Below are positions 1 through 64,000 of a stretch of DNA of 64,000 nt, piece by piece. The notes below the pieces were generated by a model. That model had not been told where the DNA came from. It did not search any database and was given only the letters and a program-made list of their open reading frames with translations. The stretch covers positions 1,302,001-1,366,000 of the forward strand of contig NZ_QPKJ02000001.1 in NCBI RefSeq assembly GCF_003344625.1, given 5' to 3'. This stretch comes from Solirubrobacter deserti (lineage in GTDB: Bacteria > Actinomycetota > Thermoleophilia > Solirubrobacterales > Solirubrobacteraceae). The position numbers and the translations under genes are program-made. Each line of letters starts with the position of its first letter. The first letter of the stretch is position 1.

Positions 1-515
1 CGACCAACTGGAACGGTGGGCTGTCGGCCACCCGCCACCTGCTCGAGCTCGGCCACACCCGCATTGGCATGATCGGCGGTCCGTCGCGCATGCTCTGCAG
101 CCGCGCCCGCGTGGACGGCTACCGCGCCGCGCTCGAGACCGCCGGCCAGCAGGTCGACCCGGACCTGATCCGGTGGGGGACGTTCCACGTCGAGGCCGGC
201 TTCGAGCACGGCACGGCGCTGCTCGACCTCGACGATCCGCCGACCGCGATCTTCGCGGGATCGGATCTGCAGGCGTTCGGCGTCTACGAGGCCGCGCGCG
301 TGAAGGGGATCGAGATCCCCACGCAACTCAGCGTCGTCGGCTTCGACGACCTGCCGATGGCCCGCTGGGTCGGGCCACCGCTGACCACGATCCGCCAGCC
401 GCTGACCGAGATGGCGGCCACGGCGGCTCGCCTCGTCCTCGGCCAGGGCGAGGACCGTCGCGTCGAGCTCGCGACGACGCTCGTGGTGCGTCAGAGCACC
501 ACGAACCCCCGATGA
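1..515 (+). CDS. LacI-family transcriptional regulator, C-terminal part (partial)
   Basis: The reading frame is open from base 3 and the gene starts before the window, so the helix-turn-helix is not visible. What remains is the periplasmic-binding-protein-like effector domain: a segment reading GLSATRHLLELGHTRIGMIGG-like sequence near the cut, an IFAGSDLQAFGVYEAA segment, then VVGFDDLPMARWVGPPLTTI. These are typical of LacI/GalR sugar-responsive repressors, which dimerise and release operator DNA when they bind a sugar. The stop lies 15 bp before an ABC sugar-binding lipoprotein gene on the same strand, so it probably controls that importer. Family is secure; the sugar is unknown. Confidence 0.93.
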   Translation, partial: TNWNGGLSATRHLLELGHTRIGMIGGPSRMLCSRARVDGYRAALETAGQQVDPDLIRWGTFHVEAGFEHGTALLDLDDPPTAIFAGSDLQAFGVYEAARVKGIEIPTQLSVVGFDDLPMARWVGPPLTTIRQPLTEMAATAARLVLGQGEDRRVELATTLVVRQSTTNPR

Positions 516-530
516 CAGGAGGAGAGGGAG

Positions 531-1826
531 ATGATCCAACCGGTTCGCAGCGCGCTGGTCCTCGCGGCCACGGCGCTGCTCGTCGCGTGCGGCGGTGGCG
601 GCGATGACGACGGCTCCGGCTCGGCCAGCAAGAGCACCGGGCCGGTGACGATCGAGTGGTGGCATATCCAGAACAACGACCCCATGAAGTCGGTCTGGGC
701 GGACGCCGTCAAGCAGTATGAGGCCGCCAACCCGAACGTCAAGATCAACGTCACGGTGCTCGAGAACGAGGCCTTCAAGGCCAAGCTCACGACCACCATG
801 CAGGGCGGCAAGGTGCCTGACATCTTCCAGTCCTGGGGCGGCGGCACGCTCAAGGAGCAGGTGGAGGCCGGCCTTGTCCAGGACGTCACCGAGCCCACCA
901 AGGCGTGGATCGGTGACCTCAACTCCGCCGCCACCGGCCTCTACCAGATCGACGGCAAGCAGTACGGCGTCCCGTTCAACCTCGGCATGGTCGGCGTCTG
1001 GTACCGCAAGTCGCTGTTCGAGCAGGCCGGCATCGACGCGCCCCCGGCCACGTGGGACGAGTTCCTGACCACGGTCCAGGCGCTCAAGCAGAAGGGCGTC
1101 ACGCCGCTGGCCGTCGGCGAGAAGGACAAGTGGCCCGGGATGTTCTGGTGGGCGAACCTGAGCCTGCGGATCGCGGGCAAGGACGCGCTCGCGCAGGCGG
1201 GCGAGGACGGCTCCTTCGACTCCCCCGGCTTCGTGAAGGCGGGCGCGGAGCTCAAGCGCCTGATCGACCTGCAGCCCTTCCAGAAGGGCTTCCTGGCCGC
1301 GCCGTGGGACGGCGCCGGAGGCGAGGCCGCGCAGATCGGCAACGGCAAGGCCGCGATGAGCCTGATGGGCCAGTGGGCGCCGTCGACGTACGCCGCCAAC
1401 ACCAAGGAGTCCGAGGAAGTGCTGGCCGATCTCGGCTGGTTCCCGTTCCCGACCGTCGACGGGGGCGCCGGCGGCCCGACCGAGCAGTTCGGCGGCGGCG
1501 ACGGCTTCGCGATCGGCAAGGACGCCCCGCCGGAGGCCGTCGACTTCATCAAGTTCCTCGTGACCAGCGACGTCGCCAACAAGGCCGGCGCCAGCGGCGG
1601 CATCCTGCCGGTCAAGAAGGGCACGGAGTCCTCCGTGACCGACCCGAACATGAAATCCGTGCTCGACGCCCGCGCGCAGGCCGACTTCGTCCAGCTCTAC
1701 CTCGATCAGGCCTACGCGCCCGCCGTCGGCCAGGCGGTCAACGACGCGGTGCAGGAGCTGTTCGCGGGCAAGGCCTCCCCCCAGGACGTCGCCGGCAAGA
1801 TCGCGGATGCCGCCAAGGCCGGATAG
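531..1826 (+). CDS. Sugar ABC transporter substrate-binding lipoprotein
   Basis: This is a family 1 extracellular solute-binding protein of 431 residues. It starts with a lipoprotein signal peptide ending in LLVAC, so Cys20 would be lipidated, followed by a Gly/Asp/Ser-rich linker. The mature part begins VTIEWWHIQNNDP and continues with the usual family 1 pattern, including a PDIFQSWGGG segment and a late NDAVQELFAGKASPQDVA helix. The start is supported by a strong AGGAGG 8 bp upstream. It would capture a sugar outside the membrane and deliver it to the two permeases encoded next. Its end overlaps the first permease by 20 bp. The substrate cannot be read from sequence. Confidence 0.95.
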   Translation: MIQPVRSALVLAATALLVACGGGGDDDGSGSASKSTGPVTIEWWHIQNNDPMKSVWADAVKQYEAANPNVKINVTVLENEAFKAKLTTTMQGGKVPDIFQSWGGGTLKEQVEAGLVQDVTEPTKAWIGDLNSAATGLYQIDGKQYGVPFNLGMVGVWYRKSLFEQAGIDAPPATWDEFLTTVQALKQKGVTPLAVGEKDKWPGMFWWANLSLRIAGKDALAQAGEDGSFDSPGFVKAGAELKRLIDLQPFQKGFLAAPWDGAGGEAAQIGNGKAAMSLMGQWAPSTYAANTKESEEVLADLGWFPFPTVDGGAGGPTEQFGGGDGFAIGKDAPPEAVDFIKFLVTSDVANKAGASGGILPVKKGTESSVTDPNMKSVLDARAQADFVQLYLDQAYAPAVGQAVNDAVQELFAGKASPQDVAGKIADAAKAG

Positions 1827-2757
1827 CGCCGCCGTCACCGGGCTCCTCCCCACCCACGTCCGCCGGGCACGCCGCGCGCGTGCCCGGCGGCGTTGGACCA
1901 CGATTGCCATCTTCATCGCCCCGGCGCTCGTGCTCTACGGGCTGCTGGTCATCGCGCCCGTGCTGCAGGCGATGTACTACAGCGGCTTCAAGTGGAACGG
2001 GCTTGGGGACCTCGACGACTTCGTCGGGCTCGAGAACTTCCGGCGGGCCTTCGCCGACGACGTGTTCACCGGCGCGCTGTGGCACAACGGCGTGTTCGTC
2101 GTCCTCTCGCTGCTGGCGCAGCTGCCGTTCGCGCTCAGCGTCGCGCTGATGCTCAACGCGCGGATCAGGGGCCGCGCGCTGCTGCGCGTGTTGTACTTCG
2201 CGCCGTTCGTGCTCTCGGAGGTGGTCACGGGCGTCGTCTTCACGCTGATGCTGCAGCCGGGCGGGCTCGCGGACGGCGTGTCGCCGGTCGACCGCGAGTG
2301 GCTCGCCGACCCGAGCATCGTCCTCTACACGCTGTTCGTCGCGATCTCGTGGAAGTACTTCGGCTTCCACATGATCCTCTACCTCGCCGGGCTCCAGCAG
2401 ATCCCGCGCGAGCTGGAGGAGGCCGCGATCGTCGACGGCGCGAGCGGCTGGCAGGTGTTCCGGCACGTGACGCTGCCGTTGCTCGGCCCCACCATCCGGA
2501 TCTCCGCGTTCCTGAGCATCATCGGCGCCCTGCAGCTCTTCGACCTCGTGTGGGTCATGACGGGCGGCGGGCCGGTGAACGCGTCGAACACGATGGCGAT
2601 CTACATGGTCGACTGGGGCTTCAAGCGCTTCCAGTTCGGCTACGCCAGCGCGGTCGCGGTGATCATGCTCGTGATCTCGCTCGCGTTCGCGCTGCTCTAT
2701 CAGCGCTACGTCCTGCGCCGCGACATCGAGGGCGCCCTGACCAGCATGGGCCGATGA
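1807..2757 (+). CDS. Sugar ABC transporter permease (MalF type)
   Basis: This is an integral membrane subunit of a carbohydrate ABC importer, 316 residues, with a basic cytoplasmic N-terminus and about six membrane segments. The EAA coupling loop that contacts the ATPase is visible as ELEEAAIVDGASGWQVFRHV around residue 200. The ATG lies inside the end of the binding-protein gene, suggesting translational coupling. Its stop overlaps the next permease start by 4 bp (ATGA). With its neighbours it would form the channel; no ATPase gene is present in the window, so a shared MsmK/MalK-type ATPase elsewhere is likely. Confidence 0.94.
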   Translation: MPPRPDSAAVTGLLPTHVRRARRARARRRWTTIAIFIAPALVLYGLLVIAPVLQAMYYSGFKWNGLGDLDDFVGLENFRRAFADDVFTGALWHNGVFVVLSLLAQLPFALSVALMLNARIRGRALLRVLYFAPFVLSEVVTGVVFTLMLQPGGLADGVSPVDREWLADPSIVLYTLFVAISWKYFGFHMILYLAGLQQIPRELEEAAIVDGASGWQVFRHVTLPLLGPTIRISAFLSIIGALQLFDLVWVMTGGGPVNASNTMAIYMVDWGFKRFQFGYASAVAVIMLVISLAFALLYQRYVLRRDIEGALTSMGR

Positions 2758-3566
2758 AGCGGATCGCGCTGTACGCCTTCGCGCTGCTGGTCGCGCTCGC
2801 GATCCTGGTCCCGATCGCGTACGCCGTGCTCGGCGGCTTCCGCACCACCCCCCAGCTCGCCGCCGACCCGGTCGGGCTGCCCGATCCGTGGGTGTTCTCC
2901 AACTACGGCGAGATCCTCGGCTCCGGCACGTTCTGGCGCCAGGTGTGGAACTCGACGCTGATCGCGGTGGTGAGCACGCTGCTGACCGTCCCGCTCGCCG
3001 CGCTGGCCGCGTTCGTGTTTGCGCGCTTCGCCTTCCCGGGCCGCGAGGTGCTCTACGCGGTCTTCACGCTCGGCCTGCTGTTCCCGGTCGCGGTCGCGAT
3101 CCTGCCGATCTTCATCATGGTCCGCAACCTCGGGCTGCTCGACCACCCGCTCGGCGTCGCGCTGCCCCAGGCCGCATTCGGGCTGCCGCTGACGATCGTG
3201 ATCCTGCGCCCGTTCTTCGCCAGCTTCCCGAACGAGCTCCAGGACGCGGCCGCGATCGACGGCTGCGGCCCGCTGCGCTTCTTCTGGCAGATCCTGCTGC
3301 CGCTGTCGCGGCCCGTGCTGGCAACGGTGGCCGTGCTGGCGCTGGTCGGCTCCTGGAACGCGTTCCTGCTCCCGCTGGTCGTGCTGACCGAGGCCGACAA
3401 CTGGACGCTGCCGCTGGGCGTGACGAACTACTCCACGCAGTACACGGCCGACATTGCGCGCATCCTCGCGTTCACGACGCTCTCGATCGTTCCCGCGCTC
3501 GCGTTCTACGCGTTCGCCGAGCGCCACCTGGTGCGCGGGCTCACGAGCGGCGCGGTCAAGGGCTGA
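2754..3566 (+). CDS. Sugar ABC transporter permease (MalG type)
   Basis: This is the second membrane subunit of the importer, 270 residues, beginning MKRIALYAFALLVALAILVP. It has six membrane segments and an EAA loop reading ELQDAAAIDGCGPLRFFWQI. The frame is open far upstream, but the ATG overlapping the previous stop is the only start that gives a normal MalG-like N-terminus. It pairs with the MalF-type protein. The stop codon sits inside a long hairpin that probably ends the operon. No glycoside hydrolase follows, so the sugar stays unidentified. Confidence 0.94.
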   Translation: MKRIALYAFALLVALAILVPIAYAVLGGFRTTPQLAADPVGLPDPWVFSNYGEILGSGTFWRQVWNSTLIAVVSTLLTVPLAALAAFVFARFAFPGREVLYAVFTLGLLFPVAVAILPIFIMVRNLGLLDHPLGVALPQAAFGLPLTIVILRPFFASFPNELQDAAAIDGCGPLRFFWQILLPLSRPVLATVAVLALVGSWNAFLLPLVVLTEADNWTLPLGVTNYSTQYTADIARILAFTTLSIVPALAFYAFAERHLVRGLTSGAVKG

Positions 3567-3578
3567 CCGCGCCGCTCG
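3544..3578. terminator. Hairpin between convergent permease and protease genes
   Basis: A perfect 15-bp stem with a 5-base loop (AGGGC) covers the permease stop codon and ends 8 bp from the stop of the opposite-strand protease gene. There is no T-run on either side. It can serve both converging transcripts. Confidence 0.75.
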
Positions 3579-3585
3579 CCCTCTC

Positions 3586-6500
3586 CTACGGGTTGGTCGT
3601 GCTCAGGGTGAACGTCAGCGTCTTGCTGTACGTGCCCGTGCGCAGCGGGTCGGTGCGCTTGATGAGCTGGTTGTAGGTGATGTCCACGGTGTCGTTGGAG
3701 ACCGGGCCGGTCCACTCGGACTTCGAGAACGCCACGCGCAGCGGCTCAGCCAGGCTGAACGCGCCGTTGGTCAGGTGGCCGGGCTCGGAGACGGTCAGCT
3801 TGGCGTCGCCCGCCGTCGAGATGACCTTGGCCTTCGAGCTCGACGCGTAGTCACGCTCGACGCCCGGCACGAACGGCCCCAGCGGCGTCGCCGGCTCCAG
3901 GGCCAGCGACAGCGTGGCCGGGACCGTGCCGCCGACGGGCAGGGTCGGCGCCGCCGCCAGCGCGAGGTCGGCGTGGTTGACGTCGAAGAACACGTTGCCG
4001 ATCGCCTCGACCTTGATGCGCGCCTTCGCCGCCGTCACCGACGGGAACATCACCTCGTGCGAGCCGTCGTTCGGCGTGCTCTCGGCGAGGACGGTCGGGT
4101 AGGTCAGGCCGCCGTCGGTCGAGAGCGTGATCTTGACGTCGGTCACGCCGATCGGCGCGACGTCGGTACCCGCCACGTCCCAGGTGACGGCCTGCTTGGT
4201 GGTGCCGAACACGACCTGCTGCGTGTTCTGCGACGTGACGCGGAACGCGCCCGCCGCCGGGGCGACGGTCACCTTCGTCTGCGCGTAGCCGAGCCCGCCG
4301 CCGCCCGCCTTGCCGTCGCGCGCGGTCAGGCGGAAGTTCATCGTGCGGTCGCTGAAGAAGCCGACGTACTCCGAGGTCGGCAGCCACTCCGCGAAGCACT
4401 CGCGCGCCGCCGTCGGGATCGGCGTGTTGCCGCCCGGCAGCGTGCCCGTCTCGCAGCGCCCGGTGCGGGCGTTGGTGTTGTCGGCCAGGATCTGCAGCAT
4501 GTCCGGGAACGTCCGGGTCGGGTTGGTCCCGGCCAGGTTCAGGCCCGGCGAGTTGTACTTGAGCGTGTCCTCGGCCGAGATGTCCGTGCCGACGCCGAGC
4601 TGGCGGAACAGCGGGCCGTTCGTCTTGGTCTGGTTGACCAGTGCTGTGCCCGCGTTGCTGACGTTCTGCAGCCCGCCCGGGTCGTTCTGCTCCCACATGT
4701 AGGTGAGCGCGTCGCCGTCGGGGTCGACCGCGCTGCCCGTGAGGGCGAACGGCGTGCGCGGCGGGATCGTGTAGCTCGTCGGCACGGTCACGTCCGGCGC
4801 GCGGTTGCCGGTCGGCGTGACCGTCGAGCCGCCGTTCTGGATCGCGCCGCCGCGGGCCGTCTCGCCCACGAAGCCGGTGCCGCCCTCGACGACGAGGCCG
4901 ACCGCCGGCTGATCCGCGGCGCCCAGCGTGCCCGTGTAGGTGATCTGGAAGCCGGTCGTGTCGAACGCGCCGCCGCCGAAGCCGGTCACGGCCACGGTCT
5001 GGCCGGCGGCGAGGATGCCGGCGCCGCCCTTGTTGGTCTCCACGACCGTGCCGTCGGCGCCCGTCGCGCTCGTGACGGTGAGCGGGTCGACGTCCTGGCC
5101 GGCGAGCGTCCCGCCGAACAGCAGCGTGTAACCGGTGTCGCTGAGGTTGCTGACGCCGACCGTCGCCCCCTCCGGGAGGATGCGGGCGCCGCCCTTGGCG
5201 ATCTCGCGCACCGTCGCGGTGGCCGCCGCCGCGCTCGGGGTAACCGAGATCGACGGGACGTCGGTGCCGGCCAGGCCACCGGCGAACGTCACCGTGAAGC
5301 CGGTGTTGCCCGCGCCGGTGACCGTGGCCGTGCCCGTCGAGCCGAGGATGGCGTTGATCGCGGTGGCGATGTTGAGGTTCGTATTCGTCGCGCCGCCGAG
5401 GCCGAACGCGCCGGTGCTCTGGCCGTTGACCTGGATCGTGTACGAGCTCTGCAGCGCGTTGAAGCCGGTGAGGATCACCTGCTGCTGCTCGTTGCCGCCG
5501 AGCAGCGCGTTCGCGATGCCGGCCGCGGTGTTGTTCTGGCCGCGCACGATCGCGTGGCTCTCGACGCCCTTGTAGCTGAGCTTGTAGCTGTCGCCGTTGG
5601 CGTCGTAGCCCGTCAGGCGGACGGCCTGGACCTCCTGGCCGTTGAACGCGCCCTGGATGTCGGCGGCGGTGAAGTTCACGCCGTTGACGAACGGGCCGGC
5701 GGTCTTGCCGCCGAACGTCAGCGACACCGAGTCGGTGCCGGCGAAGTCGCGCAGCGCGATGTTCTGGACCTCGTTGATCGCCGGGCGGTCCGAGCTCACG
5801 TAGTTGAGGATCGTGTGGTAGCTGGCCGGAACCCAGTACGGATCCGAGTGCGGCTGCAGGTTGTCCTGGCCGCAGATGCCGGCGTAGGCCATGATCGACG
5901 AGCCGGAACCCGGCTCGTAGCCGTTGGCGGCGCTGCGGTTGCCGCCGCAGTTGACCTGCGTGCCGTTGAACGAGTGCGGCGCCGAGAACTGGTGGCCGAT
6001 CTCGTGCGCGACGTAGTCGACGGCGAAGTAGTCGCCGACCGGCGTCGAGAGCCCGGTGCAGCCGCGCGCCTTCTGGTCGCCGCCGACGCCCTGGCCGGCG
6101 ACACCGCCGCCCGAGTTGCCCATCGCGATGTGGCCGACGTCATACGCGCCCGCGCCGACGATCTGGCCCGCGACGATCCGGTTGCGGTCGAGCACCGCGC
6201 CGCAGGAGTTCGTGCCCGACGGGTAGCACGGCGCCGAGCCGCACGGCCCGTTGGCCTGCGAGGCCAGCGCGGCCGTGTTGAGGTTGAGCTTGTCCGTGTC
6301 GTTGATCAGCACCATGCGGATCGCGGACTCGGTCTCGTAGATCTGGTTGACGCGGTTGATCAGCGCCACCTTGGCCGCGGTCACGTTGGCGGCGCCGTGG
6401 TAGGTCGCGTAGCTCGGGTCGGTGATCAGCGCGAGCCGGTACGTGCGCAGCTGGACCTCCGGCCCGAGCAGTTCGGACGCGGTCGCCGACGACTCGTCCT

Positions 6501-7035
6501 CGACGAGCGCCGCGCCCTCCTTGAACTCCTCGGCGTGGTCGTGCTCGAGATCGCGCGTGAAGTAGCTGACGTAGACGTCCTCGGACTTGTCCTTGTAGTA
6601 CGGATCGACGTACCAGTTGCCCGAGCCCGTGCGGACCGCGGCGTGGAAGCCGATCGGGCTGAGGTCGGCGACGACCGACGCGCGCGGGTCGTCGATGCCG
6701 TGGCCAGCGTAGGTCTTGATCTCGGGGTGCTTGGCCGCGAGGCCGGGCTCCATGATCGACGACTCGTGCACGCGGAAGCGCTGCAGCTTCCCATCCGGCC
6801 CGGGGAGCTCGAGCACGGTCGCGCTCGGGGCGGCACCGCGGCTCTTGGCGGCCACCTGCAGGCCCGCCTTCAGGTCACGCTCGTCGAGCGTGAACGCCTT
6901 GAAGCGCTCGGGCTTCACCTCGCCGCCCCGCGCCGGCGCAGGCGCGGGTTCCCACGTGTCCGCCTGCGCCACCGCAGGCGCAGCGGCGACGAACGCCGCC
7001 GTCAACAGCCCAGCCGTGAGCCGTCCCACTCTCAT
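3586..7035 (-). CDS. Secreted reprolysin-like (M12B) zinc metalloprotease
   Basis: This predicted exported protease has 1149 residues. The chosen ATG gives a signal peptide (MRVGRLTAGLLTAAFVAAAP, then AVAQA); the frame is open another 26 codons upstream, but without a plausible signal. The zinc site HEIGHQFSAPH is at residues 344-354, with ligands His344, His348, His354 and catalytic Glu345, as in metzincins of the reprolysin group. Residues about 575-735 hold three degenerate repeats, each with a GF/GY-x-x-x-x-x-GTLAG-like strand and a KGGA-x-IL turn. After that comes the family's Ig-like region (MWEQNDPGG) and a C-terminal beta-rich tail. It is monocistronic, convergent with the sugar importer. 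It probably degrades extracellular protein; the substrate is unknown. Confidence 0.92.
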   Translation of the reverse strand: MRVGRLTAGLLTAAFVAAAPAVAQADTWEPAPAPARGGEVKPERFKAFTLDERDLKAGLQVAAKSRGAAPSATVLELPGPDGKLQRFRVHESSIMEPGLAAKHPEIKTYAGHGIDDPRASVVADLSPIGFHAAVRTGSGNWYVDPYYKDKSEDVYVSYFTRDLEHDHAEEFKEGAALVEDESSATASELLGPEVQLRTYRLALITDPSYATYHGAANVTAAKVALINRVNQIYETESAIRMVLINDTDKLNLNTAALASQANGPCGSAPCYPSGTNSCGAVLDRNRIVAGQIVGAGAYDVGHIAMGNSGGGVAGQGVGGDQKARGCTGLSTPVGDYFAVDYVAHEIGHQFSAPHSFNGTQVNCGGNRSAANGYEPGSGSSIMAYAGICGQDNLQPHSDPYWVPASYHTILNYVSSDRPAINEVQNIALRDFAGTDSVSLTFGGKTAGPFVNGVNFTAADIQGAFNGQEVQAVRLTGYDANGDSYKLSYKGVESHAIVRGQNNTAAGIANALLGGNEQQQVILTGFNALQSSYTIQVNGQSTGAFGLGGATNTNLNIATAINAILGSTGTATVTGAGNTGFTVTFAGGLAGTDVPSISVTPSAAAATATVREIAKGGARILPEGATVGVSNLSDTGYTLLFGGTLAGQDVDPLTVTSATGADGTVVETNKGGAGILAAGQTVAVTGFGGGAFDTTGFQITYTGTLGAADQPAVGLVVEGGTGFVGETARGGAIQNGGSTVTPTGNRAPDVTVPTSYTIPPRTPFALTGSAVDPDGDALTYMWEQNDPGGLQNVSNAGTALVNQTKTNGPLFRQLGVGTDISAEDTLKYNSPGLNLAGTNPTRTFPDMLQILADNTNARTGRCETGTLPGGNTPIPTAARECFAEWLPTSEYVGFFSDRTMNFRLTARDGKAGGGGLGYAQTKVTVAPAAGAFRVTSQNTQQVVFGTTKQAVTWDVAGTDVAPIGVTDVKITLSTDGGLTYPTVLAESTPNDGSHEVMFPSVTAAKARIKVEAIGNVFFDVNHADLALAAAPTLPVGGTVPATLSLALEPATPLGPFVPGVERDYASSSKAKVISTAGDAKLTVSEPGHLTNGAFSLAEPLRVAFSKSEWTGPVSNDTVDITYNQLIKRTDPLRTGTYSKTLTFTLSTTNP

Positions 7036-7105
7036 CCCTCGACCCCTCTCGGTCTTCCGCGATTCCCCTCCGAGTGCGGCAGTGTGGCCGCCGCCGCAGA
7101 GGAAA

Positions 7106-9184
7106 TCAACCACCCTTGACCGGTTGGTCTATGGCCAGCACGGCGGTGTCGTCAGCCTGCGCACCGCGCTGGAAGGCGTTCAGCGCCCGGTCGATGGCCG
7201 CGACGGCGCTGGTCGCGTCCCTCACGCCGCGCAACGCTTCGACCAGGCGCTCGTCCCCGAAGCGCTCGTGCTCGCCCTCGGCGTCCGTGACGCCGTCCGT
7301 GTAGAGGACCAGCACGTCGCCGGGTTCGAACGCGAGCGAGTCGGGCTTCCAGCGGCTGTCGCTCCAGGCGCCGAGCATCGGGCCGAAGTGGCCGACCGGC
7401 CGGGGCTCGCCGTCCCGGATCAACAGCGGCCGAGGATGACCCGCGCACAGCACGTCCGTGGTCTGCGCGGTGACATGCACGACCGCGACCGTGCACGGCG
7501 TGAGCTCCTTGCGGTCCGCGAGCGTGTGGTTGAGCTGCTGCAGCGCGGCCGCCGGATCCGACAGCAAGCGGCCCGCCGTGCGCAGCGTGTGCCGGGCCTG
7601 GCCGGTCTGCGCGGCGGCCGCCGCGCCGCGGCCGGTGACGTCGCCGACGAGCAGCATCCAACCCGCGTCGGTGGGGAACGCGTCGTAGAAGTCGCCGCCG
7701 ACGAGGTTCTCGAGGCCGGCCGGGCGGTACAGGCTCGACAGGCGCAGGCCGGGGATGGTCGGGAGCGCGTCGGGCAGCAGCCCGCGCTGGAGCGTGGTCG
7801 CGATCTCGGAGCGCTCGCGGTACAGGCGCGCGTTCTCGACCGCGATCCCGGCGCGCCGGCCCAGGTCCTCGGCCAGCCGCAGGTCGTCCTCGCTGAACGT
7901 GCGCCCGGATTCCGCGCTCGCGAACGTGATCGAGCCGATCGGACCGCCGGAGCCGAGCATCGGCACGGCCATGAACGCCCGCAGGCCGAGCCGGCGCGCG
8001 GCCACGCGCTGCTCGGGGTCGGAGACGATCTCCTTCAGCACCTCGTCGGTGATGTCGTTCACGCGCAGCGACGTCCCGTTCAGCACGGCCACGGCGCCGG
8101 GCGCGTCGAGCCGCGCCGGGTAGCGCTCCTGGTACTCGTGGGCGAGCTCGAGCATCTCCGGGTCCACGTGCACGAGCGCGACGCTGCGCAGGTGCTCGCC
8201 GCTGGGCATCGTCACGTTGCACCAGTCCGCCAGGCGGGGCACGGCGAGCCGGGCGATCCGGTTGAGCGTCTGCTCGTAGTCCAGGCTGGACGCGAGCAGC
8301 GCACCGGCCTGGGCCAGGAAGCGCTGCGCGTGCTCGGCGCGCTTGACCTCGGTGACGTCCTCGATGACGTTGACGGCGTAGCCGCCCGGCGCCGCCGTCG
8401 CCTTCAGGATCCGCCAGTACTCGGCCCCGATGTCGCGGCGCACCGTGCGGATCAGCAGCGGCTCCGGCGTCTCGCCGCGGACCAGGCGGTGCCCCGGCAG
8501 CCGTTCGAGCGGGACCGGCGTACCGGCCTCCGTGTAGGTGTCCCAATTCTCGGCGACCTGCTCCAACGGGGTCGCCAGGAACGCCTCGGGCGTGTCAAAG
8601 CCGACCGCGAGCGCCGCCGCCTGGTTGGCGTAGATCAGCCGTCCGGACGGGTCCTGGATCGTGACCGCCTCGGCGAGCGTGTCGAGGGCCGCCGTGAGCC
8701 GGGTCTCGACGCGCTGGAGCTGGGCGTTCTCGAGCGCGAGCGCGACGCGACCGGCGAGCAGCTGGGCGAACTCCAGCTCCTCCGGCGCGTACGTGCGCTC
8801 GGTCGCTGTGAGGCGCAGCGTGCCGATGTCGCGGCCGCGCGCGACCAGCGGAACGGTGAGCGCCTGCGGGCGGTGACGCGGCGGCTCGGTGGTCTCGAGG
8901 TCGACCTCGCACCTGGTCGCATAGCCCGGCGTCAGCAGCGCCGTCAACCGCTCGATGACCTCCGCGACCGTGAGGTCGGAATCGGCGATCACCGCGGCGC
9001 CGCGGATGAGCGCGTACCGCTCGTGGTCGCCCGCCAGCGCCCGCCGCTCGCCGGCGGCCAAGTGCAGCAGGGCCGCAAGCACGGCCAGCGCGACCGCCAC
9101 ATTCACCAGCGGCGGGACGCCGATGACCGTCAGAGCTGCGACCAGCGCCACGCCGAGCGCCGCCACCAGCGTCGACCCGCGCAT
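7106..9184 (-). CDS. Membrane-anchored GAF/PAS/GAF SpoIIE-type protein phosphatase
   Basis: This 692-residue PP2C-type (SpoIIE/RsbU) phosphatase removes phosphate from STAS-type anti-sigma antagonists. It begins with a hydrophobic hairpin (residues about 1-40), then GAF (about 50-185), PAS (about 195-310), GAF (about 330-470) and the phosphatase domain (about 485-690). Metal-binding signatures are clear: GGDFYDAF, LLVGDVTGRG, LYTDGVTDAE and DDTAVLAI. It starts immediately after the stop of a STAS gene with no gap, so the pair is co-transcribed and that STAS protein is the likely substrate. The two GAF and PAS domains would make activity depend on a small ligand or redox/light input that cannot be identified here. 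Confidence 0.93.
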   Translation of the reverse strand: MRGSTLVAALGVALVAALTVIGVPPLVNVAVALAVLAALLHLAAGERRALAGDHERYALIRGAAVIADSDLTVAEVIERLTALLTPGYATRCEVDLETTEPPRHRPQALTVPLVARGRDIGTLRLTATERTYAPEELEFAQLLAGRVALALENAQLQRVETRLTAALDTLAEAVTIQDPSGRLIYANQAAALAVGFDTPEAFLATPLEQVAENWDTYTEAGTPVPLERLPGHRLVRGETPEPLLIRTVRRDIGAEYWRILKATAAPGGYAVNVIEDVTEVKRAEHAQRFLAQAGALLASSLDYEQTLNRIARLAVPRLADWCNVTMPSGEHLRSVALVHVDPEMLELAHEYQERYPARLDAPGAVAVLNGTSLRVNDITDEVLKEIVSDPEQRVAARRLGLRAFMAVPMLGSGGPIGSITFASAESGRTFSEDDLRLAEDLGRRAGIAVENARLYRERSEIATTLQRGLLPDALPTIPGLRLSSLYRPAGLENLVGGDFYDAFPTDAGWMLLVGDVTGRGAAAAAQTGQARHTLRTAGRLLSDPAAALQQLNHTLADRKELTPCTVAVVHVTAQTTDVLCAGHPRPLLIRDGEPRPVGHFGPMLGAWSDSRWKPDSLAFEPGDVLVLYTDGVTDAEGEHERFGDERLVEALRGVRDATSAVAAIDRALNAFQRGAQADDTAVLAIDQPVKGG

Positions 9185-9514
9185 CTACTCCCCGGGTGCG
9201 AGGTCGAGCATCCGCACGCGGCCGTCGAGACCGACGAGGCCGAACACGCGATCCACCTCGCCCGTGCCGCGCACGACTGCGAACGCCGGCCCGTGGTCGC
9301 GCGCGAGCTCGACCACGAGGCGGATCCCGGTCGAGTCCAGAAAGCTGACCGCCCGCAGGTCGAGCACCAGCTCGCGGTGCGGCTCGGCGAGGCCCTGCTC
9401 GATCTCGGCCTCCACCGCGTCGACCGTGCCGAGGTCGATCTCGCCGACGGGGGCGACGACGATGGTTTCGCCCACGCGCCGACGCGTCACCGAGAACTCC
9501 GGACCAACCTCCAT
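9185..9514 (-). CDS. STAS-domain anti-sigma factor antagonist
   Basis: This 109-residue single STAS domain is of the SpoIIAA/RsbV type. It has the diagnostic phosphorylation loop FLDSTGIRL with target Ser61, preceded by the strand VLDLRAVS. In the known mechanism the unphosphorylated form captures an anti-sigma kinase; a SpoIIE-type phosphatase resets it. The directly adjoining downstream phosphatase fits that role. No RsbW-type kinase adjoins it, though RsbT/RsbW-like domains are encoded 5 kb away. The start gives a normal N-terminus. Confidence 0.93.
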   Translation of the reverse strand: MEVGPEFSVTRRRVGETIVVAPVGEIDLGTVDAVEAEIEQGLAEPHRELVLDLRAVSFLDSTGIRLVVELARDHGPAFAVVRGTGEVDRVFGLVGLDGRVRMLDLAPGE

Positions 9515-9615
9515 GCCCGCGATCCTTTCAGGACCTGAAGCGCTGCACCAGTCCAGTTGAGTTCAGTTGACGACTTCCGGGCCCCGGTCGATGCCCGCGA
9601 ATAGGCTCTCTCGAC
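9515..9615. promoter_or_regulatory. Divergent intergenic region with tandem CAGTTGA repeat
   Basis: This gap separates the leftward STAS gene from the rightward polymerase gene. It contains the 7-mer CAGTTGA twice (9554-9560 and 9564-9570), in a 10-bp period, one helical turn apart. Such spacing suggests a protein-binding site, but no factor can be named. No convincing -35/-10 pair was found. Confidence 0.3.
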
Positions 9616-10755
9616 ATGGCCAAGAGCGAGTACACGGTGCTCGAGGTCGCCGGGCGCGAGGTCCGGCTCTCGAACCCCGGCAAGGTCTACTTCCCGAAGC
9701 CCGGCTGGACGAAGCTCGACCTCGCGCAGTACTACATCGAGGTCGGCGAGGCCGCGCTGCGCCACGTCCGCGAGCGCCCGACGATGATGAAGCGCTTCGT
9801 CAACGGGATCCTGGAGGACCCGATCTGGCAGAAGCGCGTGCCCCAGAAGGTGCCGGACTGGCTGCAGACCGCGACGGTCGCCTTCCCGTCCGGGCGCACC
9901 GCCGAGGAGCTCGTGGCCAACGACGAGGCGCACCTGGTGTGGGCCGTCAACCTCGGCGTGATCGACTTCAACCCGTGGCCGTGCCGGCGCGCCGACCTGG
10001 ACCGGCCGGACGAGCTGCGCGTCGACCTGGACCCAGGGCCCGGCGTCGGGTGGGACGATGTGCGCCGCGTCGCGCTGGTGGCGGACGAGGTGCTGCGCGA
10101 GCACGGGCTGCGCGGCTATCCGAAGACGTCAGGGTCCAAGGGCATCCACGTGCTGGTGCGGATCGAGCCGTTGTGGGAGTTCCTCGAGGTGCGGCGCGCG
10201 GCGCTCGCGCTGGCGCGCGAGATCGCCCGCCGCGCGCCCGACTTGGCCACCGCCAAGTGGTGGAAGGAGGAGCGCCACGGCGTGTTCGTCGACTATAACC
10301 AGAACGCGCGCGACCGCACCGTGGCCTCCGGCTACAGCGTTCGTCCGACTCCGGACGCGCGCGTGTCCTGCGCGCTGGAGTGGTCGGAGGTGGCGGCCGT
10401 CGAGCCCGGTGACCTGCGTCTGGACACGGTGCCCGCTCGGCTGAAGGCGATCGGCGATCCCGCGGAGTCGATCGACGACGTCCCGGGTTCGCTCGACGGA
10501 CTGCTCGACCTCGCTCGGCGTGACGAGGAGGGCGGGCTCGGCGACGCGCCCTGGCCACCGCACTTCCCGAAGGCCGCACGCGAGCCCAAGCGCGTCCAAC
10601 CCTCACGCGACGCGGACCGCCCGTCCCAGCGCGGGCGTGCCGGCGATCCCCAGCCCGGCGGCCCTCCCCCCGGCTTCTCGCTGCAGAACCAGCGCGGGTT
10701 CGGCGCCAAGCCCCGGACCGGCCAGGGCCACGAGCACGAGTTCGACGAGTCCTAG
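9616..10755 (+). CDS. Stand-alone LigD-type polymerase (non-homologous end joining)
   Basis: This 379-residue protein is the primase-polymerase domain of LigD without the ligase and nuclease domains, which adds nucleotides at broken DNA ends. The catalytic signature LRVDLDPGPG supplies Asp137 and Asp139, YPKTSGSKGIHV holds the nucleotide-binding loop, and VDYNQN supplies the third acidic residue, Asp226. The core ends near residue 300; the last 80 residues are Pro/Gly/Arg-rich and look disordered, ending GFGAKPRTGQGHEHEF. Neither Ku nor an ATP-dependent ligase is in the window, so its partners are elsewhere. It is a single gene, divergent from the STAS/phosphatase pair and convergent with the stressosome operon. 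Confidence 0.93.
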   Translation: MAKSEYTVLEVAGREVRLSNPGKVYFPKPGWTKLDLAQYYIEVGEAALRHVRERPTMMKRFVNGILEDPIWQKRVPQKVPDWLQTATVAFPSGRTAEELVANDEAHLVWAVNLGVIDFNPWPCRRADLDRPDELRVDLDPGPGVGWDDVRRVALVADEVLREHGLRGYPKTSGSKGIHVLVRIEPLWEFLEVRRAALALAREIARRAPDLATAKWWKEERHGVFVDYNQNARDRTVASGYSVRPTPDARVSCALEWSEVAAVEPGDLRLDTVPARLKAIGDPAESIDDVPGSLDGLLDLARRDEEGGLGDAPWPPHFPKAAREPKRVQPSRDADRPSQRGRAGDPQPGGPPPGFSLQNQRGFGAKPRTGQGHEHEFDES

Positions 10756-10761
10756 CCGGAT

Positions 10762-10778
10762 GCGCGTTACGAACGCGC
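10762..10778. terminator. Short GC hairpin between convergent genes
   Basis: A 7-bp perfect stem (GCGCGTT/AACGCGC) with a 3-base loop lies just after the polymerase stop and overlaps the stop of the STAS gene on the other strand. There is no T-run. Confidence 0.5.
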
Positions 10779-11099
10779 GGAGCTCGCCGCGAACGGCAGG
10801 GCCTGATCGAGCCCGGAGAGCACGAACGCGCGATGGACCTGCGGCGGGCCGGCGATCACGGAGTACTCATAGCCCGCGGCCGTCGCGGCGTTGTTGAAGC
10901 GCACCAGCGCGCCCAGGCCCGAGGAGTCGATGAACTCCAGCTCGCTCAGGTCCAGCGTCAGGGCGCGGCCGCCGGACTGCGCCTCGTTGAGCGCCGCGGT
11001 CAGCTCCGGCGCGCCCGCCAGGTCCAGCTCGCCCGACAGCGCGAGCACCAGGCCGCCGGCTTGCTCGCGCGTCTCGATCTTGAACACCGGCAGCTTCAT
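10767..11099 (-). CDS. STAS-domain anti-sigma factor antagonist
   Basis: This 110-residue STAS protein is the last gene of the stressosome operon. It reads MKLPVFKIETREQ, then GELDLAGAPEL and the phosphorylation loop EFIDSSGLGALVRF, where Ser59 or Ser60 would be the target. A GGTGG-type ribosome site precedes this ATG, which lies 11 bp after the stop of the upstream REC/PP2C gene; a longer open frame upstream lacks family sequence. It is probably dephosphorylated by one of the two operon phosphatases and phosphorylated by an RsbW/RsbT-type kinase domain. Confidence 0.92.
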   Translation of the reverse strand: MKLPVFKIETREQAGGLVLALSGELDLAGAPELTAALNEAQSGGRALTLDLSELEFIDSSGLGALVRFNNAATAAGYEYSVIAGPPQVHRAFVLSGLDQALPFAASSARS

Positions 11100-11110
11100 C
11101 TGCGACCACC

Positions 11111-12517
11111 TTAGAGGACGCAGCGCTGGGCGAGCAGCAGGGCCACATCGTCGCGCGGATGCGTGTCCCCGACCAGCCGCTCCACCACGTGCGCGCGCAG
11201 CGCCTCCAGCCCGTCCACGGTCGCGCACTCGGTCACCAGCCGGTCGATCGCGTCGTCGATCAGCTCCCCCGGCCGCTCCACGAGCCCATCCGTGTAGAGC
11301 ATCAACCGGTCCCCCGCCTCGAACGCGAACGTCGACTCCGCGTAGCTCGCGCCGACCACGCCGAGCACGACCCCGTGCCCCTCCACGGCGAGCCGCGGCG
11401 GCCCGGCCGCCGGGACCAGCACGGGCGGCGGGTGCCCCGCGGACACCACCCGCACCTCGTCATCGTCGTGCGTGATGGCCACGATGCACATCGTCGCCAT
11501 GTCGGTGAGCTCGGTGTCCGTGACCAGCTCGTTCAGCCGCCGCACGGACTCCGCGAGCCCGAAGCCCTCGTGCGCGTACACGCGCAGCGAGTGGCGCAGC
11601 TGTCCGGCCTGCGCCGCGGCGGCCACGCCGTGCCCGGCCACGTCGCCGATCACGAGCCAGACGCCGTTGCGCGTCTCGATCACGTCGTACCAGTCCCCGC
11701 CGACGATCAGCTCCTGCTCGGCGGCCAGGTGCCACGCGTGTACGGCCAGCCGCTCGTCCGACGGGAGGCGCTCGGGCAGCAGCGTCTGCTGCAAGGTGCG
11801 CGAGATCGTCTGCTCGCGCGCCAGCGCCGCCGCGCGCTCGCGCTCGGTGCGCCGCGCCGCGGTGACGTCGCTGAGCGTCACCACCAGCCGCTGCGAGCCG
11901 GGCACGACGTCCACGCGCACACTGTGCGTCCGGTTCTCGAGCTCGAGCTCGCCGCTGGAGCGCCCCACCTCGAGCGCCTCCACGCGCGTGCCGACCGCGT
12001 CAGAGCCGAACACCGCCTCGAACGCCGGGTTCGCCCGCACCACCACGCCGTCGGGATCGAGGACGGCGACGGCATCGGAGATCGCGTCGAACGTCGTGCG
12101 CCACTCGGTCGCGGCGCTGCGCACCTCGGCCTCCAGGGAACGCGCCCGCAGCATCGACCGGATCGTCGCGGCCAGCACCGGCGCCTCGACGGGTTGTGTC
12201 AAATACGCATCGGCGCCGGTCTCCAGCCCTTCGACCTTCGCCTCGGTCTCCATGAACGTCGCCGACAGCATCAGCACCGGGATGTGCCGCGTGTCCTCGT
12301 GGGACTTGATGCGCCGGCACGCCTCGAACCCGTCGAGCCCCGGCATCTTGACGTCCAGCACCGCGATGTCGGGCGGATCCGCCAGCACGGCGGCGACGGC
12401 CGAGAGCCCGTCCGCGACCTCCCGCACCGTGAAGCCCGACCGTCGCAGCATCGTCGCTATCACGTAGCGGCCGACATCGTCGTCGTCCGCGAGCAGGATC
12501 GACGGCTCGCGGGTCAT
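11111..12517 (-). CDS. Response regulator with PAS and SpoIIE-type phosphatase output
   Basis: This 468-residue protein runs receiver (1-125), PAS (about 140-215), PP2C/SpoIIE phosphatase (about 240-465). The receiver has the acidic pocket LLADDDD and phospho-acceptor Asp55 in AVLDVKMPG; the usual Lys near the end is replaced by Gln (AYLTQPVEAP). The phosphatase carries GGDWYDV, LVIGDVAGHG, LYTDGLVERP and DDVALLL. It would turn a histidine-kinase signal into dephosphorylation of a STAS protein. It overlaps the hybrid kinase gene by 4 bp (ATGA) and sits 11 bp before a STAS gene, naming both a likely input and a likely substrate. Confidence 0.93.
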   Translation of the reverse strand: MTREPSILLADDDDVGRYVIATMLRRSGFTVREVADGLSAVAAVLADPPDIAVLDVKMPGLDGFEACRRIKSHEDTRHIPVLMLSATFMETEAKVEGLETGADAYLTQPVEAPVLAATIRSMLRARSLEAEVRSAATEWRTTFDAISDAVAVLDPDGVVVRANPAFEAVFGSDAVGTRVEALEVGRSSGELELENRTHSVRVDVVPGSQRLVVTLSDVTAARRTERERAAALAREQTISRTLQQTLLPERLPSDERLAVHAWHLAAEQELIVGGDWYDVIETRNGVWLVIGDVAGHGVAAAAQAGQLRHSLRVYAHEGFGLAESVRRLNELVTDTELTDMATMCIVAITHDDDEVRVVSAGHPPPVLVPAAGPPRLAVEGHGVVLGVVGASYAESTFAFEAGDRLMLYTDGLVERPGELIDDAIDRLVTECATVDGLEALRAHVVERLVGDTHPRDDVALLLAQRCVL

Positions 12518-14214
12518 CGCGTCGCCACCGACAACACCTCCAGCAGCTGCGAACGCGACGTCCGGGACTTGTCGAGCACGTGCGCGCCAAGCCCTTCGAG
12601 CCGCTCGACCTCCCAGCGCTCGAGCAGACGCGAGGTGTGGATGATCACGGGCACGGCGGCCATCCTGGCATCGGCGCGCATCCGGCGCAGGACCTCCACG
12701 CCGTCCAGATCAGGCATCGACAGGTCGAGGATGACGGCGGCCGGGAGCGCCTCCGCCAGGGCGGCCAGGGCGGGCTCGCCGCCGGCGACCGCGACCGTGC
12801 GCCAGGCCGTGTCGCGCAGGTGCGCCTCGACCACGTAGCGCGAGGTCTCGTCGTCGTCGACCACCAGCACGGCGCCCGTGACGTCCGGCACCGACGAGTC
12901 GACGTCGTGCCGCAGCGGCAGCTCGATCGTGAACGCCGTCCCCACGCCGACCGTCGAGCGGACCGTCATCTCCCCGCCCAGCAGCCCCACGAGCGTCTTG
13001 GCCAGCGGCAGCCCGAGCCCGGTCCCCTGCCGCGCCTTCTGCCGCTCCCCCGGGATCTGCACGAACTCCTCGAAGATCCGCGGCAGGTCGTCGGCGGCGA
13101 TCCCGATGCCGGTGTCGGCGACCGTGAACCGCACGCGCGGCCCGAGCACCTCCGCGCTCACGAGGACCTCGCCTTGCGGCGTGAACTTGACCGCGTTGGA
13201 GATCAGGTTGCGCAGCACCTGGATGAGTTTGGCCTCGTCGGTGCGCAGCGTCGCCTCCGCCGGCGGGAAGTCGAAGCGTAGCTGCACGCCGGCGTCCTTG
13301 AGCAGGGGGCGCAGCTGCCCGCGCAGCAAGACCAGCAGCTCGGACAGCGCCACGTCCTCGAGCTCGAGCTCCAGCCGCCCGGCCTCGATCTTGGCGATGT
13401 CGAGCAGGTCGCCGACCAGGGTCAGCTGGTCCTGCGCGACGCGCCGAATGAACGACACCTGCGTCGCCTGCTCGCTCGCGAGCGGCGGCTTCCCGCTCAG
13501 CAGCAGCTCCGCGAGCGCGATGATCGAGTTCAGCGGCGTGCGCAGCTCGTGCGACATGTCCGCCAAGAAGCGCGACTTGCGCTCGTCGGCGTCGCGCAGC
13601 CGCTGCGCGCGCTCGTCGAGCTCGGCGTAGAGCGCGACCACGCCGGTGTTGGTCTCCTCCAGCTCGCGGTTGAGTGCGAGCATCGCCTTCTGGCGCGCCC
13701 GCACCTCGCCGAGCGCCTGCAGCAGCTCCTCGTTCTGGCGCGAGACCTCGTCGAACGGGTTGACGGCGCCGCGCCGGGCCAGCTCGGCGCGTACCTCGCG
13801 CGCGTCGGGCGCCGGCCCGGGCAGCCGCTTGGCCACGCGCACGCGGGTGCCGCGCGCCGCCTCGATCTCGAACTCGTCCATCAGCTGACGCACGCCCACC
13901 AGGCCGCGGCCGAGCCCGGTGGCCGACGTGTAGTCGCCACGCAGGACCTCCTCCAGGTTCGGGATCCCGGGGCCCGCGTCGACCACCTCGACGCGCATCG
14001 CGTTCGCGCCGCAGCTGATGCGCACCTCGCCGCCGCCGGCGTAGCGGTGCGCGTTGCGCGCGAGCTCGGACACCGCGGTGGCGATCCGCGTCTGCTCGAG
14101 CCGGTCGAACCCGAGCAGCTCGGCGACGTCGCGCGCGCGCTGGCGCGCCGTGACCACGCCCTCGTCGTGGCGCAGGTCAACGCGCGCGACCTCGTCGCCG
14201 ATCGGCGCGTTCAT
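12514..14214 (-). CDS. RsbT-like kinase domain fused to hybrid histidine kinase
   Basis: This 566-residue protein begins with a full RsbT/RsbW-type GHKL domain (about 10-132): SELARNAHRYAGGGEVRIS N-box, DAGPGIPNL and GLGRGLVGVRQLMDEF, very like stressosome RsbT. A coiled coil follows (about 155-215), then HisKA with His222 in MSHELRTPLN, a second ATPase domain (TGIGIAADDLPRIFEEF, GTGLGLPLAKTLV) and a C-terminal receiver with phospho-acceptor in ILDLSMPDLDG and Lys in LDKSR. The ATG overlaps the preceding stop by 4 bp; longer open frames upstream lie over the previous gene. It may be released from the stressosome like RsbT and then signal by phosphorelay to the next gene's receiver. That role is inferred. 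Confidence 0.92.
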   Translation of the reverse strand: MNAPIGDEVARVDLRHDEGVVTARQRARDVAELLGFDRLEQTRIATAVSELARNAHRYAGGGEVRISCGANAMRVEVVDAGPGIPNLEEVLRGDYTSATGLGRGLVGVRQLMDEFEIEAARGTRVRVAKRLPGPAPDAREVRAELARRGAVNPFDEVSRQNEELLQALGEVRARQKAMLALNRELEETNTGVVALYAELDERAQRLRDADERKSRFLADMSHELRTPLNSIIALAELLLSGKPPLASEQATQVSFIRRVAQDQLTLVGDLLDIAKIEAGRLELELEDVALSELLVLLRGQLRPLLKDAGVQLRFDFPPAEATLRTDEAKLIQVLRNLISNAVKFTPQGEVLVSAEVLGPRVRFTVADTGIGIAADDLPRIFEEFVQIPGERQKARQGTGLGLPLAKTLVGLLGGEMTVRSTVGVGTAFTIELPLRHDVDSSVPDVTGAVLVVDDDETSRYVVEAHLRDTAWRTVAVAGGEPALAALAEALPAAVILDLSMPDLDGVEVLRRMRADARMAAVPVIIHTSRLLERWEVERLEGLGAHVLDKSRTSRSQLLEVLSVATR

Positions 14215-15176
14215 CCGCGCGCCACCACCACGCTCACGTCGTCGCGGCCGCGCTCGAAGTCCCGGATCAGCACCGCCGCGGTCACGAGCGGGTCGCGGCG
14301 CGGCAGGCCCGGATACGCGTTCAGGTCCCAGCCGGACCGCAATCCGTCGGAGTGCATGACGAGCAGCGCGCCGGGCGGGAACCCGTAGTCGAACGCGCGC
14401 GGGCGCTGGACGCCGTGCCCGAGGATGCCGGGCATCGACACGAGCGAGCGCGTCTCGCCCTCGATGACGATCGTCGCCGCGATGTTGCCGATGCCGGCGT
14501 ACTGAAGCGCGCCCGTGCGGCGGTTCCAGCGCGCGACCGCGCCCGCGGCCCCGCGCGTGGGCAGCAGCGCGCCGTGGATGCGGGTGAGCGCGGCCGTGGC
14601 GTCCAGCCCGGGACTGAGCTCGCGCACGGCGGTGTTGGCCGCCGCGGCGGCGGCGTCGCCGTGGCCGAGCCCGTCCGCGAGCAGGATCGTCGTGAACTCG
14701 CCGTCGGTGACCGAGCCCCACGCGTCACCGCTCGCGCTCTCCCCCGCCATCGCCAGCGCGAGCCCATCCAGCGGCGGCACCTCGCCGCCGAGGCGCGCGA
14801 GCACGACCGCGCCGCCCGGCCCGGACTGGAGGTCCATCGTGGACATGCGGCCGATCGCGCCGAGGCCGTTGCCGGGGCCGCCGCCGGTCGAGTAGCCGTC
14901 GTCGCGGGCGCGCGCGAGGTTGGAGATCCCCGGGCCGCGGTCGCACGCGATCGCGTCGATCGTCGCGCCCCGCGTGCGGTTCACGCGTAGGATGATCTCG
15001 CCGCCGCCGGCGTGGCGCACGAGGTTCGTGGCCAGCTCGGTGACGACGATCGCGGCCTCGCCCTTGCGCTGCTCGTCGAAGCCGAGGTCGTCCGCGAGCT
15101 GCTCCACCGCACGGCGCGCGGGTGCCACTCCGGAGGGATCGTCGACGCGCAGGCGGGCCGGGGCGCTCAGCGCCAT
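14211..15176 (-). CDS. RsbT-like GHKL domain fused to RsbX-like PP2C phosphatase
   Basis: This 321-residue protein joins an anti-sigma-kinase-like domain (about 10-135; VVTELATNLVRHAGGGEI, DRGPGISNL, PGNGLGAIGRMS) to a compact PP2C domain (about 140-320; ILLADGLGHG, LVMHSDGLRSGWD, RDDVSVVVAR). The phosphatase half resembles RsbX, which resets stressosome proteins by removing phosphate from RsbS and RsbR. Kinase-like and phosphatase domains in one chain would allow both halves of the cycle. It starts inside the RsbT gene (10-bp overlap) and its stop overlaps the hybrid kinase start by 4 bp. Whether the GHKL half is an active kinase is not shown. Confidence 0.9.
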   Translation of the reverse strand: MALSAPARLRVDDPSGVAPARRAVEQLADDLGFDEQRKGEAAIVVTELATNLVRHAGGGEIILRVNRTRGATIDAIACDRGPGISNLARARDDGYSTGGGPGNGLGAIGRMSTMDLQSGPGGAVVLARLGGEVPPLDGLALAMAGESASGDAWGSVTDGEFTTILLADGLGHGDAAAAAANTAVRELSPGLDATAALTRIHGALLPTRGAAGAVARWNRRTGALQYAGIGNIAATIVIEGETRSLVSMPGILGHGVQRPRAFDYGFPPGALLVMHSDGLRSGWDLNAYPGLPRRDPLVTAAVLIRDFERGRDDVSVVVARG

Positions 15177-15565
15177 GTGGCCACGCGCACGATCGTGCCG
15201 CCGGTCGGGTTGTCCCGCACGTCGAAGTCGTTCACGAGCCGGCGCGCCCCGCCGAACCCCAGGCCGAGCCCGGTGCCGGTGCTGAACCCGTCGGTGAGCG
15301 CCATCTGCACGTCCGGGATCCCGGGTCCGTCGTCCTCGAAGGTCGCGTAGACGCCCTGGCGGGCGCCGTCGAGCAGCAGCCCGGCGCGCAGCCGGCCGCC
15401 GCCGCCGTGGATGATCGTGTTGCGCGCCAGCTCGGAGACGGCGGTCACGAACTTCGTCTGGTCGACGAGCCGCAGGCCGGCCTGCTGGGCCAGCTCCCGC
15501 ACGCGGTGACGCGCGCGCACGACGTCCTCGTCCGTGCGCAGCGGGAGCGGTTCGTCAAGGGCCAG
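15167..15565 (-). CDS. rsbT: RsbT-type serine/threonine kinase (stressosome switch)
   Basis: This is a small GHKL kinase with N-box SELARNTIIHGGGGRL, DDGPGIPDVQ and GTGLGLGFGGARRLVNDF. RsbT phosphorylates RsbS and RsbR and leaves the stressosome to activate a downstream phosphatase or other target. The start is odd. The first GTG in frame (15520) would delete the conserved EDVV part of the first helix. RsbT-like sequence (EPLPLRTDEDVVRARHRVRE) continues upstream to a CTG at 15563-15565, preceded by GAGGAGGCGGAG inside the end of rsbS. No ATG, GTG or TTG was found in the nearby upstream frame. I chose CTG; identity is firm, the start is not. Confidence 0.85.
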   Translation of the reverse strand: MALDEPLPLRTDEDVVRARHRVRELAQQAGLRLVDQTKFVTAVSELARNTIIHGGGGRLRAGLLLDGARQGVYATFEDDGPGIPDVQMALTDGFSTGTGLGLGFGGARRLVNDFDVRDNPTGGTIVRVATWR

Positions 15566-15962
15566 CGGTCTCCGCCTCCTCGTCGCCCGGATCCTCGTCG
15601 ACGGTCGGTGCGGGGAGCATCGCCATGCCGCGCTCGACCGTGAGCGCCGTGCGCACGCCCGGCAGCGTGAGGCCGAGATCCACGAGCGTGATCGCCACCA
15701 CGGGCCGCATGCCGACGACCACCGTATCGGCGTCCAGCACGCGCGCGATCCCGGCGATGTCGGACAGCATGCGCCCGATGAAGGAGTCGATGAACTCCAG
15801 GCCGGAGATGTCGATCAGCACGCCGCGGGCGCCCGTCTCCGCGATCCGCTCGGCCAGGTCCTCCTGCAGCGCGAGCGCCATCCGGTCGTGCATGTCGACC
15901 TGGATGCTCACCAGCAGCAGGTGGCCGAGCTTGAGGATCGGGATCCGGTTCACGCGGTCCAT
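15555..15962 (-). CDS. rsbS: RsbS-type stressosome STAS scaffold protein
   Basis: This 135-residue STAS protein has the RsbS-specific sequence GLEFIDSFIGRMLSDIAG; Ser60 corresponds to the serine that RsbT phosphorylates in Bacillus RsbS. It also has VGMRPVVAITLVDLGL, typical of the stressosome core. RsbS and RsbR form the large pseudo-icosahedral stressosome that holds RsbT inactive. The acidic C-terminal tail (DEDPGDEEAE) is an extension beyond the usual domain. The gene lies 5 bp after the RsbR stop and overlaps the start of rsbT. Confidence 0.93.
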   Translation of the reverse strand: MDRVNRIPILKLGHLLLVSIQVDMHDRMALALQEDLAERIAETGARGVLIDISGLEFIDSFIGRMLSDIAGIARVLDADTVVVGMRPVVAITLVDLGLTLPGVRTALTVERGMAMLPAPTVDEDPGDEEAETAGP

Positions 15963-15967
15963 CCCGG

Positions 15968-16819
15968 CTACTCCGCCGTCGCGACCGGCGCCTTGCGGCG
16001 CACGATCTGATGGCCCGTGCGCTCGAGTGCGACGGTCACCGCGTCCGCCAGGCTCGACTTGGTCGTGACCTCGGACAGGTCCAGCCCGAGGTGCACGATC
16101 GTCTGGGCGATCAGCGGGCGGATGCCGGAGATGATGCAGTCAGCACCCATCAGGCGCGCGGCGGTGACCGCCTTGAGCAGGTGCTGGGCGACCATCGTGT
16201 CCACGGTCGGGACGCCGGTGATGTCGATGATCGCGATCGCTGAGTCGGTCTCGACGATCTTCTGCAGCAGGCTCTCCATCACGACCTGCGTGCGAGCCGA
16301 GTCCAGCGTGCCGATCAGCGGCAGCGCGACGACGCCCTGCCAGAGCTTGACGACCGGCGTCGAGAGCTCGATCAGCTCGTCCTGCTGGCGCCGGATGACG
16401 TCCTCGCGCGTGCGCAGGTAGGCCTCGGCGGTGAACAGGCCGAGGTTGTCGATCAGCTGCGTCGCGGCCCATATCGCCGCGCCATCGGGCAGCTTGCCGA
16501 ACAGGGGCTCCTTGAACGAGAACACGAACGTCGCCGTCTCGGTCGGCGTGAACCCGCGCGTCGCGCGCGTGCGGCTGAGGTTCGTGAGCTGCTCGCGGAT
16601 CGCGTCCCAGGCCGGGCCGGAGGTGTCAGCCGTCGATGACTCGGTGACGGCGATCGCGAGCGCGGTCAGGAAGCGGTCGCTCTCGACCCGGAGCTCGCTC
16701 TCGGAGATCAGGTCCGTGCGTACGCCGGGCGCCGCCAACTGCGCCTGTACCCAGGCGTCCAGCAGCTCCGTCCGCTGTTCACGCAGCACCGCTTGGATGA
16801 CCGACAGTCCCTCACTCAT
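15968..16819 (-). CDS. rsbR: RsbR-type stressosome sensor protein
   Basis: This 283-residue protein has an N-terminal non-haem globin-like sensor region (about 1-145), a linker helix, and a C-terminal STAS domain (about 155-275). RsbR signatures are LPLIGTLDSARTQVVMESLL and DITGVPTVDTMVAQHLLKA; Thr171 and Thr205 lie in the segments known to carry the RsbT phosphorylation sites. The ATG at 16819 gives MSEGLSVIQAVL; a TTG six codons upstream is less likely. It is the first gene of the operon and would set the stress input, with the N-terminal domains projecting from the stressosome. The stimulus is unknown. Confidence 0.93.
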   Translation of the reverse strand: MSEGLSVIQAVLREQRTELLDAWVQAQLAAPGVRTDLISESELRVESDRFLTALAIAVTESSTADTSGPAWDAIREQLTNLSRTRATRGFTPTETATFVFSFKEPLFGKLPDGAAIWAATQLIDNLGLFTAEAYLRTREDVIRRQQDELIELSTPVVKLWQGVVALPLIGTLDSARTQVVMESLLQKIVETDSAIAIIDITGVPTVDTMVAQHLLKAVTAARLMGADCIISGIRPLIAQTIVHLGLDLSEVTTKSSLADAVTVALERTGHQIVRRKAPVATAE

Positions 16820-16855
16820 TGCGAGGACCCTATCCAAGGTGGGTAGGAGAACGGC

Positions 16856-17005
16856 ATGGACGGTGACGAGAAGGACCGCACGGACAACTCCCCCGGGGCC
16901 GAGGGCGGCGAGTCCTCAGAGAACAAGGACACGCCACCCGCGGCGCCCGCGGACGACGACTCGCCGCTGGGCGACACCGATCAGCACTCCAATGCTGACG
17001 CCTAG
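16856..17005 (+). CDS. Small acidic protein of unknown function (49 residues)
   Basis: An ATG preceded by TAGGAG at ideal spacing opens a 49-codon frame: MDGDEKDRTDNSPG..., ending in SPLGDTDQHSNADA. It is very acidic, lacks hydrophobic segments and is probably disordered. I do not recognise a named family; the GDTDQHS tail looks like a motif rather than chance. It is divergent from rsbR with only 36 bp between start codons, so both may share a regulatory region. Its TAG stop shares the palindrome CTAG with the stop of the giant protease gene on the other strand. Confidence 0.72.
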   Translation: MDGDEKDRTDNSPGAEGGESSENKDTPPAAPADDDSPLGDTDQHSNADA

Positions 17006-20000
17006 CGCTTCCCCTTCCTGAAGGTCACGGTGCGCGTCTGGCGGGACAGCAGCTTGCCGCTGCCCGTCGCGCGCACCTCGAGCTTGAGCCGGACCTTCAG
17101 CGGGGCCCGCTTGAGGCGCTTCACCGCGCCCGGCGTCAGCCGCATCTTGAGCCTGGCCGTCGTGCCCGCGGGGACGCGCAGCTTGACCGGCTTGACGAGC
17201 TTCGCGCGTCTCGGCGCCTTCGCCGCGGACGCGCCGCCCGCGACCTCGCTCAGGCTCATCGTGCAGTTGCTGATGTCGCCGCCGGGCGCGCACGGAATCG
17301 AGATGAAGCACTGGTTCGTCCGCGGGTCGACGTTGCAGCTCGGCGGGAGGCTGCCGCCGGGCGGCGCGGGATCGTCCTGGCCGTGCGACGGGCCGCCGCC
17401 ACCGGCCCCGCCGCCGCCACCGACGGCACCGCCGACGTGCGGCGGGGGCGGCGGGGGCGGCGGAGGCGGAGCCGCCTGGACGGTCAGGTTCACCGTCGCC
17501 GGCGAGGCATCGTTGTCTCCGTCGGAGGCCGCGTACGTGAACGTGTCGGCACCCGCGTAGCCGGCGGACGGCGTGTAGACGACGGTGTGGTCGTCCTCGA
17601 CCGCCCCGAGCGTGCCGTGCGCCGGCGGCGTGAGCACGCGGACGCTGAGCGGATCGCCGTTCGGGTCCCCGCACATGAGCTTGATCCGCAGGCGGCCGTC
17701 GTGCGGGACGGTCGCGGTCAGCTCGTCGCACTCGGGCGGCGTCGGGTCCTGCAGGTACGGCAGTGCGCGCCAGCTCGGCCGCTCGCGCCAGGCGACGCCG
17801 CTGGTGAGCTTGCGCTTGCCGCCCCCATCGGGCCGCATCGTCCACACGTGGAACGATCGCTCGACGGTCTCGCCGCGCTCGGACGTGTAGGCGATCCGGC
17901 GCCCGTCCGGGGACCACACGGGGTTCTCGTCGCTGTCGAAGAGCGGACAGTCGTCGTCGCACTCGGGGTCGCGGGTGAGGTTGCTCAGGCCCGTGCCGTC
18001 AGGCTCGACGGTGAAGATCTCCGCGTCGATGTAGTGCTGGTCGTCGCGCCGGTACTGGTCGAAACCGCTGAACGCGATCCGGTAGCCGTCCGGTGACCAC
18101 GCGGGCGAGGTCGCGATCGCCATGCCGCGCGTGATCGCGGCGCGGGCGCCGCCGTCCACGTCGATGACGTAGATGTCTCGGCCGTCCGCGAGCGCGCCCG
18201 TGAACGCGAGCCGCTCGCCGTCCGGCGACCAGGTGGGCTCCTTGGCGTCGACGTCCTGCGTGTTCGGGACGACCGTGCGCGTGTTGGCCTCGAGGTCGTG
18301 GATGACGATCCCGCAGCGCGCGAGCTCCTGGCACTCCGAGTACGCGACGCGACGGCCGTCATGCGCCCACGCGAGCCCGCTGCGCTGGTGCGCGGGCGGC
18401 AGCGGCAGCGTGCGCTCCTCGCTGCCGTCGGCGTTCGCGATCGTCACGCCGGCGACGCTGACGTGCCCGATGCGCGTCCCGTCGGGCGAGTGCGCGGCCC
18501 GCTGGACGAACGGCGACAGCGGCGGCGGGTCGACCGGCTGGCCGGACGGCTTGACCGCCCCCCACGAGCGCTGCGTGCCGATCAGCTGGTTGAACACGAG
18601 CTCGCCGTTGCGGCCCGCGCGGGCCGGGCAGGCCGGCGCAGCGCCGTCGCCGGCGCGCACCTCCATCCACGCCTCGCGCAGGCGCAGCTGGCCGAGCGCC
18701 TGCGCGCGCAGCGTGGCGACGGCCGCGCCCGCCTCCAGCTGGACCGCGCCGCGATAGCAGCCCGTGCCGGCCTCGTCGAGCAGCGTCACCGTGACCGGCG
18801 CGCGCCCCTCGCGCTTGACGGACACGTCGACGGTCGCGCCCGGGACGCGCCGGTCGTCGCGCTCGACGATCGCGAGCAGCGGTGTGGGTCCGCCACCGGG
18901 CGCGCGCCCGTACCGCAGGTCGAGCTCCCACCGGTCCTCTTCGAGCTGCGCGGCGACCTGCGCCTGCTCGGCGGCCTGCGCCGTCGACTGCAGCCGCACG
19001 AGCCAGCGCCCGCGATCCGGGTCGTCGGCGACGAGCGACCGCACCGGCGCCCGGCCCTCGCCCTGCCCGGCCACGATGCGCTGCACGACGGTCCCGTTCG
19101 GGGCCACCAGCTCGGCGGTGACCCGCGGCGAGGCGAGCACCTGCACGGCGATCCGCGAGCCGCCGTCGACCGTGAGCGGCGTGTCGACCGTCGCGCCCGG
19201 CGCGAGCGCCACCAGCTCCCGCGCGAGCAGGTCGTGGGTGCGCCCGAGCACGCGCGGGGCGTCCTCGCCCACGTCCGCGGCCGCGGCCCGAGCGCGCGGC
19301 GCCGCGGCGCCCTCGTCGTCCGCCGCCGCGCGCTTCTCGCCGGCGGGCGCGCCCGGGCCCTCGGGCAGGCCGGCCACGTGCGGGACGATGAATGAGCGCA
19401 GCACGAGGCCGGAGTCGATCATCTCGCCGTGGAGCACCGGGGCCTCGCGGACGTCCTCGAGCGTCCAGCGCTGGCTCGTCACGCCGGACACGCCGTCGCC
19501 CGGCTCGGCCGTGCCGCAGGTACCGGCGGCCGCCGAGCCCGAGAAGGCCGCGAACTGCACGCCGCGACGCTCGGTCACGCGCGTGTTGAACGCGGCAACC
19601 AGCTCGCGCCGGAGCTGGTAGACGGCGGGCACGTGCGCGAGCTCGGCGCACGGGGTGCCGAGGTTCGGCGTGCCGAGCATCAGCAGATGCTCGACCGGGG
19701 TCGCGAGGTCGGACAGGGTGTGCACGTATTGGCGCGCGATCAGGCCGCCGAGGCCGTGGGCGACGACGTCCACGCGCGCGGCGTCCTCGTCCATGCGCAC
19801 GGTGCGGACCGCTTCGGCCAGGACCGCCGCGTTGCGCTCGACGCCGGGCGTCTCGCGGTCCAGCGCGGTCCAGTTGCCCGTGTCCATGCCGCCCACCGGG
19901 ACGGCACGCCAGTCCGGGTGCACGCGCCGGACCTGTTCGGCCATCGCGTCCCACGCGCCCGCGGTCGCGAACTCGCCGTGCACGAGCACCAGCGGCTTCG

Positions 20001-23000
20001 GGCGGATCTTCAGCACCGCGCCGCGGCTGTTGTAGGTCGTGCGACCGCGGCTCGCGAGGAAGCGGATCACGTGGTCGGAGTCGGGACCGCCGGCGGCGTT
20101 CCAGGCCAGGCCCTCGGTGTCGTATTCGAGCGTGACCGTGCGCTCCTGTCCGGGCTCGAGCGAGACCGGGTCGACGGGCGCGGCGAAGAACGCGCCGACG
20201 TTCTCGTCATGGGCGTTCACGCGCGCGACGTGGTGGCGCGTGTCACGGTTGGCGACCTTCACCAGCGCGCGCACGCGGTTTCCGTCCACGGTTCCGTCGG
20301 CGCCGACCGGCGCCCACTCACCGCTGGCGACGTCGCGCTCCTGCAGGGTCACCTGCTCCACGCACACTCGGCACGGGCCGAGCGAGAGCTGGTACGCGCG
20401 GCGCACGCCGTCGACCAGGCCGGTACCGACGATCTCGTCGCGGTCGTTGATGCCCTCCGCGCTGACCAGCGACCAGCGCGTGCCGCGGACGTAGCGGTTG
20501 AGGTCCTCCATCGGGCGCCCGCGCCGCCAGCGGAAGGCGATCGTGCGCCCGAGCTGGTCTCCGGCGTGGCCGACGATCGTCCCCGCCTCGTTGATCGTCC
20601 GCGCGACGGACGGACCGCCGAGGTCGTCCATGCGCTCGAGCGTGCCCGCCGCGCTCCAGCGCGCGGCCTGGTGGCCGTGGAGCGCATGGTCGGACACCCA
20701 GCCCGCGATCTCCCCCGACTCGTTGATGCTGAGGGCCGCGCCGCTGGCCAGGCTCGGGAGCCGCGTCAGCGTCCCGCCGCTGAAGCGGATCGGCTGGCCG
20801 CAGCGGTCCGGCTCGGGCATGCCGACACAGCCGACCACGACGCCGCTGTCGCTGACGTCCGTCGCCGAGGCGTTCGTGCGCTCGCGCTCGGGCACGCCGG
20901 CCAGCACCTGGATGTCCTCCATCGGCGCGCCCAGCGGCTTGACGAACGCGCGCCAGCGGTCGCGGTCGAGCGCGGACTCGCCGACGACCGTGCCCCCGCT
21001 GTTCATGCCCTGCCCGAGCGCCCAGGTGCCGCCGAGCGTGCCCAGGTCGGTCGGGACGTCGCCGTTCCACAGCACCGCCCGCGTGTTGGCGGTGCTCGTG
21101 TCGTCGTCGGAGACGCCGACGGTCTGGCCGAGATCGTTCGCGTCCCACGCGATCGTGCGCGTCGCGCCGGGCAGGCCGGCCAGCGCCGCGGGCTGGCCGT
21201 CGCGGTAGCGCAGCGCGTGCGTCGTGCCCGTCCACGGGTCCTCCGGGCGGCCGATCTGACCCGTCATGCCGACGACGTCGCCGCGGGGCGTGATCGCGAC
21301 CGCCCGCCCCTGGTGGTCCTCCGGGGCGGCCGTGCCGAGGTCGAAGATCTCGACGCCGAGCCCGACCGCCACCGCCGCCCGGAACTCGTCCGTCTCGCCG
21401 TCCTGCGCGGTCACCTGCAACCGCACGGTGTGCGTGCCGCTCTCGTCGAACGCGTGCTTGACGGTCGGTGTCGTGCCCGTGTCCCGCTCGTAGGTGCCGT
21501 CGCCGTCGAGGTCCCAGCGGTAGCCGACGATCGCCGCCGAGCCCGCCTTGGAGCCGCGCGCGTCGAACGTGACCTCCTCGTCGACGTCGGGCGCGTCCGG
21601 CGTCGCGGCGAACACGGCCCGCGGCGGGTGCACCGGCGTCGCGAAGACCATGAACTCGGCGATCGAGAGGTCCTTCGCGGCCGGGTCGAGCGGGTCCGAG
21701 AGGGTCAGCCGCACGCGGCGCACGCCTTCGATCGCCCCGGACGTGGGCCGCTGGAGGAACTTGTGGCGGTGGCCCGCCGCGAGCTGGATCGTCCCGACGG
21801 AAGCCCAGGCGCGGCCCGCCTTGTCCGAGGTCTCGATGACCGCGGTCTGCGGCATCATCCCGTCCGCGGCGCGGCAGCGCGGCGTCGGGTTCAGGGCGAA
21901 GCCGCTCACGCGCACGTCGGCCGGGAGCTTGATCTCGATCGTGCGCGGGCCGCTGTTCTCCGTGCGCCAGCCGGACTTCGCGCTGCCGTCGAGCACGGCC
22001 TGCGCGCGGCAGGAGTGCGGCGGCGGCTCGTTCTCCTGCGGCTCGCTGACGAGCTCGGCGCCCATCCGCGCGTCCGCCCAGTTGCGCCGGGCGGTGAGGT
22101 CGGCCTGAGTCGCCGGCCCGCCGACGGCCAGGTTCGGGCGCTGTGCACGCTCGTAGCCGACCGCGTCCACGGTCAGCTTGCCGTAGGTCCCGACCGGCAC
22201 GTTGGCGATCGCGTACTCACCCTGCGCGTTGGTGCGGGCGGTCAGGTCCGGCGTCAGGCGCCGGCCGGCGCTGAAGCGGACCTGCGCGTTGGCGAGCGGC
22301 GCGCCGCTGTCGCGGTCGCGCACGACGCCGTGCACCACGGCGCGCTGCGCGGCCGTGTTCGGCTTGGTGTGGTCGGCCTTCGGGTCGGCGTCGTCGGCGT
22401 CCGTCGCGGCCGCGTACCAGCCCATCCCGCGCGCGGCGAACACCGTCCAGATGCGGTCCTTCTCCGCCCCGGCGAGGACGTTCTCGTCCACCAGCAGCAG
22501 CGCGTTGCGGAAGTCCAGGAACGTCGGCTCGGCCGGGACCTCGCGCAGCGCCTCGGTCACGAGCAGGCGGACCCGGTGCAGCCCGTCCTGCTGACCGTAC
22601 GCGGCGATCAGCGCGTCACGCAGGTCCCACAGCGTCTGGGCGATGATCTCGCCGTCGGCGTGCGGCTCGGGCCCGTCGGCGTCGATCATGCCGTAGTGGT
22701 CGTAGGTGAAGCCGCCCTCGTCCACGGGCGTGTCGATCCCCTGATGGCGGTAGACGAGGCTCTGCGGGTCGGCGAAGCGCGCGAAGCGCACGTCCCCGCT
22801 CGCGGGCCCGTCGGCGATCGCGTCCGTGTCGACGAGCCAGTCGAGCGCGTAGAAATCGGCCAGGCCCTCGTCGAGCGCGTCGGCCTGCAGCTGCGTGAGC
22901 GCCTCCCAGCCCTCGCCGTCGGTCACCAGCCGCCCGGCGAGCCCGTGCGCGAGCTCGTGCGCGATCGTCGCCGGCTCCTCCGCGGAGCTCACCGCCGGCA

Positions 23001-24177
23001 GCGGCGGGCGGTGGTTGAGGACCAGCGAGAGCCGCATCACGGGGCTCGTGCCCTCCGGGTAGACGACGATGCCGCTGTCGTTGATCGTCAGGCCGTCGGA
23101 ACCGGCGTTGACGAGCACCTTCACCGGGTCGTCGTCGCGGAACGCGTCGAAGCTGATCGGCGCGGCGCGGTAGTGGTCCTGGACGCGGCTGAGCGTGACG
23201 AACGCCTGCGTGGCGGCCTGGTAGCGGTTGATCCGGGTCGTGGCGGGCCGGGCCGGGTCCCACGAGCAGCCGACCGTCGGGCAGTCCTGGCCGGGGAACG
23301 CCATGCGCGTGTAGCTCCAGTTGCCGGGCGAGCTGGCGAGCGTGCGGTCCTCGGGGTCGTTCTCGCGGTCGCCGTCGAGGTCGAGCCAGACGTCGGCACG
23401 GCGGCCGAACAGCGTGGCGGCACCGGACGAGAGCCAGCCGTCGAGGCTGACCGGCTGCTGCTTGCCGCCGATGGGCGCGCCCGGCCAGTTCTCGAACGCG
23501 AGCGCGGTGGCGCGCTGGGCGCGGTTGACCCGGCGCAGCTCGGCGCCGGTGTGGGCGTCCACGAGCTGGTCGTAGAGCGCGTCGCCCTGCTCACGGATCA
23601 CGCGCCAGGCGAGCTTGACGTCGCCGGTGTGCGCGGTCAGCACGAGGTGGGCGCGGTCGCCGTTGGCGAACGTGGTGGCGCGCTTGCCGGCTGTCCCGGC
23701 GCGCTTGACCGTGGCCGTCGCCGGTCCCTTCGTCCGCTTCGCGGCGGCGGCACGGGCGGCGCTCGCCGTGATCGACGGCGTCGTGTCCGCGTCCGCGATA
23801 CCGGGCCGCACCTCGCCGCCGACGCTCACAATCCGGCCGTCGCGCGTGACCGTCGCCCGCAGGTCCCCGTCGATCAGCGTCACGCCGTCGCGCTGCTGGC
23901 GCCAGCGCAGGCGCGTGAGGCCGTTCGTCGTGGTCGACCGCTCCCGCTTGAGCGCCTTGACGTCCCGCGCGCGGAGCTTGCCCTGCGCGCGCACGTAGTC
24001 GAGGACGTGCTCGGCCCGGTCGCCGGGCGCGGGACCGGTCAGCGGCGCGCCGAGGTGCGCGACGGGCGCGGGACGGCTCGGGACGGGTGCGGGTTCACGC
24101 TCGGGGTCGGAGCCGGGAGCGAGCACGACGGCGAGGAGCAGGAGCGCGGCGAGCGCCGTGGCCGGGAGGGAGCGCAT
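17002..24177 (-). CDS. Giant secreted M36-type metalloprotease with many added domains
   Basis: This predicted 2391-residue exported protein starts with a signal peptide (ALAALLLLAVVLAPG). Approximate order: fungalysin/thermolysin propeptide (60-125); M36 catalytic domain with HELAH at 407-411 and third ligand Glu437, 26 residues on as in fungalysin; carboxypeptidase-regulatory-like domain (615-690); discoidin-like beta sandwich (700-850); PKD (855-940); HAF-type repeats (960-1270); CARDB-like region; alpha/beta hydrolase domain (1396-1610) whose nucleophile Ser is replaced by Gly1475 in VVAHGLGG; pre-peptidase-C-like domain; TolB-like propeller with repeated WSPDG (1860-2140); cadherin-like repeat; Pro-10 stretch and Gly-rich linker. 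It is last in a leftward run after the RING protein gene. Protease identity is well supported; the role of the other modules is unknown. Confidence 0.9.
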   Translation of the reverse strand: MRSLPATALAALLLLAVVLAPGSDPEREPAPVPSRPAPVAHLGAPLTGPAPGDRAEHVLDYVRAQGKLRARDVKALKRERSTTTNGLTRLRWRQQRDGVTLIDGDLRATVTRDGRIVSVGGEVRPGIADADTTPSITASAARAAAAKRTKGPATATVKRAGTAGKRATTFANGDRAHLVLTAHTGDVKLAWRVIREQGDALYDQLVDAHTGAELRRVNRAQRATALAFENWPGAPIGGKQQPVSLDGWLSSGAATLFGRRADVWLDLDGDRENDPEDRTLASSPGNWSYTRMAFPGQDCPTVGCSWDPARPATTRINRYQAATQAFVTLSRVQDHYRAAPISFDAFRDDDPVKVLVNAGSDGLTINDSGIVVYPEGTSPVMRLSLVLNHRPPLPAVSSAEEPATIAHELAHGLAGRLVTDGEGWEALTQLQADALDEGLADFYALDWLVDTDAIADGPASGDVRFARFADPQSLVYRHQGIDTPVDEGGFTYDHYGMIDADGPEPHADGEIIAQTLWDLRDALIAAYGQQDGLHRVRLLVTEALREVPAEPTFLDFRNALLLVDENVLAGAEKDRIWTVFAARGMGWYAAATDADDADPKADHTKPNTAAQRAVVHGVVRDRDSGAPLANAQVRFSAGRRLTPDLTARTNAQGEYAIANVPVGTYGKLTVDAVGYERAQRPNLAVGGPATQADLTARRNWADARMGAELVSEPQENEPPPHSCRAQAVLDGSAKSGWRTENSGPRTIEIKLPADVRVSGFALNPTPRCRAADGMMPQTAVIETSDKAGRAWASVGTIQLAAGHRHKFLQRPTSGAIEGVRRVRLTLSDPLDPAAKDLSIAEFMVFATPVHPPRAVFAATPDAPDVDEEVTFDARGSKAGSAAIVGYRWDLDGDGTYERDTGTTPTVKHAFDESGTHTVRLQVTAQDGETDEFRAAVAVGLGVEIFDLGTAAPEDHQGRAVAITPRGDVVGMTGQIGRPEDPWTGTTHALRYRDGQPAALAGLPGATRTIAWDANDLGQTVGVSDDDTSTANTRAVLWNGDVPTDLGTLGGTWALGQGMNSGGTVVGESALDRDRWRAFVKPLGAPMEDIQVLAGVPERERTNASATDVSDSGVVVGCVGMPEPDRCGQPIRFSGGTLTRLPSLASGAALSINESGEIAGWVSDHALHGHQAARWSAAGTLERMDDLGGPSVARTINEAGTIVGHAGDQLGRTIAFRWRRGRPMEDLNRYVRGTRWSLVSAEGINDRDEIVGTGLVDGVRRAYQLSLGPCRVCVEQVTLQERDVASGEWAPVGADGTVDGNRVRALVKVANRDTRHHVARVNAHDENVGAFFAAPVDPVSLEPGQERTVTLEYDTEGLAWNAAGGPDSDHVIRFLASRGRTTYNSRGAVLKIRPKPLVLVHGEFATAGAWDAMAEQVRRVHPDWRAVPVGGMDTGNWTALDRETPGVERNAAVLAEAVRTVRMDEDAARVDVVAHGLGGLIARQYVHTLSDLATPVEHLLMLGTPNLGTPCAELAHVPAVYQLRRELVAAFNTRVTERRGVQFAAFSGSAAAGTCGTAEPGDGVSGVTSQRWTLEDVREAPVLHGEMIDSGLVLRSFIVPHVAGLPEGPGAPAGEKRAAADDEGAAAPRARAAAADVGEDAPRVLGRTHDLLARELVALAPGATVDTPLTVDGGSRIAVQVLASPRVTAELVAPNGTVVQRIVAGQGEGRAPVRSLVADDPDRGRWLVRLQSTAQAAEQAQVAAQLEEDRWELDLRYGRAPGGGPTPLLAIVERDDRRVPGATVDVSVKREGRAPVTVTLLDEAGTGCYRGAVQLEAGAAVATLRAQALGQLRLREAWMEVRAGDGAAPACPARAGRNGELVFNQLIGTQRSWGAVKPSGQPVDPPPLSPFVQRAAHSPDGTRIGHVSVAGVTIANADGSEERTLPLPPAHQRSGLAWAHDGRRVAYSECQELARCGIVIHDLEANTRTVVPNTQDVDAKEPTWSPDGERLAFTGALADGRDIYVIDVDGGARAAITRGMAIATSPAWSPDGYRIAFSGFDQYRRDDQHYIDAEIFTVEPDGTGLSNLTRDPECDDDCPLFDSDENPVWSPDGRRIAYTSERGETVERSFHVWTMRPDGGGKRKLTSGVAWRERPSWRALPYLQDPTPPECDELTATVPHDGRLRIKLMCGDPNGDPLSVRVLTPPAHGTLGAVEDDHTVVYTPSAGYAGADTFTYAASDGDNDASPATVNLTVQAAPPPPPPPPPPHVGGAVGGGGGAGGGGPSHGQDDPAPPGGSLPPSCNVDPRTNQCFISIPCAPGGDISNCTMSLSEVAGGASAAKAPRRAKLVKPVKLRVPAGTTARLKMRLTPGAVKRLKRAPLKVRLKLEVRATGSGKLLSRQTRTVTFRKGKR

Positions 24178-24243
24178 GGTGCGCCGAGGCTCTCAGGACG
24201 CGCGCGTACGCACATCGGGGTAATCCCTAGTGCGTATCTTAAG

Positions 24244-26571
24244 TCAAAGCATTCGGGTCGTCTCGGGCGTCGGGTCGGGCCGTTCGGTGGTGGGCTCGCC
24301 CCGGATCTCGAGGCGCGCGATGAACGCGGGTGCCGGCTCGGCCGTGAAGGCCTCGAGCGTGCCGTCGCGGCGCCGGACGATCACGCGGCGCGCCCGTGCG
24401 GCGGCGTGCACGGCCTGCAGGTCCCACTGCGTGGGGCGCGCGCCGGAGCTGAAGTAGACCTGGAGATCCTGGCCGATGTGGGCGAGCGTCGCGCGGTAGC
24501 CGCCGACGCTGTGGAAGCGCATCGTCGGCGGCAGGTTCACGTCGGCCCACAGCAGCTCGCGGCGTTGCAGGTCGAGGATCGCCGGGACCGCGATCTTCGC
24601 GTTGCCCTGCAGGTCGAAGCGCTGCTCGACGGTCCGGGCGTCGAAGATCGCGCCCTGCTGCGTGCGGCCGCTCATGAAGCCGGCGAAGGCGTCGGTCATC
24701 GCGTCGAACGGGACGTTGTTGTAGGAGAAGACGATCGTGACCAGGTGCGCGACGCCGGCCGCCGTCAGCTGCGGCAGGTCGAGATCGACGAACTCGGAGG
24801 CGCCGAGCGGGGCCGGCGCGGACGTCAGGTCGCCCGAGTGGGTCGCGCCCTCGTGGCGCAGCGACGCGTAGTCGCACAGGCCGACCATCCGCCAGTTGGC
24901 GTCGTAGAGCGCGACGCTGAGGTCGAGGTCCACGCGCGTGTGCTCGGGCTCGGTCCAGTGCAGGAACAGCCGCAGGTTGTCGGTGGGCGGCAGCGGGAGG
25001 CGGCTGCCGCGCGCGACGGTCCGCAGCGCGCGGGCGCTGTGACGCTCACGGAACGGGAGCGTGAGGTCCTTGGCGGCCTCGTCGAGCAGCACGGTGTCCA
25101 GCGGCTCCGCGCGGGCGGCGCGGGCGATCAGCTCGCGCTGGATGGTCTCGACGACGGCGTCGATCGTGGCCTGGTCGAGCGGCGCGCGCGTGTCCTCGGT
25201 GGCGAACGCCTTCGTCACCTCGCCCCGCGGGAAGAACACGCGCGTGGGCAGCGGCCGCGCGCGGGTGCGGATCGACGCCATCGCGGTCAGCAGCAGCGGC
25301 GCGGGGACGCTCGGCGCGGCGGCGGCGAGCGCGGGGATCGCGTCCGCGCCGGCGCGCAGGAGGTGGTCGAGGCGGCGGACGAGCTCGCCCGGGCGGCGCT
25401 GCGCGAGCTCCAGCGCGAGCTCGGCGTCCTGCGCGGCGAGCGCCTCCTCGAGCTGGGTGGCGAACGTGCGCAGGCGAACGCGCTCACGCGTGACCGTGGC
25501 GGTGCTGCCCGCGGTGAAGTCGTCGTCCACGCGCGTGCGGCGGATCGCGGCGAACGCGAGCGCCACGTTCGGGTAGCGCGCCTGGAACTCGTACGGGTGC
25601 AGCTTCTCGCCGATCCGCTTCCAGTGGGTCGCGTGGCGGCGCATGTCCTCCGCGAGCTGGTCCTGTGGGATGGCCTCCAGGACGGTCAGGACGAAGCGCC
25701 GGACCGGGCGCGGGATGTTCGGCAGCGGCTTGGGCGCCGCGACGAGGTCCGCTTCGCCGCCGAGCGCGACGAACAGCACGCGCAGCACGTCGGTCGCGGT
25801 CTTCAGGTGCGGACGGGCGACGTCGAACTCCAGCCAGGTGCCGAAGATCAGCGCCATCGTCTCGCGCACAAGGATGTGGGCGGGGACGAGCTCGACGCCG
25901 CAGTGGCGCACGAGCGTCTTGAGGTCCTCGCGGTCCTGGCGGTTCAGCGGCGTGGTCCGCGCGAGCAGCTCCGTGTAGATGGACGTCGCCGTGGCGTCCA
26001 GGTCGCGGCCGATGTCGAGCAGGGTGAGCTCGCGCGGGTCCCACAGCGGCTCGCGCTGCGGCGCGGGTTGCACGAACGGGTTGTCCAGTGCGACCCGGCG
26101 GTGGCAGATCGGGCAGGCGCTGTAGTCGGTCGCGTCCCAGCAGTTCGCGCACACCAGGTGCCCGCACGGGTCCAGCACGTACACGTGGTCGACGGTCGTG
26201 CAGTTCAGGCAGGGCTGGTCCGGGCTCGCGAACACGTGCGTGAGCGTGCGCTCGAGGTAGAGCTGGAACGTGTCCTGCGGCGTCGAGTCCGGGAAGTTGC
26301 GAAACAGCGGCACGTGCGGGACGTGCGCGCCGCGTTCGGTGGCGAGCTGCTGGAGCAGATCGTCGCCGATGCCGGCGAGCTCGGCCGAAGGCGTGACGTT
26401 CAGCTGGGCGTAGAGCCCTTTGCTGAACACGTACCCGAGCTCGGCGGCCCGCGCCTCGATGCGCGCGAGCACCTCGTCCGTGCGTGCGTCGGGTCCGCCG
26501 CCGGGCTCGAGGAACACGAGCCGCTCGCGGCGGACCATCAGCAACAGGAGAGGGGTGGAGAGCGGGCGCAC
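24244..26571 (-). CDS. RING-finger protein with TerD-like C-terminus (MXAN_6230/SCO0854 type)
   Basis: With the GTG at 26571 this has 775 residues. A C3HC4 RING-like zinc finger is visible: Cys121, Cys124, Cys136, His138, Cys141, Cys144, Cys153, Cys156 (CLNC...CGHLVCANCW...CPIC). A long helical region follows, and a TerD-like beta sandwich near the C-terminus: RLFLHWTE, VDLDLSVALYDANWRMVGLCDY, VTIVFSYNNVPF. This pairing defines a family known from Myxococcus and Streptomyces, thought to belong to the tellurium-type stress/chemical-response network; RING fingers in eukaryotes are ubiquitin ligases, but that activity is not shown here. The start is uncertain: GTG at 26571 or 26613, or ATG at 26538. 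It lies 66 bp upstream of the giant protease gene. Confidence 0.88.
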   Translation of the reverse strand: MRPLSTPLLLLMVRRERLVFLEPGGGPDARTDEVLARIEARAAELGYVFSKGLYAQLNVTPSAELAGIGDDLLQQLATERGAHVPHVPLFRNFPDSTPQDTFQLYLERTLTHVFASPDQPCLNCTTVDHVYVLDPCGHLVCANCWDATDYSACPICHRRVALDNPFVQPAPQREPLWDPRELTLLDIGRDLDATATSIYTELLARTTPLNRQDREDLKTLVRHCGVELVPAHILVRETMALIFGTWLEFDVARPHLKTATDVLRVLFVALGGEADLVAAPKPLPNIPRPVRRFVLTVLEAIPQDQLAEDMRRHATHWKRIGEKLHPYEFQARYPNVALAFAAIRRTRVDDDFTAGSTATVTRERVRLRTFATQLEEALAAQDAELALELAQRRPGELVRRLDHLLRAGADAIPALAAAAPSVPAPLLLTAMASIRTRARPLPTRVFFPRGEVTKAFATEDTRAPLDQATIDAVVETIQRELIARAARAEPLDTVLLDEAAKDLTLPFRERHSARALRTVARGSRLPLPPTDNLRLFLHWTEPEHTRVDLDLSVALYDANWRMVGLCDYASLRHEGATHSGDLTSAPAPLGASEFVDLDLPQLTAAGVAHLVTIVFSYNNVPFDAMTDAFAGFMSGRTQQGAIFDARTVEQRFDLQGNAKIAVPAILDLQRRELLWADVNLPPTMRFHSVGGYRATLAHIGQDLQVYFSSGARPTQWDLQAVHAAARARRVIVRRRDGTLEAFTAEPAPAFIARLEIRGEPTTERPDPTPETTRML

Positions 26572-26630
26572 TACCGGTGGGATAGGTGAGAAGGAAGCAC
26601 GCCCCGGTGCCACCCCTCTGTCAACGAAGA

Positions 26631-28589
26631 CTACGCCGCGGTGCGAATCTCATCGGCGGTGCCCTGGAGGTCGTAGAGGCCGTCGATGGTCGTGGCCTTG
26701 CCGACCTGCGTGGCGATCGTCATCGCGTGCGACGCGCCCGTGCGCCCGTCGCGCATCCCGCCGCTGTCGGAGGAGGCGATGATCCAGCGGATCCGCCCGT
26801 CCTCGACGGCGTCTGCGAGCCACTCGGCGGTCACGACCGTCTCGCGGCCGGAGAAGCCGCCGATCGCGGCCACGTCGGCGCCGGACTCGACGATTGACTG
26901 CGCCGCGCCCGACTGGCTGGAGACCACGACGGTGCCGCCGCCGTTGGCGTTGGCGTACGCGACCGCCTCGGTCAGCGCGCTCGTGTCGCCGCCGAACATG
27001 CCGCCGCCACCGCCCGGGCCGGGCGCCGCGGCGCCGCCGCTGTTCGTGCCGGACGAGCCGCTGGCGCCGGGCGCCGCGCCGCCCATGCCCGGCGCGAACC
27101 CGCCGCCGCCTGGGCCGCCCTGCCCGTTCCCACCCGGGAGCCCGCCGCGGCCACCGCCCATGCCCTGCGACGCGGGGCCGCCCGCCGGGAACGTCGAGCT
27201 CGTCGCGTGGCCGAGCGTCCGCACCGCCCACGACGCGGGTGCGAACAACAGAAGGCCGACGGCGGCCGCCGCCGCGATCGCGCGCAGCTTGGGTGCGAAC
27301 ACGATCACCGCCGCCGCGACCGCGCCGAGGACGAGCAGCACGCCCGTGGCCCAGCTGAGGTCGGTGGCGCTGTCGGCGATCACGACGATCTCGGTCGCGA
27401 GACCGCCGGCGATCAGCAGCGGACCCCACGTGCGGCTGCGCAGCAGGCTCCAGCCCGCGCCCACGAGCAGCGCGGTGAACGGCGCGAGCGCGGCCACGTA
27501 GTACGGGTGGAAGATGCCCGAAGCGCGGCTGAACGCGACCGCCGTGACCGCGAACGCGCCGCCGACGGCGATCAGGTAGCCCGTGCGCGCGTCGTCGCGC
27601 CGCAGGCGCGAGGTGAGCAGCAGGCCGAGCGCCGCGACCAGCGCGAAGCCGATCAGCCAGCCCGCCTGCCCGCCGAGCGCCGCGTTGAGCAGGCGCGCCG
27701 GCCCGGCCTCGCCGCCGAACACGCCGCCGCCTCCGCCGCCGGGTCCGCCGTCCTGGCCGAACAGCCGGCCGAGGCCGTTGTAGCCGAGGATCAGCGACCA
27801 GATCGAGTTGTCGTCGGTGCCGGAGACGTACGGGCGCTCGCTCGCGGGCGTCAGCCACAGCAGCATCGGCCACGCGAGGCCGACCACGGCCATCGCCGCG
27901 CCGCCGACGAGCAGCTGCTTGGCCGCGGTGACGCGGCCCTTCGGCGCTACGCAGAACCACGCCAGCGCGAGCCCCGGGACCACCAGCAGCGCCGCGGCCA
28001 TCTTCGTCTCGAACCCGAGGCCGACGAACACGCCGCTGAGCACGAGCCACTTCAGGCTGCCCTCGCGCCGCAGGCCCCGGTCGAGCGCCCATACCGCGGC
28101 CACCAGGCAGAGCACGAGCAGCGCGTCCGGGTTGTTGTGGCGCGCCATCGCGACCGTGATCGGCGTCAGCGCGAGCGTCAGCCCGGCCACGAACCCGGCG
28201 GCGCGGCCGAACCGCGAGCGCGCGAGGTCGTAGGTCAACCCGACGGTCGCGACCCCCATCAGCGCCTGCGGCACCAGCAGCGCCCACGAGTTGAACCCGA
28301 ACACGCGCGCCGACAGTGCCTGCACCCACAGCGCGAGCGGCGGTTTGTCCACGGTCTGCAGACCGGCGGCGTCGAACGAGCCGTACAGGAACGCGTGCCA
28401 GGACTGCGTCATCGACCGCACGGCGGCCGCGTAGTAGTCGTTCGCGTAGCCGTTGAGGTCGAGCGCCCACAGGTTCAGCCCTCCCGCGAGCGCGAGCAGG
28501 ACGAGCAGCTCCGGTCGCTGGACGAGCGCCCGGAGGGCAGAAAGAGAACCGGCCCGGCGGCGCGGCTGATCAAGGGCGAGGGTTGACAT
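26631..28589 (-). CDS. GT39-like membrane glycosyltransferase
   Basis: This 652-residue polytopic protein is of the ArnT/PMT-like GT-C type, which moves a sugar from a lipid carrier to an acceptor outside the membrane. The first outer loop has LNGYANDYYAAAVRSM with the catalytic acidic residue region, and QTVDKPPLALWVQALS follows. About ten membrane helices come next. Residues about 460-545 are a Gly/Pro/Ser-rich low-complexity insert, then a compact soluble domain (ALTEAVAYANANGGGTVVVS, VAAIGGFSGRETVVTAEW) typical of the YkcA/B-like putative mannosyltransferases. It is the first gene of the leftward run leading to the RING and protease genes. Confidence 0.9.
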   Translation of the reverse strand: MSTLALDQPRRRAGSLSALRALVQRPELLVLLALAGGLNLWALDLNGYANDYYAAAVRSMTQSWHAFLYGSFDAAGLQTVDKPPLALWVQALSARVFGFNSWALLVPQALMGVATVGLTYDLARSRFGRAAGFVAGLTLALTPITVAMARHNNPDALLVLCLVAAVWALDRGLRREGSLKWLVLSGVFVGLGFETKMAAALLVVPGLALAWFCVAPKGRVTAAKQLLVGGAAMAVVGLAWPMLLWLTPASERPYVSGTDDNSIWSLILGYNGLGRLFGQDGGPGGGGGGVFGGEAGPARLLNAALGGQAGWLIGFALVAALGLLLTSRLRRDDARTGYLIAVGGAFAVTAVAFSRASGIFHPYYVAALAPFTALLVGAGWSLLRSRTWGPLLIAGGLATEIVVIADSATDLSWATGVLLVLGAVAAAVIVFAPKLRAIAAAAAVGLLLFAPASWAVRTLGHATSSTFPAGGPASQGMGGGRGGLPGGNGQGGPGGGGFAPGMGGAAPGASGSSGTNSGGAAAPGPGGGGGMFGGDTSALTEAVAYANANGGGTVVVSSQSGAAQSIVESGADVAAIGGFSGRETVVTAEWLADAVEDGRIRWIIASSDSGGMRDGRTGASHAMTIATQVGKATTIDGLYDLQGTADEIRTAA

Positions 28590-28639
28590 GCGCCCACCAT
28601 CGACCTGCCGGCTGCGAGCGGCCTGGGCGCACCCTCAGA

Positions 28640-28653
28640 GGTTCCTGGGAACC
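28640..28653. promoter_or_regulatory. Inverted repeat GGTTCC-TG-GGAACC, candidate operator
   Basis: A perfect 6+2+6 inverted repeat sits between the divergent GT39-like and APC permease genes, 51 bp from the first and 55 bp from the second. Position and symmetry suit a dimeric repressor acting on either gene; the factor is unknown. Confidence 0.4.
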
Positions 28654-28707
28654 GGCAAGCCGCAAATGTCACAAGTCCGTCCGGAAAGCGTGAAATGTTT
28701 CCGCGCC

Positions 28708-30168
28708 ATGGACGACGCCGCACGGTTGAAGGAGCTGGGCTACGAGAGCCGCTTCGAGCGGCGGATGGGGCTGTGGGAGAACTTCGCGCTCGGGTTCACG
28801 TACCTGTCGCCGGTCGTGGGGATCTACAGCGTGTTTGCGCTCGGGTTCGTGGCCGGTGGGCCGCCGATGATCTGGAGCATCGTGATCGCGGGGATCGGGC
28901 AGCTGCTCGTGGCGCTCGTGTTCGCGGAGATCGTCGCGCAGTTCCCGGTCGCGGGCGGGATCTATCCGTGGGCAAGACGGCTGATCGGCCGGCGCTGGGC
29001 CTGGCTGACCGGCTGGATCTACGGCTGGGCGCTGATCGCCACCGTCGCGTCCGTCTCCACGGGCGCGGTGGTGTTCGTCGGCAGCCTGTTCGGCTTCACG
29101 CCCACGCGCACCACGACGGTGTTGATCGCGGCGGCGCTGATGGTCCTGTGCTTGCTGATCAACTTGAGCGGGACGAAGACGCTCGGCCGCGTGGCGATGG
29201 CCGGCTTCGTCGCCGAGCTCATCGGCGCGCTGGCCGTCGGCCTGTGGCTGCTGCTGTTCGAGCGCCAGCACGACTTCAGCGTGTTCTTCGACTCGCTCGG
29301 GACCGAGGGTGACGGGAGCTACCTCGGCGCGTTCCTGGCGGCGTCCCTGCTCGGCCTGTATCTGTTCTACGGCTTCGAGGCCTGCGGTGACGTGGCCGAG
29401 GAGGTGCCCGACCCCGGCCGCACGATCCCGAAGGCGATGCGCCGCACGATCTACGTCGGCGGCGCCGCGGCGTTGCTGATCACGGCCGCGCTGATACTCG
29501 CCCAGCCGAACTTCAGCGCGATCATCAGCGGCGAGAACGCGGACCCGGTCGGGTCCGTGTTCAGCGACGTGTTCGGCAGCGTCGGCTCGAAGATCATCAC
29601 GATCGTCGTGCTGATCTCGTTCGTGTCCTGCATCCTGAGCCTGCAGGCCGCGGCCAGCCGGCTCATCTACTCGTACGCGCGCGACCGGATGATCGTGGCG
29701 AGCGACGCACTCAGCCGCTTCTCCCCCGAGCGCCACGTGCCGCCCGTCGCGCTCACCGTCGCCTGCCTCACCCCCGCCGCCGTCGTGGCGATCGCCGAGA
29801 TCGTCAGCGAGAGCGCGCTGCTGAAGGTCATCTCGTTCGCGTCCTGCGGCATCTACATCGCGTTCCAGATGGTCGTGCTGGCCGCGCTGATCGCGCGCTC
29901 GCGTGGCTGGAACCCGAGCGGCAAGTTCACGCTCGGCCGCTACGGCTTCCCGGTCAACGTCGCCGCCCTCGTCTACGGCGTCGCGGGCGCGCTGAACCTG
30001 GCGTGGCCGCGCGGCGGCGACGAGGTCGCTTGGTACGACAACTGGATCGTGGTGCTCGGGTGCGGGATCGTCGCCACCGTCGGCGTCGCCTACATGCTGC
30101 TCGCCCGCCCGTACGAGCGCAGCGACGCACCGTACGGAGACGCGACCACGATGCGGGCGACTCCGTAG
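28708..30168 (+). CDS. APC-family amino acid/polyamine permease
   Basis: This 486-residue, 12-helix transporter belongs to the amino acid-polyamine-organocation superfamily. The first helix carries GFTYLSPVVGIYSVFALGF, and GGIYPWARRLIGRRWAWLTGWIYG-like sequence and the FYGFEACGDVAEEVPDPGRT loop after helix 6 are typical of the GABA/choline permease branch. The frame opens 40 codons earlier, but the ATG giving MDDAARLKELGYESRF matches the family. It is a single gene, followed by a hairpin. Substrate is not predictable beyond amino acid, amine or choline type. Confidence 0.93.
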   Translation: MDDAARLKELGYESRFERRMGLWENFALGFTYLSPVVGIYSVFALGFVAGGPPMIWSIVIAGIGQLLVALVFAEIVAQFPVAGGIYPWARRLIGRRWAWLTGWIYGWALIATVASVSTGAVVFVGSLFGFTPTRTTTVLIAAALMVLCLLINLSGTKTLGRVAMAGFVAELIGALAVGLWLLLFERQHDFSVFFDSLGTEGDGSYLGAFLAASLLGLYLFYGFEACGDVAEEVPDPGRTIPKAMRRTIYVGGAAALLITAALILAQPNFSAIISGENADPVGSVFSDVFGSVGSKIITIVVLISFVSCILSLQAAASRLIYSYARDRMIVASDALSRFSPERHVPPVALTVACLTPAAVVAIAEIVSESALLKVISFASCGIYIAFQMVVLAALIARSRGWNPSGKFTLGRYGFPVNVAALVYGVAGALNLAWPRGGDEVAWYDNWIVVLGCGIVATVGVAYMLLARPYERSDAPYGDATTMRATP

Positions 30169-30188
30169 ACGGCGTCATCCACGCCGTC
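30168..30188 (+). terminator. Hairpin after APC permease gene
   Basis: An 8-bp perfect stem (GACGGCGT/ACGCCGTC) with a 5-base loop starts on the last base of the stop codon. It lacks a T-run, as is common in high-GC actinobacteria. Confidence 0.6.
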
Positions 30189-30288
30189 GGCAAGACGATC
30201 GGCCCCGAGGATCACGAGTAGTTTCTACGGAACGTCTTTGTGGCCGACCCCGACGGGGAAGCCCGGTTCGCAGACGACCATCAAGACC

Positions 30289-31356
30289 ATGACGACGAAC
30301 GAGACCACCGCCCCCAATCAGCCCGGTCCCATCGGCTTCGCCCGGATGGCGGGCTCGTCGATCGCGGGCCGTGACGCCGCCCCCTGGGTCACCGACTTCC
30401 TCAACGCCGCGTACTACCGCCGGGCCCGCGAGGAGCGCGCGGTCGACGACTTGCGCCTCGCGTTCAGCGTCCTGACGACCTACTGGTACCGCAAGGACCC
30501 GACCCGCCGGCTGCGCGTCACCGACCTCCCCGCCTTCCACCGCGCATTCGGCGGCGAGCGCTTCGGCAACAAGGGCTGGCTGGACCGCGAGGCGCTCGAG
30601 CGCGGCGCCGCCGCCCTGATCGGCGACTGGTTCCCCGAGGCCTACGCCGACGCAGAGCGCCGCGGCTGGGGCATCGCCTTCGAGACCCCCGAGGACAAGG
30701 CCGCCTACGACCACGCCCACCGCCTCGCGCTGGCCAAGGTGGGCGAGCTGACCGCCGAGTCCGCGCCGCTGGACCAGCAGGTCTGGCACACCTACGACCC
30801 GGTCGAGATGCCGTCCGCGGAAGCCGTGATCGCTGCGCTCACGAAGCCGGAGACGTGGCCCGACTACGCGTCCGAGCTCGGCCGCTTCACGCCGCTGCGC
30901 CCGGGTGGCCTGCTCAACCAGACGTTCGAGATCGAGGTCGCGGCCGGCACGGACAAGCCCGTCCCGCTGTGGACGCGCGGCTACGTGACGATCACGACGC
31001 TGGTCACCCCCGAGGACCCGAAGGCCCTGCACAACTGGTTCGAGGGCCTCGAGGCCGGCATGAAGCAGCACGGCGAGCCGCGGATCGTGCCCGAGGGCGG
31101 CGAGCCGCTCGTCGGCTTCGACCTCACGACGCACGCCGGCCACTTCATGGGCTCCGGCCACAACCGCCTCGTGCTCTACGCGCTCGACGGGAAGGCCTAC
31201 GCGCGCGCCGCCGGCACGTGGGACCCGATGAGCTGGCACCTCGACAAGGCCTACCAGAGCCAGGGCAAGGACGCCCAGCACGCGTTCTGGGGCGTCGGCA
31301 ACGAGCCGGAGCTCAGCATGCTGCACCAGATCGCGATCGCCCTCGGAGCCCAGTGA
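30289..31356 (+). CDS. Protein of unknown function, coupled to an FAD oxidoreductase
   Basis: I do not recognise this 355-residue protein. It is soluble, without signal peptide. The N-terminal third is helical (WVTDFLNAAYYRRAREERAV, VDDLRLAFSVLTTYWYR, then LPAFHRAFGGERFGN); the C-terminal half looks beta-rich (LLNQTFEIEVAAG, LWTRGYVTITTLV, LVGFDLTTHAGHFMGSGHNR). I chose the ATG at 30289; the frame is open 17 codons further up without family-like sequence. Its stop overlaps the GTG of a phytoene-dehydrogenase-like gene by 4 bp, so the two proteins are made together and may act on the same lipid or isoprenoid substrate; that is inference only. Confidence 0.8.
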   Translation: MTTNETTAPNQPGPIGFARMAGSSIAGRDAAPWVTDFLNAAYYRRAREERAVDDLRLAFSVLTTYWYRKDPTRRLRVTDLPAFHRAFGGERFGNKGWLDREALERGAAALIGDWFPEAYADAERRGWGIAFETPEDKAAYDHAHRLALAKVGELTAESAPLDQQVWHTYDPVEMPSAEAVIAALTKPETWPDYASELGRFTPLRPGGLLNQTFEIEVAAGTDKPVPLWTRGYVTITTLVTPEDPKALHNWFEGLEAGMKQHGEPRIVPEGGEPLVGFDLTTHAGHFMGSGHNRLVLYALDGKAYARAAGTWDPMSWHLDKAYQSQGKDAQHAFWGVGNEPELSMLHQIAIALGAQ

Positions 31357-32834
31357 CTGACGCGATCGTCATCGGCGCGGGCCCCAACGGGCTCGCCGCC
31401 GCCATCCGCCTCGCCGAAGCCGGGCGCCAGGTCCTCATCCTCGAGGCCGCGGACGCGCCCGGCGGCGCCGTCCGCACCGAGGAGCTGACGCTGCCCGGCT
31501 TCCTCAACGACACGTTCAGCTCGGTCTATCCCGCCACCGCCGCCTCCCCCGTCTTCGCCCGCATGCCGCTGGCCCAGCACGGGCTGGAGTGGTCGCACCC
31601 GGAGGCCGCCTACGCGCACCCGCTCCCGAACGGCGAGGCCAAGCTCCTGTACCGCGACCTGCAGCGCACGATCGAGAGCCTCGGCCCGGTCGACGGCCCG
31701 AAATGGGCGCAGTTCGCCAGGCCGTTCCTGGACAACTTCGACGCCGTCCGGGCGACGATGCTGTCGGGGTTCCCGCCGGTCGGCGGCCCGATCAAGCTGC
31801 TCGCCGGCGCCGGTCCGATCCGTCTGCTCGACTTCGCCCGCCTGCTCCCCGGCAAGGCCACCGGCCTCGGCCGGCGCCTGTTCCACGAGCCGAGCTCGCG
31901 CGCGTGGCTGTACGGCGCCGCCATGCACGGCGACACGCCGCCGGACGGCAACGGCTCCGCGATCGCCGCCTTCTACCTCAACCTGCTCGGTCACGCCGTC
32001 GGCTGGCCGTCCCCGAAAGGCGGCGCGGAGCGGCTCACCGACGCGCTCGTCAGCTACTTCAAGAGCCTCGGCGGTGAGCTGCGCTGCAACGCGCGCGTCA
32101 TGAAGATCACCAGCGCGGAGGGCAAGGTCACCGGTGTCGAGACCGCCGACGACCAGTTCCGCGCGAACCTCGTCATCGGCGACGTGATGCCGAGCGCGTT
32201 GACCCAGCTCGCCGACCTCCCGACCTGGTACCGCACGGCGCTCAACCGCTACAGGCTCGGCGCGGCCACGGTGAAGGTCGACTGGGCGCTGGACGGGCCG
32301 ATCCCGTGGGAGAACCCGGACGTCCACCGGGCCGGGACCGTGCACGTCGCCGGCTCCGAGCAGGAGTTCCTCGACTCCGTCAACCAGGCCCGCCACGGCC
32401 TGTCCGACAACCCGTTCCTGCTGCTCGGCCAGCAGAGCCTCGCCGACCCGACCCGCGCGCCCGAGGGCAAGCACACGGCCTGGGCCTACACCCACGGCCC
32501 GCAGAAGGGCGTGGACTGGGTCAAGGACACGCCGGAGATGGCCGAGCGTATGGAGAAGCAGGTGGAGCGCTTCGCGCCCGGCTTCCGCGACCGCATCCTC
32601 GCCCGCCACGTCCAGGGCCCGCGGGAGCTCGAGGCGCGCAACGCGAACCTGATCGGCGGCGACGTCGGCGGCGGCTCCTATCGTCTCAACCAGGTCGTGT
32701 TCCGCCCGCTGCCCAAGCTCACCCCCTACGCCACGCCGCTCAAGGGCCTGTTCATCGGCAGCGCCGCGACGTTCCCCGGAGGCGCCGTCCACGGCGTGCC
32801 CGGCGACGCCGCCGCCCGTGCCGCGCTGAAGTGA
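31353..32834 (+). CDS. Phytoene-dehydrogenase-like FAD-dependent oxidoreductase
   Basis: This 493-residue flavoprotein has an N-terminal dinucleotide-binding motif AIVIGAGPNGLAAAIRLAEA, then LEAADAPGGAVRTEELTLPG. The end reads FIGSAATFPGGAVHGVPGDAAA, the FAD-closing motif of the CrtI/amine-oxidase-like group. The GTG start overlaps the previous stop by 4 bp. Relatives desaturate or isomerise carotenoids and other lipids, or are uncharacterised; there is no carotenoid gene nearby, so no specific reaction is assigned. Confidence 0.92.
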   Translation: MTDAIVIGAGPNGLAAAIRLAEAGRQVLILEAADAPGGAVRTEELTLPGFLNDTFSSVYPATAASPVFARMPLAQHGLEWSHPEAAYAHPLPNGEAKLLYRDLQRTIESLGPVDGPKWAQFARPFLDNFDAVRATMLSGFPPVGGPIKLLAGAGPIRLLDFARLLPGKATGLGRRLFHEPSSRAWLYGAAMHGDTPPDGNGSAIAAFYLNLLGHAVGWPSPKGGAERLTDALVSYFKSLGGELRCNARVMKITSAEGKVTGVETADDQFRANLVIGDVMPSALTQLADLPTWYRTALNRYRLGAATVKVDWALDGPIPWENPDVHRAGTVHVAGSEQEFLDSVNQARHGLSDNPFLLLGQQSLADPTRAPEGKHTAWAYTHGPQKGVDWVKDTPEMAERMEKQVERFAPGFRDRILARHVQGPRELEARNANLIGGDVGGGSYRLNQVVFRPLPKLTPYATPLKGLFIGSAATFPGGAVHGVPGDAAARAALK

Positions 32835-32886
32835 CCAGCCTGCATGCAGGGACGTTGACCAGCGCCGCCAAGTCCTGGGTTCCCAA

Positions 32887-34014
32887 TTGATCCCGGCACT
32901 GCCCCACCGCGCGCTGTACGTGGCGTTCGACCGCTTCCCGTCGCGCAAGGGCAGCGCCGTCCACATCGACCGCTTCGCCCGGGCCCTGTTCGAGCGCAGC
33001 GGCGGCGGGCTGCTGTACGTGCTCGGCGGTGACGGGCTGCCGCCGTACCAGCGCGAGGGAAACGTCGAGATCGTCCGCTACATGCGCGAGGCCGAGCACG
33101 TGCTCGAGCGCGCCGCGGGCTTCGGGGCGCGCCTGGCCGCGCTGCTGCAAGACCTCCCCGACCTCGAGATCGCCCACTTCCGGGATCCGTGGGGCGGCGT
33201 CCCGATCGTCGAGCACGGCGGATCGTTCACCACGGTCTACGAGGTCAACGGCCTGCCCTCGATCGAGCTGCCGTTCCTGTATCCCGCGATCCCCGGCCTC
33301 GACCGGATGGCCGAGCTCGAGCGCCGCTGCCTGGAGGCGGCGGACATCGTCATCACGCCGTCGCAGGTGACGGCGAACCGGCTGCCCGTGCCCGCGACCG
33401 TCATCCCCAACGGCGCGGACATCCGCCCGCAGGCCGAACCTCCACCGCTGCAGGACTACCTCCTCTACTTCGGCGCGCTGCAGCCGTGGCAGGGCGTGGA
33501 CACCGCGTTGCGGGCCGTGGCCCGGCTCGGCCTCCCGCTCGTGATCTGCGCGTCCGTGCACCCGCGACGCGCCAAGGCGTACCGCAAGCTGGCCGAGCGG
33601 CTCGGCGTCGAGGTCCACTGGCACTTCGCCCTGCCCGAGGAGGAGCTCGCGCGCTGGCGCGACCACGCGCTCTTGAGCCTCGCGCCGCTGCGCGACTGCT
33701 CGCGCAACGTGCACCAGGGCTGCGCGCCGCTGAAGATCCTCGAGTCGATGGCGGCCGGCGTACCCGTCGTCGCGTCCGACTTGCCCGCCGTCCGCGAGCT
33801 CATCACGGACGGCGAGACCGGCCGGCTGGTCGCCCCGGACCGGCCCGGCGAGCTGGCCCGCGCCATCCGCGTGCTGCTCGACTTCCCCGAGGAGCGGGCG
33901 CGGATGGGCGCCGCCGCGCGCGCCCACATCGAGCGCCACTTCACGTGGGAGGCGAGCGTGGCGCGCCTTCAAGCCGCCTACGGTGAGAGGATTCCGGCGT
34001 GGCCAACACCGTGA
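32887..34014 (+). CDS. Family 4 glycosyltransferase
   Basis: This 375-residue GT-B enzyme starts with ALYVAFDRFPSRKGSAVHIDR, the donor/acceptor loop of GT4 enzymes, and has IPNGAD, then EELARWRDHALLSLAPL and the nucleotide-sugar region PLKILESMAAGVPVVASDLPAVRELI. The start is TTG (32887); no better start precedes the conserved first strand. It opens a six-gene run with overlaps, ending at 37583, and overlaps the next gene by 16 bp. It probably adds a hexose to a surface glycan or glycolipid; donor unknown. Confidence 0.92.
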   Translation: MIPALPHRALYVAFDRFPSRKGSAVHIDRFARALFERSGGGLLYVLGGDGLPPYQREGNVEIVRYMREAEHVLERAAGFGARLAALLQDLPDLEIAHFRDPWGGVPIVEHGGSFTTVYEVNGLPSIELPFLYPAIPGLDRMAELERRCLEAADIVITPSQVTANRLPVPATVIPNGADIRPQAEPPPLQDYLLYFGALQPWQGVDTALRAVARLGLPLVICASVHPRRAKAYRKLAERLGVEVHWHFALPEEELARWRDHALLSLAPLRDCSRNVHQGCAPLKILESMAAGVPVVASDLPAVRELITDGETGRLVAPDRPGELARAIRVLLDFPEERARMGAAARAHIERHFTWEASVARLQAAYGERIPAWPTP

Positions 34015-34760
34015 AGCAGGCGTTCAACGCCCTCACGCCGCAACAACAGGAGATCGTCCGCACGCGCCGCTTCTCCGGCGCGCGCACACCGGACGAGTGG
34101 ATCGCGCTGCTCGGGCCGGTCGCCGAATACGACCGCCACGCCGATCAGGTCCGCCAGGGCGGCGGCGGCTTCTTCGCCCGCCGCTACGCGCGCAAGAACG
34201 ACGTCCCGAACGGGTTGCGGACGTTCGCGTTTCCGCTGCTGGCGATCCTGCGCGAGGACATCGAGCCCGGCGCGCCGCTGGAGCTGTGGGTCGATCTCAG
34301 CGGGCCGCTGCAGTCGGGCAAGGCGACCCGCAGCACGCCGCCGTACAAGAAGCCGCCCTACCGCAAGATCGTCGACACCTTCTACGACGACATCTGGCTT
34401 CAGGGCCGCACCCGCTTCGCCGACGGGTCGCGGCTCCAGTTCGCCGTGATCGACCACGTGCGCTCCACCTTCAAGGAGAAGAAGAACCCGCGCGGGAAGA
34501 TCAAGCGCAAGACCAAGAACAAGAAGAAGACGGAGCTGACGGTCACGCTGACGGCGTCCAACCGCATGTACGCGAAGACCGCGGGCGGGCGCGCGGCGCC
34601 GAAGGTCAAGCTCAAGCCCGCCGACAAGCACACCAAGGTGACGCTGGGCGGCACGCTGGTCGCGCCGAACATGGAGGCCGTCCCGCAGCTGGAGTCGCTG
34701 ATCGAGCTCATCTCGGGCGCCTACGAGCGCGTCGCGCCCGCGCGGAGGAAGAAGCTGTGA
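33999..34760 (+). CDS. Protein of unknown function with a Lys-rich loop
   Basis: This 253-residue protein starts with GTG inside the previous gene. I recognise no family. It has an amphipathic N-terminus (TVKQAFNALTPQQQEIVRT), a central beta-rich part (ELWVDLSGPL, FADGSRLQFAVIDHV) and a striking basic stretch near residues 165-178 (KIKRKTKNKKK), followed by regular strands (TELTVTLTASNRMY, KVTLGGTLVAPNM). There is no signal peptide or membrane segment. It overlaps the following zinc-finger gene by 4 bp (GTGA), so both belong to the glycosyltransferase operon. Confidence 0.82.
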   Translation: MANTVKQAFNALTPQQQEIVRTRRFSGARTPDEWIALLGPVAEYDRHADQVRQGGGGFFARRYARKNDVPNGLRTFAFPLLAILREDIEPGAPLELWVDLSGPLQSGKATRSTPPYKKPPYRKIVDTFYDDIWLQGRTRFADGSRLQFAVIDHVRSTFKEKKNPRGKIKRKTKNKKKTELTVTLTASNRMYAKTAGGRAAPKVKLKPADKHTKVTLGGTLVAPNMEAVPQLESLIELISGAYERVAPARRKKL

Positions 34761-35113
34761 CCGCCGCGTTCGGAGGGCTGGACCTGTGCTCGTGCAAGCG
34801 CGGCTTCTTCACGCTGCGCGACTGCGCGAACTCCGCGGTCGCCACCTGCAGCGTGTGCTCGCGCCGCATCTGCCCCGAGCACATCACCCAGGCCGGGATC
34901 TGCGTCGAGTGCGCCGCCAAGCGCGAGGAGGACGCGGCGCTCGACGAGGACGCGACGGGCTACGCCATCCGCTCCCGCCACCGCTGGTACCGGACAGGCG
35001 ACTACTCGCCGGTCTACTGGGGCACGGGCGACCCCTACTGGAGCGACACCGACTACCGCTGGTACGACGACCCCAACGATGACGACGACGGCGGCGGCTT
35101 CGGCGACTCCTGA
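34757..35113 (+). CDS. Small B-box-like zinc-finger protein of unknown function
   Basis: This 118-residue protein, started by a GTG overlapping the previous stop, is rich in metal ligands: Cys11, Cys13, Cys23, then Cys31-x2-Cys34-x4-Cys39-x2-His42-x6-Cys49-x2-Cys52, a B-box/treble-clef-like spacing. The second half is rich in Trp and Tyr (HRWYRTGDYSPVYWGTGDPY) and ends in an acidic DDDDGGGFGDS tail. The zinc site suggests protein-protein contact rather than catalysis. Its 3' end overlaps the next glycosyltransferase start by 35 bp. Function unknown. Confidence 0.85.
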   Translation: MTAAFGGLDLCSCKRGFFTLRDCANSAVATCSVCSRRICPEHITQAGICVECAAKREEDAALDEDATGYAIRSRHRWYRTGDYSPVYWGTGDPYWSDTDYRWYDDPNDDDDGGGFGDS

Positions 35114-36251
35114 ACCGCTCCGCGCCCTCTGGCTGACCGAGACGTACCCGCCGAGCCGCGGCGGGATGGCGCAGTCGTGCGACCGGATCGTCCGCGGGCT
35201 GCGCCGCGCGGGCGTGCTCGTCGACGTCCTGCACTTCGTGCCGACCGCGCGCGGGTTCCGGCCATGGGTGCTGGAGGAGCAGGCGGGCGGGCGCTATCTC
35301 AGCTGCGCGGTGGAGGACGACCCGGCGCACGCGCTCAACCGGGCGTGGGCGACGCTGCAGGCGCAGCCGGTCGCGTACACGCACGTCGTCGCGTTCGGCG
35401 GCTCGCGCCCGATCATGGCCGGCCCGGTGCTCGCCGCCTGGCTCGGGGCGCCGCTGATCACGCTGATCCGCGGCAACGACTTCGACGCCGCCGTCTTCTC
35501 GATCCGGCGCCGGCCGGTTCTCGACGACGCGCTGCGCCGCAGCGCGCTGGTGATCGCCAACTCGCGCTCGAAGGTCGAGCGCATCGCGGCCATGCACCCT
35601 GAGACCACCACCCGGTGGATTCCCAACGGGATCGAGCGCGAGTGGGCGCTCGCGCCGTCCGACCGCGCGCACGCCGCCGCCTGGCGGGAGGGCCGTGACC
35701 GGCTCACGCTCGGCCTGTTCGGCCAGCTGAAGGCCAAGAAGGGCGGCGTCTTCCTGCTCGACGCGCTGCTGCGCTCCGGCGTCGCCGACCGCTTCCACCT
35801 GCTGCTGGCGGGCTGGATGGCGCCGGACATGGAGGCCTGGCTGGCCGAGCACGAGCTCGAGCACACGGCGCTGCCGTTCCTGGACCGCTACGAGCTGCTG
35901 CCCTGGTACGCCGCGTGCGACTTCTTGGCGATCCCGTCCTTCTATGACGGGCTCCCGAACGTGCTGGTCGAAGCGGCCGCGCTCGGCGTCCCGATGATCG
36001 CCGCGCGCGTGGACGGCATGGCCGACGTGCTCGCCGACGGCGAGACCGCGTTCCTGTTCGAGCCGGGCGACGAGCCCCGCGCCGCGTGGGCGCTGCAACG
36101 CGCCGCACGCCTGGACGCCGCCGGGCGCGAGCGGATGGCCGAAGCGTGCCGCGAGCTCGCCCGCACGACGCTCGACGGCGACCGCGAGATCGCCGCCTAC
36201 GTCGAGGCGCTGCACGAGACGCGCGCGACGCGCCTCGCGGCGGTCCGATGA
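35079..36251 (+). CDS. Family 4 glycosyltransferase
   Basis: This 390-residue GT-B enzyme has the N-terminal LWLTETYPPSRGGMAQSCDR acceptor loop, IRGNDFD, IANSRSKVER, WIPNGIE, and the C-terminal donor site FYDGLPNVLVEAAALGVPMIA. It differs enough from the first GT4 of the operon to have another donor or acceptor. The ATG lies within the zinc-finger gene; a short frame precedes the next gene. Likely role: stepwise building of a cell-surface glycan. Confidence 0.92.
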   Translation: MTTTAAASATPEPLRALWLTETYPPSRGGMAQSCDRIVRGLRRAGVLVDVLHFVPTARGFRPWVLEEQAGGRYLSCAVEDDPAHALNRAWATLQAQPVAYTHVVAFGGSRPIMAGPVLAAWLGAPLITLIRGNDFDAAVFSIRRRPVLDDALRRSALVIANSRSKVERIAAMHPETTTRWIPNGIEREWALAPSDRAHAAAWREGRDRLTLGLFGQLKAKKGGVFLLDALLRSGVADRFHLLLAGWMAPDMEAWLAEHELEHTALPFLDRYELLPWYAACDFLAIPSFYDGLPNVLVEAAALGVPMIAARVDGMADVLADGETAFLFEPGDEPRAAWALQRAARLDAAGRERMAEACRELARTTLDGDREIAAYVEALHETRATRLAAVR

Positions 36252-36328
36252 CGCGCCGCCGCCGCGTGCGGGGCGCGCCGCCCCGCTCCCGCGCGCACTC
36301 GGCCCGGCCCAATCCCACGGGCCCGTGA
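36248..36328 (+). CDS. Possible 26-residue bridge ORF
   Basis: An ATG overlapping the glycosyltransferase stop (ATGA) opens a 26-codon, Arg/Pro-rich frame whose TGA overlaps the GTG start of the next gene (GTGA). It could carry ribosomes across the 73-bp gap by translational coupling. No known peptide resembles it and no separate ribosome site is seen, so a functional product is doubtful. Confidence 0.25.
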   Translation: MTRRRRVRGAPPRSRAHSARPNPTGP

Positions 36329-37056
36329 TCCTCTACTACGCCCTCGGCGGCGGGCTCGGCCATCTCACTCGCGCGCGCAAGGTCCTCGGCGACCGCGAGG
36401 ACGCCGTCCTGCTCACCGCCTCCAAGCACGCGCGCGACCCGCGCGTGACCGCCGGGCGGCCCGTCATCCCCGTCCCCCGCCGGCTCGGCGAGGACCGGGA
36501 CGCGTTTCGTGCCTGGTTGCGCGCGTTGCTCGACGACCTCCAGCCCGACGAGCTGCTCGTGGACGCGTTCCCCGGCGGGATCCTCGGCGAGCTGTGCGGC
36601 CTGGAGCTCCCGCGCGCGCGGCTGGTCGCCCGCGCGCTGCGCTGGGACGCGTACGCGCCGCGCCTGGACGGGCCGCTTCCGCGCTACCAAGCCGTGCACG
36701 CGCTCGAACCGCTGCCGTACGCGCCGCCCGGCCCGATCACGCCGCTGACACTCCCCCACGCCGCGCCGGGCGCGGCGCTGCACGACGGCCCGCACACGCT
36801 CGTCGTGCACGCCGGTCCCGAGCACGAACTCGATCAGCTGCTCGCGCACGCGCGCGGGAAGACGCTCGTGATCCACCCGAAGCACCTCGACGTGTATCCC
36901 GCCGAACCGCACCTCGTACACGCCGAGCACATCGTCACTGCGGCCGGCTTCAACGCGATCCACGAAACCGCTCCGCATCGGGACCGGCACACCGCGGTGC
37001 CGCTGCCGCGCGCACTCGACGATCAGTACGCCCGCGCTGCAATGATCCGCGCATGA
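36325..37056 (+). CDS. GT28-like glycosyltransferase-related protein
   Basis: This 243-residue protein starts VILYYALGGGLGHLTRARKVL, the glycine-rich first loop of MurG/GT28-like enzymes, and ends with an EHIVTAAGFNAIHETAPHRD segment like their donor-binding half, followed by VPLPRALDDQYARAAMI. It is much shorter than full GT-B enzymes (about 350-400 residues), so the linker and part of the donor domain are reduced. It starts at GTG and overlaps DUF4234 by 4 bp. A glycan role is likely; the exact reaction is unknown. Confidence 0.8.
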   Translation: MILYYALGGGLGHLTRARKVLGDREDAVLLTASKHARDPRVTAGRPVIPVPRRLGEDRDAFRAWLRALLDDLQPDELLVDAFPGGILGELCGLELPRARLVARALRWDAYAPRLDGPLPRYQAVHALEPLPYAPPGPITPLTLPHAAPGAALHDGPHTLVVHAGPEHELDQLLAHARGKTLVIHPKHLDVYPAEPHLVHAEHIVTAAGFNAIHETAPHRDRHTAVPLPRALDDQYARAAMIRA

Positions 37057-37583
37057 GCGCACCGATGCCGGGCTACTACGATCAGCAGCAGCCGCCTCCG
37101 GGGTTCCACGACACGCGGGTGATCCGCAGCGTCGGGCGGTGCTTTCTCCTGCTGCTCGTGAGCGGCGGGCTGTGGGCCTTCGCGTGGATCTACCACACCA
37201 CCCGCGAGGTCTCCAACAAGGTCAACAACCCGGCGCCGTCACCGGCGTTCCGCACGGTGATGTACGTCGTGCCGATCGCGAACTACGTGATGTGGTTACT
37301 GGCCTGGAAGGACATCGAGGAGTACTGCAAGCGCGCGCGCTCGGAGGACTTCCCCATGGTGCTGTTCTTCATCCTCACGCTGATCCTCGGCTTCCCCGGG
37401 ATCTTCACCTTCCCGATCGTGCAGTCGCGGATGAACCAGGCGCACCGCGCGGCCACGAACGGTCAGGCGACCAACGCGCCGATGCAGACGATCGACTGGG
37501 TGTTCATCGCGCTCGGGCTCGTGTTCTGGGCCCTCTTGTGGTTGTTCATCATCGTCGCGATCATCGCGGGGTCGTCGAGCTAG
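37053..37583 (+). CDS. DUF4234-like membrane protein
   Basis: This 176-residue protein starts with a Pro/Gln-rich cytoplasmic tail (MPGYYDQQQPPPGF) and has about four membrane helices, including LLLLVSGGLWAFAWIYHTTREV, which matches the DUF4234 signature, and a last helix at the C-terminus. Function unknown. The ATG overlaps the GT28-like stop (ATGA), so it is the last gene of the glycan operon. Its 3' end overlaps the convergent MFS gene by 23 bp. Confidence 0.83.
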   Translation: MSAPMPGYYDQQQPPPGFHDTRVIRSVGRCFLLLLVSGGLWAFAWIYHTTREVSNKVNNPAPSPAFRTVMYVVPIANYVMWLLAWKDIEEYCKRARSEDFPMVLFFILTLILGFPGIFTFPIVQSRMNQAHRAATNGQATNAPMQTIDWVFIALGLVFWALLWLFIIVAIIAGSSS

Positions 37584-38727
37584 TCGCGAGCGGGCGCACG
37601 GCGCCCGCAATCAACGCGGCCAGCCCGAGCAGCGCGATCACCGCGATCAGCGCGCGCGAGACGCTGCTGTGCTCGCCGAGCACGCCGAGCAGCGGCGGCC
37701 CGGCCAGGAACGCGCAGTAGGCGATCGAGGAGACGACGCTCACCCGCGCCGCGGCGAGCGCGGGGTCATCGGCCCCGGCGCTCATCCCCACCGGGAATCC
37801 AAGCGCGAGGCCGGCGCCCCACAGCACGGCGCCGGCGATCGCGACGCCCGTGCTCGGCCCGAAGCAGAACAAGCCCAGCCCGATCACCGACAGCACCGCC
37901 AGGCCGCGGACGATCTTCACGCGCCCGTGGCGCTCGAGCAGCCCCGGGCCGACCCAGCGCACGGCGGTCATCGCCGTCAGAAAGGCGGCGAGCCCGAGCG
38001 TCCCGATCGCGTCGGCTGCGCCGTGGTCCTCGATCAGCGCGACGCCGATCCAGTCGTTGCCGGCGCCCTCGGCGAACGCGAACGCCAGCACGAACACGCC
38101 GACCAGCAGCGTCCGCGGCTCCTTCCAGGCGCGGAAGCCGTAGCTCGGCGCCTCGTCCTCGTCCTCGCGGTCGGGCAGGAACGCCCGCACGGCCAGCGGC
38201 AGCCCCACCGCCACCGCCGCGCCGACCACGGCGAGGTGCACGGAGACGGGCACGTCGAGCGCGACCATCGCCACACCGCCGAGCGCGCCGCCGACGGTGC
38301 CGAAGCTGAACCCGGCGTGAAAGCGGGGCATGATCGCCCGCCCGATCCGCTGCTCGACCAGCGCGCCCTGGACGTTCATGGCCACGTCCCAGCTCGCCAT
38401 CCCGTAGCCGGTCAGCACCAGCCCGAGGACCACCGGGATCACGCCGACGTCCAGGCTCAGGGCGACGCCCACCAGCGCCGTCCCGCTCAGCGCGCTGCCC
38501 ACGGCCACGCAGCGGCGGGAGCCGAAGCGGTGGATGATCGGCCCCGAGAGCGGCAGCCCGACCACCGAGCCGACCGCGATCGCGAACAGGACGAAGCCGA
38601 GCTCGGCCGCGCTCAACTCGAGCTGCGCCTTGACCTGCGGGATCCGCGACGCCCAGCTCGCGAACGCGAAGCCGTTGACGACGAACGCCGCGTAGACGGC
38701 GCGGACGGCGGCGGACTCGGGGCTCAT
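37561..38727 (-). CDS. Major facilitator superfamily transporter
   Basis: This 388-residue, 12-helix transporter begins AAVRAVYAAFVVNGFAFASWASRIP, with IIHRFGSRRCVAVGSALSG as the loop 2-3 motif and a central acidic loop (LPDREDEDEAP). It resembles the YbjJ-like MFS group, but the substrate is unknown. The ATG at 38727 is preferred over a GTG four codons upstream. It is divergent from the GNAT gene with only 14 bp between starts, and overlaps DUF4234 at its 3' end. Confidence 0.92.
   Translation of the reverse strand: MSPESAAVRAVYAAFVVNGFAFASWASRIPQVKAQLELSAAELGFVLFAIAVGSVVGLPLSGPIIHRFGSRRCVAVGSALSGTALVGVALSLDVGVIPVVLGLVLTGYGMASWDVAMNVQGALVEQRIGRAIMPRFHAGFSFGTVGGALGGVAMVALDVPVSVHLAVVGAAVAVGLPLAVRAFLPDREDEDEAPSYGFRAWKEPRTLLVGVFVLAFAFAEGAGNDWIGVALIEDHGAADAIGTLGLAAFLTAMTAVRWVGPGLLERHGRVKIVRGLAVLSVIGLGLFCFGPSTGVAIAGAVLWGAGLALGFPVGMSAGADDPALAAARVSVVSSIAYCAFLAGPPLLGVLGEHSSVSRALIAVIALLGLAALIAGAVRPLATSSTTPR
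37590..37608 (+). terminator. GC hairpin after DUF4234 gene
   Basis: A perfect 8-bp stem (GCGGGCGC/GCGCCCGC) with a 3-base loop lies 6 bp after the DUF4234 stop, inside the end of the opposite-strand MFS gene. It could end the glycan operon. No T-run. Confidence 0.45.
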
Positions 38728-38741
38728 ACTGGCCGCCACCC

Positions 38742-39206
38742 ATGTCGCAGATCGCTCCCGACGACCCGCACGCCGACGACGTGCACGCCCTCCTGACGAG
38801 CCACCTGGCGTTCATCCGTGCCCACACCGGGCCCGACGACGACTTCTCCCTGGCGGCCGACGAGCTCACCGACGCCGCCGTGACGCTCTACAGCTTCCGC
38901 GCCGGCGACGGCGAGCTGCTCGGCGTCGCCGCGCTCAAGCACCTCGACGACACGCACGCCGAGCTGAAGTCGATGCACACCGCGGAGGCCGCACGCGGGC
39001 GGGGCGTCGGCCGGGCGCTCGTCGCCCATCTGCTCGCCGTGGCGCGCGAGCGCGGGTACGCGCGCGTGAGCCTGGAGACCGGGTCGGGCCCCGAGTGGGT
39101 GCCGGCGCGGACGCTGTACGCGCGGGCGGGCTTCTCCGAATGCGAGCCGTTCGGGAACTACACGCCCCACCCGGCGTGCACGTTCATGACGCGCGCGCTG
39201 CACTAG
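38742..39206 (+). CDS. GNAT-family N-acetyltransferase
   Basis: This 154-residue acyl-CoA-dependent acetyltransferase has the acetyl-CoA loop AARGRGVGRALVAHLLAVARERGY preceded by AELKSMHT and followed by VSLETGSGPEW and ARTLYARAGFSECEPFGNY, as in the PhnO/YhhY-like small GNATs. The acceptor is unknown. Its TAG stop shares a CTAG palindrome with the stop of the CDF gene on the other strand. Confidence 0.93.
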   Translation: MSQIAPDDPHADDVHALLTSHLAFIRAHTGPDDDFSLAADELTDAAVTLYSFRAGDGELLGVAALKHLDDTHAELKSMHTAEAARGRGVGRALVAHLLAVARERGYARVSLETGSGPEWVPARTLYARAGFSECEPFGNYTPHPACTFMTRALH

Positions 39207-40117
39207 GCGCCCAGCGTCAGCAGCCGGTCCGGGTGCTGGTGGTCGACCTGGAGCGTCGTGTGATCGATGCCGAAGCGCTCGTGCAGCAAGGACTCGAGCT
39301 GACGCCGGCGGCCGTGGCAGTCGTCGCCCTCGCGGACGAGGACGTGCGCGGCGAGCGCCGGGAAGCCGGACGTGACCTCCCACACGTGCAGGTCGTGCAC
39401 CTCGACGACGCCGTCCGCGCGGGCGAGCGCGGTGCCGACCTCGTTGATGTCGATGTCCTTCGGCGTGCCCTCGAGCAGGATCCGGCCCGAGTCGCGCAGC
39501 AGCCGCCAGCCTGAGCGCACCATCAGCGCGGACACGAGCAGCGCCGCGATGCCGTCCGCCTCCCCGAAGCCCGTCAACACGATGACCACGCCCGCGATCA
39601 CGGCCGCGACCGAGCCGTAGAGGTCCATCAGCACGTGCGCCATGGCCCCTTCGACGTTGAGCCCACGGCGCTCGGAGCGCGAGAGCGCCCACGCCGATGC
39701 GATGTTCACCAGCGCGCCGAGCACGCCGACGACGATCACGAGCCCGCCCTCGACCTCCGGCGGCTCGAACAGCCGCCGCACGGACTCGAGCGCGAGCACG
39801 CCGGCGAGCACGAGCAGCGTCGCGCCGTTCGCCTGGGCCGCGAGGATCTCGGCCCGTCCCAGCCCGAACGTGAAGCGGCGCGTAGGCGGCCGCGCGGCCA
39901 GCCCGGCCGCCACCAGCGCGAGCGCGATCGCCCCCGCGTCGGTGAGCATGTGCGCGGCGTCCGAGAGCAGCGCGAGCGAGGACGCGATCAGACCGACGAC
40001 GACCTCGACGACCATGAACGAGACGATCAGCAGCAGGGCGACGGTCAGCCACCGGCGATCCGCGTCCGCGGACGGCCCGTGGCTGTGACCATGCCCGTGC
40101 CCATGATCGTGCGCCAT
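39203..40117 (-). CDS. Cation diffusion facilitator metal exporter (CzcD type)
   Basis: This 304-residue exporter has a His-rich N-terminus (MAHDHGHGHGHSHG), six membrane helices, and the CDF zinc sites: SDAAHMLTDAGAI in helix 2 and HVLMDLYGSV in helix 5. The C-terminal cytoplasmic domain ends with HDLHVWEVTSG and DHTTLQVDH. It would move Zn(II) or a similar ion outward in exchange for protons. Its start codon is the centre of a 22-bp palindrome and has no ribosome site; the stop of a 44-codon gene lies 15 bp upstream on the same strand. Confidence 0.94.
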   Translation of the reverse strand: MAHDHGHGHGHSHGPSADADRRWLTVALLLIVSFMVVEVVVGLIASSLALLSDAAHMLTDAGAIALALVAAGLAARPPTRRFTFGLGRAEILAAQANGATLLVLAGVLALESVRRLFEPPEVEGGLVIVVGVLGALVNIASAWALSRSERRGLNVEGAMAHVLMDLYGSVAAVIAGVVIVLTGFGEADGIAALLVSALMVRSGWRLLRDSGRILLEGTPKDIDINEVGTALARADGVVEVHDLHVWEVTSGFPALAAHVLVREGDDCHGRRRQLESLLHERFGIDHTTLQVDHQHPDRLLTLGA

Positions 40118-40127
40118 GGCGCACGAT
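40106..40127 (-). promoter_or_regulatory. Perfect 22-bp palindrome centred on the CDF start codon
   Basis: The arms ATCGTGCGC and GCGCACGAT flank CATG; the ATG in the middle is the CDF start. In the mRNA this folds into a 9-bp stem with CAUG as loop. As DNA it is a perfectly symmetric candidate operator. No Shine-Dalgarno sequence is seen just upstream. Confidence 0.6.
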
Positions 40128-40132
40128 GCTAG

Positions 40133-40267
40133 CTACGCGGTGCTGACCGCCAGGCGGGGCTCCACCGGCGTCGCGTTGCGGAACAGGTCGAGCACCGGGC
40201 AGTGGGCGTTGCCCGCCTCGGTGCCGATGGCTTGCTCGTTGGCTTCGATCGCGGCGGTGACCGACAT
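40133..40267 (-). CDS. 44-residue protein of unknown function upstream of the CDF exporter
   Basis: An ATG preceded by AGGAGG at ideal spacing opens a 44-codon frame: MSVTAAIEANEQAIG, then EAGNAHCPVLDLF and RNATPVEPRLAVSTA. It has one Cys and one His next to each other (AHCPV). No signal peptide, membrane helix or known family is recognised. It lies 15 bp before the CDF gene on the same strand and is divergent from a 251-residue protein of unclear type. It may be a small regulator or metal-related protein of the exporter, or a precursor peptide; both are guesses. The ribosome site is the main support for it being real. Confidence 0.68.
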   Translation of the reverse strand: MSVTAAIEANEQAIGTEAGNAHCPVLDLFRNATPVEPRLAVSTA

Positions 40268-40294
40268 ACTCGACCTCCTGGGAGGAAATAGTGG

Positions 40295-40310
40295 AAACCC
40301 GGTCGGGTTT
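40295..40310. promoter_or_regulatory. Palindrome AAACCCG-GT-CGGGTTT, candidate operator
   Basis: Perfect 7-bp arms with a 2-bp centre lie between the divergent 44-codon gene (28 bp away) and the 251-residue gene (18 bp away). A smaller inverted repeat, GGTA-CGC-TACC, follows at 40314-40324. Position fits a dimeric regulator acting on both directions. Confidence 0.5.
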
Positions 40311-40328
40311 ATCGGTACGCTACCCGGC

Positions 40329-41084
40329 ATGACCCATCCGCTGCACCGCCTCCTCGAGCTCAGCCACCCCTCGGCTCAGGTCGCGGTGCCCGGACCGGTC
40401 GAGCCGGCGCTGATCTCCTACTACCTCGAGCTGATCGGTGTCGGGGCGGGAGACCGGATCGTCGAGAGCGTATACGAGCCGGAGCCCGCGGTCGTCTCCC
40501 TCAACGACCTGCGGGCGGCTCGCGTCCCGCTCGCCCCCGCGGACGCCGACCCCGCGGCCACCGTGCGCGTCCGCGTGCGGGCCGACCACTCGGTGCAGGT
40601 GCTGTCCGCGCACGACCGGCTCCCGGACGGCGGCACGCGGCTGTCCTCCGGCGCGGCCTACATCGACGAGCTCTACCGCCACGGCGCGCGCACGGGCGCG
40701 CGGGTGGCGGCGAACGGCTTCACCGGCGCCTTCGCGCTCGACTTCGACCAAGCCGCCGCCGCGATCGGGCCGAGCGACCAGCCGGAGGAGCACGCGCACG
40801 CGACGCTGCTCGCCCTGCGCGCGAACGCCTTCCGCGCCGGCACCGTCTTCTTCGACGGCGACTGGCGTGAGGCCGTCGCGGCCCTGCGCGCGTCCGGGGC
40901 CGCCTGGAACCCGATCGCGCGCGCGGGCGTGGTGCTGTACGGGCTGGAGTCGCTCGCGGACACGGGCGAGCTGAGCCTGGTCGCGCTCGGCAACGCGCGC
41001 ACGGAGGCCGAGCAGTGCTTCTACGCGGGCGCGGGCGCGCTCGCCGCCGTCCACGCGGCGACGACGTTGCGCTCGGCGGCGTAG
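40329..41084 (+). CDS. Unrecognised protein, weak ATP-grasp (PGM1-like) resemblance
   Basis: This 251-residue protein starts at an ATG (MTHPLHRLLELSHPS) 61 bp from the divergent 44-codon gene. It has SAQVAVPGPVEPALISYYLE, a TRLSSGAAYIDELYRH segment, GARVAANGFTGAFALDF, and a C-terminal GVVLYGLESLADTGELSLVA followed by RTEAEQCFY. The last parts resemble the end of PGM1-type ATP-grasp peptide ligases (GVVFH...GRVGLTA), but the usual EINLR-like metal-binding region is not evident, so activity is doubtful. It overlaps the convergent NmrA-like gene by 64 bp. The family assignment is a weak impression only. Confidence 0.7.
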   Translation: MTHPLHRLLELSHPSAQVAVPGPVEPALISYYLELIGVGAGDRIVESVYEPEPAVVSLNDLRAARVPLAPADADPAATVRVRVRADHSVQVLSAHDRLPDGGTRLSSGAAYIDELYRHGARTGARVAANGFTGAFALDFDQAAAAIGPSDQPEEHAHATLLALRANAFRAGTVFFDGDWREAVAALRASGAAWNPIARAGVVLYGLESLADTGELSLVALGNARTEAEQCFYAGAGALAAVHAATTLRSAA

Positions 41085-41881
41085 GCGTCGAACGACCGCG
41101 GCGGGCGTCCGGTGACGCGCTCGACGTCGTCCGTCGGGCCGTTCGCGCTCGCGCGGATCAGCCCGGTGAGGTCGGCCAGCAGCTGGGCGTAGTCGGCCGG
41201 GACGCCGTTGGCCATCAGGTCGTCGCGCCACGCCTCCGGCGACGGGTCGACGTGACGGACCGCGCGGCCCGACGCCGCGGTGATCTTTTCCGCCACCTGC
41301 GCGAACGAGAGCGCCTCCGGCCCGGCCAGCGTGTACTCGGCGCCGGCGTGCGCGTCCGGGTCCAGCAGCGTCGCCGCCGCGACGTCGGCGATGTCGTCGG
41401 CGTGGATGAAGGCCTCCGCGCCGTCGCCGGTGGGCGCGACGACGATGCCGTCGCTGACGATCGTGGGCGCGAAGAAGAACTCGTCGAAGTCCTGCATGAA
41501 CCAGCCGGGGCGCAGGATCGAGTGGGTGAACGCGGTCCGGCGGCCGAGCTCGAGCTCGACGGCGCGATGGGCGTTCTCCGGCGGCGCGAGCTCGACGCCA
41601 CGGGCGCTGAGGAACGTGACGTGGCGGACGCCGGCGGCCTCGGACCGGTCGAACAGCTGCACCGCGTACCCGACGTAGCCGAGGTCGAAGTCGGGCGCGA
41701 CGACGTAGACGGCGGCCGCGCCGGCGAGCGCGGCGTCGTAGGTCGAGGGGTCGTGCCAGTCGAAGCGCACGTCGGCGTTCTTGCGCGCAGCCGTGCGGAC
41801 CGTCGCGCCCGCGGCGCGCAGGCGAGGAGCGATGCGGCGACCGGTCTTGCCGGTGCCCCCGAGAACCAGAATCGTGCTCAT
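41021..41881 (-). CDS. NmrA-like NAD(P)-binding oxidoreductase
   Basis: This 286-residue atypical short-chain dehydrogenase has the glycine-rich loop ILVLGGTGKTGRRIAPRL, then AAAVYVVAPDFD, ILRPGWFMQDFDEF and AFIHADDIADVAAATLLDPD, typical of NmrA/azoreductase-like proteins. They bind NAD(P) and act as redox sensors or quinone/azo reductases; which one is not predictable. It is divergent from an AraC gene by 57 bp, a usual pairing in which the regulator controls the oxidoreductase. Confidence 0.93.
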   Translation of the reverse strand: MSTILVLGGTGKTGRRIAPRLRAAGATVRTAARKNADVRFDWHDPSTYDAALAGAAAVYVVAPDFDLGYVGYAVQLFDRSEAAGVRHVTFLSARGVELAPPENAHRAVELELGRRTAFTHSILRPGWFMQDFDEFFFAPTIVSDGIVVAPTGDGAEAFIHADDIADVAAATLLDPDAHAGAEYTLAGPEALSFAQVAEKITAASGRAVRHVDPSPEAWRDDLMANGVPADYAQLLADLTGLIRASANGPTDDVERVTGRPPRSFDAYAAERNVVAAWTAASAPAPA

Positions 41882-41938
41882 ACGTGCAGTTCACCGCACA
41901 GAATCGAGATGATCCATGCTTGATCCGCTCTCTCAGAT

Positions 41939-42886
41939 ATGCGATCGTCTCGCCTCGTGGACTTGGTGACAGACATGCTGGAGCGCGCACGCGCCCGCGG
42001 CGCGTGCTTTTCGCACTCCGTCATCCGCGGTCCGTTCGGGCTCGCGTTCGACGCGGTCGCCGGGCTCGCCGTGCACGCCGTCGTGGAGGGCGAGCTGTTC
42101 CTGTGGACGGACGACCGGACGCGCTGCGAGCGGCTGATCTCGGGCGACATCGCGCTCGTGCGCGGCGGGCTCGACCACTGCCTGGCGACCTCGCCGGACG
42201 CGGCGCTGACGCCGCTCGACGACTTCCTCGCGGACACCCGCGTGTCCGAGCGCCGGTACGCGAGCGGCACGGAAGGCGACCCGGCCGAGTTCTTCTGCGG
42301 CGCCTACATGTTCGAGGGCGACCTGTGCGACGAGCTGCTGCGCCGGCTGCCGGACACGATCCGCCTGCGGCCCGCGGCGGGCAGCGCCCTGCGTACGACG
42401 CTCGACCTGCTCGCGCGCGAGATGGACACCGACGAGCCGGGCCAGCAGACGCTGCTCGACCGGCTGCTGGACGTCGCGCTCGTCCAGGCGCTGCGCGAGC
42501 ACTTCACGGCGATGCGGGAGGACGCGCCGGCGTGGTACCGCGCATCCGCCGATCCGCAGCTCGGCCCGGCGCTGCGCGCGGTGCACGCCCGGCCGGACCA
42601 CCCCTGGACGGTCGAGTCGCTCGCCGCCGAGGCCACGCTGTCACGCGCGGCGTTCGCCCGCCGCTTCAGCGCAGCGCTCGGCGTCGCGCCGCTCACGTAC
42701 GTCACGAGCTGGCGGATGGCGCTCGCCCGCGAGCAGCTGCGCGACTCCGAAGACCAGATCGCCGCCGTCGCCTCCGCCCTGGGCTACGCGTCCGAGTTCT
42801 CGTTCGCCGCCGCGTTCAAGCGCCACCACGGTCTCGCGCCCGGCAAGTGGCGCGCTCAGGCGCACCTGGCCTCGGCCACCAGCTGA
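41939..42886 (+). CDS. AraC-family transcriptional regulator
   Basis: This 315-residue regulator has an N-terminal cupin-like ligand domain of the AraC_binding_2/6 type (SHSVIRGPFGLAF, LVRGGLDHCLA, FFCGAYMFEGDLCDELLRRL) and a C-terminal double helix-turn-helix (DHPWTVESLAAEATLSRAAF, then DQIAAVASALGYASEFSFAA). It is divergent from the NmrA-like gene, its most likely target. The end overlaps the convergent kinase gene by 31 bp. Confidence 0.93.
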   Translation: MRSSRLVDLVTDMLERARARGACFSHSVIRGPFGLAFDAVAGLAVHAVVEGELFLWTDDRTRCERLISGDIALVRGGLDHCLATSPDAALTPLDDFLADTRVSERRYASGTEGDPAEFFCGAYMFEGDLCDELLRRLPDTIRLRPAAGSALRTTLDLLAREMDTDEPGQQTLLDRLLDVALVQALREHFTAMREDAPAWYRASADPQLGPALRAVHARPDHPWTVESLAAEATLSRAAFARRFSAALGVAPLTYVTSWRMALAREQLRDSEDQIAAVASALGYASEFSFAAAFKRHHGLAPGKWRAQAHLASATS

Positions 42887-44475
42887 TCGTTCGGCCCGCC
42901 CGCGTCGTCGGACTCGAGCACGATCGAGTCGACCTGGAAGGCCTCGCCGGCCACGACGTCGTCGGCCCAGCGGTACACGTGGACGTCGATCGTGTTGCCG
43001 TCCGCGGTGGCGACGTAGCTGGCGGACACGCGCTGGAAGGAGCCCGTCAGCGTCACCTTGCCCTCGGCGGTCGCGGCCGAGCCGGCGTCCGTGCCGGGCT
43101 TCCACTCGCGGATCGCGATGCACACCGGCTTGCCCTCCGTCGACTCGGTCGCCCTGACCCAGGCGCTCGCGGTGTAGTGCCGGCCCTTCACCGACCCTTC
43201 GACGACCGAGTCGGGCTCGTCGTCGACCGCGTACTGATCGCCGTCCACGTTCGACGTCACGCGCGCGACCTGGCTGCCGTCTCGCGCGCCGTCGGCGGCC
43301 TCGACCACCATCGTCGACTGGAACGCCACCCAGCCGCTGGTGCCCTGCTCGAACGAGCCGTTGGTCGCCAGGTCGTCGACGGGCTCCTCCCCGCCGCCTC
43401 CGAGCAGCACCACGACGACCACGACCGCCGCGATCACCGCGAGCGCGGCGGCCACGAACGGCCACCGGCGCGGGCCGGCGCGCTCGGCCGGCGTCCCGTG
43501 CACGCGGCCCGGGTCCACGTGCGGCGCGAGCGGACCCGGCGGAAGGTCCGGCGGCGGCGGCGCGTAGGGCGTGGCCGTGACCGGCAGCGCGGGCGCCGTC
43601 TCGTCCACGACCAGCACCTCGCCGGGGTGGTTGAGCAGCCGCGCGTCACGGCGCCAGCGCGGGCCGAGGACGTCGACGACGATCTCCTCGAGCGCGTCCC
43701 AGGCGGCCGCCGCCGACGGCGGGCGCTGCCGGCGGTCCTTCTCGACCATCCGCGCCACCCACGCCGCCAGCCGGGGGTCGGCGTCTTGCACGGGCGGGAT
43801 CGGCTCGCTGGCGTGCCGCATCAGGACCGCCACCGGTGCCTCGACGTCGTGGAACGGGCGCCGCCCCGTCAGCAGCTCGTACGCGAGGCAGCCCGTGCTG
43901 TAGAGGTCGGTCCACGGGCCGACGTCCTTGCCCAGCGCCTGCTCGGGCGCCATGTAGGCCGGCGTGCCGATCATCATCCCCGTGGACGTCTTCAGCGTGC
44001 CCGCGCCGACGGCGTCAGTGGCCTTGGCGATCCCGAAGTCGGCGACCTTCACGCGTCCGTCCGCGCTCACAAGCACGTTCTCGGGCTTGAGGTCGCGATG
44101 GACGATCCCGGCCTGCTCGGCCGCCATCAGCCCCGCGAGCACGCTCTCGAGCACGCCCGCGATCTGCGGCAGGTCCAGGTGGCCGACGAACGGCCGCAGC
44201 GAGCCGCGCTCGAGGTGCTCCATGGCCAGGAACGGGACGCCGGCGTGCTCGAAGTACTCGAACACCGTCACGATGTGCGGATCGCTGAGCGACCCGGCCA
44301 GCCGCGCCTCGCGCAGGAAGCGCTGGACGTCCTCCCCGCGCAGCGCCCGCAGCTCCTTCAGCGCGACGAGCCGCTGCAGGTCCGGCTGTCGCGCCAGGTG
44401 GACGATCGCCATCCCGCCCTCGCCCAGGACCCGTAGCACTTCGTAGCGCCCAACGGTAGGCGCGGCGTCAGACAC
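42856..44475 (-). CDS. Membrane Ser/Thr protein kinase with external carbohydrate-binding-like domain
   Basis: This 539-residue receptor-like kinase starts at GTG. The kinase domain (about 10-270) is complete: GEGGMAIVHLA loop, catalytic Lys in VALKEL, HRDLKPENVL, DFGIAK, MIGTPAYMAPEQ. After a Pro-rich linker comes one membrane helix (about 340-362, a run of Ala/Val/Ile/Leu). The outer domain (about 370-539) reads NGSFEQGTSGWVAF..., the hallmark start of a CBM4/9-type jelly roll, ending VDSIVLESDD. Typical actinobacterial kinases carry PASTA domains here instead. It is divergent from PhoX. It might sense glycans or wall fragments; that is inferred. Confidence 0.92.
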   Translation of the reverse strand: MSDAAPTVGRYEVLRVLGEGGMAIVHLARQPDLQRLVALKELRALRGEDVQRFLREARLAGSLSDPHIVTVFEYFEHAGVPFLAMEHLERGSLRPFVGHLDLPQIAGVLESVLAGLMAAEQAGIVHRDLKPENVLVSADGRVKVADFGIAKATDAVGAGTLKTSTGMMIGTPAYMAPEQALGKDVGPWTDLYSTGCLAYELLTGRRPFHDVEAPVAVLMRHASEPIPPVQDADPRLAAWVARMVEKDRRQRPPSAAAAWDALEEIVVDVLGPRWRRDARLLNHPGEVLVVDETAPALPVTATPYAPPPPDLPPGPLAPHVDPGRVHGTPAERAGPRRWPFVAAALAVIAAVVVVVVLLGGGGEEPVDDLATNGSFEQGTSGWVAFQSTMVVEAADGARDGSQVARVTSNVDGDQYAVDDEPDSVVEGSVKGRHYTASAWVRATESTEGKPVCIAIREWKPGTDAGSAATAEGKVTLTGSFQRVSASYVATADGNTIDVHVYRWADDVVAGEAFQVDSIVLESDDAGGPNDQLVAEARCA

Positions 44476-44554
44476 CGGTCAACGATCCTCTGTAGTAGAT
44501 AGGGCGTTACAACTCGTTCACGATTCGCAACGGCAAGCGGTCCAGGGTCCCGGG
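44476..44554. promoter_or_regulatory. Divergent kinase/PhoX intergenic region
   Basis: The gap has the decamers CGTTACAACT and CGTTCACGAT in direct succession (44505-44524). Pho boxes of actinobacteria are direct repeats around GTTCA, usually 11 bp apart; here the period is 10 and one copy diverges. It is a weak candidate PhoP site for the phosphatase gene. Confidence 0.25.
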
Positions 44555-46755
44555 ATGGACTCGACTCGCCGTTCCTTCATCCGGGGCATAGCCTCCGCGG
44601 GCGCATCGACTGTGGCCGCGGTCGCCCTGGACCGTACCGGCTACCTGGACACCGCGACGGCACTTGCCCAGAGCGCCACGCCGAGCGACTTCTCGGCCTT
44701 CCGCGCCATCGCGGCCTCCTCGGCCGATGCGTTCGAGGTCCCGGCGGGCTACCGCGCGCAGGTGATCATCGGCTACGGCGACCAGGTGGCCAACGAGGAC
44801 GGCACGGTCATCACGTACGGCTACAACAACGACTTCCTCGCCTACTTCCCGCTCAACGGGTCCAGCGAGGGGCTGCTGTTCATCAACCACGAGTACCCCG
44901 CGCCGTTCTTCCAGCACGGCGTGACCTCGGCCCCGGCGAAGACCGCCGCGCAGGTCGAGATCGAACGCGGGTCGGTCGGCAACTCGGTCCTGCACGTCCG
45001 CCGCGCCGCGGACGGCACGTGGTCCGTCGTGTCCCCGTCACGCTACAACCGCCGCATCACCGGCGGGGGCCCGACCCTGAACTTCACGGGACCGCTGGCG
45101 AACAACCCGGCCTACCCGGGCATCGGCGCGACCGCGAGCGGCTCGCTGGCGAACTGCTCGGGCGGCATCACGCCCTGGGGCACGGCGCTCAGCTGCGAGG
45201 AGAACTACCAGGACTACCTCGGCTACGGCTGGGACCAGGCCCGCACCGGCACGACCGACTACATCAACGGCAACGGCTCGGATGCGTCGGCCCAGCCGGC
45301 CAAGTACGGTTGGGTGTGCGAGCACGACCCGTACGACCCGAGCTTCGTGGGCCGCAAGCACACCGCGCTGGGGCGCTTCCGGCACGAGAACACGGCCTTC
45401 CGCGCGCTGGCGAACAAGCCGTTCGTGCTCTACATGGGTGACGACGTCAACAACGGCGGCGTCTACAAGTTCGTCTCCGACCTGCCCTACCGCCCCGGGC
45501 GGCGCGAGGAGAACCTGCGCATCCTCGAGTCCGGGACGCTCTACATCGCGCGCTGGGACCGCAGAGCCGGCGCACCTTCGACGGGAACTTCAACCTCACG
45601 AGCGAGACGAGCGGCACCGGTTACTGGCGCGAGGTCCAGGAGGGTGAGCTCGTCGACACCCAGGCTCGCATCCGGGCCGCAGTCGGCAACAGCGAGTTCG
45701 ACACGCACTACGCGACCAACCGGCCTGAGGACGTCGAGGTCGACGAGGACGGCACCGTCTACATCGCGCTGACCAACAACAGCACCGTCAACGACACCCA
45801 CGGGTCGATCCGGCGCCTGCGCGAGGCGAACAACGACCCGGCCTCGGTCGGCGCCGGCGCGCAGTTCACCTGGGAGGACTGGTCCGCGGGCGGCCCGACC
45901 GGCCGTCCCGAGCCGGGTGAGCAGGGCTTCTCGTCACCGGACAACCTCGTCTTCGACAAGGCCGGCAACCTCTGGGTCGTCACCGACGTCTCCTCGAGCG
46001 CGCTCAACAACGACCGCACGACGACCGCCCAGCGCGTGCGCTTCCATCAGAACAACGCCGTCTACATGGTCCCCCGCACGGGTCCGAACGCCGGCGTCGC
46101 GTTCCGGTTCGCCAACATGCCGGTCGAGGCCGAGGGCACCGGTCCGTACTTCACGCCGGACGAGCAGACGCTGTTCGTCAACGTCCAGCACCCGGGCGAG
46201 GAGACCCCGTCCGTGAACAACGGCGGCGTGTACGGCAACGTCACGACCTACAGCTCGTACTGGCCGAAGGGCAACAAGACCACGGGCCAGAACCCCTCGA
46301 CCCCCGTCCCGTCGCTGGTGGCGATCTCCAAGATCCCGCCCGGCCAGGAGCCCCCGCCCGGCGGCGGCAACGTCATCCCGCCCCCGCCCGGCGCGGACAA
46401 GTCGCCGACGTACATCTCGTTCGTCTCGGCCGGCCGCCAGAGCCTGGCGACGCTGATCGGCAGCCGCGGCACGTCGTTCAAGCTGCGGGTGGACGAGCCG
46501 TCGACGCTGATCGTCACGCTCTACGGCCAGCTCACCACGCGCAAGGGCCGCCGTGGCAAGCCGCGCCGGCTCGCCCGCGTCACCCAGCGCGTCACGGCGC
46601 CGGGCGAGATCACGGTGCGTCTGCGCCCGGCCGCCGCGCTGCGCGTGCTGCTGCGCCGCGAGCGCACGGTCCCGGCGTCGCTGGCCGTGACCGCGACGGA
46701 CGCGGCGGGCAACAAGTCGACGCGTACCAAGCGGCTGTCCTTCCGCCGCTCCTAG
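44555..46755 (+). pseudogene. PhoX-family secreted alkaline phosphatase (DUF839) with a frameshift
   Basis: The protein is in two frames. Frame one (44555 to about 45559) starts with a Tat signal (STRRSFIRGIASAGAS) and gives normal PhoX sequence (LLFINHEYP, GGITPWGTALSCEENYQDYLG, LYMGDDVNNGGVYKF, LYIARWD). From 45560 the same homology continues in another frame (RRTFDGNFNLTSETSGTGYW, NRPEDVEVDEDGTVYIAL, FSSPDNLVFDKAGNLWVVTD) to 46755, with a Pro-rich linker and a basic Ig-like tail. One extra C after 45560 restores a full protein of about 733 residues. PhoX enzymes are exported Ca/Fe phosphatases. Sequencing error or true mutation cannot be separated here. Confidence 0.88.
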
Positions 46756-46761
46756 CCGTCC

Positions 46762-46795
46762 GGCGTGGCGGCGCGTGTTGGCGCGCCGCCACGCC
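46762..46795. terminator. Strong bidirectional hairpin between PhoX and GT2 genes
   Basis: A perfect 14-bp GC-rich stem (GGCGTGGCGGCGCG and its complement) with a 6-base loop fills the 41-bp gap between the convergent stop codons. No T-run. Confidence 0.8.
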
Positions 46796-46796
46796 C

Positions 46797-48227
46797 TCAG
46801 CTGCTGTTCGACAACTGATCGCTCGGCGCGGTCTGGAAGCCGCGCCGCTGCATGTCGCCCCAGGACTTCTTGCCCCGGATGAGATCCCAGAACGCGACGC
46901 CGCGCCAGAGATCCGTGAGCTGCCGGTAGCCCAGGTTCTCGATCGCGGCGTACGCGGACATGCGCAGGATCTCCCGCCCGCGCGGGTGGCGGCGGAACGA
47001 GAACTCCTCCAGCGCGAGCGCGCTGATCGAGAGCAGCTGGCCGAGCATCACCGCGAACACGAAGAAGGCGAGCACGAACGGCCAGGACAGCAGGCCGAGC
47101 GCCCACGAGATCGGCAGCACCAGGTAGCCGAGCAGCGCGATCGGCGGGCCGAGCAGCTCGAACACGATGAAGTACGGCATCGCGAGCATCCCGAGCGCGC
47201 CGTAGCGCGGGTTCAGCGTCATCCGCTTGTGCCGCCACAGCGTCTCGAACAGCCCGCGCTGCCAGCGCCGGCGCTGCCGCGACAGGACCTTCAGCGTCTC
47301 CGGCGCCTCCGTCCAGCACACCGGGTCCGGGACGAACTGCACGCGGTACTCCTGGCCCGACTCCCGCATGTGCCGGTGCATGCGCACCACCAGCTCCATG
47401 TCCTCGCCGACGGTCGTGTGGTCCCAGCCGCCGACGGCCTCGACCGTCGAGCGCCGGAACAGCCCGAACGCGCCCGAGATGATCAGCAGCGCGTGCAGCT
47501 GGCTCCACCCCACGCGCCCGACCAGGAACGCGCGGAAGTACTCGACCACCTGCAGCGTCGCCAGGCGGTTCTTCGGGAGCCGGACCTCGGTCACGCGCCC
47601 GTCCTCGACGGTGCAGCCGTTCGCGATCCGGACGATCCCGCCCGTGGCCACGACCAGGTCGGGGTCGTCGAGCAGTGGCTTGGCGACACGCAGCAGCGCC
47701 TCCGGCTCGATGATCGCGTCGGCGTCGACCGCGCACACGTACGGGTAGCGCGCCGCGTCCACGCCCGCGTTGAGCGCGTCCGCCTTGCCGCCGTTCTCCT
47801 TGTCCACGACCAGCAGCTCCGGATGCCGCGGTGAGCGGTAGGTGCCGCGGATCGGCGCGTGCGCGACCGTCCCGCGCAGCGCCCGCGGCGCCTCCACCAG
47901 GTCGAACGCGTCGTGCAGCTGCTGCAGCGTGGAGTCCTTGGAGCCGTCGTTGATCGCGATCACCTCGAACTCCGGGAAGCGCAGCTGCAGCAGCGCGTGC
48001 ACGCTCTGGACGATCCCGGCCTCCTCGTTGTAGCCCGGCAGCAGGATGGAGATCGGCGGCGTCAGCGGCGAAGCGAGCGCCTCGTCGATCGCCGCGTACT
48101 CGAGCGAGTGCAGATAGCGCGTGATCGACCGCCAGGCGAGCGCGGTGAATGCGATGTAGAGCAGGTTCAGGACGGCGAAGTAGGCGATGACGACGACGCC
48201 GAACGCCTCGATGACATCGCGGATCAC
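46797..48227 (-). CDS. Membrane family 2 glycosyltransferase (processive type)
   Basis: This 476-residue enzyme has an N-terminal helix, a GT2 domain with PISILLPGYNEEAGIVQSV, INDGSKDST, VDKENGGKADALNAG, AVDADAIIEP, the TVGEDMEL acid, and QRRRWQRG (the Q-x-x-RW motif of processive synthases such as NodC and BcsA), then about four membrane helices. It would polymerise a sugar and push it out of the cell; which polymer is unknown. The start overlaps the HEAT-repeat gene by 4 bp. It is the last gene of a kinase/regulator operon, suggesting controlled exopolysaccharide synthesis. Confidence 0.93.
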   Translation of the reverse strand: MIRDVIEAFGVVVIAYFAVLNLLYIAFTALAWRSITRYLHSLEYAAIDEALASPLTPPISILLPGYNEEAGIVQSVHALLQLRFPEFEVIAINDGSKDSTLQQLHDAFDLVEAPRALRGTVAHAPIRGTYRSPRHPELLVVDKENGGKADALNAGVDAARYPYVCAVDADAIIEPEALLRVAKPLLDDPDLVVATGGIVRIANGCTVEDGRVTEVRLPKNRLATLQVVEYFRAFLVGRVGWSQLHALLIISGAFGLFRRSTVEAVGGWDHTTVGEDMELVVRMHRHMRESGQEYRVQFVPDPVCWTEAPETLKVLSRQRRRWQRGLFETLWRHKRMTLNPRYGALGMLAMPYFIVFELLGPPIALLGYLVLPISWALGLLSWPFVLAFFVFAVMLGQLLSISALALEEFSFRRHPRGREILRMSAYAAIENLGYRQLTDLWRGVAFWDLIRGKKSWGDMQRRGFQTAPSDQLSNSS

Positions 48228-49270
48228 GCGGGCTCCAGCTCGGCCAGCGCGGCGGCCTCGGCGAGGTGCGCGCTCGCGCCCTCGACGCCCCCGAGCCGCA
48301 TGGCCTTCATCGGATCGATCGCGGCCAGCGCCTGCGCGGCGGCTTGAGCGGGGTCGTACATGTCGTCAGAGGCCTGCCGGACCAGTGCGTCGAAGGCGTC
48401 ACGATCCCCGATCCGCCCCAGCGCGTGCGCTGCCGCGGTACGCACGAACGGCGCCGGGTCGTTGAGCGCGCCGCGCAGCCCGGCTGCGGCGCGCCGCGTC
48501 CCGATCCGCCCCAGCGCCCGCGCCGCCGCCGCCCGCACCTCGGCGTGCTCGCCCCAGGAGCTCGCGGCGATCGCGTGGTCCTCGCGCAGGGCCTTGTCGA
48601 GCGCGTCGGCGTCGGTCGCGTCGCCGGTGAAGCCGAGCAGCTCGATCGCGTTCGCGCGCACGCCGGGGTCCGGCGCGTCCAGCAGCGAGCGCAGGCCCGG
48701 TGCGGCCTTGGAGCCCATCGCGAGCAGCGCGCCGCCCGCGATCGCGCGCGGCACCTCGCTGCCGGCCAGCGACTCCACGAGCCGCGGGACGGCCGCCTCC
48801 GCCTCGAGCATGCCGAGGCTGCGCGCGGCCGCTGAGCGCACGTCGCGCGCGCGGTCGTCGAGCGCGCCGATGAGCGCGTCCACGGTGCTGAGGGCGCCCA
48901 TGTCGCCGAGCGCGAACGCCGCCGTGGCGCGTTTGGCCGACCGCCGGGACCGCAGCTGGCCCAGCTCGCGCCGCACCGCGCCGCGCTCCTCGAAGAAGGC
49001 CGCGATCCGGTCTCGCGGCTCGCCGCGCAGCTTGCGGGCGTAGCGGCCGAGGATCGCCGCCAGCGCGCGTTCCTGCGCCGCCGACAAGCGCCCGAGCTCC
49101 GGCTCCTCACCGTCGACGAGCTCGAGCGCGAGCGGCGTCAGCTCGTGCTCGAGCGCGGCGCGCCGGCGCTCGGTCCGGCTGAGCGCGACGCGCCGGGCCA
49201 CGAGCACGACCATGGTCGCGACGGCGAGCACGGACAGCGCACCGCCGAGCAGCTGGAGGGCGTCGATCAC
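48224..49270 (-). CDS. Membrane-anchored HEAT-repeat protein
   Basis: This 348-residue protein has one N-terminal membrane helix (LLGGALSVLAVATMVVLVA) and then HEAT/PBS-lyase-type repeats of about 30 residues: KRATAAFALGDMGALSTVDA, DVRSAAARSLGMLEAEAA, VRAAAARALGRIGTRRAA, VRTAAAHALGRIGDRDAF. Such solenoids bind proteins. It is coupled by 4-bp overlaps to the response regulator upstream and the glycosyltransferase downstream, so it may link regulator and synthase at the membrane; that is inferred. Confidence 0.9.
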   Translation of the reverse strand: MIDALQLLGGALSVLAVATMVVLVARRVALSRTERRRAALEHELTPLALELVDGEEPELGRLSAAQERALAAILGRYARKLRGEPRDRIAAFFEERGAVRRELGQLRSRRSAKRATAAFALGDMGALSTVDALIGALDDRARDVRSAAARSLGMLEAEAAVPRLVESLAGSEVPRAIAGGALLAMGSKAAPGLRSLLDAPDPGVRANAIELLGFTGDATDADALDKALREDHAIAASSWGEHAEVRAAAARALGRIGTRRAAAGLRGALNDPAPFVRTAAAHALGRIGDRDAFDALVRQASDDMYDPAQAAAQALAAIDPMKAMRLGGVEGASAHLAEAAALAELEPA

Positions 49271-49656
49271 CTGACGCTGCGCCTGGCCAGGATCGCCTGG
49301 ACGCGGGAACGCAGCTCCTGCGGGCTGAACGGCTTGCGCAGGTAGTCGTCGGCGCCGGCCTCGAAGCCGCGGCTCACGTCCGCCTCCTGGACGCGCGCGG
49401 TCAGCAGGATCACGGGGATCGCGGCCGTCGCCTCGTCGTCGCGCAGCTGGCGCGTGACCTCGTAGCCGTTCAGCCCCGGCATCATCACGTCGAGCACGGC
49501 CAGGTCGGGCTTGTGTTCGCGCGCGGCGGCCAACGCCTGTTGACCGTCGGACGCCGTCACGACCGTGTAGCCGGCGCGCTCGAGGCGGAACGAGACGAGC
49601 TGGAGGATGTCCTCGTCGTCGTCGGCCACCAGCACCGTGCGCGGACCATCGCTCAT
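49267..49656 (-). CDS. Single-domain response regulator
   Basis: This 129-residue stand-alone receiver has all key residues: DDDE acidic pocket, phospho-acceptor Asp in LAVLDVMMPGLNGYE, Thr in ILLTARV, and Lys in DYLRKPFSP. It has no output domain, so it acts by binding a partner, perhaps the HEAT protein. The frame is open far upstream, but the ATG that overlaps the kinase stop (ATGA) is the only start giving a normal receiver. Confidence 0.93.
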   Translation of the reverse strand: MSDGPRTVLVADDDEDILQLVSFRLERAGYTVVTASDGQQALAAAREHKPDLAVLDVMMPGLNGYEVTRQLRDDEATAAIPVILLTARVQEADVSRGFEAGADDYLRKPFSPQELRSRVQAILARRSVR

Positions 49657-52337
49657 CTTGCCGTCACCTCGTGGATGGGAATGGGGAGCTCCACAGTGAA
49701 AGTCGTACCAACACCCTCTTCGCTCTCGCAGGCGACTTCCCCGCCGTGGCCCTGGGCAATCGCCCGGACGATCGACAGGCCGAGCCCGATGCCCTGCACG
49801 GACGCCTCGGTCGCGGCCTTGGTGCGGTAGAAGCGCTCGAACAGGCGGTGCTGCTCGTCGGAGGCGATCCCGACGCCGGTGTCGGTGACCGCGATGAACG
49901 CGGAGCCGTGGCGGCGGCCGGCGCGCACGCTGACGCTGCCGCCCGCCGGCGTGAACTTGACCGCGTTCGCGATCAGGTTGTCGACCACCTGGAAGAGCCG
50001 GTCGCGGTCGCCGTCCAACGCGGGCACCGGCTCGGTGTGCGCCGTCAACGTCACGCCGGCCTGGTCGGCGCGCGGGCGCCCGGCCTCGACGGCCTCCAGC
50101 ACGACGGCTTCCAGGTCCACCTCGTGCCGGTCCAGGTTGAGCGTGCCCGCCTCGACCTGGGCGACGAACAGCAGGTCGCCGACCAGCCGCAGCAGCCGCC
50201 GCGCGTTGCGCTCGATCACATGCAGGAACTTCAGCTGCTCCTGCGGGACCTCGCCGGCCTCCTCCTCGAGGATCAGCTCCAGGTACCCGAGGATCGACGT
50301 CAACGGCGTGCGCAGCTCGTGCGAGACGAGCGCGAAGAACTCGTTCTTGAGCCGCTCGGTTTCGGTCTCGGCGCGCCGGCGCTCGAGCACCTCGGCGACG
50401 AGCTTGGAGATCGACTCGAGCGCGTCCGTGAGCTCCTGGTCGAGCGGGACGCGGCGGCGCTGCCAGAACTCGAACGAGCCGAAGCCGCCGGGCCCGTCCG
50501 TGATCGGCATCGACACCGACGTCGACAGCGGCTCGCCGCCGTAGTCGGGGTCGCGCCACTCGGCCGCGCGCCGCTGCTCGCCGGCGAGCGGGTCGGGCAC
50601 CCAGTGCACGGCCACGGGCCAGTGCAGCGCGCGGCCGAGCGCCTCGAGGATGCGCGGGACGACGCTCTCGCCGGCGCCCGCCTCGGCCAGCGCCACGCCG
50701 ACCGCGCGCTGGGCCTCGCGAGCGCGCTCGCGCGCGACGCGGCCGCCGATGTCGCGCACGAACCCGTTGACCTGCCACGTGTCGCCGACCTTCAGGGGCG
50801 AGACCGAGACCTCGATCGTCAGCCGGCTACCGTCACGGTGCACCGCGGGCAGCTCGAAGCGGCGCGTGTCGGTGCGCGTCGCCAGCAGCTCTTCGTGCTT
50901 GGCCCGGTAGGCGGCGCGCCAGCGCTCGGGCAGCAGCAGCTCGTCGACCAGCTGCCCGCGGGCCTGCTGCTCGCTGTAGCCGAACAGGGCCGCGGCCTGC
51001 GGCGTCCACGCGGTGATGCGGCGGTCGGCGTCCACGGCCACGAACGCGTCGTGCGCGGTCTCCAGCACGGCTCGGTTGACGTCGGCCTGGTGGCGCGCGG
51101 TCTCCAGCGCGAGGGCGTTGGAGAGCGCGACGGCCGCCGCGTCGGCCATCCGCTGCAGGGTCGCGAGGTCGCGCGAGACCGGGTCCAGGAGCGTGATGAC
51201 GCCGATCGGGCGCCCCGAGGTGGCCAGCGGGAGCAGCAGGTGGCGCAGGAACTCGCGCTCGACGGTCTCCGGGGTGAAGCACGGCGGCAACCTCGCGGGG
51301 TCGATCGCGGCCGTCTCGTACAGCGACAGCCCGCGCTCGACCGCGATCGGGTCGGCGACGTACAGCGCCCCGCCGCGCGCCCCGGCGACGGTGCGGAGCT
51401 TCGCCAGCAACAATGGCGCCAGCCGGTCGAGCTCGACCTCGGAGGTGAACGCCGACACGACGTCGTGGAAGGTCTCGATGCGCGCCTTCTCGAGCTCGAG
51501 CTCGGCGACGGTCGCGGCGAGCTGGCCGCGCTGGGCCTCGAGCTCGGTGTTGTGCTGCTCGAGCTCCTCCCGGGCCTCCGCGAGCGACGCGGCCATCGCG
51601 TTGAACGACCGCGCCACGTCGGCCACCTCGCTCATCCCGTCCTCGGGCACGCGCGTGTCCAGGTCGCCTCCGCGCACACGGCCGGCGGCGCGCGCGAGGC
51701 GCTGCAGCGGCTGCGAGACGTGCCGCGCGCTGAGGAAGACGACGGCGGCGAGCAGCAGCGGGATCCCGAGCAGGCCGAGGAGCGCGAGCGTGGTCGCGCG
51801 CCCGGTGGCCCCGTCGAGCCCCTCGCGCTCGTTGCGCGCGACCTCCGACTGGCGGCTCACGAGCGTGCCGACGAGGCCGCGCATGCGGTCGACCTGGCGC
51901 ATGCCGGCACCGGTCGCGATCACCTGCGCCGCCGCATCCGGGTCCCGCTGCGCGCGCTCGAGCTGATCCTGCTGCCAGCCGCGGTAGGCATCGCCGGCGG
52001 CCACGAGCTCCCGCGCCGCGGCCGTCTGCGCCGGGTCTCCGGCGCTCGCCGCGAGCAGCGCACGCTCCGCTGCCGGCAGCGCGGCGACGGCGCGCCGGTA
52101 CGGACCGAGGAACTGCTCGTCGCGCGAGACGACGTAGCCTCGCAGGCTCGTCTCCATGTCGATTACGAGGCTGAGGACGCGGTTGACCGCCGACGTGCGC
52201 GCGTTGGCCACCTGCAGGCTCTTCGACGCGTCGCGCGCGTCGTGCACCAGCGTCAGGACCACGGCGAACGTGCCCGCGCAGAGCAGGAACGCGAGGCCTC
52301 CGGCCAGGAGAAGCCGAGCGGTGAGTCCGCGGATCAC
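49653..52337 (-). CDS. Membrane sensor histidine kinase (CHASE3-HAMP-GAF-PAS)
   Basis: This 894-residue kinase starts at GTG (VIRGLTARLLLAGGLAF gives the first membrane helix). Order: helix 1, outer CHASE3-like four-helix sensor (about 35-175; METSLRGYVVSRDEQFLGPY), helix 2, HAMP (about 205-260), coiled coil, GAF (about 295-425), PAS (about 440-560; FGYSEQQARGQLVDELLLP), GAF-like region, HisKA with His673 in ALVSHELRTPLTS, and ATPase domain (NLIANAVKFTPAG, DTGVGI, GIGLGLSIVRAIA). Its stop overlaps the response regulator start by 4 bp, making it the evident partner. The signal is unknown. Confidence 0.92.
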   Translation of the reverse strand: MIRGLTARLLLAGGLAFLLCAGTFAVVLTLVHDARDASKSLQVANARTSAVNRVLSLVIDMETSLRGYVVSRDEQFLGPYRRAVAALPAAERALLAASAGDPAQTAAARELVAAGDAYRGWQQDQLERAQRDPDAAAQVIATGAGMRQVDRMRGLVGTLVSRQSEVARNEREGLDGATGRATTLALLGLLGIPLLLAAVVFLSARHVSQPLQRLARAAGRVRGGDLDTRVPEDGMSEVADVARSFNAMAASLAEAREELEQHNTELEAQRGQLAATVAELELEKARIETFHDVVSAFTSEVELDRLAPLLLAKLRTVAGARGGALYVADPIAVERGLSLYETAAIDPARLPPCFTPETVEREFLRHLLLPLATSGRPIGVITLLDPVSRDLATLQRMADAAAVALSNALALETARHQADVNRAVLETAHDAFVAVDADRRITAWTPQAAALFGYSEQQARGQLVDELLLPERWRAAYRAKHEELLATRTDTRRFELPAVHRDGSRLTIEVSVSPLKVGDTWQVNGFVRDIGGRVARERAREAQRAVGVALAEAGAGESVVPRILEALGRALHWPVAVHWVPDPLAGEQRRAAEWRDPDYGGEPLSTSVSMPITDGPGGFGSFEFWQRRRVPLDQELTDALESISKLVAEVLERRRAETETERLKNEFFALVSHELRTPLTSILGYLELILEEEAGEVPQEQLKFLHVIERNARRLLRLVGDLLFVAQVEAGTLNLDRHEVDLEAVVLEAVEAGRPRADQAGVTLTAHTEPVPALDGDRDRLFQVVDNLIANAVKFTPAGGSVSVRAGRRHGSAFIAVTDTGVGIASDEQHRLFERFYRTKAATEASVQGIGLGLSIVRAIAQGHGGEVACESEEGVGTTFTVELPIPIHEVTAR

Positions 52338-52390
52338 TGTTCCCGTCAGGATTGCCGATGTCGACGCGGTCAAAACCGCGCCGCTTGCGT

Positions 52391-53959
52391 CTACTTTCGC
52401 ACCTTCACCGTCATCGTCATCTCCTCGTGCAGGGTGCACACGATCTTGTACGTGCCCGGGACCGTGAGCTTGCGCTTGAAGCTGTAGTCGGTGGCGGCCG
52501 CCTCGGACTGGAACGGCTTGACGCCCTTGGGGCCGGACTTGAGCTTGACGTCGTGCACGTCGCCCGCCTGCTCGAAGTCCGGCCAGCGCCACGCCACGGT
52601 CGTGTTCCGGGCCACGGTGAGCTTCGTCGGCGCGTAGTAGTTGTCGCCCATGTCGACCGTCTTGGTCCTGGCCAGCGCGGCCGACGCCGCGGCGCCGAAC
52701 ACCTCGAGCGGCTCATAGCCCGGCTTGGGCGGATGCGGGCGCTTGACCCAGCCGGTCAGCGCGCCCTTGCCCGACCACGCCAGCATCTGGTTGCGCGCGT
52801 CGGCGCTGAACGCGTTGGTGCCGCCGCAGCCCGCGAAGGTGGACCCGTCGGCCGGGAACATCGACGTGGCGCCGCTGAAGCAGTTGTTGGTCCCGCTGCC
52901 GTCGTAGACGATGTCGCGCCCGTTGAGGTCGGTGCCGTTGAGGCCCCACTGGTTGTTCTGGATGACGTTGTTGCGCAGCACGCGCGCTTCGGGCGGGTCC
53001 TGGAGCAGGATGCTCTCGACCGCGACGACGCCCGCCAGGTAGTTGCCGTGGATGCGGTTGTTCTCGATCCGGTTGCCGCGCCCGCCGAGCAGGATGATCC
53101 CGGTGCCGACCGGCGCCAGCGCGGGGACGCCGGACTCGCGCCGCGGGAACGGCGGGTTGCCCTCGTGGAAGTTGAAGTTGTTCCAGAAGACGTCGTTGTC
53201 GATGATCACGTTGTCCTCGGCGGGCGGGAACTTCTCGCTGTCGAGCGCGTTGGGCGCGATCCCGAGCGCGTTGTTGAAGAACTGGCTCTTGGTGATCGTC
53301 ACGTACCGCATGTTCGTGGCGCTGAAGCCGAGCGGGCTGCCCCAGCCCTTGACGTTGCGCACCATCGTGCGGACGGGTGAGGTCTGCGGCGGCGTCTGGC
53401 CGATGTAGAACGCGCCGTCGTTGACGTAATAGGCCTCGGAGTTGAGGATCTGGCCGCCGATGGTGTTGAACGCGTACAGGCCGTAGACGCCCGTCTGGCG
53501 CGCGATCAGGTGGTTCATCGTGTAGCCGTTGAGGTTCGTGAAGAAGAACCCGTTGGCCTTGTAGCCGCGGGCCATGAAGCCGTCGACGGTCACCTCGTCG
53601 GCGTCGTTGACCGCGACGCCGTTCTGCATGTTGCCCTTGGCCTTGAGCAGCACCTTCGCCGGCGCCTTCGGGTTGCCGATCAGTTTCAGATAGCGCTTCT
53701 TGGTGCCCTGGATGCGCACGGCCTCCCGATAGGTGCCGTTGCGCACGCGGATCGTGTCCCCGGCCTTCGCCTTGTCCACGGCCTTCTGGATCGTGGAGAA
53801 GTCGCAGCGGCCCTGCTGCTTGCAGACCGTGTGGGTCTTGAACGGGCCCCTCGGCTTGGCGGCGACCGGGCCGGGCTCCTTCGGCTCGGGGTAGGTCTGC
53901 GCGTAGGCCGCGGGCGCGGCGAGCAGGACGGCGGCGACGGCGATGGCGATGGCGCGCAT
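52391..53959 (-). CDS. Secreted beta-helix protein with C-terminal cupredoxin domain
   Basis: This 522-residue exported protein (signal MRAIAIAVAAVLLAAPAAYA) starts after a TAGGAG ribosome site. Residues about 55-390 form a right-handed parallel beta-helix (IQKAVDKAKAGDTIRVRNGT, then repeats like NRIENNRIHGNYLAGV and LRNNVIQNNQWGLNGTDL). The last 90 residues are a plastocyanin/amicyanin-like copper domain with type 1 ligands His469, Cys508, His511 and Met514 (VHDV, VCTLHEEM). The gene starts 8 bp after the multicopper oxidase stop, so the two copper proteins are co-expressed. A role as electron donor or acceptor for the oxidase is plausible. Confidence 0.92.
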   Translation of the reverse strand: MRAIAIAVAAVLLAAPAAYAQTYPEPKEPGPVAAKPRGPFKTHTVCKQQGRCDFSTIQKAVDKAKAGDTIRVRNGTYREAVRIQGTKKRYLKLIGNPKAPAKVLLKAKGNMQNGVAVNDADEVTVDGFMARGYKANGFFFTNLNGYTMNHLIARQTGVYGLYAFNTIGGQILNSEAYYVNDGAFYIGQTPPQTSPVRTMVRNVKGWGSPLGFSATNMRYVTITKSQFFNNALGIAPNALDSEKFPPAEDNVIIDNDVFWNNFNFHEGNPPFPRRESGVPALAPVGTGIILLGGRGNRIENNRIHGNYLAGVVAVESILLQDPPEARVLRNNVIQNNQWGLNGTDLNGRDIVYDGSGTNNCFSGATSMFPADGSTFAGCGGTNAFSADARNQMLAWSGKGALTGWVKRPHPPKPGYEPLEVFGAAASAALARTKTVDMGDNYYAPTKLTVARNTTVAWRWPDFEQAGDVHDVKLKSGPKGVKPFQSEAAATDYSFKRKLTVPGTYKIVCTLHEEMTMTVKVRK

Positions 53960-53967
53960 CTGGGCTC

Positions 53968-55014
53968 CTATTCGACGAGGTACCAGCCCGCCATGCCGAC
54001 GTCCTGATGCGAGAAGACGTGGCAGTGGTAGAGCCAGCGGCCGGGGTTGTCCTCCACGAAGCGCGCTCTGACGCACTCGTTGGCCCCGAACCCCGGGTTG
54101 TCGGTGAAGGCCCCCGCCGCGTCCTTCCAGCGGTGGCCGTGGATGTGGAACGTGTGGAAGTTGTTGTCCTGGCCGAAGACGTTGAGCTCGACGTCCTCGC
54201 CGGGCCGCGCGCGCAGCGTGGGCGTGTTGCCGGCGTAGGCGCGGCCGTTGAAGCAGTGGAAGTTGCGCTCCAGGCGGGTGACCGGCGGGCTCAGCTGGTG
54301 CGCGAACAGGTTGAAGACCCGGTCGGGCTTCTTCTCGCCCTTCGGGCGCACGACGATCGCGCCGAACAGCCCGCGGAACGAGTTGAGCGTGTGGTTGGGC
54401 CCGTGGTCGTGGTACGGCCAGGCGCCGACGGAGTCCGGCGTGCACTCCCACTGGTAGGTGAAGCTCTCGCCGGGCGCGACGAACCCGCCGTCGCGCGTGA
54501 ACTCGCCCATGTAGGCGCCGTCGTACTCCGGGTTGTACTTGACGCCGTGCGGGTGCATCGTGACGCCCTGCTTGGTGTCCGCGTTGCGGAAGTGCACGAC
54601 GAGCACGTCGCCGACCTCCGCCTGCAGCAGCGGACCCGGGATCGTCGGGTGGTCGACCAGGTGGCCCGCGAAGCCCGGCGTCATGCCGCGGTACACGAAC
54701 GCGGTGAAGACGTTGCGCCCGCCCGTCGCGCGGCCGTGCCACTCGTCCTGGCCGCGCGGCGTGATCGCCCAGCGCGCCGGCTCGGCCTGGACCCAGTACT
54801 CGCGCCGGATGCCGCCGGGCTGCGGCTGGAGCTGCGGCAGCCCCTGCGCGGCCCGCGCGCGCGGCTTGTTGATGCGTGCCGCGGCCGCGTCGGCGCGTTC
54901 GAGCCCGCCCGGCGCGGAGACGTCGATCTCCTCGCCGCCGATCGTGCACAGCAGCGCGACACCGCCCGCGAGGCCGAAGAACGACCGCCGCGTGGTTTGT
55001 GCCGATCCGCTCAT
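53968..55014 (-). CDS. Two-domain multicopper oxidase (laccase-like)
   Basis: This 348-residue exported oxidase has a Tat-like signal (TTRRSFFGLAGGVALL). Copper ligands are complete: His154 and His156 in MHPHG, His202 and His204 in YHDHG, HTFHIHGH (His287, His290, His292), and HCHVFSHQDVGM with type 1 Cys331, His336 and Met341. Only two cupredoxin domains are present, so it should work as a trimer like other two-domain laccases. It would oxidise phenols or metals with O2. The frame is open upstream, but this ATG gives the Tat motif and fits the promoter 11 bp away. It begins the copper-protein operon. Confidence 0.94.
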   Translation of the reverse strand: MSGSAQTTRRSFFGLAGGVALLCTIGGEEIDVSAPGGLERADAAAARINKPRARAAQGLPQLQPQPGGIRREYWVQAEPARWAITPRGQDEWHGRATGGRNVFTAFVYRGMTPGFAGHLVDHPTIPGPLLQAEVGDVLVVHFRNADTKQGVTMHPHGVKYNPEYDGAYMGEFTRDGGFVAPGESFTYQWECTPDSVGAWPYHDHGPNHTLNSFRGLFGAIVVRPKGEKKPDRVFNLFAHQLSPPVTRLERNFHCFNGRAYAGNTPTLRARPGEDVELNVFGQDNNFHTFHIHGHRWKDAAGAFTDNPGFGANECVRARFVEDNPGRWLYHCHVFSHQDVGMAGWYLVE

Positions 55015-55025
55015 GGACCGCGCGC

Positions 55026-55054
55026 AATCTAGTACGCGCGTACTCGCCCCGCAA
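55026..55054 (-). promoter_or_regulatory. Candidate multicopper oxidase promoter
   Basis: On the minus strand TTGCGG (55054-55049) and TAGATT (55031-55026) are separated by exactly 17 bp, a good housekeeping-type promoter. The -10 ends 11 bp from the ATG, so the transcript would be nearly leaderless. The first TetR-type site fills the spacer. Confidence 0.65.
55031..55044. promoter_or_regulatory. Operator site 1, AGTACGCGCGTACT
   Basis: A perfect 14-bp palindrome in the spacer of the oxidase promoter. It shares the half-site AGTACG with site 2, whose centre is 23 bp away, about two helix turns. The divergent TetR protein is the likely ligand. Confidence 0.7.
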
Positions 55055-55067
55055 GTACGAACGTACC
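55054..55067. promoter_or_regulatory. Operator site 2, AGTACGAACGTACC
   Basis: Same half-site as site 1 with symmetric arms GTACG/CGTAC around AA, touching the upstream edge of the -35 element. Together the sites would cover the whole promoter. Confidence 0.65.
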
Positions 55068-55152
55068 GGGCGCTTTGTGGGCGCGGCCGGCTTCGTCGCC
55101 ACCTTGGCTTGGAGATCGCTTCGCGGATCTCCCGGGTACTGTTGGCGCTCTC

Positions 55153-55722
55153 ATGCCCGCCACACGTGCCGAGGCGTCGCAACGGGTCCGGGACGCGATC
55201 GTCGCCGCGACCGTGCGGATCGTCGCGCGCGAGGGCGTCGCCGCCGTCACACACCGGCGCGTGGCCGCCGAGGCCGGCGTCGCGCTGTCCTCGACCACCT
55301 GGCATTACGCCACCAAGGCCGACATCCTCGAGGCCGCGCTCGTCTGGACGGCCGAGCACGAGGTGGCGAGCATCGCGGCGATCGCCGACCGGCTGACCGG
55401 GTTCGACGTGGCCGCCTGGGCGGACGAGCTCGCCGACTGGCTGCTCGCCCAGCTCGGTGAGGAGCGCGAGTTGACGGTCGCGCTGTATCGCCTGCAGGCC
55501 GAGCTGCTCGGGTCCGAGGGCGCGCTGGCCGTGCACCGCCAGTGGGGCCGCGGGCTGCGCGCGCTCGGCGACCGCGTCCTCGGCGAGGCCGCGACGGTCG
55601 ACGTGCGGCTCGTGATCGCGGCCCTCGACGGGCTGCGGATGAGCGCGCTGGCGTCCGGCGTCGCCGACCGGGACTGGGTCCGCGCTGCGGTCCGGCGACA
55701 GCTGGAAGCGCTGCTCGCCTGA
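55153..55722 (+). CDS. TetR-family transcriptional repressor
   Basis: This 189-residue regulator has an N-terminal TetR helix-turn-helix (DAIVAATVRIVAREGVAAVT, HRRVAAEAGVALSSTTWHYA) and an all-helical ligand/dimer domain of the TetR_C type found in RcdA-like or YcdC-like members. It is divergent from the copper-protein operon with 138 bp between starts, and two matching palindromes lie over that operon's promoter. It probably represses the oxidase operon and may control itself. The ligand is unknown. Confidence 0.93.
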   Translation: MPATRAEASQRVRDAIVAATVRIVAREGVAAVTHRRVAAEAGVALSSTTWHYATKADILEAALVWTAEHEVASIAAIADRLTGFDVAAWADELADWLLAQLGEERELTVALYRLQAELLGSEGALAVHRQWGRGLRALGDRVLGEAATVDVRLVIAALDGLRMSALASGVADRDWVRAAVRRQLEALLA

Positions 55723-55733
55723 GCGGCCCGGCG

Positions 55734-56543
55734 CTAGGTGCCGAGCGTGCAGTCGGACGGGCGGCCGCTCTCGAACCCGCGCAGCCAGGCGGCGCGGCGT
55801 TCGTCGGGCGTGCCGTGGTGCTGCTGGTTGTTGGTGTCGAAGTCGCCGACGGCGAGCGCGGTGCCGATCGCCTCCTCGATGTCGCCCGGCTCGAGCAGGC
55901 CCTGCCGGTAGACTGAGTTGCCCCAGGTGCCCGCGAAGCAGTCGGCCTGCAGCTCCAGCGGCCGCACCGTCGGCCCCCGGAACTGATCGAAGACGCCGAA
56001 CTCGTGCTGCAGGTTGTGCCCGTACTCGTGCGCGACCACGTAGGCGACGCCGAAGTCCCCGGCGGCGCGGCCGTCGCCGGGCAGCCCGCGCAGCACGCCG
56101 TTCCACAGCGCGCCGGCGAACGCCTGCGAGACGTAGATCGTGTCGTCGCCCGAGCAGTAGAACGCGGCGTCGTCGCCGGCCGGCCCGCACGCGCTCTGCG
56201 CCACGCGCCCCGGCGGGACCCAGACGTAGAACACGCGCGGCTCCGGCAGCCCGTTCTCCCGCAGCGTCTGCTGCCAGTAGGCGTGGATGTTCTGGACGAT
56301 GGTCGTCAGGAACGCCTCGACGTCCTCCTCCCCGCGCCGCACGTCCGGGCTCGTCTCGCGGGCCTCGGGGATCGCGCGCTCGATCTCGTCCAGGATCTGC
56401 TCGAAGCGCGAGCGAAGCTCGTCCGCCTTCGCGCGCGCCCGCTGCTCGAGCTCATCGACACGGTCGCGCAGGTTGCCGGTGTCCTCGGACCCGCACCCGC
56501 CCAGGCACAGCGTCAGCGCCAGCAGCATCACCAGTCGTCGCAC
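55734..56543 (-). CDS. Neutral zinc metallopeptidase lipoprotein (YpfJ-like)
   Basis: This 269-residue protein has a lipoprotein signal (LALTLCLGGC), a coiled segment (RVDELEQRARAKADELRSRF) and a zinc peptidase domain with VAHEYGHNLQHEFGVF and ELQADCFAGTWGNSVYRQG, the motif set of the putative neutral zinc metallopeptidases. GTG at 56543 is the start used; an ATG five codons on is also possible. Its substrate is unknown. It converges with the TetR gene. Confidence 0.92.
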   Translation of the reverse strand: MRRLVMLLALTLCLGGCGSEDTGNLRDRVDELEQRARAKADELRSRFEQILDEIERAIPEARETSPDVRRGEEDVEAFLTTIVQNIHAYWQQTLRENGLPEPRVFYVWVPPGRVAQSACGPAGDDAAFYCSGDDTIYVSQAFAGALWNGVLRGLPGDGRAAGDFGVAYVVAHEYGHNLQHEFGVFDQFRGPTVRPLELQADCFAGTWGNSVYRQGLLEPGDIEEAIGTALAVGDFDTNNQQHHGTPDERRAAWLRGFESGRPSDCTLGT

Positions 56544-56668
56544 GCCGCGAGCCTACCCACGTCGCGGGCGTTCACGAGCGGTGCGCGCGGCGGTGCCACG
56601 TTCGCGCTCGAACAAACCGCCGGGCATGGGTCCGGCGAGGGGTTCGCGCGCGGTAGTCTCCGCGCGCT

Positions 56669-58255
56669 CTGTCTCATGAGCCCGACTTCCGCGCCCTCTT
56701 CGAGCACGCGCCGGTCCCGCTGCTCGTCCTGGACCCCGGTCTGACGATCGTAGGGGTCACGCGGGCGTACCTGGACGCGACGATGACCGAGCGCGAGGCG
56801 ATCGTGGGGCGTGGCCTGTTCGACGTGTTCCCGGACAACCCGGACGACGGGGCCGCGACCGGCGAGGCGAACCTCGGCGCGTCGCTCCGGCGCGTCATCG
56901 ACACCGGCAAGCCGCACACGATGGCGACGCAGAAGTACGACATCCGAAGCCCGGACGGCTCGTTCGAGGCCCGCTACTGGTCCCCCGTGAACTCGCCGGT
57001 GTTCGACGCGGCGGGGCAGCTCGCGTACATCATCCACCGCGTCGAGGACGTCAGCGAGCTCGTGCACGTCAACGAGCAACTGCGCGCGGCGAGCACGGCC
57101 AAGGACGAGTTCCTGTCGCGCATGAGCCACGAGCTGCGCACGCCGCTGACGGCCGTGAGCGGCTTCAGCGAGCTGCTGGCGCTGGCCGAGCTCGAGCCGC
57201 GCCAGCGCGAGTGGGCCGGGCTGATCCGCTCGGCGAGCCAGCACCTGAGCCGGTTGATCGACGACGTGCTCGACATCTCGCGGATCGCGGCCGGCCGGAT
57301 GTCGCTGTCGCTGGAGCCGGTCGCGCTCGGCCCGCTGCTCCACGACGTGCTCGAGCTGCTGCGCCCGCTCGCGGGCCGTGACGACATCACGCTCGAGCCG
57401 GTCACCTCGCCCGGCGGCCACGGCTACGCGTTCGCCGACAGCCGGCGGCTCAAGCAGGTGCTGATCAACCTGGTGGTCAACGCGATCAAGTACAACCGCC
57501 ACGGCGGCACGGTGCACATCGCGATCGGGCCGGGCAACGCCGACGCGGAGCTCGTCCGCATCGAGGTGCGCGACACCGGCCACGGGATCGAGCCGGAGGC
57601 GCGGGCCAAGCTGTTCGTCCCGTTCGAGCGGCTGGGCGCGGCCGAGTCCGGCATCGACGGCATCGGGCTCGGCCTCGCGCTCTCGCGCAACCTCGTGGAG
57701 GCGATGCAGGGCGAGATCGGCGTCGAGAGCGTGGCCGGCGAGGGGTCGACATTCTGGATCGAGCTCGCGCGCGGGGACGAGGTCACGATCGCCGACGCGA
57801 CCGACGGCGGCGCGCTGGTCACCGACCTCGAGTACGACGGCGAGCGGCGCGTGCTCTACGTCGAGGACACGCTGGCGAACATCCGCCTGATCGAGGCGAT
57901 CCTGCAGGCGCGGCCGAGCGTGTCGCTGCTGCCCGCGATGCAGGGCCGGCTCGGGCTCGAGCTCGCCCGCGAGCACCTGCCGGACCTGATCCTGCTCGAC
58001 ATCCACCTCCCGGACCTGGACGGCGATGAGGTGCTGGCGCGGCTGAAGGCCGACCCGGCGACGCGGCAGATCCCGGTGGTCGTGCTGAGCGCGGATGCGA
58101 CCAAGTCCCAGACCAAGCGGCTGCTCGACGCCGGCGCGGCCGCGTACCTGACCAAGCCGATCCAGGTCGCGCGGCTGCTGGAGACGCTCGACGCGCACCT
58201 CGTCACAAATCCGGACGGCCGGGCCAAGTTGCCCGTGAATGGATCGCAGCGATGA
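56669..58255 (+). CDS. PAS hybrid histidine kinase with receiver (start disrupted)
   Basis: Order: PAS (FEHAPVPLLVLDPGLTIVGV... RYWSPVNSPVFD), HisKA with the His in SRMSHELRTPLTAV, ATPase domain (NLVVNAIKYNRHGG, DTGHGI, GIGLGLALSRNLV) and C-terminal receiver with phospho-acceptor in LILLDIHLPDLDG and Lys in YLTKPIQV. The PAS domain continues upstream of the first in-frame ATG (56783) to a stop at 56654 with no ATG/GTG/TTG; a CTG at 56669 is used here. An out-of-frame ATG at 56676 (ATGAGCCCGACTTC) would give MSPDFRALFEHAP if one C were added. The ECF sigma gene overlaps its end by 17 bp. Confidence 0.85.
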   Translation: MSHEPDFRALFEHAPVPLLVLDPGLTIVGVTRAYLDATMTEREAIVGRGLFDVFPDNPDDGAATGEANLGASLRRVIDTGKPHTMATQKYDIRSPDGSFEARYWSPVNSPVFDAAGQLAYIIHRVEDVSELVHVNEQLRAASTAKDEFLSRMSHELRTPLTAVSGFSELLALAELEPRQREWAGLIRSASQHLSRLIDDVLDISRIAAGRMSLSLEPVALGPLLHDVLELLRPLAGRDDITLEPVTSPGGHGYAFADSRRLKQVLINLVVNAIKYNRHGGTVHIAIGPGNADAELVRIEVRDTGHGIEPEARAKLFVPFERLGAAESGIDGIGLGLALSRNLVEAMQGEIGVESVAGEGSTFWIELARGDEVTIADATDGGALVTDLEYDGERRVLYVEDTLANIRLIEAILQARPSVSLLPAMQGRLGLELAREHLPDLILLDIHLPDLDGDEVLARLKADPATRQIPVVVLSADATKSQTKRLLDAGAAAYLTKPIQVARLLETLDAHLVTNPDGRAKLPVNGSQR

Positions 58256-58793
58256 GCAGTTGCTCGCCGAGAGCGGGCGTGATCGAGCGGCGTTCGGCGT
58301 CTTCTACGAGCGCCACGAACGCGCGGTGCTGGGCTTCTTCGGGGCGGTCACCCGCCGCCCCGAGCTGGCCGCGGACCTGACCGCGGAGACGTTCGCGGCC
58401 GCGCTGGACGGCGTCGACCGGTTCGACCCTGAGCGCGGAACCGCCCGCATGTGGCTGTTCGGGATCGCCCGCAACGTGCTCTCGGGCAGCGCCCGCCGCG
58501 GGCGGGTCGAGACCGCCGCGCGCCGCCGGATCGGCCTCGAGACGCTGGTCCTGGCGCCGTCCCACGTCGAGCTGATCGAGGCGCTGGTGACCGCCGAGGG
58601 CGACGCGATCGTCGAGGCTTGGCTCGCCGAGCTCCCGCCTGACCAGGCCGCCGCCCTGCGCGCCCGCGTGCTCGACGAGCGCGAGTACGCGGACATCGCG
58701 AGCGACCTGCGCTGCTCGGAGGCCGTCGTCCGCCAGCGCGTGAGCCGCGGCCTCGGCCGCCTCCGCCGGATGCTCGGCGAGGGCGCCCGATGA
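58239..58793 (+). CDS. ECF-type RNA polymerase sigma factor
   Basis: This 184-residue group 4 sigma factor has region 2 (FGVFYERHERAVLGFFGAVT, LTAETFAAALDGVDRFDPER, then TARMWLFGIARNVL) and region 4 (LPPDQAAALRARVLDEREYADIASDLRCSEAVVRQRVSRGLGRLRR). The start lies in the end of the hybrid kinase gene and its stop overlaps the next gene by 4 bp, so it is co-translated with an anchored protein that may restrain it. It could be controlled by the upstream kinase. Confidence 0.93.
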   Translation: MDRSDEQLLAESGRDRAAFGVFYERHERAVLGFFGAVTRRPELAADLTAETFAAALDGVDRFDPERGTARMWLFGIARNVLSGSARRGRVETAARRRIGLETLVLAPSHVELIEALVTAEGDAIVEAWLAELPPDQAAALRARVLDEREYADIASDLRCSEAVVRQRVSRGLGRLRRMLGEGAR

Positions 58794-60262
58794 CGATCCT
58801 GCCGCACCTGCGCGACGCGCTCGTCCGTGCCGCCGACGCGCGCGCGACCGCGCAGACCGGCGCCGGACGCCCCTCCGGCCCCGCCGACCTCGCCGCCCCC
58901 GGCCGCCCCACCGACCTCGCCGCCCCCGGCCGCCCCACCGACCCCGGCCGCCCCACCGACCTCGCCGCCCCCGGCCGCCCCACCGACCTCGCCGCCCCCG
59001 GGCGCAACGACCTCGCCGCCCCCGGTCGCCGCAACGACCTCGCCGCGCCCGCCCGTGCGCCCCTCCTCCCCCATCTTCGCGACGGGCTGCTCCGCGCTCG
59101 CCGGCCCCGACGGCGTCGGCCCGCGCTCGTCGGGCTCTTCGTCGCCGGCGGCCTCGCCGCGACCGGGGGCGCGCTCGCGGCCACGGGCGTGCTCCAGCTG
59201 CCGCCGGTCGGCGAGCCCGTTCAGCCCAAGCAGGTGCAGCGCGATCCCGCCGTCGGCTCCGGAACCGCCCGGGAAGGCGCGGCGCAGCTGCTGGCGCTGC
59301 GGGTGCCCGACCCGCACGGTGGCCCGCCGTGGGGCATGCGGCTCGTTCCGACCACGCGCGGGATGCTGTGCGTGCAGGTCGGGCGGGTCGTCGGCGAGCA
59401 GCTCGGGCTGCTGGGCCAGGACGGGGTTGCGAACGACGACGGCCGCTTCCACCCACTCCGGAACACGGTCGGCGGCGCGCCCGACACTCCGTGCCAGCTG
59501 CCCGACGGCAACGGCCGCTTCTTCCTGGCCGTCGACAAGCTCAGCTACGCGAGCGGGGAGACGCGCGAGCGCGCGTGCCGCGGCCCGCTCGACGGCGACC
59601 GGGACAAGCCGCGCTGCAACCCGGCCAATGCGCGGCGGATCGCGTTCGGGCTGCTGGGCCCGGAGGCGACGAAGGTCACGTTCACGGACGGCAGCGCGCA
59701 GGTCCCGCTGGCGCCCGACGGCGCGTATCTGTACGTGACCGACCGAGGGACCGACGAGACGGTGACGATGATGGGCGGCGCGCCCACGGCGGGCTTCCCG
59801 GGCGGGGCGATCACGCGCATCGACTACCGCGACGGCACCAGCTGCCCGGTGCCCGGAACGCCGCGGGTCTGCGAGCCGAAGGGGTACGTGGAGCCCAAGC
59901 AGGTCGACGCCGCCTCGCTGCGGCGCCCGCTGCGCGTGACGGCGCGGCGCGAGCGCGGGTTCACGTGGTTCACCGTGCGCTTCCGCGCGCCCGCGGCGAT
60001 CACCGGCGCGGGCCAGGAGTACCGCCTCGAGGGCCGGTTCCCGCGCAGCGCCGACAAGCGCTGCCGCAGCGTGGTCATGTTCACCCCGAGCCGGCGCAAC
60101 TACGCGCGCGGCGACACGGTGGAGCTCGAGGGCGTCGTCGGCAACCGCTGCCACGGAACCCTGGAGGGGCGGGTGGTGCTCACCGCCGCCACGCGCGAGG
60201 ACGGGGAGCTGATCGGCCGCTTCACGCGCCGGGTCGCAGGCGGGCGGAGCGATCGGCCGTGA
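58790..60262 (+). CDS. Membrane-anchored ECF-partner protein with 9-residue repeats
   Basis: This 490-residue protein starts with ILPHLRDALVRAADARA. Residues 33-90 are tandem copies of DLAAPGRPT (one copy shortened to DPGRPT), followed by a second LPHLRDGLLRARR and an Arg-rich stretch, then one membrane helix (about 112-134) and a large outer domain with paired Cys (CQLPDGNGRFFLAV, CRGPLDGDRDKPRCNP). No standard anti-sigma zinc motif is seen. The ATGA overlap with the sigma gene suggests an anti-sigma or sensor role. The outer domain is unrecognised. Confidence 0.85.
   Translation: MTILPHLRDALVRAADARATAQTGAGRPSGPADLAAPGRPTDLAAPGRPTDPGRPTDLAAPGRPTDLAAPGRNDLAAPGRRNDLAAPARAPLLPHLRDGLLRARRPRRRRPALVGLFVAGGLAATGGALAATGVLQLPPVGEPVQPKQVQRDPAVGSGTAREGAAQLLALRVPDPHGGPPWGMRLVPTTRGMLCVQVGRVVGEQLGLLGQDGVANDDGRFHPLRNTVGGAPDTPCQLPDGNGRFFLAVDKLSYASGETRERACRGPLDGDRDKPRCNPANARRIAFGLLGPEATKVTFTDGSAQVPLAPDGAYLYVTDRGTDETVTMMGGAPTAGFPGGAITRIDYRDGTSCPVPGTPRVCEPKGYVEPKQVDAASLRRPLRVTARRERGFTWFTVRFRAPAAITGAGQEYRLEGRFPRSADKRCRSVVMFTPSRRNYARGDTVELEGVVGNRCHGTLEGRVVLTAATREDGELIGRFTRRVAGGRSDRP
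58886..59059 (+). repeat. In-frame 27-bp tandem repeat
   Basis: About seven copies of a 27-bp unit (GACCTCGCCGCCCCCGGCCG plus CCCCACC), some shortened or altered at the end, encode DLAAPGRPT. All changes keep the frame. The near-identity of the first copies suggests recent expansion by slippage. Confidence 0.85.
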
Positions 60263-60425
60263 TGTAGTCCGCGCTCGCCATCAGCACGAAGCGCAGCACG
60301 TCGCCGCTCTCGGTGACCACGAGCGCGGTCCGCCCGCCGTCCTCGAGCCGCTCGACCACGCCGGGCTCGGTCGCCCCCAGGTACATGACGGTCACATCCG
60401 AGCCCTCGGTCAGCAGCGCGGGCAT
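60222..60425 (-). CDS. Small protein of unknown function (67 residues)
   Basis: The frame MPALLTEGSDVTVMYLGA continues with VVERLEDGGRTALVVTESGDVLRFVL, an alternating pattern that suggests a small beta barrel. No family is recognised. It starts 9 bp after the GAF histidine kinase stop on the same strand, consistent with an operon, and overlaps the convergent repeat protein gene by 41 bp. No clear ribosome site. Confidence 0.55.
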   Translation of the reverse strand: MPALLTEGSDVTVMYLGATEPGVVERLEDGGRTALVVTESGDVLRFVLMASADYITADRSARLRPGA

Positions 60426-60434
60426 GAGCGAACG

Positions 60435-61913
60435 CTAGCGCCGCGGAATCCGCGCGCGCAGCTCGGTGCCGGCGCCCGGCGAGGTCTGCAGCTCGAGCGC
60501 GCCGTCGACGAGCGCGAGCCGCTCACGCATCCCGATCAGCCCGAAGCCGCTCGACTGCTGCTGGGGGTCGAAGCCCGTGCCGTCGTCGCGCACCACCAGC
60601 GCGATCTCGCCCCCGCGCGCCTCGACCTGCACGGCCACGCGCTGCGCGCGAGCATGCTTGGTGATGTTGGTCAGCGCCTCCTGCACGAGCCGGTAGACCG
60701 TCGACTCGATCTCGGGATCCAAGCGCGTGTCGGTGACGTCGAGGTCGACCTCGATGTCGGTCTGGCGCTCGAAGCGCGCCGCCAGCGACTCCAGCGCGGG
60801 CTTGATGCCGAGCTCGTCGAGCGCGGCGGGTCGCAGCTCGGTGATCAACGAGCGCAGGTCGCCGATCGCGGTCGTGATCTGCTCCAGCGCGTCCTCGATC
60901 GCGGCCCCGATGCGGGCGGCGTCGCCTCTGCGGCGCGCGCCCGAGAGCAACATGCGCAGGCCGGCGAGCTGCTGGAGCGTGTCGTCGTGCAGCTCCCGGG
61001 CCCAGCGGGTGCGCTCGGCCTCGGACGCCTCGATGCTGCGCCGCAACGCCTCCTCGCTCGCGTTCTGCGCGGTGGCCACGGCCGTCGCGGCGCTGGCCGC
61101 GAACGCCTGCAGCAGACGCTCGTCCTCCTCGTTGAACGGACGGTCGCCGTGCAGGCGGTCGATCACGGTGAGCGTGCCGACCGTGCGATGGCGGAAGATC
61201 ATCGGCGCGTCGATCCGGTCGCCGCGGCCGTCGGTCTCCTCCCCCGCCCGCGCCGCCAGCACGTGATGCTCGCCGAGCGCGATCTCCGCCGCCCGCGCGT
61301 CCAGCAGCGCGCGCGAGCGCTTGACCACGAGCTCCAGGACCCGGTCGAGGTCGGTCATGCCGCCGAGCGCGCGGCTGATCTCGGTCGTCGTCTCCAAACC
61401 GCGCATCGTGCGCTCGAGCTCGTCCCGGCGCTCGCGGACGGTGCGGTACAGGCGCGCGTTGCGGATCGCGATCGCCGCCCAGTCGGCGAGCACGACCACG
61501 GTCTCCTCATCCTCCTCGGCCGTGAACTCGCCCGCGTCCTTCTCCGTCAGGTACAGGTTGCCCCACGGCTGGCCGTCGATGATCAGTGGGACGCCCAGGA
61601 ACGTCGTCATCTCCGGATGCGCGAGCGGGAACCCGTAGGACTGCGGGTGCGCGCCGACGTCCGGCAACCGCAGCGGCCGGGGATCGCTGATGAGGACGCC
61701 GAGCACGCCGCGCCCGCGCGGAAGGTCCCCGATCGCGCGGTGGACGTCCGGGTCGATGCCCGCGGTGAGAAAGCGCTCGAGCCGCTCGCGGCGCTCGTCC
61801 AGCAAGCCGATCGCGGCGTAGCGCGCGTGCGTGAGCTCGCGCGCCACCTCGAGCAGCCGCTGCAGGACGGCCTCCGGGTCGAGCTCGGTCACGAGCGACC
61901 GCCCGACGTCCAC
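60435..61913 (-). CDS. GAF-GAF sensor histidine kinase (NarL/DevS type)
   Basis: This 492-residue soluble kinase has two GAF domains (about 10-160; ARYAAIGLLDERRE, MTTFLGVPLIIDGQPWGNLY; and about 170-290), HisKA_3 with His309 in WARELHDDTLQQLAGLR, and an ATPase domain (RLVQEALTNITKHARA, DDGTGFDP, GFGLIGMRERLALV). The layout matches DevS/DosT-type kinases, whose first GAF binds haem and senses O2 or NO; whether haem binds here is not known. Start is GTG. Its LuxR-type regulator is not in the window. Confidence 0.92.
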   Translation of the reverse strand: MDVGRSLVTELDPEAVLQRLLEVARELTHARYAAIGLLDERRERLERFLTAGIDPDVHRAIGDLPRGRGVLGVLISDPRPLRLPDVGAHPQSYGFPLAHPEMTTFLGVPLIIDGQPWGNLYLTEKDAGEFTAEEDEETVVVLADWAAIAIRNARLYRTVRERRDELERTMRGLETTTEISRALGGMTDLDRVLELVVKRSRALLDARAAEIALGEHHVLAARAGEETDGRGDRIDAPMIFRHRTVGTLTVIDRLHGDRPFNEEDERLLQAFAASAATAVATAQNASEEALRRSIEASEAERTRWARELHDDTLQQLAGLRMLLSGARRRGDAARIGAAIEDALEQITTAIGDLRSLITELRPAALDELGIKPALESLAARFERQTDIEVDLDVTDTRLDPEIESTVYRLVQEALTNITKHARAQRVAVQVEARGGEIALVVRDDGTGFDPQQQSSGFGLIGMRERLALVDGALELQTSPGAGTELRARIPRR

Positions 61914-61953
61914 CAGCCTCGCCAGACGGTGTTAATCTACACGCTCGAGCACA

Positions 61954-61966
61954 AGCTCGTCGAGCT
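61954..61966. promoter_or_regulatory. Inverted repeat AGCTCG-T-CGAGCT upstream of the kinase
   Basis: A perfect 6+1+6 inverted repeat 41 bp upstream of the kinase GTG. A TAGATT hexamer (minus strand, 61939-61934) may be its -10; no good -35 was found. Confidence 0.3.
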
Positions 61967-62008
61967 GTAGTTTCCACGGACCCGGACCGCGGCCGACCAC
62001 GGTTTCCG

Positions 62009-62348
62009 CCCCTCGTGGTCGCCGCGATCGATCACGACCCCGCCGCCGGTGAGCTCACCGTCCGGCGCATGACACGGCTGCTCGAACCTGGTCTCGATGC
62101 GGACCCCGCTCGAGGACGCCGCCGCCCGCGCGCAGACCGCCGTCCTGGACGGCCGGCCGTGGGCCGCGCTCGCCGCTCACCGCGACCAGCTCGACCTGTT
62201 GCTGGTCGGCTCGCGCGGCTACGGACCGCTGCGCGCGGTGCTCACCGGCGGGACGAGCGGTCCGCTGATCCACCACGCTCACTGCCCCGTACTGGTACTG
62301 CCTCGAGCGTTGACGTGCCCCTTCACACGGGCGCGGAGGCGTTGCTAG
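62009..62348 (+). pseudogene. Universal stress protein (UspA) remnant
   Basis: The second part (from 62097) reads DAAARAQTAVLDGRPWAALA, then DQLDLLLVGSRGYGPLRAVL and HHAHCPVLVLPR, the nucleotide-binding end of a UspA protein. The first part (PPLVVAAIDHDPAAGELT at 62009) is in another frame, and about half of the usual 145 residues is missing. It looks like a decayed gene with deletion and frameshift. The 83-codon frame from 62097 could still be translated. Confidence 0.55.
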
Positions 62349-62367
62349 GGTGAATTGCCGGTTCGCC

Positions 62368-62415
62368 TTGACCCCGCAACCGGTCCTCGTACCGACGAAC
62401 TGACGCAGGGGTCAA
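62368..62415. promoter_or_regulatory. Distant inverted repeat TTGACCCC ... GGGGTCAA
   Basis: Two 8-bp complementary arms (62368-62375, 62408-62415) enclose the region directly before the Crp/Fnr-like start; the second arm touches the TTG and may serve as ribosome site. They may be binding half-sites or pair in the leader RNA. Confidence 0.3.
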
Positions 62416-63186
62416 TTGCTTCAACCCGCCGCACCCACCGCCGCCACATCACGGCCGCGGCTCCTGCTGCTGGAAGCCGACCCGGAGCTGGGCATGCTGC
62501 TCGACGCCGAGTCCTTCTCGCGAGCTCGCGCATCGCTGACGACCACTTCGGCCCCGCTCACCACGGGCCCGTGGGAGGTCGGCCGCCTGCGCGACGCCTC
62601 CCCCGCCAACGCGGGCCTGCTGATCCTCAGCGGCGTGGTCGCGCGCGAGGTCGCGCTCGCCGGTGACGTGAGCAGCGAACTGCTGGGCGCCGGTGACCTG
62701 ATCCGCCCGTGGGCGGACGGCGAGACCCGGCTCGTCGAGGCCGACGTGCGCTGGAACGTCCTCGCCACCGGCCGGGTCGCGCTGCTCGACAGCTCGTTCA
62801 TGGCCCGCGCCGCCGCCTACCCCGGGGTCGCCGCGATGCTGATGGAGCGCATCGAGGCGCGCGCACACCGGCTCGCGACGGTCAAGGCGATTGCGCAGCT
62901 CACACGCGTGGACGAGCGCCTGGTCGCCGTCATCCGCCACTTCTGCGAGCGCTGGGGCCGCGTCACCGGGGACGGCATCCTGCTCCCGCTGTGCCTGAGC
63001 CACCGCATGCTCGGCGAGCTCGTCGGCGCTCGGCGCCCGTCCGTCTCCACCGCCGCCGCGGCGCTCGAGCGCGCGGGCCGGCTGATCCGCCGGCCCGACG
63101 GCACCTGGCTCGTGCGCGACGACGAGACCGTGCCGCGCCCGGCGCCGGACAGCGTCGCGCAGCGCCGCCGACTGCTCGCCGTCTAG
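62416..63186 (+). CDS. Crp/Fnr-family transcriptional regulator
   Basis: This 256-residue protein has an N-terminal cyclic-nucleotide-binding-like barrel (about 20-145) and a C-terminal winged helix (LLPLCLSHRMLGELVGARRPSVSTAAAAL, RLIRRPDGTWLV). The recognition helix GARRPSVSTAAAAL is typical for Crp/Fnr. The usual cAMP phosphate-binding GE...R...A cassette is not evident, so it may bind another ligand or none. TTG start. It is 11 bp before the GAF-ANTAR gene. Confidence 0.88.
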   Translation: MLQPAAPTAATSRPRLLLLEADPELGMLLDAESFSRARASLTTTSAPLTTGPWEVGRLRDASPANAGLLILSGVVAREVALAGDVSSELLGAGDLIRPWADGETRLVEADVRWNVLATGRVALLDSSFMARAAAYPGVAAMLMERIEARAHRLATVKAIAQLTRVDERLVAVIRHFCERWGRVTGDGILLPLCLSHRMLGELVGARRPSVSTAAAALERAGRLIRRPDGTWLVRDDETVPRPAPDSVAQRRRLLAV

Positions 63187-63197
63187 AACCACCTAGG

Positions 63198-63911
63198 ATG
63201 CTGGCCGTGGAAACGGCCGCTGAACTTCATCGAACGCTGAGGGAGCTGGAAGAGCTCGAGGGTGAGACCCCCATTCTCGAGGCCATCCAGCAGGCGGTCA
63301 ATTCCGCCGCCGCCCTGTTCAACGTCGCGGGCTGCGGCGTGATGTTCCTCGACGCCGGCCAGGTCCTGCACTACGCCGCCTCCAGCGACGGGCACGGACG
63401 CGAGCTCGAGCGGGCGCAGGTCCGGGCGGGCACGGGGCCGTGCGTGCAGTCGCTGGTCACCGACCACATCGTCAAGACCGAGGACGTCACGGCCGACGAG
63501 CGCTGGCCCGAGATCCACGAGGACCTGAGTGCGACCCGCGTGCGCGGGGTTCTCGGGGTGCCGCTCCACATCGGCGGCGCTGTCGCCGGCTCGCTCGACG
63601 CCTACTGCGACTCGCCCCACCGCTGGGACGACCACGAGGTCGAAGGCCTGCTGGCCTACGCCGCCCTGATCGAGCGCCTGCTGCTGACGGCCATGCGCGC
63701 GCAGCGCAACGAGAAGACCGTCAAGCAGCTCGAGCACGCGCTCGAGCACCGCGTCGTGATCGAGCGGGCCGTCGGCGTGCTGATGGAACGCCACCGGCTC
63801 GACCAGCTCGCCGCGTTCGAGCGGCTGCGCTCCGCCGCGCGTGATTCACGCCGCCGGGCGGCCGACGTCGCGGCCGACATCCTCGCCAGTGTGTCACCCG
63901 GCGAACAGTGA
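63198..63911 (+). CDS. GAF-ANTAR antiterminator regulator
   Basis: This 237-residue protein has a GAF domain (about 25-160; GCGVMFLDAGQVLHYAASSD, GTGPCVQSLVT, LGVPLHIGGAVAGSLDAYCD) and a C-terminal ANTAR domain (about 170-230; HRVVIERAVGVLMERHRLDQ, AFERLRSAARDSRRRAADVA). ANTAR domains bind paired hairpins in nascent RNA and prevent termination. The ligand of the GAF domain is unknown. It follows the Crp/Fnr gene closely, so both are probably one unit. Confidence 0.93.
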   Translation: MLAVETAAELHRTLRELEELEGETPILEAIQQAVNSAAALFNVAGCGVMFLDAGQVLHYAASSDGHGRELERAQVRAGTGPCVQSLVTDHIVKTEDVTADERWPEIHEDLSATRVRGVLGVPLHIGGAVAGSLDAYCDSPHRWDDHEVEGLLAYAALIERLLLTAMRAQRNEKTVKQLEHALEHRVVIERAVGVLMERHRLDQLAAFERLRSAARDSRRRAADVAADILASVSPGEQ

Positions 63912-64000
63912 GCGTACTCGCGTTTGCTCAAGAGCCCTGAGGGGGATGACGACGGCGCGTCCGCGTGCCGCCGGCCTCCCGTCACCGCCTCTGCGAACGG
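63912..64000. other. Non-coding end of window
   Basis: No open frame with family sequence and no clear hairpin or promoter was seen in these 89 bases. Confidence 0.4.

What the first reader, a model, noticed from the sequence alone, without database searches (positions are those of the whole stretch)
10767..16819. Stressosome operon merged with two-component signalling
Seven same-strand genes with overlaps or tiny gaps encode RsbR, RsbS, RsbT, an RsbT-like/PP2C fusion, an RsbT-like/hybrid kinase fusion, REC-PAS-PP2C and a STAS antagonist. RsbRST modules are known to use varied outputs, but here two extra RsbT-like domains are fused directly to a phosphatase and to a histidine kinase. The stressosome may therefore release three different RsbT-like outputs.
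Basis: partly seen in the sequence, partly recalled or inferred. Interest (0 to 1): 0.72.

Follow-up and report, generated by a model that had tools for sequence, protein, structure and literature searches.

The report
Stressosome wired into a histidine kinase
A soil bacterium carries a stress-sensing gene cluster in which the protein normally released by the sensor complex appears to have been fused to a histidine kinase, a wiring shared with some cyanobacteria and acidobacteria that seems to replace the usual receptor for that protein.

Summary
Seven tightly packed minus-strand genes (10767-16819, Solirubrobacter) encode RsbR, RsbS, RsbT, a GHKL-PP2C fusion (XT), a GHKL-histidine kinase-REC hybrid (KT), REC-PAS-PP2C and an RsbV-like STAS protein. 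R-S-T-XT-KT is co-linear in 18 of 22 fetched KT loci from three phyla. RsbT lies within 2 kb of KT, same strand, in 47 of 48 KT genomes. The KT domain groups with RsbT; where XT belongs is unresolved. RsbU_N, the known receptor of free RsbT, passed its cut-off in 0 of 59 KT-only genomes but in 16 of 16 family genomes with a canonical RST module, the window's genome included. KT has lost RsbT residue D92, which contacts RsbU. Best reading: in this stressosome class the released messenger is covalently part of the histidine kinase, replacing RsbT-RsbU_N docking and driving REC-PAS-PP2C and the STAS protein, much as B. cereus RsbKY does; XT is probably the reset phosphatase, not an output. New variant of a known kind.

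The parts
15968..16819 (-). RsbR: RsbRD_N sensor domain + C-terminal STAS
   Evidence: PF14361 E 5.4e-27 and PF01740 E 8.9e-15; VDT(M/L)VAQH motif in 19 of 19 aligned RsbR STAS domains
15555..15962 (-). RsbS: single STAS domain with DSFIGR motif, Ser60
   Evidence: PF01740; hits RsbS chains 6qcm, 6jhk, 2vy9 in PDB, best E 8.8e-31; Ser60 invariant in 19/19
15167..15565 (-). RsbT: stand-alone GHKL switch kinase; probable CTG start 15565-15563 (alternative GTG 15520)
   Evidence: PF02518/PF13581; SpoIIAB in PDB E 6.7e-5; start codon comparison
14211..15176 (-). XT: RsbT/RsbW-like GHKL domain (residues 1-132, about 14781-15176) fused to RsbX-like PP2C
   Evidence: PF13581 E 4.6e-9, PF07228 E 7.1e-7; PP2C Asp/Gly residues invariant in 21 aligned sequences
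12514..14214 (-). KT: RsbT-type GHKL domain (residues 1-135, about 13810-14214) + about 90-residue heptad linker + HisKA + HATPase_c + REC
   Evidence: PF13581, PF00512, PF02518, PF00072; groups with RsbT; linker
11111..12517 (-). REC-PAS-PP2C: likely phosphotransfer target and phosphatase output; REC beta5 Lys replaced by Gln
   Evidence: PF00072 E 9.7e-23, PAS_8 E 1.9e-7, PF07228 E 3e-40; YLTQP motif
10767..11099 (-). RsbV-like STAS antagonist with DSSGLG motif
   Evidence: STAS_2 E 4.8e-17; TIGR00377 61.8 bits, cut-off 53.45

Best explanation
A distinct stressosome class. RsbR and RsbS form the STAS scaffold and RsbT phosphorylates it, as in Bacillus. The messenger is not (only) free RsbT: the hybrid kinase KT carries an RsbT-type domain in place of a sensor domain and is itself a stressosome client. 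At rest KT (and RsbT) dock on unphosphorylated RsbS/RsbR. On stress, phosphorylation of RsbS Ser60 and RsbR releases KT; its heptad linker, which has conserved polar core positions, then changes register or stability, and the histidine kinase phosphorylates the REC of REC-PAS-PP2C (directly or via its own REC), which dephosphorylates the RsbV-like STAS protein and frees a sigma factor from an RsbW-type kinase. XT uses its GHKL domain to dock on the scaffold and dephosphorylates RsbS-P/RsbR-P, resetting it. Shown: domains, gene order, phylogenetic grouping, catalytic residues, complementary distribution with RsbU_N. Inferred: docking, release, direction of kinase control, phosphotransfer route, target sigma factor.
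For: (1) KT tracks RsbT: same strand within 2 kb in 7/7 KT genomes of 146 searched in the family, 29/30 of 291 in the cyanobacterial class, 11/11 of 297 in the acidobacterial phylum. (2) Tree: KT plus three T-PP2C fusions one group (100/100), and RsbT+KT separated from XT and RsbW-like rows by one branch (96/96, 97% of 200 bootstrap trees, no typed row). (3) RsbU_N over cut-off in 16/16 family genomes with a canonical RST module, 15 of them within about 3 kb of the canonical RsbT, but 0/21 KT-only genomes; 0/11 acidobacterial and 0/30 cyanobacterial KT genomes versus 12/22 acidobacterial genomes with an RsbT-like hit but no KT, all 12 beside that RsbT. (4) N-box/ATP residues kept in KT (E45, N49 in 144/144; D78 in 143/144) while D92 is D in only 2/144. 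In B. subtilis D92 forms a predicted salt bridge with RsbU linker residue R91, backed by charge-swap rescue (PMC12143880, passages). (5) Natural fusions: P0095, P0251, P0267 join a KT-type domain and the same linker directly to the PP2C, and P0244 joins an RsbR-type N-domain (50% identical) to PAS-PP2C (67% identical PP2C), linking front and back ends. (6) The same genome has a canonical module RsbU(RsbU_N-GAF-PP2C)-R-S-T-X with single-domain X. The window's RsbS is 62-70% identical to four cyano/acidobacterial T-fused-module RsbS but 40% to its own genome's canonical RsbS.
Against: No binding or phosphorylation data. RsbT of the module keeps R23 (22/22) and D92 (21/22) although no RsbU_N is there, which a pure hand-over of output to KT would not predict; and D92 is not strictly kept in RsbT either (92 of 120 listed RsbT homologues), so its loss in KT is suggestive only. 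R19 is also an RsbU-binding residue, so its retention does not prove STAS docking. Two KT-bearing MAGs of 19 genomes lack RsbS; in G482 R-S-T and XT-KT are on different contigs; L016 has them on opposite strands and L017 and L019 show no R-S-T on the fetched stretch. In L015 the KT frame is interrupted by a stop. The scaffold is not clearly more constrained than in canonical modules: RsbS somewhat more, RsbR STAS mostly less. The target REC lacks the usual Lys, so its activation may be unusual. In cyanobacteria and acidobacteria the next gene is often REC-PAS-HK, not PP2C, and no RsbV-like gene was detected on the fetched stretches, so the output end is not conserved. Ten acidobacterial genomes have an RsbT-like hit with neither KT nor RsbU_N, so other wirings may exist.
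Confidence: 0.55

Rival explanations
1. RsbT remains the only released messenger, and KT is its receptor: free RsbT binds the KT coiled-coil linker (as it binds RsbU and its linker), perhaps pairing with the fused GHKL domain; the fused domain is a receptor or dimerisation module, not a stressosome client.
For: Module RsbT keeps the RsbU-contact residues R23 (22/22) and D92 (21/22). KT has a long heptad linker of near-constant length (87-93 aa in the 120 proteins with an H-box motif found; heptads). PMC12143880 shows RsbT activating RsbU by ordering such a linker (passages).
Against: The seven-gene Pfam scan shows no RsbU_N on KT; its N-domain groups with RsbT and keeps an intact ATP site, which a mere receptor would not need.
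Confidence: 0.22
2. The KT GHKL domain is an RsbW-like serine kinase for the STAS antagonist at 10767-11099, opposing the PP2C; the stressosome link is only transcriptional.
For: Catalytic residues intact; a STAS antagonist and PP2C are in the operon.
Against: KT groups with RsbT, not with the four RsbW-like rows; no V-like STAS gene was detected on the 19 cyanobacterial/acidobacterial stretches fetched, some of them short; 47/48 linkage to RsbT and complementarity with RsbU_N.
Confidence: 0.1
3. Ordinary RSTX module beside a two-component system, as already known; the extra GHKL domains are incidental domain accretions without a docking role.
For: RSTX modules followed by HisKA/REC, PP2C or GGDEF proteins are published (PMC9237108, passages).
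Against: Fusions found in three phyla with catalytic residues nearly unchanged and complementary to RsbU_N; incidental domains should decay.
Confidence: 0.1

Closest known systems
B. subtilis stressosome RsbR-RsbS-RsbT with RsbU and RsbX
   Same: R, S, T homologues with conserved phospho-site motifs; PP2C after RsbT
   Different: No RsbU_N protein in the operon; the RsbX-like PP2C carries a GHKL domain; an RsbT-type domain is fused to a hybrid histidine kinase. The same genome holds a canonical RsbU-R-S-T-X set elsewhere
Vibrio vulnificus RSTX-D1-D2 and proteobacterial RsbU_N-histidine kinases (PMC9237108, PMC10014275, PMC12143880; passages)
   Same: Stressosome operon joined to two-component proteins
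   Different: There coupling is by free RsbT to RsbU_N, or the contact is unknown, and X is single-domain; here the kinase carries its own RsbT-type domain
B. cereus RsbK-RsbY-RsbV (hybrid kinase to REC-PP2C to STAS; PMC3999984 passages, PMC9912610 start of abstract in a search listing)
   Same: Back half: hybrid kinase, REC-PP2C, RsbV-like STAS
   Different: B. cereus lacks RsbRST; here the kinase input is an RsbT-type domain; no RsbW or sigma gene in the operon
Moorella RsbRST controlling a diguanylate cyclase (cited in PMC4976288 and PMC12143880, passages)
   Same: Alternative output of an RST module
   Different: RsbU_N on the output protein (as PMC12143880 states); no T-domain fusion mentioned in the passages seen

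Membership tests
RsbRST stressosome module | RsbR: variable N-domain + STAS with phosphorylatable residue(s) | tested here: met
   PF14361+PF01740; VDT(L/M)VAQH in 19/19; that these residues are phosphorylated is recalled from B. subtilis
RsbRST stressosome module | RsbS: lone STAS with DSFIGR serine | tested here: met
   PDB RsbS hits; Ser60 19/19
RsbRST stressosome module | RsbT: lone GHKL kinase with N-box and G-boxes | tested here: met
RsbRST stressosome module | Assembly of an RsbR:RsbS core that binds and releases RsbT | not testable with these tools
   needs biochemistry; structure prediction queue was full (see Tried and rejected)
Canonical RSTX/RsbU wiring | Output protein with RsbU_N that receives RsbT | tested here: not met
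   No RsbU_N in the seven proteins; the genome's only RsbU_N match is at the other module
Canonical RSTX/RsbU wiring | Single-domain RsbX | tested here: not met
   XT has an N-terminal GHKL domain; own canonical X is single-domain
RsbT family (for the KT domain) | Groups with RsbT rather than RsbW | tested here: met
   RsbT+KT on one side of a branch, 96/96; 100/100 without XT; only four RsbW-like rows; sister or nested position unresolved
RsbT family (for the XT domain) | Groups with RsbT rather than RsbW | tested here: inconclusive
   XT lies outside the RsbT+KT side, with RsbW-like rows, but the root is unknown; no Arg at R23 in 24/24
B. cereus RsbKY-RsbV type | Hybrid HK + REC-PP2C + RsbV-like STAS together | tested here: met
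B. cereus RsbKY-RsbV type | RsbW and sigma-B gene in the cluster | tested here: not met
   neither is among the seven genes; the six SigBFG matches over cut-off lie elsewhere in the genome
B. cereus RsbKY-RsbV type | RsbM methyltransferase | not tested
   -

The most novel reading that the evidence does not exclude
A separate, inter-phylum stressosome class in which the scaffold holds three GHKL clients (free RsbT as scaffold kinase, XT as docked reset phosphatase, KT as a covalently tethered messenger) and converts a Ser/Thr partner switch directly into a His-Asp phosphorelay, replacing the RsbT-RsbU_N interaction.
Probability: 0.45. Interest if true: 0.68.

Novelty: new variant of a known kind. 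Interest (0 to 1): 0.55.

Why it matters
How stressosomes without RsbU/SigB reach their outputs is open: PMC9237108 (passages) detects no RsbU_N on most of the downstream proteins it considered and reports no positive RsbT-VvD1 interaction. A kinase that carries its own RsbT-type domain gives a direct, testable route from the stressosome to two-component signalling. The complementary distribution with RsbU_N in the samples from three phyla suggests a rule for predicting which wiring a genome uses, and five Solirubrobacter genomes (two of one species) contain both side by side.

Tried and rejected
Extra scaffold constraint: if RsbR/RsbS held more clients they might evolve more slowly. At equal RsbT distance RsbS is somewhat more conserved in T-fused modules and RsbR STAS mostly less (22 fused modules; 18 canonical rows, two of which repeat loci already in the set). 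Inconclusive, not used.

First tree contained three outgroup rows translated in the wrong frame (L089, L091, L095). I dropped them and rebuilt with four RsbW-like rows picked by a motif, canonical RsbT rows and the T-PP2C fusions. The support that one search printed for the RsbT+KT clade came after rerooting, so I re-tested the split as a group, without the typed B. subtilis row and also without XT; those are the values given. Counts for T, KT and XT rows do not use the dropped rows.

Viral contigs: no relative found. No PDB chain matched the KT or XT domain by sequence at E<=0.001.

Structure prediction of KT could not be run: all 18 submissions returned 'machine is busy'. No fold or interface claim rests on a model.

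Literature: ten searches (two searches listed 15 of 34 and 15 of 26 papers). From titles, abstract starts and passages of six papers I recognised no description of an RsbT-domain histidine kinase. The two most relevant surveys (Pane-Farre 2005 and the 2017 chapter) are not held, so prior description there cannot be excluded.
Full report
WHAT IS THERE. The window lies in a Solirubrobacter genome: the kinase is 100% identical to that of S. deserti (L009). The seven ORFs span 10767-16819 on the minus strand with gaps or overlaps of a few bases. Pfam gives RsbRD_N+STAS (RsbR), STAS (RsbS), GHKL ATPase (RsbT), GHKL+SpoIIE (XT), GHKL+HisKA+HATPase_c+REC (KT), REC+PAS+SpoIIE, and STAS. RsbS matches solved RsbS chains (best E 8.8e-31) and RsbT matches SpoIIAB (E 6.7e-5). 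Phospho-site motifs are conserved: RsbS Ser60 in 19 of 19 and RsbR VDT(L/M)VAQH in 19 of 19 (which residues are phosphorylated is recalled from B. subtilis).

HOW WIDESPREAD. A scan of species genomes with the kinase kept 80 of 515 loci; the first 22 (L009-L030) carry the GHKL domain by profile. In 18 of these 22 the order R-S-T-XT-KT is co-linear; this counts L009, the window's own species. L016 has R-S-T on the opposite strand nearby, L026 is a 4-kb contig with XT-KT, L019 has XT-KT only and L017 KT only; in L015 the KT frame is interrupted by a stop. They come from Actinomycetota, Cyanobacteriota and Acidobacteriota. A protein search with the KT domain gave 708 hits at E<=0.001, of which 120 are listed; 118 of the 120 also carry HisKA.

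SYSTEMATIC LINKAGE. With a KT-domain profile (A2) I searched 146 genomes of the family, 291 of a cyanobacterial class and 297 of the acidobacterial phylum. I called KT by a strong match (128 bits or more, or split matches in G302 and G386) in an open frame of 384 residues or more; domains were checked in L136, L137, L140 and L142-L144, not in each genome. KT occurs in 7, 30 and 11 genomes; the 7 include the window's own genome and one of the same species. RsbT lies on the same contig and strand within 2 kb in 7, 29 and 11 (47 of 48; my count from the listed places). The exception, G482, has R-S-T and XT-KT-REC on two contigs. Not examined: G799 (126 bits in a 237-residue frame) and five acidobacterial frames of 359-399 residues with RsbT-like scores, which I counted as without KT. 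RsbS is found in 17 of the 19 genomes behind L012-L030; the two without it are MAGs. In the window's own class RsbS occurs in only 7 of 119 sampled genomes, so the system is sporadic there. G008 of that class has R-S-T-XT followed by a PAS histidine kinase without the GHKL domain, so the XT fusion can occur without KT.

PHYLOGENY AND RESIDUES. RsbT and KT together are separated from XT and four RsbW-like rows (96/96, 97% of 200 bootstrap trees); with XT left out, RsbT+KT stand apart from RsbW at 100/100. Whether KT is sister to RsbT or nested in it is unresolved, and so is the side on which XT belongs (an earlier run with the B. subtilis row, agrees). By B. subtilis numbering, E45 and N49 are kept in 144 of 144 KT and 24 of 24 XT, and D78 in 143 of 144 KT and 24 of 24 XT. 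R19 is kept in 144/144 KT and 23/24 XT. R23 is kept in 127/144 KT and 0/24 XT. D92 is kept in 2/144 KT, 24/24 XT, 21/22 module RsbT, 15/16 canonical RsbT and 92/120 listed RsbT homologues (the 144 KT rows are 24 from loci and 120 from the protein search and overlap in part). PMC12143880 lists RsbT R19, R23 and N24 as implicated in RsbU binding, and tests a predicted salt bridge between RsbT D92 and RsbU linker residue R91: R91E abolishes activation and D92K partly restores it (passages).

COMPLEMENTARITY WITH RsbU_N. In 37 genomes RsbU_N is over its cut-off in 16 of 16 with a canonical RST module (15 within about 3 kb of the canonical RsbT; G164 on another contig) and in 0 of 21 with only the KT module; two of these 21 have a sub-threshold hit. 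In 63 genomes (G250, G252 and G258 were also) it is over cut-off in 0 of 30 cyanobacterial and 0 of 11 acidobacterial KT genomes; five cyanobacteria have sub-threshold hits. It is over cut-off in 12 of 22 acidobacterial genomes with an RsbT-like hit but no KT, in all 12 beside that RsbT. The other 10 have neither; three of their RsbT hits (G685, G734, G844) lie within about 600 bases of a contig start, and none was examined further. Together 0 of 59 distinct KT-only genomes have RsbU_N over cut-off. These genomes are related, so they are not independent events. Five Solirubrobacter genomes carry both modules, and their single RsbU_N is at the canonical one. The window's genome shows this directly: RsbU(RsbU_N-GAF-PP2C)-R-S-T-X(single PP2C) on contig C409 (L133). 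Its RsbS is 40% identical to the window's, whereas the four cyanobacterial and acidobacterial T-fused modules compared reach 62-70%.

FUSIONS THAT NAME THE PATHWAY. P0095, P0251 and P0267 carry a KT-type domain (47-61% identity), the same linker and then a PP2C 44-55% identical to that of the window's REC-PAS-PP2C, without HisKA or REC; they are the 3 such proteins among the 120 listed. P0244 has an RsbR-type N-domain (50%) on the PAS-PP2C (67% in the PP2C). P0095 has no contig information, so an assembly join cannot be excluded for it; P0251 and P0267 lie on contigs of 41 kb and 8 kb.

LINKER. From the GHKL domain to the phospho-acceptor His the distance is 87-93 residues in the 120 proteins where the H-box motif was found; 62 further profile hits had no such motif and were not sorted, though RsbT and XT frames were in the set searched. 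In 40 aligned KTs residues 164-206 fit a heptad pattern with conserved polar residues at core positions Q175 (37/40), N182 (37/40) and N189 (40/40) (the register is my inference). PMC12143880 reports unfavourable polar residues in the predicted coiled-coil cores of many related phosphatases, and that RsbU Q94L is active without RsbT (passages).

OUTPUT. In the two other Solirubrobacter species (L010, L011) and in L136 (G127, whose RsbT equals the Conexibacter protein P0182) KT is followed by REC-PAS-PP2C and a STAS protein. In several cyanobacteria and acidobacteria the next protein has a similar REC joined to a PAS-HK instead (Pfam-checked in L012, L020 and L022). This REC has Gln in place of the usual beta5 Lys in 54 of 57 PP2C-type and 8 of 10 HK-type sequences where the motif was found, out of 64 and 13 looked at. 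The genome has six SigB/F/G-type matches over cut-off and 33 STAS matches, so the target cannot be named.

MECHANISM AND LIMITS. I favour KT as a docked, releasable stressosome client whose freed kinase drives REC-PAS-PP2C, with XT as the reset arm (confidence 0.55). That module RsbT keeps its RsbU-contact residues argues that RsbT may still touch KT or another partner; this is the main rival (0.22). Binding, phosphotransfer and direction of control are inferred. No structure was predicted because the server queue stayed full.

NOVELTY. Stressosomes with two-component outputs, and RsbU_N-histidine kinases beside rsbT, are published (PMC9237108, PMC12143880 and PMC10014275, passages). I saw no open paper describing an RsbT domain as the input of a histidine kinase, nor the complementarity with RsbU_N (searches), but the two main surveys are not held. 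I file it as a new variant of a known kind.

Noticed in passing
window 15563-15565 (-): RsbT probably starts at a CTG codon 9 nt after AGGAGG. The CTG is conserved in L009, L010, L011 and L136; L011 and L136 lack the alternative GTG, L136 has no ATG/GTG/TTG in the frame ahead of it, and the Conexibacter RsbT P0182 starts at the matching position.
   Followed up: partly
window 11111-12517 (-): The REC of REC-PAS-PP2C and its relatives in three phyla mostly has Gln instead of the conserved beta5 Lys (YLTQP): 54 of 57 PP2C-type and 8 of 10 HK-type sequences with the motif found. Effect on receiver activation unknown.
   Followed up: partly
window 7106-9514 (-): A second partner-switch pair close by: STAS (9185-9514) directly followed by GAF/PAS-PP2C (7106-9184), separated from the operon by a LigD primase-polymerase gene (9616-10755, +).
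   Followed up: no
G000:C409:304545-307574 (L133): A complete canonical stressosome (RsbU_N-GAF-PP2C, RsbR, RsbS, RsbT, single-domain RsbX) in the same genome.
   Followed up: yes
P0244 (508 aa): RsbR-type N-terminal domain fused directly to PAS-PP2C, by-passing the stressosome and the kinase.
   Followed up: partly
window 17002-24177 (-): 2391-aa protein with fungalysin (M36) peptidase, PKD, PD40 and cadherin-like domains just upstream of RsbR.
   Followed up: no
L134 (G008): R-S-T-XT followed by a PAS histidine kinase without the GHKL domain: XT fusion without KT.
   Followed up: partly
acidobacterial genomes G560, G661, G682, G685, G686, G721, G734, G799, G819, G844: RsbT-like hits with neither a called KT nor RsbU_N over cut-off: either incomplete contigs or a third kind of output wiring.
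   Followed up: no
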